In this document: positions 1-64,000 of the stretch, piece by piece
Layout: each line of letters starts with the position of its first letter
Position numbering within the stretch: position 1 is the first letter of the stretch
NCBI GenBank assembly: GCA_963971425.1
Contig: OZ020515.1
Location: 9,564,291-9,628,290 of the forward strand
Source: Bryoerythrophyllum caledonicum
Taxonomy: Eukaryota > Streptophyta > Bryopsida > Pottiales > Pottiaceae
Length of the DNA: 64,000 nt
Direction: 5' to 3'
The notes under the pieces: model-generated
Seen by the model: the letters and a program-made list of their open reading frames with translations, nothing else
The model's database searches: none
Told to the model about the DNA's origin: nothing
Position numbers and translations under genes: made by a program

Positions 1-48
1 AGATGACCTCTCTGAAACAATACATTCACAGTCAGAGAGAGGGATCAA

Positions 49-75
49 CAGTTTAGCTCGAGTCGAGCTAAACTG
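49..75. repeat. Class A palindrome inside an intron of the 89-3112 gene
   Basis: Perfect 13+1+13 self-complementary palindrome centred on base 62; its outer arm is CAGTTTAGC and is matched by GCTAAACTG. It lies 13 bp inside the intron that follows the GTGAGT donor at position 88 (minus strand). It belongs to the same family as the arrays at 4071-4411 and 24691-25096. The outer arm differs from the usual CACTTTAGC/GCTAAAGTG form, but both sides changed together. Confidence 0.9.
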
Positions 76-88
76 CAAGGATACTCAC

Positions 89-3000
89 CACACTCGCAGT
101 CAGTAATTTCGTCCCGCAAAAGAGCTGGACAGTAGAATCCCCTTTCTTGCAGAACAGCTCCAGAACCTTGATGAAGAACTCCATTCTCAGCTCGTTCATG
201 TTCATGGAGTACGCCAGCTCGTTGTACTTGCGTAGCTTGGTGTGCAACACATGCTCCGGAGCTGCGTAGATCTTCTTCACGGCCGGGATCTGCGTAAGCT
301 CTTTCTTGAAGAGAAAGAGGAGGCGAACCGGGTCGAGAGCGTTGTTGGTCTTCGGCGCGAATCCCCCCAAGCGCTCGTTGTCGGAGGGAAGATACTTCGA
401 CTGCAGGACGTCGTACGCATGGCACAACGACGGGCCCTCAGCAAACGCTGTCACTTGAAGGTGTGACTGCTCGTCGCTGCAAATGAAGAGCCACGCTGGA
501 AGACCGGTGAGAGAAGGCTGCCCTTTCAATGCGAACATTGTCATGAACTCGTCGAAGAAGGGCTTCTCCAATGATGACGTCGCCTTCCCTGCAAACCCAG
601 GGATATTACGGAAGTCGATGATGCCGAGCTTCACGTTGCAGCCCAAGTTACGCCACGCATCCGAGGGCCATCCACCGAGCGAGTTGGTTGCCGCCTTGTA
701 TGGACGAAAGTGCAAGGCCCCCACAGGTGCAACGAACCGCGCCCGCACATCGAGGAAGACTCTGAAGAACTCCTTCGCATACGGAGAGAGATCTTCACAT
801 TTACAGTTGCGAAACTGCGTCTGCCTTGAGTTTGCGTAGTACGAATCCGGTGGACCCCAATCCAAGAGGGCACGCTTCGAGGCCTTGCTGACGTTGTAGT
901 CCTTCTTGAACTTTCGCCAGTTGGAACGACTGTACGCCCTAGTGCTGTTGAAGAAGGCGAGCTCCGGCCTGATCAACTGAAGCTCCATCCGAGCGACCTC
1001 CTTCCTCTTCCTTCGATCGACCCAGTCCCGGGCGCTGTAGCAATCCTCCAGCACTGATTGCGGCTGCTTTACAACCACCTTTGGATAAGGTAGTTTTCGC
1101 GATGGCCCTGATCGATTAAGAATATGCTTACACAGCGTTGCGTGATCAGCCTCGGTCATATTGCCGAAAAACTTGAAGAACTCGCGCGTCAATACCCCAT
1201 CTTTCTCAGGCACCCAGGACTTGGCGTCCTTAAACTTTGACAAGGGCGACGTTGTTGAATCCACGTTGATGAGGTCGCCTTGTGCCGCCGAAGAGATGAC
1301 TTCCGACCACAGCTTGAAGGTCTCATCGGACGAGGTGATAATCTTCACCTCGTTCGTAATCGAGAGCTCCTTCGCCTTTCCGGCTTTCTTGAGCGCTGCC
1401 TGGCTTTTGGCGACGTCAATCATTGCGAAGCGCTCACGAACCGCGTTTAGAAATGGCTGCGCAGAACATTGGCAGTGTTGATTTAGCGTACAACCACAGA
1501 GGGAAAAAAACAAAACCAGCAGGAACCAAAAATGCAGGTTAACTCGAGTCGAGCTAACTTGGAACCGGAGAGTGTACACTCTAAGTGCTCGAATCTGTAT
1601 ACAGAACATTACTAAGAAGGACAAGCACAGAAGTTACCTCGAGTCGAGCTAAAGTGCATGACCGTGGTTAAGAGTAATTACCTCAAACTTCTTGTCATTG
1701 GCAATCTCCACTGCCGTTCTCCGACCTGATCTATGGGACCCGTGAATGCCTGCGGCGGAGTGCTTCGGCATCGGTCTTCCAGCTTGGATCCACAACGCGC
1801 GAGAGCCAAGGATATTTGTTGCCCACGTCGGCTTGAATTGGACCAAGTGATTTACGCGATTATAATACGCGGAAATCTTCCTCAGCTTCTCAGGGTCCTC
1901 CGTCCAGACAATGTAACACTGCCATGTCCGGAAGTGCCTTCTCATAACCTCCGGCACGGTACCGTTTATCATCGACTTTGATGCAGCAACGCTGTGCTGG
2001 CCGTTGATGATATAGAAGTCGCAGTCGCTGAGCTCCTCAACCTTCGTTGGCATATGATCGAGCTTCGGCATGACGCAGAGAGTCTGCTTCTGAGTCTTGT
2101 CCGGCATTTCGAGGTAGAAATGCTTCAACTCCTCCATACTGCGAGGTTCGAATGCACGGATCGTCCACTCCGGCGGTGCATTATGCAGCCTCATCACATC
2201 AAGCTCGATCTTCATCTCTCTGTCTCCTTGGAAAAAACAGCTCTGACACTCCGTCCAGAATTTCTGATATATCTGTTGGACGTTGGTGTAGTCTGTTACG
2301 TCTCCGAACCCGAGCGCCGAAGGGAGTTCCAACAGTGCAGAGGCCATCGAATTGGCCAACTCTTCCTCTGAAACGAGTTTCGTCTTCTTCCTGGAAGAAG
2401 TCTCCGGCTTCTTGGCAGCTGAGCGCTTCTTGACAGGAGACGCTGACAGCATGTTGCGCAGGGTGCTTCGACTTGCTCTTGCACCTGGAGTTCTTACCGG
2501 TACCGATGCTTGACTTATATTCTGGCTACCTGTTACGGCACCAGAAACTACCGAAAGTTCTATTGGGCGCCTAGACGCGATTAATTTCGCCTTCTCAAGA
2601 GCGGCAAAAGTACTCATTCTGGAAAGAATGACGCGGAGTTTGTTCGCGACAGCCTTTGCTTTCAGCGGCTGACCACTACTAGTCTCCCATTTCTTTTGGG
2701 AGATTTCCTGGTCGACCTGAGCCACTATGTCATCAAACTGTGACCCCCTAAGAGAACTGACTAAGTCGAAGATACAGAAGGGAGACGAAGTATTGTTCAC
2801 TACAATAGTGAACATATAAGGATCGACAGACTCAGTGGTTGTCTCACACGACAACTTCACTATATCGTTATCTTCGTGGACTACATCAATGATTATGGTC
2901 TTGAAGTCGATGTGCTGGAGTTCATGGATATCACCAGCAAAGGTCTGACCAAACACTAGATTCTCAGTGTAGGGGGCCCACAGCAGCGTCCACTTCAGTG

Positions 3001-3112
3001 TCATCGAAGGATCCTTGAGCTCCCAGCAATCTAAGTGGTTGTTGTCATCTCCATCGTCATCGTCAATGTCGACAGGCTTTGGCTGGAAGAAGTGCTGCAG
3101 TTGAGACACCAT
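89..3112 (-). CDS. Partial multi-exon gene, unknown protein with ParB-like 'GQH' motif
   Basis: Two coding exons are visible on the minus strand. Exon A runs from ATG 3112 (exon probably begins at 3128 after a TTTGTACAG acceptor) to 1682 and ends GAG|GTAATT. Exon B runs from 1456 (after TTCTGCGCAG) to 89 and ends GTG|GTGAGT. Both are phase 0 and give 477 + 456 codons; the gene continues off the left edge. Exon A has an acidic DIDDDDGDD stretch near its start, a Ser/Lys-rich basic middle (KKRSAAKKPETSSRKKTK, a likely nuclear signal), and near its end the motif INGQHSVAASK. That motif resembles the GQH/GER box of ParB/sulfiredoxin-fold domains (known family) and is followed by a Trp-rich region. 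Exon B shows no motif I recognise. No function is proven. The GC-rich coding exons contrast with AT-richer flanks. The gene could be a host gene or cargo of a large mobile element, because its introns carry the palindromes that also flank the gene at 25382. Confidence 0.7.
1538..1652. repeat. Two class A palindromes in intron 1 of the 89-3112 gene
   Basis: Two copies, centred at 1548 and 1643, sit inside the 225-bp intron 1681-1457 (minus strand). Each has one mismatched pair. The second lies about 30 bp from the GTAATT donor. Together with the copies at 62 and 3213, they mean every intron of this gene that can be seen contains the palindrome. Confidence 0.85.
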
Positions 3113-3198
3113 CCTGTCCCTCTCAGATCTGTACAAACACGAAACGGAGCACAAACATTAGATTGTTTTAATAATCATCCGATTAGGATGGCGAGGTC

Positions 3199-3227
3199 AC
3201 ACATTAGCTCGACTCGAGCTAATGTGT
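3199..3227. repeat. Class A palindrome, 29 bp perfect, upstream of exon A
   Basis: Perfect palindrome centred on 3213. Its arm ACACATTAGC is matched by GCTAATGTGT, a third version of the outer arm in which both sides changed together. It lies about 70 bp upstream of the putative splice acceptor of the 89-3112 gene, so in an intron or 5' UTR. Confidence 0.9.
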
Positions 3228-3316
3228 AACTGAATTCAAGTATGTAAATAATGCTCTGCAAGAAAATCTAGTCAATTTGACCGTTCGCTTAGACGCTTAC
3301 AATCAACTCATGCCTG

Positions 3317-3453
3317 CTTCTCGTTCAACTCTCAGAACTGTGAAAGAGCTTCAGGTCACACTCAAATCACTCACGAACCTCACTCTTTGAGGTTCTCAAG
3401 TGGTTGGAGCGGGACTGAAGCTCTTGCACGATTTATGAGAGGTGAACGAAAAG
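3317..3453. repeat. Long imperfect foldback, copy 1 of 2
   Basis: A 137-nt inverted repeat with arms of about 66 nt around a 5-nt loop. Paired blocks include CTTCTCGTTCA with TGAACGAAAAG, AAGAGCTTCAG with CTGAAGCTCTT, and GAACCTCA with TGAGGTTC. It would fold as one long hairpin resembling a plant miRNA precursor or a tiny foldback MITE. No coding potential is seen. Confidence 0.75.
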
Positions 3454-3524
3454 TAGACGTGAGTTGAGTTAGGAGACTGCAATGACACCAATGTATCAAT
3501 GTTGTATTCAAGTTTTAGCTTCAT

Positions 3525-3547
3525 CTTTAGCTCGACTCGAGCTAAAG
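3525..3547. repeat. Class A palindrome, 23 bp perfect
   Basis: Centred on 3536, arm CTTTAGCTCGA. It lies between the two foldback copies on the 5' side of the 89-3112 gene. Confidence 0.9.
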
Positions 3548-3640
3548 TGCTCATGCATGGATTGCATAGCTGAACAGTTCTGACACTTACAATATTCATT
3601 CAAACGAAATTCCTATACATCTATTTTCAAATCATGGCTA

Positions 3641-3776
3641 CTTATCGTTTAACTCTCAGAACTGCGAAAGAGCTTAAGTTCACCCTTAAATCACTCACGA
3701 ACCTCACTCTTTGAGGTCCTCAAGTGGTTGAAGCGTGACTGAAGCTCTTGCTTACATGTGAGAATTTGACGATAAG
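3641..3776. repeat. Long imperfect foldback, copy 2 of 2
   Basis: A direct duplicate of 3317-3453 shifted by about 324 bp, 136 nt long, with the same 66/5/65 architecture. The terminal pair CTTATCG/CGATAAG replaces CTTCTCG/CGAAAAG of copy 1, which improves pairing and suggests the fold, not just the sequence, is kept. The loop region GAACCTCACTCTTTGAGG is identical to that of copy 1. Confidence 0.75.
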
Positions 3777-3879
3777 TGGACATGAGTTGGGTCGTCGATA
3801 TCATTGGTTTACTATACCTTTGGAGTGTTTAAAGTTTGAGTGTAGTTGTGTTTGAGTTGTTTAAGTTTATTGTCATACA

Positions 3880-3902
3880 CTTTAGCTCGATTCGAGGTAA
3901 AG
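3880..3902. repeat. Class A palindrome, degenerate
   Basis: Centred on 3891 with a central T and one mismatched pair. Isolated copy 193 bp before the regular array. Confidence 0.8.
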
Positions 3903-4070
3903 AGTGTTGGCTTTACTGGAAGGCCATGACATTTTTCACACCGAGAGTTTGAAAGAAGTCATTATGATTACTGTTCCTGTAGCCGGCTTTGGCGCAACCA
4001 TAGACGTATAAAGTCGAACATTTCCGTTCGACTCAAGCTTTACAGGGCGTCCATTGTGCACTATTGATCA

Positions 4071-4411
4071 CACTTTAGCTCGAGTCGAGCTAAAGTGCCC
4101 TCTCCAGTGTGCTTTATTGGCCATAGTTTACCTCGAGTCGAGTTTAAATAAAGCCTAAGGAGCACTGGAGAGCGCACTTTATCTCGAGTCGAGGTTAATG
4201 CAGCCACAAGAGCACACGGGGGATCTCACTTTGGCTCGACTCGAGCTAAAGTGTGGGCCATATTGCTCAGTGGTGGCCCCACTTTAGCTCGAGTCGAGCT
4301 AAAGTGTGACCCATTTTGCACAGTGGAAGCCCACTTTAGCCCGAGTCGAGCTAAAGTGTGGACAATAGTGCAATATCGATGTCCCAGTTTAGCTCGACTC
4401 GAGCTAAACTG
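4071..4411. repeat. Array 1: seven phased class A palindromes, ~52 bp period
   Basis: Palindrome centres are at 4084, 4137, 4188, 4240, 4293, 4345 and 4398, giving steps of 53, 51, 52, 53, 52 and 53 bp (about five helical turns). Copies 1, 5 and 7 are perfect 27-bp palindromes; copies 2 and 3 are degenerate. The central base is G or C on the plus strand. The last copy uses CAGTTT/AAACTG outer arms, the others CACTTT/AAAGTG. The spacers of about 25 bp are not obviously alike, apart from related GGCCATA/GGGCCATATTGC pieces. The array is on the 5' side of the 89-3112 gene, about 960 bp from its first visible exon. A regulatory or transposase-binding array is an inference. Confidence 0.9.
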
Positions 4412-4599
4412 TGTTCATTGAAGAGCTTATTTATTGCAGTTTGTCAGATCCGTCTTTCGTTATATGATATTGAAGGCGTAGGGTTTAGGGCTCCTGGATG
4501 AGAAGCATGGATTTTACCTTTTAGCCATTGATTATGAACCTGAATCCCAGACAATTTCTGGTGGAACTAGAAGTCCTGCAACAACGATAACAAACCCAC

Positions 4600-5240
4600 A
4601 CACACAAAATCAAACAAAGTAGCACATGGAAACCAACACATTGAAATCATTCACAATGAAATCAGCACTTTCAAATGAGCACATTGAAATTAACACATTG
4701 AATTCAGCACATTGAATTTAGCAATTGAAACCACGACATTGAATTCAATGTGCACATCTAAACTAGCACAAACCAGCACATTTAAACTAGCACAAACCAC
4801 GACAAAAAACCACAAACCACCACAAACCACCACATTCAAACTACCACATTCAAACCACCACATTGAATACACAATCTCATCTACCTTCTCACACATACAT
4901 CAAAAGCAATGCTATCATACTGTTTCAATACATCATATCTAAAGCAAAACTACACAAATATCAAAAGAAATGCAAGACTGAATGAGTGCAGTTACCTTTA
5001 AAACTATGAAATCCGACTGAAAAAACTGCAAGTCTTGTTCCTTCTTCACGTCAATCCTTCGAGCACCGCCGTTTCAGACTGTACGTGCTCACAGAAACTC
5101 GCAGAAACTCACACACACTCACAGAAACTCCTAGAAACTCACACACTCACAGAAACTCCTAGAAACTCACACAAACTCACAGAAACTCACAGAAACCCTC
5201 ACAATCTCACACAAACAGCCCTAAACTCCAGCGCTGCAGT
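4600..5240. repeat. Simple degenerate repeats, no gene
   Basis: 4620-4870 is a degenerate tandem repeat built on AGCACATTGAATT and CACAAACCAC words. 5085-5215 is a second one built on CTCACAGAAACTC. The short open frames across both strands are low-complexity products of the repeat and I do not call them genes. 5260-6300 holds no feature I can identify. Confidence 0.7.
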
Positions 5241-6306
5241 GGACACGAACTCACACAATTAAGAATCACACGTCCTACAAACCCTATCTGCAGGAAACCC
5301 TAACGTCCACGAAAGCCTAAACGCACGAAAGCCTAAACGCAGCAGTACAATATACACAAACTTAACAGACCCTGAACATTACGAAACCAACACAAACCGC
5401 AAACTCGCCTCAGAAATCAACAACGCCTAGACAAACACACACAAAACCACGACGAACCGACGCATAAACGCACAACCCTCACAAAACAAGAGCGTACACG
5501 GACACACACAAAACTCACAGCAACGGAAAGGAAGAGAAAATGAGAGCGCCAGGAGTTTCTAGGGTACCTTCGGGGGCACCTAAAGCCGTGAGGGTCGCAA
5601 CCCTGTGGCCGTGTGGTGCTCCCGAGATACCCTCGGGATACCCTTCGTGATATTCGGGTGAGACCCTCGGATATTTTAGATGGATGCACCACAAATTATT
5701 CACCTTCATTATTGATACCCGGAGTTTCAAGAATCCATTTTAATCTTTCTAATGTAAGTTCTAGATATTACGCGCGTGTTGTATTTCTGTACTCGTAAAT
5801 TTCCTACGCAATTTTTCTTGGCCATTATCACTACAATTTTGCATATTCTGGGGCAACGAACAGATAGCAAAAGAAATGTGATTATTTCCAATTTCATTCG
5901 TATGATCTCAATTAAAACTTCTAAATTGGCATTTTCTCAATAATACACAAACTTGGATTGGACGGAAGTGAACGATTATAGTCTTTACTGTTACAAATAG
6001 GATTATAGTGTTTAGTTTTCTGTCATGCTTTCAGTGGATCAGCTGGCTTTCACTTGACTGGATTTCAATTTCTGCATTACAGAAGGAGTACATTCATTAC
6101 CATCGATGTATATAAGTTCCTCCTACACCAATTATTAGGTGAAGCACACTTAAGAGAGTTTTAAAGCTACGATTTTAAGATTCTATTACTTTGAATTCAC
6201 GTTTTGATTATTTATGAGTTTGATATTATATACTTTGAGAATCGAACTGACATTAAGTATGTTAAGACCACATCTTGCAATTGTTTAATTATAAAATAAA
6301 TGTCGG

Positions 6307-6408
6307 TGCACACTTTAGCTCTATTGGAGCTAAAGTGTGCATATTTTCTTTTTAGTTTCCTACATTTCCTGATGGTGCACACTTTAGCTCTAATAGAGCT
6401 AAAGTGTG
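6307..6408. repeat. Two class B palindromes (69 bp apart)
   Basis: Arm GCACACTTTAGCTC, 5-nt loop TATTG, complementary arm (6307-6341), then arm CACACTTTAGCTC, loop TAATA, complementary arm (6378-6408). Both have perfect stems of 13-15 bp. The arms share CACTTTAGCTC with class A but the core is a free 5-nt loop. The linking sequence ATATTTTCTTTTTAG recurs at 22531, so this is a dispersed repeat family. Confidence 0.85.
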
Positions 6409-6469
6409 ATTTTTTCTTTACTTTTCACTTCATTTTGCTTTCACTTTAACGGTACAAATCCAGTAGTTA

Positions 6470-6856
6470 GAGCATCTCCACCCCTGACGGGGAATTTTCC
6501 ACGCCAGCGGGAAGGTGCCCAAGTTTGAGATGAAGGGAGGGGGGTTTATCCTTTTCCCCCCGCACCGTCACCGAATTGGCCACTGTGAGGGAACGCCAGC
6601 GCCCAACACTTACGCCATAGTAGGCTAATTTGTTTTGGGGTTTTTATTGATTTTTTTTAATTCCCTCGTGTAATTACATGATTGAACACATGCTCCCGGG
6701 GAATTTTAGTCTCCCCTGTACTTTCTGTAAATTTATTGTTTAGAAGAACCGGCGCCGCCACTCCTGTGGGCCGATACACCGGCCTAGGCCTCACGGAGTG
6801 GGCTTTACCGTGTTTATTCTCGCATCCCGGTCCCTCGGCCGCGGTGGAGATTCTCT
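6470..6856. mobile_element. MITE-like element with GAGMATCTCCACC ends
   Basis: Left end AGAGCATCTCCACC and right end GGTGGAGATTCTCT are inverted repeats with one mismatch, about 386 bp apart. The body is GC-richer than its surroundings and has no transposase. No clear target-site duplication is visible. The termini look like those of PIF/Harbinger- or hAT-type MITEs, but this assignment is a guess. Confidence 0.45.
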
Positions 6857-6870
6857 ATTTCTAGTACACT

Positions 6871-6955
6871 ACTAGCAATTGGCGCTTGGGTTGCAACGCA
6901 TTAGTTCAACCATTTTCATGTAGTTTTTAAATCACAAAATATTAAAAAAGAAAGG
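6871..6955. repeat. Dispersed repeat shared with 20858-20945
   Basis: The stretch beginning AGCAATTGGCGCTT and continuing through TTGCAACGCAT and an A-rich tail is repeated in direct orientation on the far side of the LINE at 20858-20945. It may be a genomic repeat that flanks the insertion. 7100-7330 is a further simple repeat built on AACTCAATTTGCAATTACAATCTC. Confidence 0.6.
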
Positions 6956-7705
6956 TACCAACAATCTACATAAAATAAAAATATATCTTTGAAACCTATG
7001 CATGAATTTTAATAATGTAATAGAATAGAATAGAAAAAAATTAATTACGTTTTAGATTTTTTTGCATTTTAACATGGAATTTCAAAAAGGTTATGAACGT
7101 CAAATTTGTAATTAAGAGTTTCAAATTTATTTTGGGTAAGCACAAATTGCAACACACAAATGCAAATTTCACACACCCACAAACTCAACTTGCAATTACA
7201 ATCTCAATTTTATACACTCACAAACTCAATTTGCAATTACAATCTCAAAACTTGCAATCTCACCTCAAAACTTGTAATTTCAATCTCCACAACTCGAATA
7301 TGCAATTTTGTACCTCCAACTTTGTATGCCAACCTCCAACTACATATATACTGGGAGAGATGAGAGAAGAGTAGCTCCGCAAAACCTGGTGAGGAGAGGT
7401 TTCTAGGTGTTAGGCGCAATTGCAATGCACACATCAATGAGGGTTGCTGGGCTCATTGTAAATCCCTGTGTGCACGTCCTTTGTTGCTGAACGGTATGCT
7501 TATGGTGTGCAAAGTGTTGAGGGATTGCGTATCTTAGATCTATTGATGCAAAGTATGTAGGAGGTTGCAACAATCTAGAGCTAGTTTGGGAGAGTAGATC
7601 TGTGGCGGGGCTCTGTGTTGGCCCAGATCTAGATCTAGAGGTTGCAGCCCCATATCATCTCTCAATCAATTAGATCCAGATTTAGGTTACCATGACACCA
7701 TAGAC

Positions 7706-10333
7706 ATGCCATACACCTTACCTCTCCTCAACCAGAGCATCAGCACTACTATGAAGAAGAACCACTGCCTACAGAAGACACGAAACAGCCACCGAGACAC
7801 AAGATCACTCTATCAAGGACAACATTCAACAAAATCAGCTAAGTTTTTTCATTACAATACGCTGCCTACATCGTTTCACAGTATAGAATCTAAGTCTAAT
7901 TGCAAAAGGCATCTTGCAAAACCTCATGTTAGGAAATGTAAGTTAGGGTCACATACAACTAGGAAAGTAGTGGAAGCAAGTGTATTTCATAACCCCGCAG
8001 AAATAGAGAAGAACAGATGCCTACTTGGCACAACTGCAGACCATTCACACATAGAGCCCACCCATAATCAGCAGCAGTTCAGCACTACGAAGGAGAGGCG
8101 CCTACGTCTAATCTGTGAAGACCTACAGAATCTACACTCCTACACTGAAGCAGCAGCAGCACCACACCGAAGATCCAAAGCAGCCGCACCAACATATCAA
8201 GATCAACACACCTGCAGTCAACAACAACAGGACCAGGGCGTAAACAACATGACATCAGCCTCAACTCAAAGAATCAAGCACGATGACACAGCACCTCCAA
8301 TGACCAAGATCGAGCAGCACATCAGACTCCCGAAAAACAAGCTCATGCACGAGGTCGCCGCGCACATGAGGAACGTGTTATCACACACGGGTGGTGCAAG
8401 AGGACCGAGTACCGAAATCGGAAATAGCACATGGGTGGAGCAATTCGCAACGATGAAGACGCAGCTCCAGAAGGTGCCCAAGAAAAGCCACGAGGCTGCG
8501 GCGGTTCCAGAGGCCGCGGCGGACGACTTCGCCCCCAAGACCCACGTCGTAAACAGAATGACATCAACTTCAACGAAAGGAGACAAGCACAACGACTCAT
8601 CACCACCACTGGCCAAGGTAAGTATTCCTACCCCTAGTTTATACATCATATGCTTCCAATTTACTTTCACCAGGGAACACTGCAACATCATTTGCCGAAG
8701 ACAACGTCGATTTAGAGAGCAGGAGCTAAAAGAAAAATCAACGACATACAAGAGTCCACCAAAATCAACAAGGAAGGAAGTGCAAGACCATGGACTCCAC
8801 ACCTTGGACAGCCCCACATCAAGACCACCGCAGCGACAACACCACCAAACACATCAACTACAAGCAAGCAAGACCTCAAGACACCAAATAAACAACAGGT
8901 ACGTACAGGTAAGCAACCTCAACATTTCCTCGTTTCCTGTCTTCTCTGGTAAGGAAACACCACTAAATACTAGTAGGATGCCCAAGGACATGCAACTCAC
9001 AAGGAAGTCTGGACAACCACTAGTACACAGACGAAACCCTAGCCGGCAATACAAAAACAACGAACTTTCGAAAGAGCAGGACTCAAACTTCCATCCAAGC
9101 CAAGACAATCAACCAGCCGCAACTCAACGGCTCCCAGAAGAAGCTAACCCTAGAAGATCAACAACCCAAAAACGAAGATGTTCATCAACCACAACTACAT
9201 CCATCAAACACGAGCTCAACACAAGGTATATATCTCACCATCACTTTACTCTCAAACCCTCTTACATTGCTATACCACGTAGACACCCACTCCCATCGCT
9301 GTGGAGACACTGCGACATCTGCTCAGCCCAAGTTGAGGGCAAGTACCTGCTTGAAGCCACGAAGGACCAACGGAGGAGAGAGACGTCACCCCCAAGATCG
9401 GCCTGGACACTCCTCGCCTTGACTACCTACGACAGTGAAGAACGGTTTACTCCCTTCCTTGTAATCTTGTTGTCTTTTATGGGGATTGTTTGTAAACTGA
9501 CAGTCGTTAACAGGACGCTAACATGTGCCTCACAGAGAGAACGGCACCTGCACCTGCAGACAATAGTAGAGGAACTTCTGTTAAATGTCGCATCTCACGC
9601 AGTACACATACAGGTGAAGTACAGAACGAGTAAAGCTATCCAGACTCACCGCCGAAGCCCGCAGCAGACCAACTCGAGGATCCATCAGCCGAAGTCGAAG
9701 TCGAGAAACTGCCCCGCAGGTGGACCCCAAGGCACACACCGACGCAAGAAGGACCAAGAAGCCCTGTCCCAAGACCCGAATGCCGAGCACATCAACAGAA
9801 CAAAGAGCAAGGAGACTGCACCACGAAGAAGGTCTGCGCAAGATCCAAACAAGTCGCCACAGACAACCGCTGTAGAAGACCGATGTAGGTGGAAGAAGAT
9901 TGCCAACAGGCGCAGAGGGAGACCACACACTTACGAAGAAGGGCCGACGAAGCCCGACCAACAACACGTCAGGCGAGACTGCTGTGCCGGCGCAAGTGAA
10001 GTCCAAAGACTGCATACGAGCGAAGACGACCACTCCCAACGGCCGCGACTCCACCACATCCTCCCGGAACCTCGGCAAACCCCGCAGCTGGTCCGCCGAC
10101 AGACGCCCAAGCGCTGGTCCTGCAAACGGGTTGCGGCAACTCCGCCGACGTCCCAAGAAACCCTAACCTCGGTAACGGCTCCAGAAGTTCTACAAGAGCG
10201 AAGAGAGCGCCAACTGCCTGCCCAAGATTGGAAGAGATCCGTTCGGGGATCATTCAAGGACCATCAGCTCGGCAAGAAGAAGCGAGCCGCGATAAGAGAG
10301 GTACTTTCCACGCTACATCAACCTGGAGAATAG
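7706..10333 (+). CDS. Long low-complexity ORF (875 codons), status uncertain
   Basis: An ATG-initiated frame open for 875 codons, rich in Lys, Arg, His, Gln, Thr, Ser and Pro, with no recognised domain. A segment beginning NMTSASTQRIKHDD is repeated as RMTSTSTKGDKHND about 100 residues later. Against coding: stop triplets are rare in all three forward frames here because the DNA is A/C-rich and T-poor. T-rich islands also look like introns: GTAAGT at about 8619 to TTTCACCAG at about 8672, and similar GTAAG and GTATAT islands near 8910, 9225 and 9450. If those are spliced, the open frame is accidental and this is a spliced leader or 5' UTR of the downstream LINE. It lies 570 bp upstream of LINE ORF1. 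It could be a LINE ORF0, a 5' UTR, or an unrelated gene. Confidence 0.3.
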   Translation: MPYTLPLLNQSISTTMKKNHCLQKTRNSHRDTRSLYQGQHSTKSAKFFHYNTLPTSFHSIESKSNCKRHLAKPHVRKCKLGSHTTRKVVEASVFHNPAEIEKNRCLLGTTADHSHIEPTHNQQQFSTTKERRLRLICEDLQNLHSYTEAAAAPHRRSKAAAPTYQDQHTCSQQQQDQGVNNMTSASTQRIKHDDTAPPMTKIEQHIRLPKNKLMHEVAAHMRNVLSHTGGARGPSTEIGNSTWVEQFATMKTQLQKVPKKSHEAAAVPEAAADDFAPKTHVVNRMTSTSTKGDKHNDSSPPLAKVSIPTPSLYIICFQFTFTREHCNIICRRQRRFREQELKEKSTTYKSPPKSTRKEVQDHGLHTLDSPTSRPPQRQHHQTHQLQASKTSRHQINNRYVQVSNLNISSFPVFSGKETPLNTSRMPKDMQLTRKSGQPLVHRRNPSRQYKNNELSKEQDSNFHPSQDNQPAATQRLPEEANPRRSTTQKRRCSSTTTTSIKHELNTRYISHHHFTLKPSYIAIPRRHPLPSLWRHCDICSAQVEGKYLLEATKDQRRRETSPPRSAWTLLALTTYDSEERFTPFLVILLSFMGIVCKLTVVNRTLTCASQRERHLHLQTIVEELLLNVASHAVHIQVKYRTSKAIQTHRRSPQQTNSRIHQPKSKSRNCPAGGPQGTHRRKKDQEALSQDPNAEHINRTKSKETAPRRRSAQDPNKSPQTTAVEDRCRWKKIANRRRGRPHTYEEGPTKPDQQHVRRDCCAGASEVQRLHTSEDDHSQRPRLHHILPEPRQTPQLVRRQTPKRWSCKRVAATPPTSQETLTSVTAPEVLQERRERQLPAQDWKRSVRGSFKDHQLGKKKRAAIREVLSTLHQPGE

Positions 10334-10900
10334 AAGTGCGCGACATCTGGAAGGGGACCACCAAGCTACGCCAACAAACCTTGTCTTTCGCGTACTACAA
10401 GAACCGTAGTGGTGCTCACACCAACCAGACAGAGACTTCAGCTACAGGCAAGCGAGAGGTACACCACCACACGGGGGGACCATCAAATCAAGACTCTACC
10501 CCCTAGGCTGCAAGGTGGAATTACACACTCAGGTTTTACTTCTTTCACACCCCCATTACAATTTATTGATCTTTGCCAACTTTGGGATTATTATGCAATC
10601 CAAAGGACATGTAAACAAAATGTATTAATCAAGCCAGTTACTTGGGGAGGTGCCCAATATTTTGGCGCCTCCCATGCGTGTGTATGTGTAAAGGTCAATG
10701 CGCTGTACTTCCAACCTTTAGAAATTGTTTTAGTATCTTGTTGGTACACCATTAGAACGAATTTCCACCCCTTCTTGATAAACTCTCCTTCGAAAAGCCC
10801 TCAACATATGTTGGGGGGAGAAGCTGAGATCAAGAGGATAAGGGGTAACGAGATAATACGATGTACCTTTAGAATTGACATTTTTTGTTATTGCTACAGC

Positions 10901-12487
10901 ATGTCTCAATATCAAGATGGTGCAACCTCCTCCAAGCGCTTGTTTATTGATGTGGTTGAGGAAAACCCTGGTCCAGTAAACGTCAATCATAACCTTCTAT
11001 TTATCACAAACACTACCCAGAAAAAAGTGAAGGCAACAAGTTTGCCTTACACTGAATACTGGTTAGGATATCATGCAATGAATATGATGGCAAGGACCAA
11101 TGGAAGTGAGAAAATACCATTAGTTAGTATTGAGGAATTGGTCAAGTCCGGCCTAGACATAAAAGAGGCAAGGGAAAGCTTCGAAGCACTACCCTCATTT
11201 CCATTCGTTGCCCAAAAAGAATGGGCAGCCACAAGGATAGACGGGAAAGAGGGTAACCACTTCAACCTCACTCAACTTCCAAGTGAAGTTGAGGTGGACA
11301 GTAATGGTTATGCATTGGATTACCATGTGGCAATTCAATTCGAACTTGGCGATCAAATTTGGTTGAAAAATGTTGTATTAGGTATGGTCAAAGCTAGATT
11401 GAATGAAATGAAAATCCCTACCGGGACAGGTATTGGTGAGCCCATTGCCATCTTTTGCCACCACCAAACAGACAATTGGAATGGGCTTATTAAGATACAC
11501 CTAAAAAACCCAGGCTCGGATGGTAGAGGACTATTGAAAGGTTTAAGACCTTTCATTCTCATCTTGAATGAAGGGATCCCACACAAAGGAAAAGTATGCA
11601 AGTCATACGATTCCCTTGCCTTTTCACACCTCCTATCCGTCAAAATATCCGGCCCAAACCTTGCAAACAAGGAGTCTTTTGAATTGCATTCAGAAATTGT
11701 TAGAGAGAGTTTTGCTAGAGGTCAAGACTTTGAAATAACCGGGGTGGAAAAAAGGGGCCCATCCGATTTTGCATGGGTCAAAACCCCCTCCCCGGAACAA
11801 GCGGCGAAAGTAAAAGACTATAAAGTCTCATTCTCCAATGAGATCTTTTTGCCGGTTTTTGCAACTAGGAAGTTAGATGAAGATGAAATTGCAAAAAAGA
11901 ATTGTCTTATCCTTATTGCCAAAAACCTTAACAAGACAAAAAATGAAAAAGAACTTGCAATTGGAATCAAGTCTATATTCGGCGAAGAGAATGTGGTTGA
12001 TATATTCTTCAAGCTTGAACACGGGCGGCATGTAGGGACATGTAACATTGAATGTCTAAACGCTGCGGTATACAAAAAACATGTCAAACAAAGTAAAAAA
12101 CTTCACGGAAAGTATGTCATGTTTACCCCTCATCCTAAAAGTTTAGATGGAAGTAACAAACCGAGTGCGGATGAACTTACAAGACTAGGATTTTCCGATA
12201 TAAACTCAGCAGTAGTAAACGCCGTGATAGCCATGGAGAATGGACCAAACAAGGGCAATGGGGTCACCCTCGACCAACTTCGAAAGGAAATGAAGACTAT
12301 GAAGGGGGAGATCGTACAAGAGGCCAAACAATACGCGGATATGGTACAAGCCAACACGGTGAAATCTCTTAGAGGAGAAATGTCAACTCTCCGATCCCAA
12401 CTGATTCAAACAATCATGGCGGCCGAATCTCAAGCATCGGAAAGAGAGCAACGGGCCATTGAAGGCAAGATGGACTTGTCAAACTAG
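10901..12487 (+). CDS. LINE ORF1 protein (528 aa) with N-terminal 2A-like motif
   Basis: Probably a nucleic-acid chaperone binding the LINE RNA. I chose ATG 10901, which puts the motif DVVEENPGP at residues 17-25; in-frame ATG 10808 is an alternative. Relative to the 2A consensus D(V/I)ExNPGP, the NPGP and the preceding Glu are kept but the Asp is displaced by one residue, so ribosome skipping may be weak. Residues of about 110-240 form a region shared with the broken ORF1 at 61369-63057 (for example KNVVLGMVKARLNEMKIP against KKLALARLEYMKMP). Residues of about 330-410 have an RRM-like pattern (NCLILIAKNL ... GTCNIECLNAAVYKKHV). The last 80 residues are a heptad-rich coiled coil, suited to trimerisation. 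No CCHC zinc knuckle is present. It ends in TAG at 12485-12487. Confidence 0.8.
   Translation: MSQYQDGATSSKRLFIDVVEENPGPVNVNHNLLFITNTTQKKVKATSLPYTEYWLGYHAMNMMARTNGSEKIPLVSIEELVKSGLDIKEARESFEALPSFPFVAQKEWAATRIDGKEGNHFNLTQLPSEVEVDSNGYALDYHVAIQFELGDQIWLKNVVLGMVKARLNEMKIPTGTGIGEPIAIFCHHQTDNWNGLIKIHLKNPGSDGRGLLKGLRPFILILNEGIPHKGKVCKSYDSLAFSHLLSVKISGPNLANKESFELHSEIVRESFARGQDFEITGVEKRGPSDFAWVKTPSPEQAAKVKDYKVSFSNEIFLPVFATRKLDEDEIAKKNCLILIAKNLNKTKNEKELAIGIKSIFGEENVVDIFFKLEHGRHVGTCNIECLNAAVYKKHVKQSKKLHGKYVMFTPHPKSLDGSNKPSADELTRLGFSDINSAVVNAVIAMENGPNKGNGVTLDQLRKEMKTMKGEIVQEAKQYADMVQANTVKSLRGEMSTLRSQLIQTIMAAESQASEREQRAIEGKMDLSN
10949..10975 (+). other. 2A-like motif in ORF1 (DVVEENPGP)
   Basis: Residues 17-25 of ORF1. 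Known 2A peptides cause the ribosome to skip the final Gly-Pro bond, and N-terminal 2As of sea-urchin proteins can also act as targeting signals. Here V occupies the position of the consensus Asp and Asp lies one residue earlier, so activity is uncertain. Confidence 0.6.
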
Positions 12488-12768
12488 CATTGTCAAACAA
12501 CGCTATAAACAAAGAATACACAACAGTATATATATATACTATAATATATAATATAATAAACAATCTCCAAAATACATATAAAATTAAAATAATAAAAATA
12601 ATAATAACTCTAGTGTATTTATACACTATTAAACACAACAAATACAAACAAAATATAAATAACAACTTAATTAAAAACAAACAAGGATTTAATTCAGTAT
12701 ATTTATATACTAAAACAACTATTATAAAGTTACAGAAAAGTTATAATAATACACATAGGACACAGAAC
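12488..12768 (+). other. AT-rich ORF1-ORF2 linker with three phased hairpins
   Basis: Three similar hairpins sit at 12525-12540, 12612-12627 and 12696-12711 (steps 87 and 84 nt). The second is AGTGTA-TTTA-TACACT and the third AGTATA-TTTA-TATACT, which differ by a compensated base pair; the first is a 16-bp palindrome AGTATA-TATA-TATACT. The ORF2 frame stays open through this AT-rich stretch, back to a TGA at 12460 inside ORF1, yet has no ATG until 12769. The other two frames close quickly. Confidence 0.6.
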
Positions 12769-20520
<7,752 letters not shown>

Positions 20521-20752
20521 ATCTACACTTGCATTTTTGCACTCTTTGTACTTGCCCTCCCTCTTTTAAAAACTTTTTGGGACCTCGGGTCCTTTGATAT
20601 TGGTTACTTGCTACTGGTACATAGTGTCCACCCTCGAAAGGGGGAAGTAGTTCCATACTACTAACCCATGCCCGGTGGGCATGGACTTAGTGGTGGAACG
20701 AACGGACACTTTACTCACGCCGGCCTCCTCCGGGGACCGGCGTTCTTCTTCT
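20521..20752 (+). promoter_or_regulatory. Structured LINE 3' UTR (probable RT recognition region)
   Basis: Four stem-loops follow one another: CCCTC-GAAA-GGGGG (20631-20644, GNRA tetraloop); AGTAGT-TCCAT-ACTACT (20646-20662); CCATGCCC-GGT-GGGCATGG (20666-20684); and CGCCGG...CCGGCG (20718-20742). The copy at 31360-31480 keeps all four, with GAGA in place of GAAA and compensatory pair changes in stems 3 and 4. Stringent-type LINE RTs are known to bind such 3' stem-loops; that this one does is inferred. Confidence 0.75.
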
Positions 20753-21720
20753 GCCAACCTCCAAGATCACAACTCCAACTTCATTGCGTGGTTTTATATT
20801 ACAAACTATATTAAAGAAAAGGTAACATGATTCACTGTGCGGTTGGCTGCACCGTTCCTAGCAATTGGCGCTTGCTTTGCAACGCATATGTCCAACCATT
20901 ATAATGACGTTTTTATAATACAAACTATAAATAATAAAAAGGTAACATGGTTCACTGCACGGTTGACTACGCAATTAACTGCGCGTTTGACTGCACTGTT
21001 TATGTAGTTCACCGCACGGTTGACTACGTGGTTCACTGCGTGGATTATGATTTTAGTAGTATGATTAGTCAACAAGTTGGCAACTAGTTTTAGCCACCAT
21101 TGTCATGAATATTATCCCTCATTTGTTCACCTACTACAGTTCATTTTGTAATAGCCCTCTATCAAAACTCTTCCCTAGCACACAATTTTGATACTTGATA
21201 AATTGTATAAGCTCAATATGTTATACCTACCGAACGCCATGCATTTATTCTTCGTCTCATCTTCAACCTCAATTTCTTATCGTCTTATCCACAACTATTC
21301 TCATTCCCATCTCTTGCATTTTTTTAATATTTTTTAATATTATCCAAATGAATATTTAATGTGTAATCATAAAATTAGCCAATAACTAATGACTTTGTAA
21401 TGATTTTTTATAGGATACTTCATGTATATTTGTATATCTAAAACTTCTATGCACAATTAAAGAATATTTAAATTTTACTTAATGAATGTTTGAAGTTTTA
21501 AAAGTATATTTTAGGATAGTTTAATTAATATTTGTATATTTAATGATTATTTATAGAGTATTTAATGCACTGTTAATGAATAGATAATGAATAGTGCATA
21601 AATTTCTAATGTAAAATTAATGTGTAGTTGAATATTCAATAAGTATTTAATGAATATTTACTGAATATGTAATGCACATTGAATGCATAAAACACCATAT
21701 TCATTATATTGGGAGATTGG
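20753..21720. repeat. AT-rich flank with diverged tandem repeats
   Basis: 20788-20870 and 20903-20980 are related copies (TTTTATA...ACAAACTATA...AAAGGTAACATG(A/G)TTCACTG). 20858-20945 is the repeat also present at 6871-6955. 20985-21060 repeats GGTTGACTACG/GTTCACTGC words. 21440-21690 repeats AATGAATATTTA words. No gene is seen. Confidence 0.6.
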
Positions 21721-21821
21721 GAGCCTCCCAAATTAATATTTGAAGGTTGAGAATGACCTAAATATGCAAATATTTAGTAAATTTGCACAATGCAATTTGT
21801 CCAATATCTACAATATGGGTA

Positions 21822-21850
21822 CATATTCAGCTTGAGTCGAGCTGAATGTG
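21822..21850. repeat. Diverged class A palindrome
   Basis: Centred on 21836. Inner arms are CAGCTTGA and TCGAGCTG, outer arms ATTCAGC and GCTGAAT, so the TTTAGC/GCTAAA pair has changed on both sides together. 21960-22250 around it is T-rich with only a chance ORF. Confidence 0.7.
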
Positions 21851-22489
21851 CACCAAAAAAATGTATTGGAAAAACCGTTCATAACTTTCAAAATCCTGGA
21901 AATCTCCCAATAAAATGAGTATGGTGTTATAATATGTGATGGATATCTAATGAGTATTTTACTTGTATTTCTATATTTATTGTATGTTTAAGTTTTTTCC
22001 TTTTCCAATATTCCTTTCTTTTCTCATTTTCGTTTCCAGAAGAATGTTCTTATATTTCCAATCTTCTACTTGCAGTTTCATTTTCCCTCCATATTTTACA
22101 TTCTACTTTGTCCAATTTTTGATATTTTTCGTTTGCTCCATACCTACGTCCGATTATTCCCAAGCTCTTTCTTGCAAATTCTTGCTTTTCTACATGCACT
22201 CAACCCTTCCTTACTATGATGCTCAAGATGTAATCAAACCATGATTATGGTTTCCTAAACTAATTGTCCACAAGTAAAAAACTTTATGTTCCACTATTTA
22301 CTAGGATTGACATTTAAAGTAGTAGTTGACATTGGGTGATGTATAGTTTTGACACTACACTTATTGTTCATTTTACAATTACTGTATGGATTCCTAATTA
22401 GTGTCCACTTCTCTAGAAGCCATCTTCTGTATACTGGAGCTACATAGTGCATTTTTGCTTTCTAATCTACTCCATTTAGTGATGGTGCA

Positions 22490-22680
22490 CAATTTAGCGC
22501 TATTAGAGCTAAACTGTGCATATTTTCTTTTTAGTTCACTACACCCAGTGATGAGGCACACGTTAGCGCTACTGGAGCTAAAGTGTGTGCACACACTCCT
22601 TTTGGTTCATTGCACAAAGTGATGGTGAACACCTTTGCTAAAAATCGAGCTGATGTATGTGCAATGTGTATATCCACTTC
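22490..22680. repeat. Class B palindrome block, copy 2
   Basis: Two diverged class B palindromes, centred near 22513 and 22572, with the same linking sequence as 6307-6408 (ATATTTTCTTTTTAGTT). The downstream part (about 22600-22790) is homologous, in direct orientation, to 28680-28860. 22800-23930 has no gene I can support. Confidence 0.7.
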
Positions 22681-23940
22681 TACAAACAATCATTTTGAAC
22701 TCCGTACTTCTCTTTATGGTTAAGTATTTCACAAGTGAAATCGTAATCTTTTGAATTTTAAAAGGGTTTTCAAAATATGTGGATCTAAATCTCCAATAGT
22801 AATATTAAAAAGCAAAAAAATATGACGATCCCCTAGTCTTTAGTGGATATGAAGTCTAAGTATTCTTGGTACCCTAAATCAATAATATGTGACAATGTGT
22901 GAAAATGTATGAATTGGGATGTAATCTTATTTTTCACTAGAAGAATAACATGTTTATCCACAATATCATTCGTTCTAATATTACTTCTATGTATTCAAAA
23001 TATCACATTCCATACTGAGTCATAGCAAAACATTTTTCAGGTTGCTCGACGTGCCGGCAATCGAGAAGTTTCTCTTTTGGCTCGCATAACTTTTATTGAA
23101 GACGTTCATTGAGAAAATATAATTATGCCTCATGACTTTTATCATCCTTCTACAAAATTTTGAGAATGTCAAAAATAATTTGCAACCACTAGAACGTGCT
23201 CAAAAACTAATTATTCCGTTTTTGCTTGTATCAATAAATTCAAAATTACTTACATTACGAACATTAAATTATGCCTGATGCACTAAGTGATACACTTTGT
23301 ATTAGTTATATTTTATATTTTGATTATCCTTTTTTTGTCATGAGGAGGTCTCTCCGTTCCTTGTTGAAATCTTTTAATATTGTTCCACTCTCTATGTGTT
23401 ACAAATGACAAAGTCTTTAATTTCACGTCAAAACATGAAATAAATTGTGTATGGTCAAGAATTCTTCCATCTTTCAAGTCATGCTTAGACTGCCACACCC
23501 TAAACTCATGATAATGCAATGCGAACTCAAATATAAGATATTTTAATTCAAAATATTAGTAACCAATTTCAATTCCAAATCCAGACCATGGAGACACTTG
23601 GGATTCTTGCCAAAGAATGCACATTCTAGATTGATGACAAAATAGTAACATGATGCACATTTTTAAAACCCCAAAGAAATGATGTCCAAAGCATGTTTGA
23701 ATACATAAATTTTTGCTAAAAATACACGTGCACATAAAATATGTTTTTTAAAAAAAAGCTACTTGTTTGTTAAGGTCTTTGATTTCAACATAATAGATAA
23801 GTCCTATTTGGATTGTAATACAAATTATTTCTAATCATCTCAATATCTTCTCGACATTTCCCTATACCTTAGTTGAATTGTCAATATCTTGAATGTTCAA
23901 AGTATTATTATATTGAAATGAAATGACATCAGAAGATAAC

Positions 23941-24075
23941 ACCTAAACCAAGGACCCTAAACCCTGAACCCTAAAACCTGAACTTAAATACCAAACCCTA
24001 AATCCTAAACCCCAAAATCCTAACCCTAAACCCTAAACCTAACCCTAACCCAAACCCTGAGCGTTACCCTAAAAC
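23941..24075. repeat. Interstitial telomere-like tract, degenerate (CCCTAAA)n
   Basis: About 130 bp of ACCCTAAACCCTGAACCC-type words: plant-type telomere heptamers with many substitutions. It could be an internal healed end, a gene 5' UTR telo-box cluster, or slippage. 24076-24690 has no gene beyond a chance 86-codon frame. Confidence 0.8.
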
Positions 24076-24690
24076 CTTGTATATAACTCGCATGTGCGAG
24101 TATATTCGAGGTATGTACTCTTCCTTATTTTAGTCAGCCAGGAAATAGTTGATTCTGTTTCCCGCTAAGATTTTGAATTTGCACCTTTTTAGGGGCTGTG
24201 GAAAAGCCCCCCCGCCAATTCTGAAGTTTCCTCCCGCCAATTCTGAAATGGTCGTGTGTCCGTGAGTGACCTCGCCGATCCTCGAAAACTTTCTTCATTT
24301 CTTTCCTTTCTCACTTTGGTTGCTGTGCAAGGTTGTTGTGGAGAGGCTTGGAGGGAGAAGAACTGTCGGAGGTTGAGGAGGGTAACATCTACAGGTTACG
24401 CACGGTTGAGCAGGGCGCTTGCGCGAGGCAACAACGCACCAGTTGTCTTCTTCATAAGGTACACAATGTGTACTTCTTGCATTCTCTGTGCACAGTCTCT
24501 AGCAATTAGGATGTGACAGTGTGTAGGGTTATTTGCGGTGGTTCCAGTTGCTACTGTGATTTTTAAGCATCACTGCGAGTTTCGTGACGACTAACGGGAA
24601 GATTTGGGTTGTAGTACACAGAGAGTCAGATTCATATGCTGAAGAGTTTTACCATATGAATCCCTAAAAAGACGCCGAAAATCACGGAAC

Positions 24691-25096
24691 GACAGTTTAG
24701 CTCGAGTCGAGCTAAACTATCTTACATTATTGTATTGACATTTTAGCTCGAGTCGAGCTAAAGTGTCCTTGGAATGATGGTAAGACAGTTTAGCTCGACT
24801 CGAGCTAAACTGTCTTACATTATTATATTGATATTTTAGCTCGAGTCGAGCTAAACTGTCATACCTTCTTTCCTAGTTCAATTCAGCTCGACTTTAGCTA
24901 AACTGTCGATAAATATTATTATCGATAGTTTAGCTCGAGTCGAGCTAAATTGTCTTACCTTCTTTTGAAGGAAAGTTTAGCTCGACTCGAGCTAAACTGA
25001 CATACCTGATGTCCTATTTCTGTTTAACTCGACTCGAGTTAATATAACAATCAGTCTGGTAGTCATAAATTTAGGTCGGGTCGGGCTTAGTTGTCT
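24691..25096. repeat. Array 2: nine phased class A palindromes, 46-47 bp period
   Basis: Centres are at 24706, 24752, 24799, 24845, 24892, 24939, 24986, 25033 and 25080, giving steps of 46, 47, 46, 47, 47, 47, 47 and 47 bp. The third is a perfect 39-bp palindrome (24780-24818). The ninth (TTAGGTCGG/GTCGGGCTTAG) is strongly diverged yet keeps the exact spacing. Spacers differ, but some hold their own small inverted repeats, e.g. CGATAA...TTATCG and CCTTC-TTTT-GAAGG. Two further degenerate copies are centred at 25188 and 25270, off the period. The array ends about 285 bp upstream of the 25382 start codon. A promoter, transposase-binding or structural role is inferred. Confidence 0.9.
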
Positions 25097-25381
25097 TTGT
25101 CAAGGGTGAAATAATTTCATATTCGGCTTATAGCTAATTGCATGAAATTTTATACTTGTCATCTTATACCGCATGAGTTTACCTCGAGTCGAGCTAAATT
25201 TACATGGTCTGCCATGTCAGCTCACTTGAATCATACCTTTTTTTTTTCAAGCGCCAGACCTTACCTCGATTCGAGATCAATTACCCTCCTCCTATGCTGC
25301 TTCATAAATGTCTATTCCTTCAAGGGGTTACCCATTTTTATTTGTCAGGGTTTTTTATTATGTATCTCATTGGAATGCAGG

Positions 25382-28213
25382 ATGTCGTCTTCGGAGGGCG
25401 ACGATGTTCATGTTGACGCTCCCGTGAATCCAGACCTGCCTGAGTTTGATGTTATTCCTCGCCGTCTCTGGGTCGGGCTGACTGTTTCGCTTCACAATGG
25501 TTCGGGTGTTCGCGTTGCAGAGGGGTTGGTTCGCAATGTCCGGTCCAGTGCACTTCTGGGTTCCTCTGGTCCTCTTGGGGATTCGAATGTTGTAGTACAG
25601 GTGTCCAGTACTTTTGTTTTAGACGAAGCTCCTGATGAGTGGAGGTACTCGTTTAAGACCTGGCCTATTCAACAAGTCTTCTTAAACGGTGTGAGTCTCT
25701 TCCATCATTGCCTTCGGGACATTTACAATGTCTGGTTGGTTGAGCGTAACAGACCTCTAGGTGGGAGCTCCCGTTCGTACGACAATTCCTCAAGGAATAC
25801 ACGTCCAACAGTGTCCAGGAATGCTGAATTTCTCATGACCCCTCTTTCCATTAACGTTGTTGCGAGCAATAGTTGTTGCAGTCAAAACTGTGTTCAACAC
25901 TACCCTAGAGATAAAATAAGAGTCCTTCGGACGCGCTTGTACAGTGAGACCATCGTGCAGTTCAGAAATCATATCAAACTCGACGTTCACAGGCAGTTTC
26001 ATAGAGACGTTGTGGGTAGGAAGGTTGTGACCCTAGAGGGTGTGGACGTTTGTGCCCATGCGTGGATGAAAATCATGGGTGTAAGTTCGAGTACTTTCTA
26101 TCGGAATGCGAAGGACGCTGCCGCTGGTCATGCCGCTCAACACCACGGGAATACCGGTTTGCGTAAGCCTAGAGGTCATACGGTTGTGGCTACTGCCGCT
26201 CTTGGAGCCATTCTCGATAGACATGCGGACCACATGCCTCACAAGTCTCGTGTTCTCCCATCTGGGGAGAAGGCTGTGGCAAAGGTCCTCCCTGCAAGTT
26301 TTAAGTGGAAGGATCAGATACCGCTTCTTGATGATCATCTCGCTGATTGCGGATTGCCGCCAATCTCAACCTCAAGCTTGAGTAAGATTCGGCGTGTGAG
26401 CTTCCCTGAGTACTATGCCAAGACAGGTGGAGACAACTTTGCCCGTTGTTCTACTTGTGACAAATACCAGGATCAGAAGAAGCTTACTCAACCTGGAACA
26501 CAAGCATCACTGCTATGGCAAAAGAAGATGCAGGTTCACATTGATTCTGCTTTCTCACATCGGGACTTGTACTACCTGAACCGATTTCGATCAAAGTCGT
26601 CGCCTCAGGAGGTTCTTACCATCATGCATGATAAGATGGATCACTCAAAGACCGCCTCCCCGGTTTTTTCACATAAAACAAAGCACCTAGATGGGCTTAT
26701 GAAGTTGCCTCTTGCAATCACAGGTATGCTTGCCCATGGTCATGTGGACCAGCGTTACGCCCATTACGGCCTTGATTTATACTCCCATGATGCCAATTAC
26801 ACGGTCGGGTCGTTCGCAAAACTATTGCGTGACCTGGAGGCGCCTCTGAAGTCATCGTCCCGGCAACTCTTCCCAGAATCTAGTTCTCATCCATTGTATG
26901 CGGCGGTATTACGGGGTGCGGAGATGTGTTTGGATCCATTAGGGCCGATTCCAGATATCCTAGTTCCAGGGAGGCCTTTGCCACCAATACTGAATGTTCA
27001 AATGGACAATGCAGTTGGTGATAACAAAAATAGATTTGTTTTCTGTTTTTGGTCTCTCCTTGTTGCAAAACGCATCTTTCGCGAGGTGTATGTTAATTTT
27101 ATGCTAGTTGGGCATACACATGATGATATAGATGCATTATTTGGACGTTGGAGTATGACACTGAGGAAGGAGAGTTTTCCAACTATTCCTTTGCTCATGA
27201 GGTCGTTTATGAAAAATGAGAGTGTTCCCACAATCCCGCATCTCATCCAAGAGGTTCCTGACTTTAAGAAGTTCATTGGGGGTATGATTGCGGACGGTGA
27301 TGAAGCTTTGGAGGGTCATACAAAGGCTCATCAGTTCAAGTTTTATGTGGATTCAAGTGGTTGTCCGGTAATGAAGTATAAAATCCTTTGTCATGATGAG
27401 GATTGGCTTCCTAAGGGAGGAGAAGGTAGTGGCATCAAATTGTGGAAGGAGGATTGTGAAGGAAGATCTTTATGGCCTCGCGGAGAACCTGATGCATTGA
27501 AGCCTTCTATGATGCGGCATCTCCATGAGGTGGTGAAGGGACTTTCAGGATTCATCGATCACTGGGAGCAATCATCTCGGGAGTCTGTTGAAGCCCGATC
27601 GCGTTTTGAGCCACTTTCGTATTATTGGCGTGATGTTAGAGCTGCTCTGATTATTCCAATGGATACGCCGATATCATTGGTAGACGGCTTTTGGCCGACG
27701 ACGCGAATTGCCCATGCCATTGAAGATGAGTTCTCAGCGGAGGGTGAGGTTCGTGAGGAGTACCGTGAAGATGAGCATTTTGTTGGCCAAAGGCACGATC
27801 GTCCACCTCCTTCTTTTAGAGTTGGTCGTGATCTTTTTGCTGGCTATTTTGTTGCATTGCGTCCTTGTGATGGGGACGAGCGCCCATTTTGGATTGCTCA
27901 AGCAGTTTCAGATCCTAATTCTAACCCGGATATGCCAAACACCGTGCGTATCCAATTCTTCCGCCCTATATCGCGCGATCGGGATGTTATGAAGTTCTAT
28001 AAAGATTGGGACACAGATTGCAACCTTCGTTGGACAATTGAAAAGGGGATAGCCATAACGTGGGAGAGTACCGATTCAATCTTGACAGCATGGAAACCTA
28101 GGTCTTCAAAGAGGGATGGAGGTCATGTGCAAGATTCAACTACAAAAATTCCGAAGGGACAAGTAGCAATTATCAAGGCTTCTTTGGAAGCACTTGCCAG
28201 GTCCGAATTGTAA
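25382..28213 (+). CDS. DUF7869-type, transposase-like protein (943 aa)
   Basis: Single open frame ending in TAA. The frame is open from 25142, but I chose ATG 25382 (MSSSEGDDVHVD): it follows a possible splice acceptor (GAATGCAG) and the upstream codons are translated palindrome. A Cys motif CSTCDKYQDQ lies near residue 356. Three motifs resemble a DDE/RNase H-like active site: HDKMDHSKT (about 416), VQMDNAVGDNKN (about 541) and GHTHDDIDALFG (577-588). The last two define the family that Pfam calls DUF7869, found in plants, animals and fungi and often near transposons (family knowledge). The C-terminal segment 810-910 (DLFAGYFVALRPCD...PFWIAQAV) looks like a BAH/Tudor-like reader (guess). The frame is intact. 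It is flanked by palindromes on both sides, so it may be the transposase of a large element, or a domesticated one. Confidence 0.75.
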   Translation: MSSSEGDDVHVDAPVNPDLPEFDVIPRRLWVGLTVSLHNGSGVRVAEGLVRNVRSSALLGSSGPLGDSNVVVQVSSTFVLDEAPDEWRYSFKTWPIQQVFLNGVSLFHHCLRDIYNVWLVERNRPLGGSSRSYDNSSRNTRPTVSRNAEFLMTPLSINVVASNSCCSQNCVQHYPRDKIRVLRTRLYSETIVQFRNHIKLDVHRQFHRDVVGRKVVTLEGVDVCAHAWMKIMGVSSSTFYRNAKDAAAGHAAQHHGNTGLRKPRGHTVVATAALGAILDRHADHMPHKSRVLPSGEKAVAKVLPASFKWKDQIPLLDDHLADCGLPPISTSSLSKIRRVSFPEYYAKTGGDNFARCSTCDKYQDQKKLTQPGTQASLLWQKKMQVHIDSAFSHRDLYYLNRFRSKSSPQEVLTIMHDKMDHSKTASPVFSHKTKHLDGLMKLPLAITGMLAHGHVDQRYAHYGLDLYSHDANYTVGSFAKLLRDLEAPLKSSSRQLFPESSSHPLYAAVLRGAEMCLDPLGPIPDILVPGRPLPPILNVQMDNAVGDNKNRFVFCFWSLLVAKRIFREVYVNFMLVGHTHDDIDALFGRWSMTLRKESFPTIPLLMRSFMKNESVPTIPHLIQEVPDFKKFIGGMIADGDEALEGHTKAHQFKFYVDSSGCPVMKYKILCHDEDWLPKGGEGSGIKLWKEDCEGRSLWPRGEPDALKPSMMRHLHEVVKGLSGFIDHWEQSSRESVEARSRFEPLSYYWRDVRAALIIPMDTPISLVDGFWPTTRIAHAIEDEFSAEGEVREEYREDEHFVGQRHDRPPPSFRVGRDLFAGYFVALRPCDGDERPFWIAQAVSDPNSNPDMPNTVRIQFFRPISRDRDVMKFYKDWDTDCNLRWTIEKGIAITWESTDSILTAWKPRSSKRDGGHVQDSTTKIPKGQVAIIKASLEALARSEL

Positions 28214-28529
28214 TAGACTTAGATAAATGGAGTTTCCTTTTCCTAGATTTTAGATTCTGATGCGTAATACTTCATGTAGTATGGTTAGATCCATTGGTGC
28301 TGGGATTATAGATATTTGTATTTCATTAATTTACACTCTGTATGACTATAATATGTGATGCCAATGATTGCTATGAAATATTCTCTCCATTCTTTTTGTG
28401 TATCGGTGATAATTTGCAGTATGTTTTATTTTCTTTTTATAATAACAATGTGGTAAATTGCTTCTAGTCTTGAAACCAATAATACCAGTAATTGCCTTTA
28501 TGGTGAATGATAGAAAGTAAATGTTGGGT

Positions 28530-28910
28530 CGCACTTTAGCTCTAGTGGAGCTAAAGTGTGAGCAAATCTTCTTATTGACACTTTAGCTCTCCATTCTTTT
28601 TAGTTCAGTGTACTTAGTAATGGTGCGCACTTTAGGTCAAGTGGAGCTAAAGTGTGGAGTTTCCTTTTTGAGTTCATTGCACCTCTAAGTGATGGGGACA
28701 CTTTAGTTCGAAAAGAGGTAGTGTGTGCAATTTTTTTCCCAGTTCTGAGCACCATCATTTGAAACTCGTTATATATTTTTTTGGCCAATGTGAATTCCAG
28801 AAGGAGAATTGAAATTCTTTTAAATCAAAAAGGGCTCATCAAAATGTGTTAAGCTAATTCTCTTACAAGTGGATATTTGTCCGTCATTTAGCTCACTTTT
28901 AGCTAAATTG
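28530..28910. repeat. Class B palindrome block, copy 3, downstream of 25382 gene
   Basis: Palindromes at 28531-28560 (GCACTTTAGCTC-TAGTG-GAGC...), 28625-28657 and a broken one near 28700, then an 8-bp hairpin ATTTAGCT/AGCTAAAT at 28886-28908. The layout and linkers match 22490-22790. 28214-28530 is the AT-rich 3' flank of the gene. 28910-29640 shows no gene. Confidence 0.7.
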
Positions 28911-29680
28911 GAGCATGGTATTAATCCGGGTTAGTAGGATCGAGGGTGAATATTTAGCTATTCATATTCAATGAACACATGTGGTATAAAAGAAGTGTCA
29001 ACTAATGTGTTCTTCTTTTCAATATTATAGTTAGATTCGTAATGTAATGTTATCCGGAGTACTTATTTTTCTACGGGTTTTTGTAGAAAACATTACCTCC
29101 CAATTTAATGGAAACTCATATCCCTCCATATTGTAGAGTTTAGATGTGCACTTTAGCTCTTATTATCTACATGTGTTAATTTGGGAGTCACTAAATCTCC
29201 CAATATAACGAATACGGTGTTATATATAGAGGTAAACGCTTGTTTTGTTTTTCTTGTTAAGGGATAGCGTAAGAAATACCAAATCCAACCGAATTGATTT
29301 CACATTTTTCCATATTGTAAAGAATTCAATTTCATATTTTTCATATTGTAAATTTCTACCCCTGTCCAAAATGTACATTATTTAAATTTGGGAGATGAAC
29401 TGCAATCTATTTAGAACCTCGTCCACGCCTAGGAATCTCCACCTCCGTTGTCTCAAAAGTCTCCTCCACCACAATCTTCTTCCAAACCCTAGGTTTGAAG
29501 ATTCAAACCCTACGAGCCACCACTCTCTTTCAAAACCCTAGCTTTCGTGCCCTTCCTTCATGCTTCTTTCAACACCTCCTTCAACCTCCTTCTTCCTCCT
29601 TCTTTTTCTTCTTCACCTCTTCCTTGAAATCCAACTCCTCTAAAGAACCCAACTACTAGAGAAAAACTCCACTATGTGAG

Positions 29681-29684
<4 letters not shown>

Positions 29685-29739
<55 letters not shown>
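29685..29739. repeat. (GA)n microsatellite
   Basis: About 26 AG/GA units followed by a GAGTGAG-rich tail. It is preceded by a CT-rich stretch (29440-29640). 29740-30420 is AT-rich without a recognisable gene. Confidence 0.95.
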
Positions 29740-30424
29740 GAGAGTGGGTGTGAGGAGGGCGAGAGCTTGTGAAGACGCCGAGAGCCCGGGAGGACGTCGG
29801 CTTGGAAGGCTAGCTGGTACTTGGGCCCGTCAATACCCGGGTTGGTACCCGAGCTGGTACCTAGGCTGGGGTACCTATTTTTTATTAATTTTTTTTAAAA
29901 ATTAATATTCTTTTTCTTTTTCTCCTTTTTATATTCTTTTCTTCATATAAAATTAAATTCCTATTTTTTCAAATACTAGGAACTTAAGCTTTCTACAACA
30001 ATAAAGTAAAAAAAAAACTAAACAACTAATACTAAAAAGAACACTTAGACTAAATAGACTATCTAGTTGATAAAGACTTTGACTAGCTAGCTTGGTTTTA
30101 AGTGGTGATTTGGACTTTTGTCCCGGAGATTGTTCTCGGACATTCTTTCTAGGTTTTTCCGGGCATAACCTTGGTAGTTTTAAGGCCTGATTTTGTCACC
30201 ACATTAACGCTAATTAACTAGTTAAGCATTCACCAACTGTCATTTATTAATATATACAACCTACTTTTACGTAATACTAACTACTTTGCCGGTTATCTAA
30301 GACTAAAAATCACAATTTTATCAATTTTTTGGTAGGGGCAACGAAGTGGGAGTTTAAGACTCTCACAATTGACACCATAGCAAACTGACCAAACTTTCAA
30401 AAAGCCTATTTATGACACTTGGTC

Positions 30425-31489
30425 CTATAGGGGTTAACAATCTTAATTTAATCTCGGAAAGTTTCCCTAACATAACAAATGGACCATTTACAACAACATT
30501 GATAGCGAACTCTCTACAAATTTTTGGAAAAATTCCACAATTACAGATAACAAAAAACATGTCTTATCAAATTTTGTACTATACAATATATGGAAAATGC
30601 TTGCAAACAAATTTTCTTTAGGCGGACACATGGCTACACGCACTCCTCAAATGCCAAAACCATCACATTCATTCCCTAATTGTCAAATGCACAACAATAC
30701 GGTATGAGAAATCCAAAAACTAATTATATCTTCAAACAAATCCCGATGCTTTACACTTATGAACGTTGGAACCTTACAACAACAATCCACAAGAAAACAC
30801 GGTCCCTCCATGGCTACTTCCATGCACATGTGGAACCCAAAGATGTCATTGTAATGCTAGATTTAAATCGGACATACTATGCGTCAATGGACTACCATAA
30901 AGCCTCATACACAGAAGCCTTACTATCAAATTTATCGAATTCAAATATTGTAATGATAGATTTTTCCAGAAGTAATTGAAAACAAAATTAATAGATATCA
31001 ACCACTTATTAATGACGTTGCAACTCTTGGATGGAAAGTTGACCCCTTATTATCATCACCGTTGAAGCTAGAGCTACTACCTTTATCCCTTCTATGAGAA
31101 GTTTCAAAAAAACATTCATAGAGCTACTACCTTTATCCAATTAAAGAGACATTTACAAAAATTAACACCATTGCTATTCAACATGCAGTGTATACTCCTA
31201 TACAAATGAAAAATTGAAAATAACCAACTTCTTATAGAATTAAATGATTATACCCCCTAAAGCCTCTCAAAAGCACACACTTATCCTTATAGATCACCTC
31301 TTGGAATTGAGCCATGTGGCTCTGGTTGGTCCTTGGTTATTCGTTACTAGTTACATAGTGTCTACCCTCGAGAGGGGGGAGTAGTTCCATACTACTAAAC
31401 CTATGTCCGGTGGACATGGATTTAGTGGTGGAAGAATAGACACTTCATTCACTCCGGCCCATTTTACGGGGATCGGAGTTCTTCTTCAT
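30425..31489 (+). pseudogene. 5'-truncated, decayed LINE copy (ORF2 C-terminus + 3' UTR)
   Basis: Matches 19590-20752 of the full LINE. Recognisable pieces are the zinc-finger region (ACATGGCTACACGCACTCC... at 30628), the cluster CTCGTQRCHCNARFKSD near 30825-30875, and the 3' UTR from about 31310. It has frameshifts and an internal deletion next to the first zinc-finger cysteines. Truncation from the 5' side is what target-primed reverse transcription produces. Its value is comparative: it confirms the CxCx4CxC cluster and the 3' stem-loops. Confidence 0.8.
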
Positions 31490-34100
31490 CTACAAGTTGC
31501 AGCTCACTATCAAATGATAAGAGCCTCAATACCCTTCCCATGTCCAAGCGGATTGCAGTGGTTGGGTGATTGGATGGGACCGTGGGGTATGATTGAAAAA
31601 AATTCCGCAATGGCATCTAGTCAACGACTATTAGGCCACCGCCACTGAAAAACCTTAAACACGGGAAACTAAAGTATGTGCCGCGCCCGCTCAAGAGTTA
31701 TCATGAAGAAAATTTTGTGACTTTATTGATGTGTTGTTCGCGTGGCAGAACGTGATAATTAGACTAGAACATGGCTATGTGACATGGGTGCGAGTTCCAT
31801 TTGGTCAAGAAGGCTGGCCATCTGATTGGAGTCATCCACACACGGCTAACCGCACCCGCTTGGCCAAGGGTGCGGATGTTTTAAATGGCCCAAATTCAAT
31901 TAATCTCTAAAAGCCCAAGTGTACTTGGGGCGTACGTTTTAGATTTTGGACATGTATCTTTGAGTGGAAAAAATACTCCGATTCTTATGAAAATTTTACA
32001 CTACATTGTCCTTAATGAAATCTATATGGGAGATTTTTCAAATATGAATTTGGACTTTTGGTTCAAAAGTTATTAGCCTTCAAAGGTCAAAATGGGAAGT
32101 CTGGACTATAGGGGCAGCCAGGGCTTTTGTTTTTGGCGATTTGGAGCAAAAAAGCAAAATTTAATTTCCAAAAATAGAATATTTCCAAAAAATTGGGAAA
32201 TTTTAAGATTTTATATCGCCAATACTTCATTGATGGCGGTTGGCATATCGCCATATTGCTACTAATGAACAATGGGGCGATCGCCAAAAAGGATGTACAA
32301 ATCTATGTTTATAGAGATGAATTCTCCAAAATGGATATTTACGGAGAAAATTTGGTTTTGTGTGGTTTCAAGAGAAACTTTGTGTCGCCAAACCTTCGGT
32401 CGTCAAAAAGTTTGTGTCGCCACTCTGGCCAAATCTGGCTAAAACTCTTAAACCAAAACAAAAGGCCTAGAGGCAGCCATGTCAACCAATGCAATTTTGA
32501 GGAGGAAAATGGGGCAGAATTTTCGGACAAAAAGGGCAAGGAAAGGAGTCCAGACTTCCATGCACAAAGTCCAAGTAGAAAAAGCTTTGAAAATTATTGA
32601 AAGAGTTATTAAAATAGTTTTTAAAAAATAGCAAACAACCAGCCGTCAACTGGCCCGCCAGCGTCCCACGCGAGAAGCAAGCCCGCCGAGATTTTTTATT
32701 TTATTTTATCTTAATAATTTTCAAATCTTTTTTTTTTTTTTCCCGTCTAGCTGGGAGGACTCTCAACAGCAGGACAAATTGGCCACCCAATTTCAAGCAC
32801 TGCCCTTTTCCAAAATGCTTTATTTATTTCATATATTCATGAAAATTATAGATTTCACTCATTTTAGTCGTTTATTTTTTTTAAATTAGTGAAAAAATTA
32901 ATTGAAAGTTTCCACCATTGGGATTCTCAAATGCAACCTGTATGAAACAAAAAAAATCATATCACTTATGTAGTAATTGTCATCATTTTGTAACCCTTTC
33001 ACTAAAGTATATATTTCTACATCTATTATCCCTCGAATTGACCTCAAATTTTGCACACAAATAGCTAACAACATATAAGTCATATTGGTAAAAGATTTGA
33101 TCACATTTCAATGTAAAAATTAGAAGATATGCCTAGTCAAAGTAGGTTGACCATGCTGGGCAAGGGGGGAAAATTACTTTTCTTTGCACTTCAAACACTA
33201 TTATAATCTTTACATCTGTATGGTGGATTGCAACCAAATTTTTATTGTAAGTTCATATATATGTCTATTTTTATATTGTACGGTTAAAAGTTTAAAATTA
33301 GACTTTAATATTAGATTTTATTGCCACTTGTTGATGATGGCATCATGGCACTTTTGGAGTGTTTCATGAAACACTCCAAAAAGACAATATTCTGGAATTA
33401 CATACCATGTTTAAGTTAGATGATTTGGTGAGTTACAAATTTGAGGATCGAGAAACATCTCAAAAATTGGACAAATTGGCAAACCACAATTGTGGGGGTC
33501 CGGGGAGGTACATACATTGGCAACTTCTCCTTCCCTCTCTTTTTGAATGCCAAATGAAGAACTTCATTGCAGACTTGTCCTCAGAAATGGGTTTAATCAT
33601 TTAGTGCTGAGAGAACAGATTCTAGTTGTCTCGTCAAATTTTGGTAGATAGCAAGCATAAAGATTTCGGCATCATAATCTCTCTACTAGCTACATCGAGG
33701 AAGGCACTCATTGTCAAAGGTAACTTTCCAACCCATTTCTCATCCAGCTGTGGCTTTCTTGAAATTTTTCTAAATTTCCTATTCGTTAGCTATGTTCTAT
33801 TTCAAAAAATTGTTCCATTGCCAACTTTTATCAAAGAATGGATGTGCATAAAAAGAAAATGATAAAATGGATGAAATATGTTGCATATGTGAATGAGGAG
33901 TCAGATTCATCCAAATTTTTGCCTAGAGAGTAAATAAAACTTTCGCAAACTGGCACTAAACCCAAATCCTATAACTAATATATAAAAAAGGCACTGAGAC
34001 TCATACGTCGTCTTTCAGGAAACTACTTTCAATGCCTCTCTCTCTCAGAGGTGAGGCTTGATAAAGCGACTGTGCGGTACAGTGTACAGTTTCCTATTGG
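31490..34100. other. Intergenic AT-rich stretch, no gene
   Basis: I see no coding region, RNA gene or complete mobile element here. The longest frames are 135 codons or fewer with no recognisable similarity. The one notable structure is the palindrome at 33352-33381. Confidence 0.55.
33352..33381. repeat. 30-bp perfect palindrome
   Basis: Left half TTTTGGAGTGTTTCA is followed directly by its exact complement, with no loop. It is unrelated to the class A or class B palindromes and occurs once. Confidence 0.9.
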
Positions 34101-34739
34101 AAAATAAGTGAACCCTCCGTGGTCATCTTGTCGCACAGTTGCAGTATTCGGAAACATCAAAAGGTAAGTAACAACAATCGGAATGCATCAAGTTTGCAGC
34201 TGGCAAGTTGCACCTTCCGTTACACAGGAGAAGATGAGCAGATCTTCGCCGATCCCAAGCTCCTAGCCGCAAATTCTCCGCCTGCCAAGCTCCAGGCTCG
34301 AAGACTGCCAAAGTAAACACAACCGGTTGTTCATTCTTTGATAATAAAGATAATAACCTTTAGGTCTCCATACTCCAAGGGTGTAAGATGTGAGTTGGAA
34401 GGAGAGCAGGTTATAAGTTAGAACTGCTTATGGAGGTGGTGTATATTATACTGTATGGTGAATAAATGTCATCAAAGCGTTATGATAATTCGATTTCCAG
34501 AAAACTCAGAAAAGCGGTGAACGTCAACTGTCGTGATTGCATGTCTTTCACAGAGCCTGGGAGCAAGAATGAAATGTATATCTGAATATTAATATCCCTC
34601 CCATACAGTAATCCCCCAGTTTTTAAATCTAATTCACATGGCTGAACTAATCAATGTCCGTACATCGACTGACTCGGTGAATATCTATTCCAATGCCGAG
34701 TCATCACACCTAACAGTCAGAAACTGTAGACACATGAAG

Positions 34740-35820
34740 CTTGCAATAGGATGGCTGAACCGAGCGGCCGTCTCTCACAAAGAATATTCACACATATCTA
34801 CACACTGGAATTGACTCTAGCCAGCTTCTTGTTCGCGCGCCTGGTTGTTTATGCTTGGCCTTGGATGGCAGCTTATGCCACCTCAAGCTCATGCTCAGAC
34901 GGAGGATGCTTTACTCCGTTGAAGACATTGTCTCTGGTGCCATCACCTTCCCCTCCCTCGCCTCTCAGCTCCGAGCCCATGATGACCACCCTTCACTCGT
35001 CCTCCAAGCCGGAAAACGAGAAACTCTGCACAAACTAGGAGATGCAGGAATGAAAACCGTGTCATAGGATGAAAGAAGGTTCCCTACCGACACCTTTGAC
35101 GTCAAGCATTACGAAAGCACTCTCAAAAGCTGAATGAACAGGGGCTAGGCCCAGTGAGCAGCATATCAAGTCATCATTTACAGCTTCGTACTACTGTACT
35201 TACATCCGTTCAAATGAAGGCGAATGCTTTTTCACACGCGCTCTTGAAAGCCACAATCCAGCGGTGAGCTTCAAACTTCCCAGACTCTGCTTCTTGATGT
35301 GATGCGTTCGTTGTCGCGGCAACCAGCTTCTTTCAACGCCAACTTACTACCTGTGAGCACACCAATAGTACTACATGACAACGAAGATAATCATAAGTCC
35401 AGTCCCAATCTCGCTCTAGACATCACGCAGCACCAAGTCCCCTCGGTGATGACAAGTCTAATCAGTATGCCATTCTAATCACCAGGCTTCAATCTAGATA
35501 GCACAGTGTCTGATCAATCTGTATGACAATATATTCTGATGAGATAAGTAGAGCACTTACTCCGTGGGAGTACTTTGCTTCCACCGCAACTGAATCTGCT
35601 CCTGAAATTGTAGAGGCGAATTGGAAATGAGATAGCCTCGAAGGTGGCGCTGCGCTTTTGTATGTGCTGCCGCGGCGTATGTCTGGCGTAAACGGGACGT
35701 GACGACCTCGATGTCTGCGTCGACAGAACCCGCGTTTGCCGTCACTCGGCCGGGAAGGGCAACGTCATATCTACGCAGTTCCTTTGCACAGACTTTGCAT
35801 TTGTCTGTGTCCTCCAAGTT
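34740..35820. other. GC-richer stretch, possible gene remnant
   Basis: Base composition rises here compared with both sides. Frames at 34855-35067 (plus; ...SVEDIVSGAITFPSLASQL...) and 35557-35817 (minus; ...DKCKVCAKELRRYDVALPGR..., with a CxxC) look protein-like, but I recognise no family and cannot join them into a gene. They may be exon fragments of a decayed host gene. Confidence 0.25.
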
Positions 35821-37391
35821 GCTACTGATGGCATTCTGTTAACCCCTTGAAAGGACCAAGGCATTTTAGAGGAATCTGATTAACCCCTAAGAACCTGTGG
35901 GGTACAAATTTTTTCATTCAATCCATATGCTTGAAATTCACAAAATGTTTAACACATCATCTTATAGAAGTTTAGAAGAAGATCCTACAGTTCCGTTCTC
36001 AAAAGCTCATCTTGGTAGTTTATAATCAATGAAGTGGAGACTCCTCTAACAAGCTTCGGAAATTGGTTCTTTAGGGATTGAACTTTTTGAGAATGTAACC
36101 GTAGGAATTGTAGGATAGTCTTCAAAGGGTATGAGATATGACGTGATAAAAAATTTGTGAGTTTTGGCCGTATGGATTGAAAGATGATTATAATCAAAGT
36201 GAAAAATTGTTCTCCGAGGGGACACTTGGTTAATCATCAAATGAAACGCAGCTATTTGGTGTGACCAGCCACTCAAAAAAGAGATTTTGTGCCATTTAGA
36301 TTCTGAATGCAAATGGAGAATGACGTAAGCATTTTTATAACAATAGAACTATGAAAGATTTGCATCCAGTAAAATTCTCATGCGTGTAGAAGGGAAAATA
36401 ATTCCTTGATTTATACACTGTAAGATTGTAGTCCAATACAAATATCTCAGCCTCAATAGAGTTTTCCTGAAAGTCTGAGTTTTAAAGGGTGGCTACCTTG
36501 TGTCAGCCAAAAAGACCCGGTGCAGCATCCTTTAAGGACCTTGTGTCTTTCTCTATTCACCAAAGCAAGGTGAGATTTAAATACGGCAATATTTGCAGGG
36601 TGAAAATTCTCACCCTCTATATTTTATGGGCCATACGCATGGAACAAGCTAATGTAACCAAATTAGTAATTTGGAGTCACCAATGCCACCTTGCATCTAT
36701 GTTTGGACGGTGACTATGCCTTGATGATTAAACTTGTAGCATGTTGGTTGGCTGACAAAGGACCATAATTTATGGAATAAATCCCAAAGTTAACCAAACC
36801 ACCATATTTCTCAAAAACAAGTGGACTTTTAGGTGTACAACCCCTATTAGCGTTTTGGAGTGATAGTCACGGTTTAAATCCCAAGTACTTTCAGGAAAAC
36901 TCCAATAGGTGCCAAAGTGGGTTCCGACATGATGAGGATGAGACTGTTAAAAATTCATTTGGAATCTTTACTTAATACTTATTGAATATCTTTGTTTGAG
37001 AGCACGGCTGCCATTCCCATGATGATGACCCATTACCTAAAAAGTCACCTGGGATAATAAAGTTTTACTGAAATTGCTTCCCGAATGGGCAAGTTAGGAG
37101 GAATATGGTGCCGGAGAGTATGAGATGTATAAACGGAAAAAAAAAAGCATGTGGAAATTTCATATCGCCTTTTTCTGCACCAATGAAATGCTTTGCAATC
37201 AATGTTCTTGGGCCCAACCCCATGCAAGCTAAAGCTCCCCCATAGTACCCTAAGTTCTCATAGGGTTGACCAATAGTTCCCCCAAACCTTTCCCAAGCCA
37301 AGACACCATGTACATGTGGTCCGAGTTATTAACATAAGACCTTAAAATTCGGGGTACCTATCCAGTGTATTTTGGTGACTTTCAGGAAAAC

Positions 37392-38241
37392 TTAACCCCT
37401 AAAGTCGAAAGCCCTCAAAACTGCCAAAAACCCTCAAAACTGCCCTCTTTCAGTGCAAGGTGAAAATTTTTAACTTTTGACAAATTTTCGAGTATGTAAC
37501 CGTAAGATCTAGTACCTAACTTGTACATGTACATGCATACCGAATCTTAGATTCAAATTCCTCTCCATTTCTGAGATCATAATGTTCAAAGTTGAAAAAA
37601 AAAAAAAATTCCTTGTTGTAGAATGAAAAACTAATGTTTTGGGGGCCAAAAAAACCAATTTTGAAAAGAAATTTGACATGAGGCTCTTCAAATTCTTGTT
37701 CCTATGTGAGTAAGGAATATGTCCATATAACTTTTACCCTCATAGGACCTATAAAACCTAAAGAAATGCTTAATTTTTCACATGGAGGTATGCTGAAATA
37801 CAAATACAAATGCCCATTTTCAACAATTAAAAAGGCATGTAAAAAATTATCCGATTGAAAATCCAAACGGTGAGATCATGCTTTACTTCCTCTTTTACAT
37901 GTACAAAAAACAAAAATCGAAAAAAAAGTAAAATCTCAATTTTTGGTGAATTTTTGAAGTTACTGCGATCTAATTGATTTTGGGCAGATTTTGAGAATAA
38001 ATGAGCATATACCGCAGTTCTGGGCAGATTTCAGCATGCCCTAACAGTGTTTTCAAACTTTGACCGTGAATATCTCCTAAAGTATGAGGAATTTTGAAGC
38101 ATGAATGGTGTCATTTTAAAGGTATGGGAAAACTCTACGACCTTCCAAAATTGTAACTTCATACGATCTAAATTTAGTAACTGAGAGCCTGACCAGAGTC
38201 AGATCGACCACATTCTGGTCGATTTCGACTTTAGGGGTTAA
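37392..38241. mobile_element. piggyBac-like MITE, TTAA-flanked (842 bp)
   Basis: Ends TTAA|CCCCTAAAGTCGAAA and TTTCGACTTTAGGGG|TTAA are a perfect 15-bp terminal inverted repeat next to TTAA on both sides. TTAA duplication and CCC termini are the signature of piggyBac elements. No transposase inside. The interior is related to 43730-44538 (e.g. AACCGTAAGATC words). Older, degenerate ends of the same family lie at 35839-35900 (TTAACCCC twice), leaving 35840-37390 as probable decayed copies. Confidence 0.75.
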
Positions 38242-38657
38242 ATAAGTTTTTAAAATATGGAATATTATAATAAAGAAAAATGTGGTATGTCTGGCAGTTC
38301 AAGCTTTTCCTGGCAAATTGTCTGCCTGATTGCTTAGTTTGGCGTATGTTGTTACAACCCATGCTGTAGGAGAACAAGCAGTAACTATGTCAGAGAAACT
38401 GCTCGACCAACACTTAGTAACTTCCGGTTAGGCAAGTGGCATTGATTTTGTCCAACCACACGAGGTCGGGTGACTGCATTGGAGGAGAATTCATTATACC
38501 ACCCCAGATTTGGACATCTCTCGCAGATTAGTGTCGGGTATGGTTTGGCCGGGTATAGACGGATATGGGAAGGGCCATCTGGTAACTGAAACGAAGTTCG
38601 AACCAGTTGGACGAGGTCTTGGGCGTGGATGGCAAAGGCGTTGATGACTATCCACTA

Positions 38658-41600
38658 CACTAAATATTGCACTTAGTGTACTAGACACTAAATGTGAACA
38701 TGGACACTAATTGCAAATTATGCAAATAGTGTACTTGCAGAAGACTATATTAAATGTCAACCACTACACTATTTGGGAATTCCAGTAATGATTGGAACAT
38801 TTTTTTCCTACTCGTTTAGTATATCAAAAGTAGAAGAGAATTATTTGTACATTTGGGGTATCAAAAGTGAAGAAGAGAAAAAATAAGAACTTGAGAGAAA
38901 AAATTGGAAAAACAACAACTTGGAGAAAAGAACAACATAGAAAAATCAACAACTTTGAAAAAAAAGATTATTTATAAACACCAACAATTGAGAGAAAACA
39001 ACAATTTGGGGAGAAAAATTTGGAAAAAGAGAACAAAGATAATGGAAGGAAAGTGAATTTGCAATCCCAAACAAAAAAAAAACATTTGCTAGAAAGAGAT
39101 GAGAGAATAAAATTTAAAAAACAATTGCAGAAAGGATCAATTGAAAAAGGGATAAATAACATTTTGAAAAAGTAACATTTCAAAAAAGTAACATTTTTAA
39201 AGTAACCTTGTGAAAAAGTAACTTCTTGAAAAAGTAAGCTTTTGAAAAAAGTGAGCTTCTCATTAAGTAAAATGTTGAAAAAGTATACATTTGAGTAAGT
39301 TATCTTTGGAAAAAAATAACATTTTGAAAAAGCAACCATTTGAAAAAAGAATTATTTTGGAAAAACAAACTTTTGAGAAAGTTACCTTTTCAAAAAATAA
39401 ACATTTCAAAAGGAAGCATTTCGAAAAGGAAATATTTGAAGAAGTAAACATTTGGAAAAGTAATCTTTTGAAAAAGGAAACATATGTAAAACGAAACATA
39501 TGAAGTAGAAAGGAAACAATTGAAAAATGAAACATTTGAAGATAGACATACTTTAAAAAAAAAGAAACATTTAAAAAGTGAAAAGAAGCATTTTTAAAAA
39601 GAGTCGTTTGGAAAAGTAAACTTGGATTTACAATGAATGTGAATTTGAAACTTATAAAGTCCAAAAATATTTGCAAGAAAGGAATTCAAAAAGAAAGAAT
39701 TTAAACTTCCAAAGAATATGAATTTGTAACTTGAAAAATCAAAACTCATTTGAAAAACCCAAAATTGGAAAAACTAAGAATTAAATCATACTAGGAAAAC
39801 AACATTGTAAGTTTATTATAAAATAGAAATATCAACATATGTTAATTTGCCGTAGGCAAATTTGGCACTTCTAAACCTTTAAAATATTGACGGTGTTTTA
39901 CTATGATATCTCGAAGGTGTGGAAACAATTGATTGGTATTCCACGTGCCATCTAATCCTAATACTAAACCACATCTAATCATGGATTTGCAAGCATAGGA
40001 CATATGATCACAATCAACTTTACAATTACTATCTTCGACTGCATCCGCTGCTAATTGAAGAAAGAACCGATTACCAGGATTTGTAAGTTTACCAAACCAT
40101 TGACCGTCGCTACAAATATCATTTTGCCACACATTGCTTTGAATGAGTTATGTTTTCTTCACCTCTCATCGCCTCATCCATACATCCTTAATCTTTGAGA
40201 TAATAAAAGTATCCGCCGGTTGATAAAGATGAGTGGCACATGGAGGTAAATTTTTTAGAATAGTCAATTTTTGAGCTAACACGGCCGCTAATTGTGGGGT
40301 GATATTGTGCCCCGTACAATTATCAACCCAAATGTATTTGGTGCGGTTGTAAGCATCCGGACCCCGGTTGATATGCCTGCAGTTCCCCAAAATATTGAGG
40401 AAAGATGGATAAGTCCATCCATCTTTTTGGTCCGGTACGGCAACATACCCAAGGAATTAAATCATCTAAGCCTCAGATAGGATAATTGTTATTTGCATTT
40501 CTAAAAATTAACATAGGAGGTTCTATCATGGCTCTACGCCCCCTTGAAATTCTAACGACCATTGTCATTGCCTCGCCCTCAGAAACTACATCGACATATT
40601 TCACCAAACAATCTCCACTGAAACCTAAAGTCTTCCCATTGCTCATGTTAATGGAAAAGTGGGTCTCATTTAGATTTTCATCAAACAAACCCAATTGAAA
40701 TCCCCGTTGTGAAATTCCCAAATGGTATGCCGAATTCCTCTCAATTTGAGCTTCTTTTTCCGGACTACAAGTTAAACGGCCCCGTCGTGAGAGTAAAACA
40801 ATATTGTTAGCATCCATAAAACATTGTACCCACGAATGTATAATTTTTCTGTTAGTAGACTCAAATGTTATACTACTCAAATGTTATACTACTCAAATGT
40901 TATAACTACTCAAATGTTATACTACTCAAATGTTATACTACTCAAATGTATAATTCAACAAAAAATTAAACATTTGGGTCTCTAGATTGGGCAAGATACG
41001 GCGAATCTAGAGCAAATAGAATGGATATGGCAAATTCAATGAGTATGGATGAAGAGAATTTACCTCGGAGGTTTTGTAGACCTCAAATGTTTGGAGCAAC
41101 CTTGGATTAAGCCATTGCACCCACTTTGATTGTATGGGCCCATGTCCCCTAGCCAATTATGAAGTATGCATTTTTGTTTTCCCATGTTGCTACGTGTGAT
41201 GGATGCTATTGGGGCAGATTCCGGACCGACTGGGACGAGGGTGTTCCGAAGGGCCCACCACCTAGTTGCTTATACAAGGTTGGTATTGTCTCGTCCCCGA
41301 AAGTGCTTAGGGAATTCCCTCACGGTCTTCCTATACAAGCCTCGGCTGCCTCGAATTGCATGGTTTTCCAACATCCACGCGACGGCGGATTGGCGCACTT
41401 GATGTGGACAACAGAAAAAAAGCTGGAGAAGGAGTAGGGATGACCTCCTACAGACAAGCTCCCACGACAATCTATGGAATGGCCACTCCAAAAGATGAAC
41501 TAAAGTTAAAAATGAAGTGAAGAACCACAGTTGGACATGGGAATTATAGAGTGGAGAAGACATCCTAGTTCAATGGGTTGGTGGTTGATTGGGGGTGTCT

Positions 41601-41885
41601 ATTTGTTTATTAATTTCATTCAATTAAGGCATGACGGGCGGTAGGCGGTTGATTGGGGGTATCTTTTTCTTTTTATAATTATTTAATTAAGACATGGTGG
41701 ACGGTAGGGAGTTGATTGGGGGTATCTTTTTAGTTCAAACACTTTTTTTTATTGACACAAGAAAGTTGATAGGGGGTATCATGAATGCCATGGACGGCTA
41801 ATACTATTTGTCAACTTCTTTGCAATTAGTGTACACTAGGTTAAGTACACTATTTGATTTGGTACACTAAATGCAATATTTAGTG
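38658..41885. mobile_element. TA-flanked DNA transposon with DDE_1 pseudogene (3.2 kb)
   Basis: Left end TA|CACTAAATATTGCA and right end TGCAATATTTAGTG|TA match over 14 bp, with weaker similarity for about 70 bp (shared ACACTAATTGCAAA). A TA target site fits the Tc1/mariner/pogo superfamily. Inside are an A-rich degenerate tandem repeat (38860-39660, GAAAAAGTAACATTT words), the broken transposase on the minus strand, a 16-bp minisatellite (40858-40955, CTCAAATGTTATACTA) and an imperfect repeat of about 80 bp ending GATTGGGGGTATC (41578-41785). It lies directly against an EF-hand coding remnant. Confidence 0.7.
39842..40880 (-). pseudogene. DDE_1 (pogo/Tigger-like) transposase, broken
   Basis: Three consecutive minus-strand segments in different frames: 40880-40473, about 40470-40166 and 40132-39842. 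They show SEGEAMTMVVRISRG and PPMLIFRNANNNYPI, then WMD, then YIWVDNCTGHN (second catalytic Asp) and LPPCATHLYQPAD, then IKDVWMRR. This order is that of DDE superfamily endonuclease domain DDE_1 (Tigger, pogo, jerky). The segment at 40132-39842 (SDGQWFGKLTNPGNRFF...) is the C-terminal region seen in plant and oomycete members. Frameshifts and stops make it inactive. The N-terminal DNA-binding part is not visible. Confidence 0.7.
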
Positions 41886-41889
41886 TACT

Positions 41890-42178
41890 TGGGCAACGAC
41901 AACCTCATGAGCGCAATTGACACCAACGGCGATGGGTTCATTGACATCGTGGAGTTCATGGACCTTGATTCGAGGCTGATGGGTCACAGTATAATAAATT
42001 TCACTCCAATGCACTCTGATTATGTGTCCATGTTGTCTGCGTTCATGTATTCAACGTGGAGGAGTTGCACTTTGTGTTGTCCGGGTTTGGCGATGGGAGG
42101 TTGATGAACTCTGCGAGGCCAATGAACCCATGACTAGTGCATGATCCAGTTGGTTGACAAAGATGGCGATGAGATATA
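41890..42178 (+). pseudogene. EF-hand (calmodulin-like) gene remnant
   Basis: Residues DTNGDGFIDIVEF (about 41910-41950) are a complete EF-hand calcium-binding loop. After a frame change, FNVEELHFVLSGFGDGR (about 42050-42100) matches the helix before a third EF-hand, and MIQLVDKDGDE (about 42145-42175) is part of a fourth loop. The order fits a calmodulin-like (CML) protein. The first half is missing, replaced by the 38658-41885 transposon. Deletions and a stop after the last loop make it non-functional. Confidence 0.6.
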
Positions 42179-42204
42179 AGGTGGAGACACCCAATTCCAA
42201 TAAC

Positions 42205-43146
42205 TTAACCCCTAAATTACTAAGCCATTTTAAAACCAAAAACACTTCAAAATTGCTAATTTCAATACCATGAGTAAGAAAGAATACCAAAAAAAATTAT
42301 TTCTAGTTTTAACTATAGGATCTCAATTCAGACTTATTAAGTAACATACTTACTAAATTTCATCAACTTTGACCGCACGGATTAAAATATTATAGTGTTT
42401 GAAGTACACAAAAGGGCTCATTTTCTTCCTAGCATTTAGTGGATCAACAGAATTGTACTTCACTTGGTGTCCAGTTTTTGCACTACACAAGGTCTAAATT
42501 CATTACACCATATTAAGCAAGATATTAGCTCCTTGTACACCAAGTTTTAGAGGTAAAAAAGGGTGTAGCAAAAAATTGGTGCAAGGAGTGGAGGTTCAAA
42601 AATTGTCAATTCACGTTTTTATTTTTTTGTGAACTTAATATGTTTTAGAATGAGAATCCGAATGGTCAATGAAAAGGTTTACACCACATAATGCCGTGGA
42701 GAAAATAAAAAGTAGAAAACATGAAGATCTCTAAGTTTTATGTGGAAAGGAAGAAGTTTTTTGATACCTTGCCTAGCAATGTGCGACAATGTGTGAAAAT
42801 GTTTGACTTGGATTAAAATGCTATTTTTCACTAAAGACAAGAGATTATTTTTGACAAAGTGAAAGGAAATCATATCATTTGTTAAAATTGAAAATCTCAC
42901 ATTTGATAGAGTGTCGTAGCAAAAGTTTTTGGAGTTGCTAGACGTGCCCCCTCTTCCCATTTGAAATTCAAAACCCTAAAACTTTTTCATTGAATGTTGG
43001 ATTTAGGAAAAAATACTCACTCAAAGCTTTTAGTAATCCCCATCTACAATAAAAAAAATTAAAACAATGTTATAAATTGACGCAGTAGGAATCTACCCAA
43101 ACTTTCAAGGATGCCCTAAAAGGACTCTTGGTACTTTAGGGGTTAA
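42205..43146. mobile_element. piggyBac-like MITE, diverged copy
   Basis: TTAA|CCCCTAAATTACTAAG at the left and GGTACTTTAGGGG|TTAA at the right, with imperfect inverted ends. The interior is related to 49540-50609 (both have TTTTTGCA(C/T)T(A/G)CACAAGG...CTTGTACACCAA). No gene inside. Confidence 0.6.
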
Positions 43147-43725
43147 GCCAGTCGAAGTCTCAAATGACATTGTATGTCAAAAGAAATTATATTGAAAATG
43201 GGAAATTAGGAATGAAACTCACCGAACATTTTTTCATATTTAATATCAAAAATTTGGAATTGATACAGAATTCAAAAGCCCAAAAACCACCAAAGCCCAT
43301 AGTTTTTCTGTAGAGCATGTAGTAGTTGCTATGAGGTGGGTAGGTTTTTGTGCCCTCCTCTCCCTAATGCTAATAAGAGACACTGAGTAAAAGAGAGAAG
43401 ACATTCCATGCAATTCCGATAACATGCATGATCCAATTTTGCACTCCTTTTTGAGACTTTTGAGGCAAGGCTATCAATGAGGAGCTCGAGTAGGGTGGTG
43501 CAATCAAAAATTGCACACCTCATGACTCAATGCCATTACTGTCTACTTTTAGTTACTGACATTTTTCAAGATTTTTGAGCGGTTATGGGTCGGTAGGTGA
43601 TTGGAATTGGGTCGCTTTATATAGCAGATTTGGGGAATTGGGTGTCTCCGTCTTAGTTGATTTCCGGGAATTGAAAGCACTCATGAAGGGATCTTTTCCT
43701 TTTGTTGCCTCAAGTGCGATAACTC

Positions 43726-44542
43726 TTAACCTCTAAAGGCCCAAGGCATTTTAGCACCCAAACTCACTGAAAACTGCTAGCTTTAGTGCATTCAACACAA
43801 AATGCAAATCAACATTGTTGTAGCACATCTAACCGTAGGATCTTGTACTAGGATTATACAAGCATATGTAGTAGAAAATATGTTCAGTTTGACCACACAG
43901 ATTGAAAGATATCAGCCTTTGAGGTGAGATGTAAATTCTACTTGAGGTCATACTAAACACCTTCATCAAACATCGACCACCTTCTATAGCAACTTTTTGC
44001 ACTACGGTCCATGATTTTCTAATTTTAACTTTAAAAGGATCATATTAGGGACATGTACACCAAACTTTACAAGTAAAAGAGGGATAGAAGATGTCCTTGA
44101 AAATCCTGCAATGCAACTATGTGCTAAGAATTAACAATATACTTCATGTTTTGCATATATCATATCCTTCTCATATCTTTGAAATTCAAAAATCCGTATG
44201 GTAGATGCAAAGATTTCCATTTCTTTTTCAAGATGAATTTTTTAATTTTAAAAATGGAAAATAACTCGAATTTCTATTGAATTTGGAATTAATTAAAGTT
44301 TTGCTACACTATTTGTTAAATGTCACTCTAAACCGCTACACTATTTGTATTTGTTACAGGAAAAAAATTGTAACTTTTGAATTGTAAGTCAGATTTCTAT
44401 AAAAAAATTATGTCTAGATGAAGCTAACAAAAAGTTGCCTATCTAATAAAAATCTCAGAAAATCATGCCTAAATTTGAGAATGTGGTACACTATCCAAAC
44501 TCAAAATGTCCCTCGAGGGGACATTGGGGCTTTAGGGATTAA
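43726..44542. mobile_element. piggyBac-like MITE, copy closely related to 46088-46912
   Basis: TTAA|CCTCTAAAGGCCCAAGG and GGGGCTTTAGGG|A|TTAA ends. The whole 810-bp interior aligns with 46092-46908: AACCATAGGATCTTGTA, GATATCAGCCTTTGA and TGCAATGCAACTATGTGCTAAGA words, in the same order. Confidence 0.7.
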
Positions 44543-44954
44543 AAGTTTGAATGTGCCACTGGTGGTCATAGTATTCAATATGTTTGGTGCAAAGTTAGGT
44601 TGAGAGGCCGAAGAGGATGGGAACATATAGAGGCAATCAAAAGTATTTGGACAGTGAGGCATCCCATAAATAGGTGTTGATAGTGAGGCATCCGTGAAAT
44701 AGGTAGTTTGTGGGTTGGTAAGAGATATTTTGGGCTAGCTTTAATTAGTGCAGCACATGGCACCTAATTAATATTGACTACTGCAAAACTTGCCACTTGT
44801 AGAGATTATACATGCAAAAATTAGGAAGGAGTATGTACGACTTAATATGCACGTAAGTTGTACTCACCACTATCTTCTCATTACAAGTGCACTTGTGAGG
44901 CTTATTGTTGTGGTTTTTTTTTGTTAGATTTGGAGAGGCCTTAGGTGATATGCT

Positions 44955-45980
44955 ATGGCTCCTAGAAGGTCTGAGAATTAACGAAGGGCAATTCTTCAGA
45001 TGTATGAGCGAGGCAACTCATATGGCCATATTTTTGCAATTTTGGACATTCCTCGTAGCACTTCTTCTGAAATAGTGCGAAGGTTTCGTGAGAGAGAGAG
45101 CCTATTAGAAAAAACTTCATCCAGTAGACCTAGAACTTTTGATGAATATGATGATTGTCACATTGTAAGGAGATTAAATGATCAAAATACAAGTACAATG
45201 GCAGCTATAGGAAGAATGTTACGATATGAGGGCATGCAATTGACTGATGATACAGTCAAAAGGAGTCTTTGGAGGCATGGGTTGAGAGCATGTGTGAAGA
45301 ACAAGAAGCCACTTCTGATAAAGAAACATCGAGCACGTTGTTTGCAGTGGACAAAGAAGCGCAAACATGCAGATTGGAAGTTTTGGGCTCATAACATTTT
45401 CTCTGATGAGTTCAAGTTCAATCTTTTTGGCTCATATGGGCGTCAATATTGTTGGAAAAAGAGTGGAGAATGTCTTTCAGATTAGCATGTGCAATCTACA
45501 GTCAAACATGGAGGAGGAAACATAATGGTTTGGGGTTGTATGAGTTGGGAAGGAGTTGGCAAGCTTCATCATTTCGAAGGGAAGATGGATAAATATGTAT
45601 ATTGCAACATTTTAGAGACGGAACTTATGGCCACTATACATATTCAAGGTTTAGAAGAGCATGAGGTTATTTTTCAACATGACAATGATCCAAAGCATAC
45701 TGCATGTTATGTAGTAGATTGGTTGCGTGCTCAAAAATTTCAGCTTATTGGACAACCTCCTCAATCACCCGACCTCAATCCAATAGAATATCTTTGGAAT
45801 GATGTAGATTGTCGTCTGAGAAGGTCTAAGAGGAAATCCACTAGTAAAATTGACATATGGGAGAAGATCCAAGAAATTTATTACAATGTAGAGCCTGATG
45901 TTGTTAGGAAGTTGAAACGCTCTATGCCTCAAAGAGCTCTTGATGTCTACCAAGCAAGAGGTGGATACACACAATGGTAG
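44955..45980 (+). pseudogene. Tc1-type (DD34E) transposase with two in-frame stops
   Basis: One continuous frame from ATG 44955 to TAG 45978-45980, interrupted only by TAA 44979-44981 and TAG 45483-45485. Helix-turn-helix N-terminus (YGHIFAILDIPRSTSSEIVRRF). Catalytic motifs: SDEFKFNLFG (first Asp), QHDNDPKHTA (second Asp) and SPDLNPIEYLW (Glu). There are 34 residues between the second Asp and the Glu, the DD34E spacing of the Tc1 family. HGGGNIMVWGC is also typical. Both stops sit where Gln would be acceptable, so CAA/CAG to TAA/TAG mutations are the simplest cause. I could not find convincing terminal inverted repeats. Plant mariner-like elements are usually DD39D, so this family is unusual in a green-lineage genome. 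Confidence 0.85.
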
Positions 45981-46087
45981 TGTTTGTGAGCGCTTATGAG
46001 TTGAATCATTGAGTTCTAAAGGTTATTATTATTATTATTATCATTTTATAGATCACTAATAGTGCAATCTATCATATTATTAACTCT

Positions 46088-46912
46088 TTAACCCCTAAAG
46101 GACCAAGACATTTTCTCCTCAAAATCACTCCAAAAGTGCCATTTTCAGCACATTCAACACGAAATGATACAAAATGTTTTTTTTCTGAAAATTTAACCAT
46201 AGGATCTTGTATTAAAGTTGTATGAGAGTGTGTGGTGAAAATTTTGGTAAGTTTGACCGCACAGAGTGAAAGATATCAGCCTTTGAAGTGAGACATAATC
46301 GCTTTTTTAGGCCATACAAAACACCTTCAACAAACTTCGACCACCTTCAATGGCAACTTTTTGCACTACGGGCCGTGAATTTATTATGTTAACTTTAAAA
46401 TGATCATGTTAGGCACATGTGCACCAAATTTTAGAAGTAGAAGAGGTGTAGAAGATGTCCTAAAAATTCCTGCAATGCAACTATGTGCTAAGAATCAACA
46501 ACACACTTTATATTTTGCGTATATCATATCCTTCTCAAATTTTTGAAATTCACAAATCCGTACAGTAGATGCAAAGATCTCAATTTCCTTCCAACTTCCA
46601 AGAGGACATTTTCTTTTTTTTAAATGGACAAAAACTCGAATTTCTATTGAATTTAGAAGTTATTAAAGTTTAGTGAGAGTATTTGTGATATGTCACACTA
46701 AATTGCTGCACTATTTGTATATATAAGTGAAAATAAATTGTAACCTTTGAATCAAAAGTCGAAATTCTACGAAATTTGTGTCTATGCAAAGCTAATCAAA
46801 AGTTGTCTACTTTGTAAAAAAAAATTCACAAAATAATGCCTAGAATTGAGAATGTGGTACCTTACCGAAACTCAAAATGTCCCCGAGGGGACTTTGGTCC
46901 TTTAGGGATTAA
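46088..46912. mobile_element. piggyBac-like MITE next to gypsy RT
   Basis: TTAA|CCCCTAAAGGACCAAG and TTGGTCCTTTAGGG|A|TTAA. The inverted ends match over about 15 bp with one mismatch. The right TTAA leads straight into Ty3/gypsy RT codons (TTFTTYWGTFAY), so it inserted in, or abuts, that retrotransposon. The left flank is the Tc1 3' flank, so the rest of the gypsy element has been lost. Confidence 0.75.
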
Positions 46913-48950
46913 CCACCTTTACCACATATTGGGGAACCTTTGCATATAATGTTATGCCTTTGGGATTGTGCAATGTTCCCGCAACTTTCCAAAGAGTTTT
47001 GACACAAGCTTTTACAAAATACCTAAGAAAGTTTATGGAAATATTCCTAGACAACTCATGTGTGTTTGGTGCTAAGAAAGATCACTCAAATGCTTTAAAG
47101 CAATGTTTTGACCCTTGTCGAGAGTATGGAATATCTACAAATGTTGTTAAGTTTGAATTTGTTGGTATTTGTGAGAAGTTATTAGGTCATGTTGACATGT
47201 TGTCTCAATAAAAGGGATAGTAGTTGACCCAGTTAAAGTGGAAATTATACTTAAAATGGAATTACTGGAACATTTAATTGCACATAAAGGATTTCTTCGT
47301 GCTACACGTTATTATAGAAGATTTATATATAAATTTGCATTTATAGTTGCACCTTTAAATGCTTTAACTAAACAAACTTTTATACCGGGAATTTGGACAG
47401 ATGAGTGCACTAAGACTTTTAGTAAGTTAAAACGCCGGCTTAACAAAGCACTAGCCTTAATTCCACCAGATTGGAAAAAATCCTTTGAAGTTTATGTTGA
47501 TGCTTCCAATGTTGCAATTCAAAGTGTCTTAAGTCAAAAAAATAGTAAAGGTCATGATAGACCCATATATTTTGCCAATCATCAATTGAGTGCTGCAAAG
47601 AGAAATTATTCTGACACTCAACAGGAAGGTTTGGGAATGATATTTTTCAATTAAAAAATTTAGACATTATTTATTGGGATACAAGTTCACTTTTTCACAT
47701 TGATCATGATGCATTAAAGTACACAATCAACAAATCTCAATTAAGTAGACAATTGCAAGATAGATTATGTTTATACATAAATTTGACTTTCTAATTAATG
47801 TAAGACCTGGAAAGATTTATCAAAATGCAGATTTCTTATTCTGACTAAGCAAATCGATTAATCCCGAGTCTATGGATGACAACTTTCCGGATGCACACAT
47901 CTTTGAAGTTAAAAATGGTATAGAGGTACTTGGTATTATTCCTAGGAAATATGCAGATATTATATACTATTTAACTATAGGAACTTTTCCTATTGAATAG
48001 ACTAATAAATATAAAACAAGGTTAGTACACCAATCTTTGACTTACACTATGATTAGTGGAGTTCTTTATAAAAGGGAAAAAGATGAAATACTTAGAAGAT
48101 GTGTGAATCCTAGTGAAGTGCCTATGGTTTTAACGGGATGTCACACCGATGCATGTGGTGGACATTTTGCAGGTTGGGCTATGGCTCAGAAAGCGTTAAG
48201 GATAGGCTATTGGTGGCCCATGCTTTTTGCCAATGCCACCATCTATGTTTAGAAATGTGATCCCTGCCAAAGAGTTGATAAACCTACAACCACAAAGGCT
48301 ATGCCTTTAACACCAATTTTAGCCTAGATTCCTTCTTAGAAATGGAGAATCAATTTTGTAGGTCCCATTAAACCACCTAGTCAAAAAGGACAAAAAAGCT
48401 ACATCTTAGTTGCCAGAGAGTATGTAATTAAGTGGGTTGAAGCCGTAGCAACTAAAGAGATGATACATATACTGTAGCAAAGTTTATTTATGAAAATATT
48501 ATTGCTAGATTTGGTTGCCCCAAAGAAATTGTAAGTGATAGAGGAACTCTCTTTATTAATTATACTATTGAAAGGATGTTACAAAGATATTTCATTAAGC
48601 ATCCTAAAGTCATCACCCTATCTCTCTAGAGTTAATGGACAAACCGAGAAGTCTAATGGCATTCTTTGTAAAATCATAACAAAAACATTAGGGGGGAATG
48701 CATCCAATTGGGATTATAAGTTAACTAATGCTTTATGGGCCTACCGTTGTACCATTGGAACTACAACTAAGGCTACTCCATTTTCATTGGTCTATGGCTT
48801 AGAAGCCATGTTATCAATTGAAGTAGAACTACCATCATTACGGGTTGTTATTTCTAAAAGATTGGGAGATGCAACTTCCTTATGAGAACGTCTGGATAAT
48901 TTAGAGCGACTCGATGAAATTCAAGCACAAGCTTATATGAATGTTTGAGT
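46913..48950 (+). pseudogene. Ty3/gypsy pol remnant (RT, RNase H, integrase)
   Basis: Decayed reverse transcriptase (VMPLGLCNVPATFQRV at 46950; FLDNSCVFG where YxDD is expected, so the second catalytic Asp is lost). Then the RNase H region (FEVYVDASNVAIQSVLSQ, PIYFANHQLS at 47485-47600). Then integrase with an HHCC zinc finger (CHTDACGGHFAG...KCDPCQR, 48140-48270), a core with INFVGP in place of DFVGP, IVSDRGTLF, and NGQTEKSNG (48630). Many stops and frameshifts. No gag, protease or LTR can be recognised. The remnant ends near ERLDEIQAQAYMNV at 48945. Confidence 0.85.
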
Positions 48951-49539
48951 GCGTTATTGAACTTGTACATTTCTATTCATGGATTCATTCTTAGCAGTTT
49001 GATGAAACAATTTGTTTCCGAGTTACAGAGTAGCCATTGTAGAGTGCTTGAACGAGTTTTCAATACTTGCCTCATCCATTCTGAAACTATATTTAGGTGT
49101 CATTGAGTTTGAAAGTTGTTCTTGTATGAATCCCACAAGGTTAAATTGTAATCCTTCATTCAATCTATATTGTGAACAATGCATTTAGATTGCCGCGTGA
49201 AAGTATGTTAATTGTCATTTCATTGGATGTTAATTGTGCGTGATGATATATCAAGTTAAAATAAAGTTTCTTTGTAGTGCAACATGTTTGTAGACTAAAA
49301 TAGATGAAAAAAAGATTGAAAAATCATGAAGGTAACTAATGGTTCAAAAAGAGACTTGTCAAAAATATACACAGTATGCAATTACCTAATCAAAATTGAC
49401 TCAAATACATTCTAAAATACCTAACAATAGATGAATTCATGAAATACATATTATTTGAATTGAAAATCTCTTCAAGGTAGGATGTATAGTGGGATCAATG
49501 TTTCGATAAAGATTACTTCAATAGTATTATTAGATTCAC

Positions 49540-50609
49540 AGCCTTAAAATAAGCTACAAGTTGTTTATGAATGCGCCAAGTTGAATCTTTCCAAAAAAAT
49601 TGAGAAAGTATGATTGCATAGATTGAAAGATTGTAGTATTTAAAGTGAAGAGAAAGGTTTCTTTTTTCTTGGCGTTGAGAGGATTTAGGAGACTTGACTT
49701 CTTTTGGTATCAAGTTTTTGCATTGCACAAGGCCTAACTTTCATACCATCATGTTGTACATGATGCTAGTTTCTTGTACACCAATTTTTAAATGTATAGG
49801 AGGGTTCAAGAAATCGTACAAGGTAGCATATTCAAGAAATCGTACAAGGAAGGTTAAAAAATTAACATTATACATTTAATTTTTTATATACTCAATTTGT
49901 TATAGAATGATTTGCATTAAAAAATGGATATTTATACCTTGACACGATTACATTGTACGTTCTAATATGTATTGGAAAGAATTAGAACTATATTGGTTGA
50001 AGTGTCAAATCTAACTTATAATAATAGTAGGAAAATCCCACATAATGGATGAGAATTTTTTGTTGTTCAAATATACCTAGGACGTAAATACCCATGAATT
50101 CATGAATTGCAACATCAGAGGGCCAATAACTCTCTATCAGGTAGGTTAGACATCGATTGTAATAAAAACAAAGGTAGTCTAAAAGAGTATACCAACCTCT
50201 AATATGATGAAAGTTACCCTTGAAAACTTCTACAAATCATTTTGCTTTTGAGATCCAACATCCATCTAAAAGTGTCATATTTACCAAATGGAAAAATCCC
50301 CACGATAAATACAAAGATTTCATTCCTTTTCCAGGAGGATTAAAAAAAAATTAGGCCTATAACTCTAATTACTATTGAATATAGAGTTAATTAAAAACTT
50401 GGCATCGTATTTGCCATATGTCACTAAAAATTAATTGTAACTTTTGAACCATAAGTCATATTTCTAGAAAAATTATGTAAACGGGAAACTAATACAAAAT
50501 AGCCCGTTTAATAAAAAAATCCTAGAAAATCATGCTAATATTTGAGATTGTAGGACGTAATCTGAACTTCATTTGTCTCCCTAGGGGACAAGTGTCCTTC
50601 AAGGCTTAA
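49540..50609. mobile_element. Probable piggyBac-like MITE, degenerate
   Basis: The right end GTCCTTCAAGGC|TTAA and the interior resemble the copies at 42205 and 43726 (gene-free, same word order). The left end near 49543 is too decayed to define. 48950-49540 shows nothing recognisable. Confidence 0.45.
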
Positions 50610-51419
50610 ACAATTTTACATAATTCAAAGAGGAAATGATACATGGGATATCCTAAACCAAATGACAACCAATTTTTTAATAATTTTCACAAGCTATACA
50701 AAACACTCTTATGTATTTCAGATATTCAAACTTCATCTTGTACCTCAAATAGTTTTCACCTAATAATCGCATTTTGTACATTATAAACTACCTACATCTA
50801 CACATTATACATTTCCAAGAATAGCTTGAGGTAGGAACCAACCGGTGACCCGATACCGCTCCCTTCTATACCCTCCTAAATTTCAGGGAGGAAATGAAGT
50901 CGGTCATCACATCTATCTATTCTATATTAAAAAGAGCAGGGTCAATATCCACTGGTTGAAACCTCCAATATCTAGGTGATACCTTCTTCTCTAGAAAGTT
51001 AACATTTTGCATTTACTTTGATACTTTTACTTTATATACCTAGGCAATCTGGGTATCTAAAGTAAATAACGGATATATGTTACTTTATTGGCAATTATCT
51101 TTGGCCAATTGGGAACAACGGGGTCCACAAGTCTCTCTACACAATAAATGGCCAAGGCCAATAACCAGACCGATACCTAGGCATCTCAAAATGCGCCACA
51201 TGGCAATATTTGGCTCACTTTTACTTTGAATACGTAGAAAATCCACATATTTAAATAACGGGCGTATGTTTACTTTATTGAGGATTATCATTGGTTCCGT
51301 CGGGGACAATGGGGAGTCCAAAAGTCACTTATAAATTCATTGACCAATGCATAAGTCAGGCCACATTTCCTACCTGAAGTCTAGGAAAGGTGTAGAAAGG
51401 AGCGGTATTAGGTCGCCAA

Positions 51420-52130
51420 TCGGTTTTGGGTTGTCGTACTGCCCGGACCTAAGATTCCCTCCTCGGCCTAAGGTGTGACGAGTCTGCAGCTTGCGACGGG
51501 ACATGAGGTCGCGACGACAGAAACAACGTCGCGAGTCAAACGCCGCGGAGACCGAGACGAGTCGCCCGTCAACGCCGAGAAACCGTGTCCCGGCGACATG
51601 AAACGCGAGCGCAACAACTGCCTCCGCGCCCGACATAGTCGGCGATGGGCATTTCTAAATGCGCCCGGCCACCCGCAGGTCAAACAAGTCCTGCAGCCGG
51701 GTAACCCGGCGCCCCCGGGCCTGGAAGTCAATGAACTTCCCCTGGTAATCAATCCTCCCTGTCTCAAGCTACAAAGTCCTCTCACTCAAGTACAATCCCA
51801 CTATGAATTCTCTTCAAATCTTAACGGCCTGTTCAGAATTCAGGGAAATCGGCTTTCACGTCTTGTTGGGGTGGGAAATTGAAGGAGTTTGGGATACTAC
51901 CCACCAGCTTCAATATTGTGGGATTGGCGGGATGGGTGAGGGAGGAGAGGGCGACGGTGGCGCGTCGAAGATCAGCTGGGTGTATGTTGGGGAAGGCGGC
52001 AGAGCGGGGAACGGCCGCCATCACTCAGTGTGCAGCAATTACAGCTGAAATGGTGGAATTTTGCAATCTCCAAGCGCAATCATGGTGACGGGTTCTTGTG
52101 AGGCTATTGTGTTTCTTTGTAATTTAGCAA
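51420..52130 (+). other. GC-rich stretch, possible host exon(s), unidentified
   Basis: GC content rises sharply from about 51450. Frames 51475-51882 and 51879-52088 are open on the plus strand; the second ends ...AAITAEMVEFCNLQAQSW and is followed by a T-rich, 3' UTR-like stretch. I recognise no family. It may be the 3' part of a small gene or a decayed one. 50610-51420 and 52130-53260 hold no feature I can support. Confidence 0.25.
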
Positions 52131-53270
52131 TGTACCATTCTTTATGGGTTGTAGCGTAGAAGTGATGCCCGCTGGCTCATTGCCCGCAATTTTGCAAGTG
52201 TACAACTGTACAGGAATCAGATTCTGAGAGTAAAATTGAAGAGAGCCACCTCAGTGACTACGAATTGGTCGCTTATGAGTTTTTTGATGCTACAAGTGGC
52301 CGAGGAATGATTCTCATTGTAAAGGACTCAATTAATATTCGAGCAGCGGTTGGATTCAGTCCTCCGTCGGGCAATTCTCTGCCCAACATGTTTTCTTTGT
52401 TCTAGCACCTTGTGATTCGGAATGAGCTGATTCTCTGTGAAGTTTCTGAGACTGTTGTTTGAAAGTTTAGTCAATGCCTCCTCTACGCATTCAATCTGAG
52501 CATCCCCACTTCACGAATTCTTCACGTCAGATGGCATGTGAGAACGTCATATGACTGCGTTCTTGTACTTGTTCATAGGAAATTTGGATGGTTGAAAAGT
52601 TCAAACAGTGTTTAAAAATCATCCATAACATTATTGAATGGATGATGGCAACACATGAGAGGACTGTGCCACTATTGTAATTAAATAACAATCTTAATGT
52701 GATTGAATAGCAGCACTATTGAGTGATTTAATGAATGTAGTGATTGATTGGTCTCAAAAACAAAACGTCCGACGCAAAATTTGATCCCAGATTCTTTCGA
52801 AATCTCGCATATAACACACAAAAACAACACAAAATACCATACTCTACTTCCTACAAAGACGTATTATGATGTTTGAGGATCGATCTTTCAGTGCTCAAGC
52901 AACCCAAAATTCTATTATAATTTTAAACCGTGGTCTAGAATGACTTTCAAGGAGGAAGATGCATGCTCAAGTCAAGCCCTTGTATCTGTATACACACAAC
53001 ATGGGTATGGACGTGTAGAATGATTGCCAATAAAATATTGGCTTCTTGTGGTAAATACATTCTCCAGGAGCTCACATATACTCATCCCTCCTATAAATTA
53101 TACCTCTTATAAGTTATAATGCCACTAACTTATAACCTCTGCCTAGTCTTCCCAACATGCCAAATTTGGCAATAACTTATGGGAGGGATGAGAGAACACG
53201 ACTTAAATCCGTCAATTCAAGTGTGATGGCTCAAAGACAACGTCATAATACTGTAGGCTTTGAAACACTA

Positions 53271-54198
53271 CACCGTTCACTGAATATAGTGTAGACTAGA
53301 CTATTTGAAATTTCCTACAGTAATTTCATTAAACGCAAATTAAAGTGGTCCACTTCAATTTTCCATCCACATCAAATCATGTCCATTAGAAATAATGTGG
53401 CTTGTTTCAAAATAAAAGACACGGGAATTGATGTGGATAAGTTATTACAAGTTGTACTCAAAACCAAAATTTTAATATAATAACATAATAATAACATAAT
53501 ATCATAATAAAATAATAACATAATAATATAATAACATAATAATAACATAATATCATAATAAAATAATAACATAATAATATAATAACATAATAAAATAATA
53601 TATCATCTATATCTATAAAAGAATACAAGATGAGAATTGAGCGCGCCAATGGATGAACGCGTAGATGAAAAATACTTTTGGATGAAAAGCTAAAAGTTAG
53701 GGTTTTGATGAAAAACGTTAAAAGCTAAAAGTTAGGGTTTTGGATAAAAGGACGGGACGGGGACGGGGACGGGGGATGGAGGACGGGGGACAAGGGGACA
53801 AGGACGGGGGGACGGGGACGGGGGACGGGAGGGAAAGGGCTAGGGGACGGGGAGGTGGGGACTCAACACAAAAAAATGTTGTGTCCGGAGGACACTCTAG
53901 TAATAATATAATAACATAATAAAATATAATAACATAATAGTATTATTTTATAACATAAGAATATTAACATAAGAATATTAATATAATATAACAGAATATA
54001 ATATTAACATAATATTATAATATAATATAACCGAATATAATATTAACATAATAATATAATAATAACATATTAATACTATATTAATAACCAAAATTGATGT
54101 GGTCCACATCAATTTTCATCCAAAACTAGAATTGATGTGGTCCACCTCAATTTTCATCCACATTACCTATACCTCCACACTATATTCAGTGAACGGTG
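53271..54198. mobile_element. TA-flanked MITE (928 bp) filled with tandem repeats
   Basis: TA|CACCGTTCACTGAATATAG at the left and its complement ending CGGTG|TA at the right give a perfect inverted repeat of about 21 bp. Subterminal repeats of AATTGATGTGGTCCAC(A/C)TCAATTTTC and its complement lie inside both ends. The body is an AT-rich repeat of ATAATAACATAATA (53470-53605, 53900-54080) around a G-rich block of GGGGAC units (53745-53870) that could form G-quadruplexes. No transposase. Confidence 0.75.
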
Positions 54199-54401
54199 TA
54201 GCTAATTCTGTGTTTTGTCTCGGCATGTTGAGGCAACCAGATAATCCTCCGAACCACATCCCACTGCCTGGCACTACTCTCAAGATTGACTCTTCTCCCG
54301 CCATGTGTGAGACCCTTGCCAAAAGCGCTTGGGTAGAGGACAAGTGGATGAAAACTGTCTATGGCAGTTCTCTTCATATCATCAATGGTTTGAGAGCCTA
54401 G
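54099..54401 (+). other. Short frame between MITE and HCF101, unidentified
   Basis: The part outside the MITE (54220-54401, MLRQPDNPPNHIPLPG...SLHIINGLRA) is protein-like and ends in TAG, but belongs to no family I know. It may be the last exon of a gene disrupted by the MITE at 53271-54198. HCF101 starts its 3' end 118 bp further on, converging. Confidence 0.2.
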
Positions 54402-54518
54402 TACATGTTTTGTAAAATGGTATAAGTTTAAACCTATCCTTTTTCAAAAAAGGGAACCACCTTTTCTAGGTCCATAAATAAAGAAATTCTATGTTACAAC
54501 TCAATTCCCTGAAACAAA

Positions 54519-57115
54519 TCAAGTTTGCAACCTCCTGGCGTGGCTGAGAATGGCTGCTGCACCAGCGTCTTTAACAGCCTGGCTCTCACCAGCAGCACTT
54601 GCAACATTGGTTTCCTTGACAGAAACAGGCTCTGGTACATCCACCAGCCGCTCCATTGACGCTAATTGATCGTATGGTGCTATCTGCAATCAATATAACA
54701 CCATCAATGATGTTAACAAAACAACACAAGTTCACTCACACAACAGTTCTTGTAGTGAGAGTTTACTCACCTGACTGAAACCGTCCGGCCAGTTAATGGC
54801 AACAGCGTAGTTACCCATCGGCCTTATGCTCTCTGGCTCTATATTTTCAGCAATGTCAGTGTATCGTAGCTTCTGTTCACCTGACCACTCGTCCTGTATC
54901 CAAAAGAGGAAACTCAAGTAAGGTCCATCACTCTTAGACGGTAGACACAAACTTAAAAGGGCTGTAAGCTGCGTTAGATGTCCGGCTTGCTCCGAAACAC
55001 TTCTCAACATGTGCAGATACTAAAGACAACGTACAATGCTTTTTGCTGATCGATCGTTACGACGAACGGTGGCAGGGTGAAGCAAAAACTCTTCCGTTGT
55101 TCCAGGAACCTTGACCCGAATTGCGTTTGTAGCTTTGTCGTACATCACTGCTGTTGACACTGCAGGTGAAACATATCTTAGCTGGCTGAATGACTGCTTC
55201 CGTTTCAAGATCGTTCTGATGTTTGTAAGAGATTAGGAACCTAGAGCTAGAGAAGATCTTTTTACCTTGTTGACGTAGCTTAGCGCATTGCTGTACTAAA
55301 CAGACCCCAATATTTGAGAAGATCTCTGCAACTTGGCCTCGTGGGTCCACTACTACTTCTGGGTTGCCAGTATCTCCAGCTGCTGAGAGCTGTAACCGTC
55401 GACAGCAAGCACAATCAAAACCTTTCGGTCCAGAATTAATATGCTAGTGTCACCACATCTCCCACTAATTCCTAGATAACCAAGCCAAAAGTTGTGACAC
55501 AAAGAAAAGCTTGAGGATATCAGCCATGCGATCATACAAAAAACTTACTTCCGGTCTGATGGGTAGCTCGAACAGATGTGGAATGCCAAATTGCTGCACC
55601 ACCTGAACAAACAGCAAGCCAGTTTGTCAGCCCTCGGATAACCTCATTGCCCACTCTTATGCATGACTCTGTACATTATGCCAGATCATGGTTGACCAGG
55701 CATTAATAAGCTGGTATTGGAATGGCAGTGAGGAGTCACCTGGGCACCAGAACCTTGTCCGAAAGGATAGTAGCGCTTATCGTCCCCTTCAAAGAAACAC
55801 ATATTCTCCACAACAGCAACACACGGGACCTGCAAGAGCAATAGAAAGTGAGGCCCTTCTTTCCCAGTTTTCGCGAACTAGAATGGATATAAATGTTGAA
55901 TAAGGAACAGACCTTCAGTTTTGAGAACATGCGTACTCCCTTTGCCACATCTATGAATGCCAGCTTCTGGGGCGTCGTGACGATGACAGCTGCTGTCAAG
56001 GGCACCACCTGAGATCAAAGACAGACAAGAGTAGAAGTCATAACAGAGGAATTAAACCATTTTCGTCCCAATCCCAAAAGACACAATCACATTCTCTCTG
56101 CAGCACATTCTTGCGTCAGAAGAGATCTTGACCTGGCATAACGTCAGCTGAATATCTCCCGTACCCGGTGGCATGTCAATCACCAAGTAATCCAACTCGC
56201 CCCTGCAGCCAACCATTCTCTCTCAGCTTCCTGAAGACTAGAAACTTTCCAGAGCCGGACTAAAGAAACAGTAAGAGAAAGGCTAAACTTGCATAGGGTT
56301 AGCGCTCTACCAATCCGTGGTAGTGAGGAACTGGTTGATGACTCCAGAGACCATTGGACCTCTCATGATAGCGCTGCCCTGCCCGGCAAAGCCAAAGGAG
56401 ACTAGCTTCACTCCCAGGTACTCAGTTGGAATAATTGCTCTCGTCTCGGGATCCTGCAATTACAAGGAAAGAAGGCTAATAGCATCGACAATTGAAACTG
56501 AAAAACAACTCCAACCAAGAGTGAGGCAGTTCACTCACCATCTGCAATACCCGGACCTCCGGAGACACCATGGTTGGCAGGCTGGGTCCATAGACATCGG
56601 CGTCAAAAATGCCAACCCTTGCACCCATTTGCGCCAGAGAATACGCAAGATTCACTGCCACAGTGGACTTCCCAACTCCACCCTAAACAAGAACGCCAGG
56701 GTCAAAAACCATTACACCACCAAGCAGCAACAACCTGATCATGGTTTCTTTAAGCTACCTTGCAACTTGAGACGGCAACAATGTTGGAGACTCTCTTCAG
56801 ACCGGCAGGAACATCGTCTGCAATGAGCGGCTTGGCAGGTTGTGCAGTCATCTTCACATCAACGCCCTTAACCCATGGAATTGCAGATACTTTTTCCCTG
56901 GCTTGATTCTCAAACTGCTCATCAAACAACGGAACATACCCATGTCAGTACCTTCGCCTTGAATAGAGTCATTGTACATACTAGACTGTCAAGGTCATTT
57001 TACATACCATATCTTTCACCGGGCAAGCGGGCGTCGTGAGCTCCAGCTGAAACGAGACCTGCGAGGAGACAGAAGAATGAGAACCTAAACTCAAAACCCA
57101 CGAATGAGAAAGATG

Positions 57116-57160
<45 letters not shown>

Positions 57161-57658
57161 ATAGTACCTGGCCAGTGGCTTGATCAATAGAGAGCTCCTT
57201 GACGAACCCGCATGAAACGATGTCTGTGCCAAAATCCGGGTCGATAATTTGAGATAAAGCACCGAGCACATCCTCCTGTGCGCTCTCTGCAGACAACTCC
57301 GCTGCTGCAGCTGGCGCGATGGCGGACTTGCTCTTGCTCGCCGCGGACACAACCGCCACTCTCCTGGAAAGACATGTCCTCAAACCCGGAACACTACACG
57401 GCCTTCCTCTGCAAAAACAAACCAGCACCTCTCACTCAGGCACTGGGGTTGAAAACGTAAGAATTCACAGAAGAATTTTCAGAAGAAATGGCTGCCCTCT
57501 CGTAAAACCCACAAACAAAAGCCTTACACGGACGCGCCAAGCCTCGCAGGCAAGCAAGCAGAGGTCCTGGTCTGCAACTGGTGGTGCAAGGTGGAAGCCG
57601 GAGCTCGGGAGAGCTCCACCGCGGCCGCCACAGGCGTTACGAGCACCGCATTCGCCAT
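54519..57658 (-). CDS. HCF101: HCF101, plastid Mrp-type Fe-S cluster scaffold (570 aa, 14 exons)
   Basis: P-loop NTPase that carries [4Fe-4S] clusters to photosystem I and other plastid proteins (known for Arabidopsis HCF101). Exons (minus strand): 57658-57528, 57408-57168, 57058-57008, 56914-56759, 56682-56539, 56453-56311, 56202-56133, 56008-55913, 55829-55740, 55602-55549, 55389-55266, 55159-55035, 54893-54771, 54683-54519. All junctions are GT-AG and keep frame. Residues 1 to about 60 are Ser/Ala/Arg-rich, as in a chloroplast transit peptide. A DUF59/MIP18 domain follows ([16 protein letters not shown]). The deviant Walker A SSCKGGVGKST is split by intron 4. Further motifs: [43 protein letters not shown], and a C-terminal DUF971 with [14 protein letters not shown] and [19 protein letters not shown]. 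Cysteines in SSCK, ENMC and VQQC are kept. Length is close to the Arabidopsis protein (about 530). Introns are short (70-160 bp); intron 2 holds an AGT microsatellite. The gene looks fully functional. Confidence 0.95.
57118..57160. repeat. (AGT)n microsatellite in HCF101 intron 2
   Basis: About 14 uninterrupted AGT units (TAC on the coding strand) within 10 bp of the intron's 5' splice site. Confidence 0.95.
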
Positions 57659-57834
57659 GATTCCGAGACGAGGCAGCAAAACCATGAAGTCGGAGTCGAC
57701 TTACTGTCCATGGAACGCAATCCACATAAAACGGAAGTTGCGCCCATTACCGTCCCTGCTTTTGGACCCATGAGCGTCCCTCTTCATCCTCAATCTCATC
57801 TGGATGGATCTTTAAGTGTCGGGCATGGGTGATA

Positions 57835-58250
57835 TTAGTGACGGTCATGGGTGGTGTTAGTGAGGGTTACCGGTTATTGGTGGGTATCGGTGACGGGTTA
57901 TTGGTGGGTATCTGTGACGGGTTATTGGTGGGCATCAGTGAGGGGGGTATTGGTGAGTATCTGTGACGGGTTATTGGTGGGTATTAGTGAGGGGGGTATT
58001 GTTGGGTATCAGTGAGGGGGGTATTGTTGGGTATCAGTGAGGGGTATTGTTGGGTATCAGTGAGGGGGGTATTGTTGGGTATCAGTGAGGGGTATTGTTG
58101 GGTATCAGTGAGGGGGGTATTGTTGGGTATCAGTGAGGGGGTTATTGGCGGGTATCAGTGAGGGGGTTATTGGCGGGTATCAGTGAGGGGGTTATTGGCG
58201 GGTATCAGTGAGGGGGTTATTAGTGGGGATTAGTCAGGGGTTATGGGTGG
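57835..58250. repeat. Minisatellite, ~25 bp unit, upstream of HCF101
   Basis: Some 16 units of GGGTATCAGTGAGGGG plus a variable GTATTGTT, GTTATTGG or TTATTGGC linker. It begins about 175 bp upstream of the HCF101 start codon, so it may overlap the promoter. Local sub-blocks of identical units show recent expansion. 58250-60100 contains no gene I can support. Confidence 0.9.
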
Positions 58251-60179
58251 TGTTAGTAGCGGTCACGGATTATAGGTAAGTATTAGTGAGGGGTTATATG
58301 TCGATACTATTAAGGAATTATAGCAACTATTGTCAACTATTGTGATTTGTATTGATTTATTTAATTATACCGGTTGTATTGATTTCTCTCTTATAATAAG
58401 TGGCTAGTTGAGATCTGGTACATACCCGGGACGGGGTGAAGATTTGGCAATGCTGGAGAAGGTTTGGCAATGTATGCAAAAGGTTTTTAGATGTGGAGGA
58501 GGTCTGAAGCCGTTGGACCGGAGTTGGCGGCGAGGGAAGAGTAGGATTGTAGTTTCTTCAGTTTTAAGCATACAACAATTAGAGTTTCTTTGGATTTGTC
58601 GAGGAAATGCACAAGTGCGTCATGCTCACATCGGACGTTGCCAATGTGGTGTTGGATCTAACCGATTTTAGAGGATCCATCAAGCCTTGAAGCCTTAATA
58701 CATGTACACTTGCCCCATTGAGGACAACTTAGGGACTCTACTTGTTAAATACAAATGTTGTACCAATTTTTTTCTTACATATACCAATATTTTGATTACA
58801 AATTACACCAAAATTTTATGACAAATTTTACCAAAACTTTATGACAAATTTTACCAATATTTTCATTACAAATTATAGCAATTTAATCTTTTACTAGTTT
58901 TTTTACTAATTTTCATAAAGTTTAGTAAACAAAAGAGTAGTATTTTATGAAAAAGGCAATATCATCCTAAGCAATGGTTATTTTTGTACATAATTAATTT
59001 GCAATGGAGAATGTCTTAAAAATTTGGAAAATTCATGAAATTTATCTAGATAATAATTGTAATGCCTGAGAGATATCCATTGTGTCGAAACCATTGCATT
59101 CTTAATAAATAATGAAATCGGCACCAACTTGCTGAAAGTGATGTGTATGCAGTAATGTACAATAAGTGTATGGTAGTTTACGTAAGCAGTGGACAATGCC
59201 GATTGGAGTGGACAGAGGCACATACAATTATGAATTTTTGTCACGGTCTTCCTCATGAGTGCTCCCAACCATCCTAGGCGTCTTATTTTCTCTAGCACAA
59301 CCAAGCTAGGTTCTTGTTTAACCCGACATTAATGCGCTACCTCTCCTCGTTGAAGATGCGGTAGCTTTCACTTAGAGACGCCAGCTCCTTGTCCAAGTCC
59401 GTGCCCAAGTTCATCTTCAAGAAATCCTTGGAGATGACTTGAAGTTGTCCACATTGTCCACCCTGCCAATTTCCACAAAGAAGTGGAAGTTCCTCTCCGG
59501 TTTGCGAGGACATATTTGGGCCTTGCAATTGTATTTAGAGGCGCAAAGAAGTTTTATTTAGGCACGTCAAAGTTATGTTTGGGCTCCAATGTTCTCTTTA
59601 GGCTCGAAGAGACATCTTTGAGAGCATGTTGGTGTGTGTTTCTCCTTGTAAAATTGCGTGGTTTTGGTAGGGTTGGAATTTAGAGTTTTAGGGTGTAAGA
59701 TGTTGGATCAAGGGGTAAAGGTTTGGAGTATAAGGTTTGTAGTAACCATGGTTTTTTGTTTAATTGTGTGATTTTTGAGAACTTTGAGAGTCAATAATTT
59801 TGTTTTTTTAGGTTTCAATGTTTCATAAATTGTCGATTATGAGATAAGGTTTGCAAATTTTTTACATTGTAATATGTCGTCATGATATTAAGAGTAGGTA
59901 TGCAGTTGTGTCAAAAACCTTGAAAAACTTGGACAATCCGGTAAGGAAATGATGACTGAGTGAGCTCCAAAATTTCTGGTTAGGGGAGGAGATACTTAAT
60001 CTTAGAAGCAAGGTTGTAGGCATCAATAGGTGGCTGGCCTTGATGAGAACTCTCCACACATCTAATATCTGAGAGGAAGAAAAGGCCGGGGAAACAAAGT
60101 TAGCAAACCATGTTGGAAGAGGCTCACAAGCATCACATTTGGGGATTGAGGAGTGAACGTAAGATTTGTGTTAGATCTA

Positions 60180-61368
60180 AAATGTGTGTTTACTGAAAAG
60201 TTTGGAAGCAAGTTTTGGCACATAGATCTGGCTAGTTTCACGCCACAAGATTTGCCCTAGATCTGAAGGCTAGATACCGGATTTGCAGGCTTCCTAATTA
60301 GTCACCGCACCACCTCTGTCCCAGATAATTATTTCACATTAGTGCAAGAAGGGCGAGACCGGCGTGATTCCAAGACAACAACAACTCTCCACTGATCAAT
60401 ATCCACAACATTGGCAATAGATCTATAACTCACACTCCATAAATCAACAATCTTTGTCTCATAATTTTCTTTATTGATACAATCCAACAAGTTACATATA
60501 TCACTAGCAGTGATAGCAATAACCTAACCAAATAGAAGAAAACCTAATCCTAGATCACAATAATTATGAGTAGACACATAGAAATCTCCACATTCGCAGT
60601 AGAGCGTGGAAGTGCTGCATATTTTTTAAAGAAATTTTGAAGGCCTACGAGAGACACTACGGCATGCATCCGCCACTCTCAAACCTGCCAAGCCCAAGCC
60701 AACGTTAGTGCCTACAAACGTCCATCACTCTGCAACCAACACAACATATCGGAACCACATTACCGCACTCAACCAAGACTGGCCAACAACAACCACCTGA
60801 CACGGAGCCCCAAGTCCAACTAGATAGTTTGAAACAAGAACGTGCGACCTACAAGAATACCCAGGAAACTTGAGCAAAGAACGAGTGACCTGGGCAAACC
60901 CCCTTCAAAGACCCTCCCTAATCTAGCGACTTGGGCCCCTAAACACAAAGACCCTCCCTGACACAGAAACCTTCTCCAACACTTGAGCTCCGAGATATAG
61001 AGACCCCTAGCGACACAGATAGACACTCCAGCAACACTCGATCTCCCTACTCGATACAAAATCCCTCTCCAATACTCGACACTCAAATTCCGAGATACAA
61101 CGCCACTCAAGCTACCAGATACAACAACACTGAAGCTTCTAGACAGTGACACTCAGGCTCCTAATAATTGCGACACTCGGGCCCATAGACACATCGACCC
61201 TCCCCCCGATCCAACGACCCTCTCCTTTTTCCACAAGACCTACCCACCCTCAACTACCTCCTAGCCCAACGACCTTTTAATGCTCCCAACGACCTGCCTT
61301 TTAGAGATCTACCCCAACTTATTGACCTACCCCAACGTCCTTCTCATCAACGATTTTTCTCAAGCAAC
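60180..61368 (+). other. Probable 5' UTR of the LINE copy at 61369
   Basis: C/A-rich, T-poor DNA of the same composition as 7700-10500 upstream of the intact LINE, with AGATCT words in both (60190-60260 and 7536-7640). No long open frame. Membership of the LINE is inferred from position and composition only. Confidence 0.4.
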
Positions 61369-63057
61369 ATGCCTCAATCCACACCCACAACCAAGATGGA
61401 TGCCATAGACATTGAAAACTCCCTCCGAGATTTTACGAAGACCATAGAGACTAAAGAATTAGTCTCAATGGCAAGTGAAGGTCCAACCCCCCCAAAAAAA
61501 GCCAGAGGTAATTCTTCCACCCCTACCCAGGTTTTTGTCCCTAACCTCTCATCATTTTGATTCTGGTTGGGCTTTTCCACTATAGAAAAGCTTGCTATAA
61601 ATGTGGGGCAGGAGCCCTTGTTCAATGGAGAGAGTGTTATAGATATGATCACTCGTGGCGTTTCCAAAGAAGAACCAGAGGAGGCCGTGAGCACCATTGT
61701 AGCTTGTTCCAAGATCCCACAACTGCTATACTCTTCGGTGTACAACAACATCATTGAGAGCCAAGACTATAATCTTATCCAGGTACCTTTCAATATCCCT
61801 ACAAACCCTGTCATTGGACTTTCCTATGACTTTCATGTGACAATTAATTTCAAACTGCCACAGGATCCTATGAACCATGATAATGTGAAGAAACTTGCTT
61901 TAGCTAGACTTGAATACATGAAAATGCCATTAGGCACTAGCCAAATGGACCCCATTGCAGTCCTATGCAAAGGAGTCAAAAAAGAGGGACAAAAGGGTGT
62001 TTGGTAAGGTATCATCAAATTGCATGTTCTCGCGCCGGAGGTAGATGCTATTGCTCTCCTTAGAGGCATTCGTTACTTTATCCTACACTTGAATCCCATA
62101 AGACATGCCTCCTTAGGGAAAGTGTGCAAAACTTTCCACACGATGGCACGGAGGAATTTTCTAGTGCGAATAAAAAGAGAGACTCTCCAAGGTATTGTTG
62201 CTTACACCTTCTTCCAATATGTGGTGGCAAACAGTTTCTTGAGAAACTTGGAGTTTGAAATTATTGATGTGCAAAAGATATAGGAGGAATCATATGCCTT
62301 TATAGTCGCCTCAATCCCCCAACAGGCTAAAAAATTTAAGCTCCACCTGATTACCACATACTATTAGGTGATACTAGCAAGCGCCACAAGTTCTAGAAGC
62401 CTCTCCCCTGCTGATAGAGCCAAGATTGGACGCATTGACAATTACTCTCTCCCAACTTTCCATCCTTATGAGCATGGTAGAAACCATGGCTGCTATTTAC
62501 CAAGTCTTTAATGCAAAAATTGTAATCTCCCTGTGGTTCCACAGGTAGCGGAGAAGAAAGCACTATGGCAATGCCAATGTGCAATTCCCTAACCCCATCA
62601 TCTACGGCCAATTCCTACACAAACCTTCACTATTAGGTGACATCAAGTAGAGATTTCTTCCCACCGCCACAACCTAGATGGTGATGACCCACCATCCACC
62701 GTCTTATTGGAGAAATGGAGTTTCAATGACATCAACAAAGCACTCGTAAACACTGTGGCATCCCTCCAAGATACCCCCACTCCTATAGGCCTTACCAAGT
62801 CAGAAATAGCCTCTATTATACATGCAGGCAACAAGAGACTGTGCCAAGAGCTCTTCACCCTTAAAGAGGACATTATTAAGGATTCAAGGGCCTACATTGA
62901 CAACCGCACCAATGAGTTGTAGGCAAAACTTTCAAATGTTGAGCAGTTGATGGCCTCCGTATTTGATGGCTATGCAACAAATCACAGGATCACGGCCACC
63001 AACAATCTCAACTCTAGAGGACCACTCAAACGTGGATTGACGAAGGACTACGGCTGA
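61369..63057 (+). pseudogene. Diverged LINE ORF1 without 2A motif, broken
   Basis: Homologous to the ORF1 at 10901-12487: FWLGFSTIEKLAIN against YWLGYHAMNMMART; VKKLALARLEYMKMPLGTSQMDPIAVLC against VVLGMVKARLNEMKIPTGTGIGEPIAIFC; FEIIDVQK against FEITGVEK; and WSFNDINKALVNTVASLQ against LGFSDINSAVVNAVIAME. A clear ATG starts MPQSTPTTKMDAIDI, but the first 63 residues are unlike the intact ORF1 and contain no NPGP. In-frame stops include TGA near 61558, TAA near 62006 and TAG near 62281, 62365 and 62920, with frameshifts between. It ends at TGA 63055-63057 after a coiled coil. ORF2 is not visible after it, apart from a CT-rich tract (63095-63150). Confidence 0.8.
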
Positions 63058-64000
63058 AGATATTACCAATTTAGAACCACATGGATAAACAAGGTTGTCA
63101 CTCCTCTCTTCCTCTCTTCCTCTCTTCCTCTCTTTCCACTCTTTCCATGCACTCCCTTGTTCATCGGATTTGTGATATTTTCCAATGTTTTCTCTCTTCC
63201 TCACTATAGTTTGCTAGTTTATACTTCCGTGTTTACTACATTAATACTCCTCACTCCCCTCCAACTAGTTGTAAACTTCCAGAGCCATTACTCTCCCTCC
63301 GCTTTGCCTCCACAAGTGGTATGCCACTCTACTCTACTCTCTACAACTTACTCTTGCCTTACTATAGTCTCTACACCTTTCTTCCTAGCTACATCCTACT
63401 CTAGATACACTCTTTACCTAACTACAACACATGTATGTCTAGATACAAGACACAACGACATGACAATGTGAGCGATCTGAAAGCGTTTGCAGTGAGCAGA
63501 AAAGAAAGATATAAAATTAGCAAAAAAAAAATAAATATCAAAATGATCAAATCTGGATTTATACAACTAGTTTAGACTATCAAAAATTGGAAAATATATG
63601 GACCTATTCCCGTGGAACATTTTACTCATTCCCCCTTATGACGAATGTACATGATTTTTGAATCATTGGAAATTTCAAAGATAAACTATGAAATTTGGAA
63701 AAACAGAGGTCCCACTTGTGTGGAAAATGTCACAGATTTCCCCTTTTTGCAAATGTAAATGATAATCCTTTTGTCTCCGGGTTATTCTATCAGATGATAA
63801 ATTGAGGCGGGGTGGTGAAAATTGGAACAAATGAAACGGAAGACATATACACAACGTCACATTCCTGAAGTGGCATAAACATTGAATCTATAGATATATG
63901 ATTCAAAAGAAATATGCAAACATCATACGAGGCAAAGACAAAACACATCAATGCCAGCCAGTTGTATAACGACCAGTGTCATAGCAACATCTCTAGTTCT
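63058..64000. other. 3' flank of LINE ORF1 remnant, no gene
   Basis: A CTCTTCCT repeat (63097-63140), then T-rich DNA. 63590-63690 and 63695-63790 look like two diverged copies of one segment of about 100-130 bp (GGTCCCACTTGTGTGGAA against GACCTATTCCCGTGGAA). No coding signal. Confidence 0.5.

Follow-up and report, generated by a model that had tools for sequence, protein, structure and literature searches.

Genes and palindromes in the window

The window, which is the whole stretch of 64,000 nucleotides analysed here, begins inside a DNA transposon and contains its right end. The element carries a DUF7869 gene on the plus strand (gene 2), which is divergent from a multi-exon gene on the minus strand (gene 1). 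The features of the window are listed below.

1..29221, plus strand: portion of the transposon in the window; its left end lies 3,954 bp beyond the window, at contig C2:9560337
52..72: one palindrome, in the inferred intron 2 of gene 1
89..1455, minus strand: gene 1 exon 2, 455 aa, splice sites placed by eye
1538..1653: two palindromes (1538, 1633), in the inferred intron 1 of gene 1
1682..3112, minus strand: gene 1 exon 1, 477 aa, splice sites placed by eye, probable ATG at 3112
3203..3901: three palindromes (3203, 3526, 3881), between array 1 and the probable ATG of gene 1 (3112, minus)
4022..4408: array 1, eight palindromes with a period of 51-53 bp, the first decayed (6 mismatches), upstream of gene 1
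6314..6403: pair of variant palindromes TTTAGCTCTANTRGAGCTAAA in the spacer between the genes, 69 bp apart
7340..20751, plus strand: LINE inside the element, flanked by a target duplication of 13 bp (TGCCAACCTCCAA); copy E (see below) lacks the LINE
21691..21928: miniature element of 238 bp with the terminal repeats of the transposon and ATAA on both sides; one palindrome at 21826-21846, of the sister-family type
22493..22582: pair of variant palindromes beyond the LINE, also 69 bp apart
24696..25090: array 2, nine palindromes TTTAGCTCGANTCGAGCTAAA with a period of 46-47 bp, upstream of the DUF7869 gene
25178..25280: two diverged palindromes, 25178 (1 mismatch) and 25260 (4 mismatches), irregularly spaced between array 2 and the ATG
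25382..28213, plus strand: gene 2, 943-aa DUF7869 protein (Pfam PF25273, E 1.9e-42)
28535..28907: variant palindromes 28535, 28631, 28702 (decayed) and 28887, 3' of gene 2
29194..29221, minus strand: terminal inverted repeat of the right end, AATCTCCCAATATAACGAATACGGTGTT; ATAT flanks the right and the left end

The units of array 2 start at 24696, 24742, 24789, 24835, 24882, 24929, 24976, 25023, and 25070, and the successive spacings were 46, 47, 46, 47, 47, 47, 47, and 47 bp, respectively. The last unit has decayed with 5 mismatches and is still in register. These nine in-register starts confirmed the original prediction of nine palindromes at a strict period that runs through a decayed unit, and the predicted distance of about 285 bp to the gene is close to the approximately 290 bp that separate the array from the probable ATG at 25382. 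At 3 mismatches or fewer, TTTAGCTCGANTCGAGCTAAA had 28 matches in the 64-kb window and 0 in 100 dinucleotide shuffles. Judged by eye, array 2 probably lies in a 5' intron of gene 2. The 52-bp array, which the original prediction took to have arisen separately from the 46-47-bp array or to have been re-spaced, is the upstream array of gene 1 in the same element. Three homologous modules, near 6.3, 22.5, and 28.6 kb, contain the variant palindrome. Some other repeats were observed around the two genes, including degenerate telomere-type CCCTAAA repeats at 23954-24058 upstream of gene 2, which are consistent with a plant or algal genome, a short repeat of the CCCTAAA type near 4477 upstream of gene 1 (by eye), and a segment of approximately 165 bp with two direct copies (3303-3469 and 3627-3792, 84%) between the single palindromes upstream of gene 1, which also matches itself inverted. 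Elsewhere in the window, a Tc1/mariner-type transposase (44982-45980), interrupted by one in-frame stop, is bracketed by direct repeats at 43720-44542 and 46081-46912 (79%).

The pairwise identity in array 2 was 92.5% for the palindrome cores and 56% for the spacers, compared with 47% for shuffled spacers, and in array 1 the cores and spacers were 82% and 55% identical, respectively. Some spacer segments of array 2 are inverted relative to each other (24736-24814 and 24924-25002, 87% complementary), and unit pairs of 93 bp recur within the array, both of which indicate growth of the array by tandem duplication. Apart from the decayed unit, the number of units is 10 in a near-identical copy on another contig and 8 in the window copy. 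Because tandem duplication yields an even period, the strict period can be explained without selection; since the period comes for free and the unit number varies, the notable feature is the conserved core rather than the period. If the array were a neutral minisatellite that happened to lie inside a transposon, the variable unit number of close copies and the 93-bp segments, duplicated or inverted, would be expected. However, we disfavour this explanation and consider it very improbable, because the cores are conserved far above the spacers, single palindromes are dispersed in inferred introns, and, as described below, a palindrome is exact in a relative at a dS of 1.41 and the palindromes of a sister family have changed in concert.

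Gene 1 is represented in the window by two minus-strand ORFs, 1649-3157 and 68-1633, and by eye we infer introns at about 1681-1456 and from 88 leftward; the later ORFs of this gene lie to the left of the window. One of the gene-1 ORFs (L073:1445-2296, minus) has an NLI-interacting-factor-like (NIF) phosphatase domain (PF03031, E 5.3e-18), which was the only above-cut-off Pfam match among them. We infer that this ORF is spliced to the rest of gene 1, and its phosphatase domain is possibly a host gene captured by the transposon. No Pfam family matched exons 1 and 2 above the cut-off. A ParB-like reading of gene 1, which was based on the residues NGQHS seen by eye, received no support.

The gene 2 protein scored 145.5 bits against the PF25273 profile, which has a curated cut-off of 26, and DUF7869 was the only Pfam domain found in it. 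Residues D417, D420, D470, D542, E568, D582, D584, E613, and D704 were invariant in 9 proteins, the other eight of which are 21-76% identical to gene 2, and are candidates for the acidic triad of DD(D/E) transposases. The DUF7869 protein is likely the transposase of the element. A search of PDB sequences gave no match at E up to 1, and the name DUF7869 was not found in a full-text search of 5.39 million open-access papers. Nor was a similar system recognised among the open-access papers listed.

Ends, copies and nested insertions of the transposon

The original prediction had proposed that the element ends be mapped by comparison, and the comparison of genome copies gave ends of the form AACACC...GGTGTT. 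An inverted repeat inside the window suggested that the right end is at 29221. When the DNA was searched with a query starting at 28500 (40 of 1466 candidates scored), all 39 other long matches began at the query start, were 95-100% identical, and stopped at 29221-29226; there were three short matches besides. The left end was located by comparing loci L051 and L052 and falls at L052:47, and the 39 other matches (40 of 730 candidates scored) all began at query 33-47, 31 of them at 44-47. At these termini, the 4-bp target duplications were identical in 10/10 paired other copies, and the window copy has ATAT on both flanks. Terminal inverted repeats with a target duplication of fixed length, which are expected of a cut-and-paste DNA transposon, were thus present in the ten copies and in the window copy. 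One full copy, copy E, was found at C8:9077898-9097502 (19,605 bp; L073 with L074), and its aligned pieces are 98-99.7% identical to the window copy. The window motif had 17,453 genome-wide matches at 3 mismatches or fewer, compared with 10 for a reversed control (437 Mb, 894 contigs). Array 2 belongs to a 19.6-kb DNA transposon, which is present in high copy number and was recently active.

At the threshold used, copy E has 37 palindromes, and none of them (0/37) falls within the 40% of the element that is taken up by ORF spans. They occupy the upstream regions of both genes, the spacer between the genes, the 3' region, and every gap that separates two gene-1 ORFs. The palindromes of these gaps are at element coordinates 5494 and 5589; 4008, 3914, and 3787; 2706; and 1359, and one at 642 lies beyond the last ORF. 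The original prediction compared array 2 with subterminal arrays, and a subterminal position was not supported, because the 37 sites are spread over 19.6 kb and array 2 is about 4.1-4.6 kb from the right end, which is the nearer one, and 15 kb from the left end. The two dense arrays stand beside the gene starts, and their distance to the nearer end is about 4 kb for array 2 and about 8 kb for array 1. Only single palindromes are closer to the ends, the first at 642 and the last some 310 bp before the right end.

The large distance between the arrays of the window is due mostly to the LINE. A single giant unit with arrays approximately 20 kb apart was considered, the outline of which was right, but the inter-array distance in copy E is 6.6 kb. 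The LINE ORF (12463-20520) contains reverse transcriptase and RNase H with a PCIF1_WW match between them (E 1.4e-8), and a run of about 198 CAA copies (12798-13391) lies in its open frame. NPGP motifs, which we take to be 2A-like, are visible near the start of this ORF and in the preceding ORF.

We also considered whether the inverted repeat at 21691 marks the left end of an element of 7.5 kb, and this was ruled out, since 21691-21928 is the nested miniature element, which is absent from copy E. All 39 other scored matches (40 of 1752 candidates) have the miniature element. At its left end it is similar to the right end of copy E, and at its right end to the left end of copy E. At the corresponding site, copy E reads GAATGCATATTAATATGTG, which is 3 bp longer than the expected pre-insertion site and resembles an excision footprint of the miniature element.

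Palindromes of related DUF7869 genes

One relative (L001) came from a prokaryotic genome collection, in an assembly that bears the name of an uncultured cyanobacterium, and its contig is evidently a eukaryotic contaminant of that assembly. The L001 protein is 76% identical to gene 2 over the full length (dN 0.16, dS 1.41) and scored 145.7 bits against PF25273. Upstream of this gene, all 20 defined letters of the palindrome at 114-134 are exact, and one-mismatch palindromes are found at 34 and 489; degenerate copies lie downstream, and there is no 46-bp period. The exactness of the palindrome despite a dS of 1.41 argues for a function. Relatives were not found in phages, plasmids, or viral contigs, and four pattern matches (L002-L005) were rejected, being without a protein relative.

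Other copies of gene 2 in the same genome were compared, as the original prediction had suggested. These were the 17 lowest-scoring of 48 scored copies (5169 first-look candidates), they are 96-97% identical, and 1 kb upstream was taken from each. All 17 keep the array in the same upstream place, with 5-10 palindromes each at 4 mismatches or fewer. The spacing was 46-47 bp, with 51 bp in three copies and 92 bp where a unit is missing or decayed. Among 15 motif loci, which overlap, represent about eight places, all on contig C1, and are no random sample, 14 belong to the window element and one (L018) to a sister family.

The sister family (L099 with L018) has the terminus of the window element with 1 mismatch, and its gene-1 exons show 25-45% amino-acid identity. 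Its palindromes stand between the corresponding gene-1 exons and are mostly of the form TTCAGCTCGANTCGAGCTGAA (TTCAG...CTGAA), which had 674 exact genome matches and 0 in the control. The changed dyad position is C-G in 15/18 palindromes, T-A as in the window in 2/18, and mixed in 1/18. A DUF7869 gene was not found within 6 kb on either side of L018; according to the layout of copy E, it would lie beyond 6 kb.

To describe the symmetry, 39 palindromes at 5 mismatches or fewer were used (32 from the window and 7 from L001), in which related copies are counted separately, so the comparisons do not give true probabilities. The two arms paired more often than shuffled partners at positions 2, 6, 10-13, 15, and 17, with the clearest excess at 2 and 11. 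Position 11 was paired in 24/39 palindromes (11.6 expected from shuffled partners), and position 15 in 19 (11.5 expected). This dyad symmetry fits a dimer-binding site or a hairpin alike. As a hairpin, the palindrome might act in RNA, where those in the 5' and other introns would influence splicing or small RNAs, or as a DNA cruciform. Such a role agrees with symmetry that is kept at positions 11 and 15 where the letters are not, with the simultaneous change of both arms in most sister-family copies, and with a palindrome that precedes the probable ATG of gene 1, L001, and gene 2 by 90-101 bp. However, this ATG-nearest palindrome is present in only 5/17 gene-2 copies at 4 mismatches or fewer and missing in 12/17. 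G:T mismatches compared with A:C mismatches in the sense orientation numbered 14 to 7 or 22 to 13 (P 0.09 each), which is no clear G-U signature. Moreover, the pairing statistics treat related copies as independent, and the symmetry would also be preserved by template-switch repair of imperfect palindromes or by a symmetric dimer. On this evidence we regard the hairpin as improbable.

Among the 30 highest-scoring DUF7869 loci (L021-L050), 28 main ORFs aligned with the domain region of gene 2 at 22-27% identity, while the ORF of L026 aligned partly and that of L028 not at all. The window motif was absent from their 1.5-kb flanks, but these flanks do not extend far enough to include an upstream array. 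The flanks of three remote clades were represented by one copy each (L023, L029, and L041). Upstream of L023 (clade C) there are 14 units of another imperfect palindrome at exactly 60 bp, about 2.4 kb before the ORF, with two less regular units besides, and a second array of nine units of 55-62 bp ends just before the ORF. The two clade-C arrays, at L079:753-1533 and 3424-3923, consist of a palindrome unrelated to that of the window. Most units are imperfect as palindromes, and symmetry is only loose in the array closest to the gene. The clade-C motif had 117/103 matches vs 0; among the matches listed, clusters lie upstream of L021, L025, and a gene at C2:37927589, and 14 further places were listed besides.

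Upstream of L029 (clade D) there are three or four copies of a third palindrome, which had 412/412 genome-wide matches vs 0. Clade-D elements end in AACATGGAATTCGC..., and nine other copies stop at the same query point; the end pattern had 69/76 matches vs 0. In paired ends, the 4-bp duplication was perfect in 8/10, one pair had one mismatch, and one had mutually inverted flanks. Of the exact motif places, 30/36 tabulated ones lie 1.7-2.4 kb inside the terminal repeat (36 of 50 places among the matches listed, 14 of one tandem cluster being left out). At C2:3619356-3633899, pairs of the clade-D palindrome (61 bp within a pair) recur mostly every 1,933-1,934 bp over 14 kb, and this is apparently a tandemly amplified segment. 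At the L041 copy, 4 kb of upstream and 3.5 kb of downstream sequence were examined, and a palindrome array was not seen; its clade, the largest other DUF7869 clade, accounts for 15 of the 30 highest-scoring loci. Palindrome arrays thus accompany 3/4 of the DUF7869 lineages looked at, including that of the window (one copy per remote clade). The predicted association of the array with a transposable element and a candidate transposase gene was upheld, but the L041-clade copy, without an array in the stretches examined, speaks against an array at every DUF7869 gene.

The main rival to the explanation proposed below is that the palindromes are transposase-binding sites, at which the DUF7869 or gene 1 protein builds the transposition complex. 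The miniature element, which has the same terminal repeats, retains one palindrome, and copy E shows the footprint-like excision trace; the motif places of clade D are concentrated at 1.7-2.4 kb from the terminal repeat, and no gene-2 copy examined has lost its array. However, the dense arrays of the window family are located kilobases from the ends and beside the gene starts, further sites occupy inferred introns in the window family and in the distant sister, and the sites near the ends are only single. Weighing these points, we consider a role in transposition possible but unlikely as the main explanation.

Proposed role of the palindromes and comparison with known systems

We propose that the palindromes are clade-specific sites that co-evolve with a DNA-binding protein encoded by the element, and that this protein would counteract silencing or activate the element's own copies, like VANC; we give this explanation about an even chance. 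A co-evolving, sequence-specific protein would best account for sites that stand in promoters and inferred introns, resist drift, are tandemly amplified, and have changed in concert between families. The palindromes would be recognised by a dimeric, sequence-specific protein of the element, either the gene 1 product or the DUF7869 protein, and the dispersed sites would change together as the binding protein changes. When bound in promoters and introns, the protein may keep the chromatin of the element open, so that both genes are expressed. The anti-silencing or activation would be limited to the element's own copies, as with VANC on VANDAL, and the bound protein may additionally help to assemble the transposition complex.

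A broader proposal, which we put forward tentatively and rate as somewhat doubtful, is that DUF7869 transposons form a separate superfamily of giant, multi-gene elements with a private chromatin-opening code independent of VANDAL, in which each clade would have a long palindrome of its own throughout the noncoding parts of the element, and these palindromes would shift synchronously by compensatory changes in the two arms as the clade's DNA-binding protein diverges. In this study, the DUF7869 domain was linked, in two clades remote from each other, to transposons whose mapped ends are flanked by 4-bp target duplications. Families A and B and clades C and D form a natural series along which proteins and scattered DNA sites seem to evolve together, so that both this co-evolution and the possibility that anti-silencing by transposons arose a second time can be tested directly.

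En/Spm (CACTA) elements have CACTA termini, a 3-bp target duplication, and motif arrays in the terminal few hundred bp, and their protein TnpA binds the motif sites at the element ends to build the transposition complex. The window element resembles these DNA transposons in being large, in having two proteins, and in carrying a short motif many times over. The comparison with En/Spm in the original prediction did not hold further, because the window element has AACACC termini, a 4-bp target duplication (10/10), sites that are not subterminal instead of terminal motif arrays, and only DUF7869 in gene 2. Target duplications of 4 bp occur in the superfamilies Sola, Chapaev, and Ginger, which share this length with the window element. 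KDZ/Zisupton and Dada elements were considered as leads from the literature.

VANDAL elements of Arabidopsis, which are Mutator-like, and their VANC proteins are the described system most similar to the one in the window. VANC motifs are family-specific and occur in introns and upstream regions as tandem repeats that expand and contract; the VANC motif of VANDAL is the 9-bp YAGTATTAY, and VANC binding and loss of methylation have been demonstrated (PMC5735166, PMC10398659). In contrast, the window element has a DUF7869 candidate transposase, a 4-bp target duplication, and a palindrome of 21 bp or more, and its gene-1 ORFs show only the phosphatase domain above the cut-off. Both systems are multi-gene DNA transposons with a family-specific tandem motif in introns (here inferred from the gaps between ORFs) and upstream regions, and in both the motifs differ between related families.
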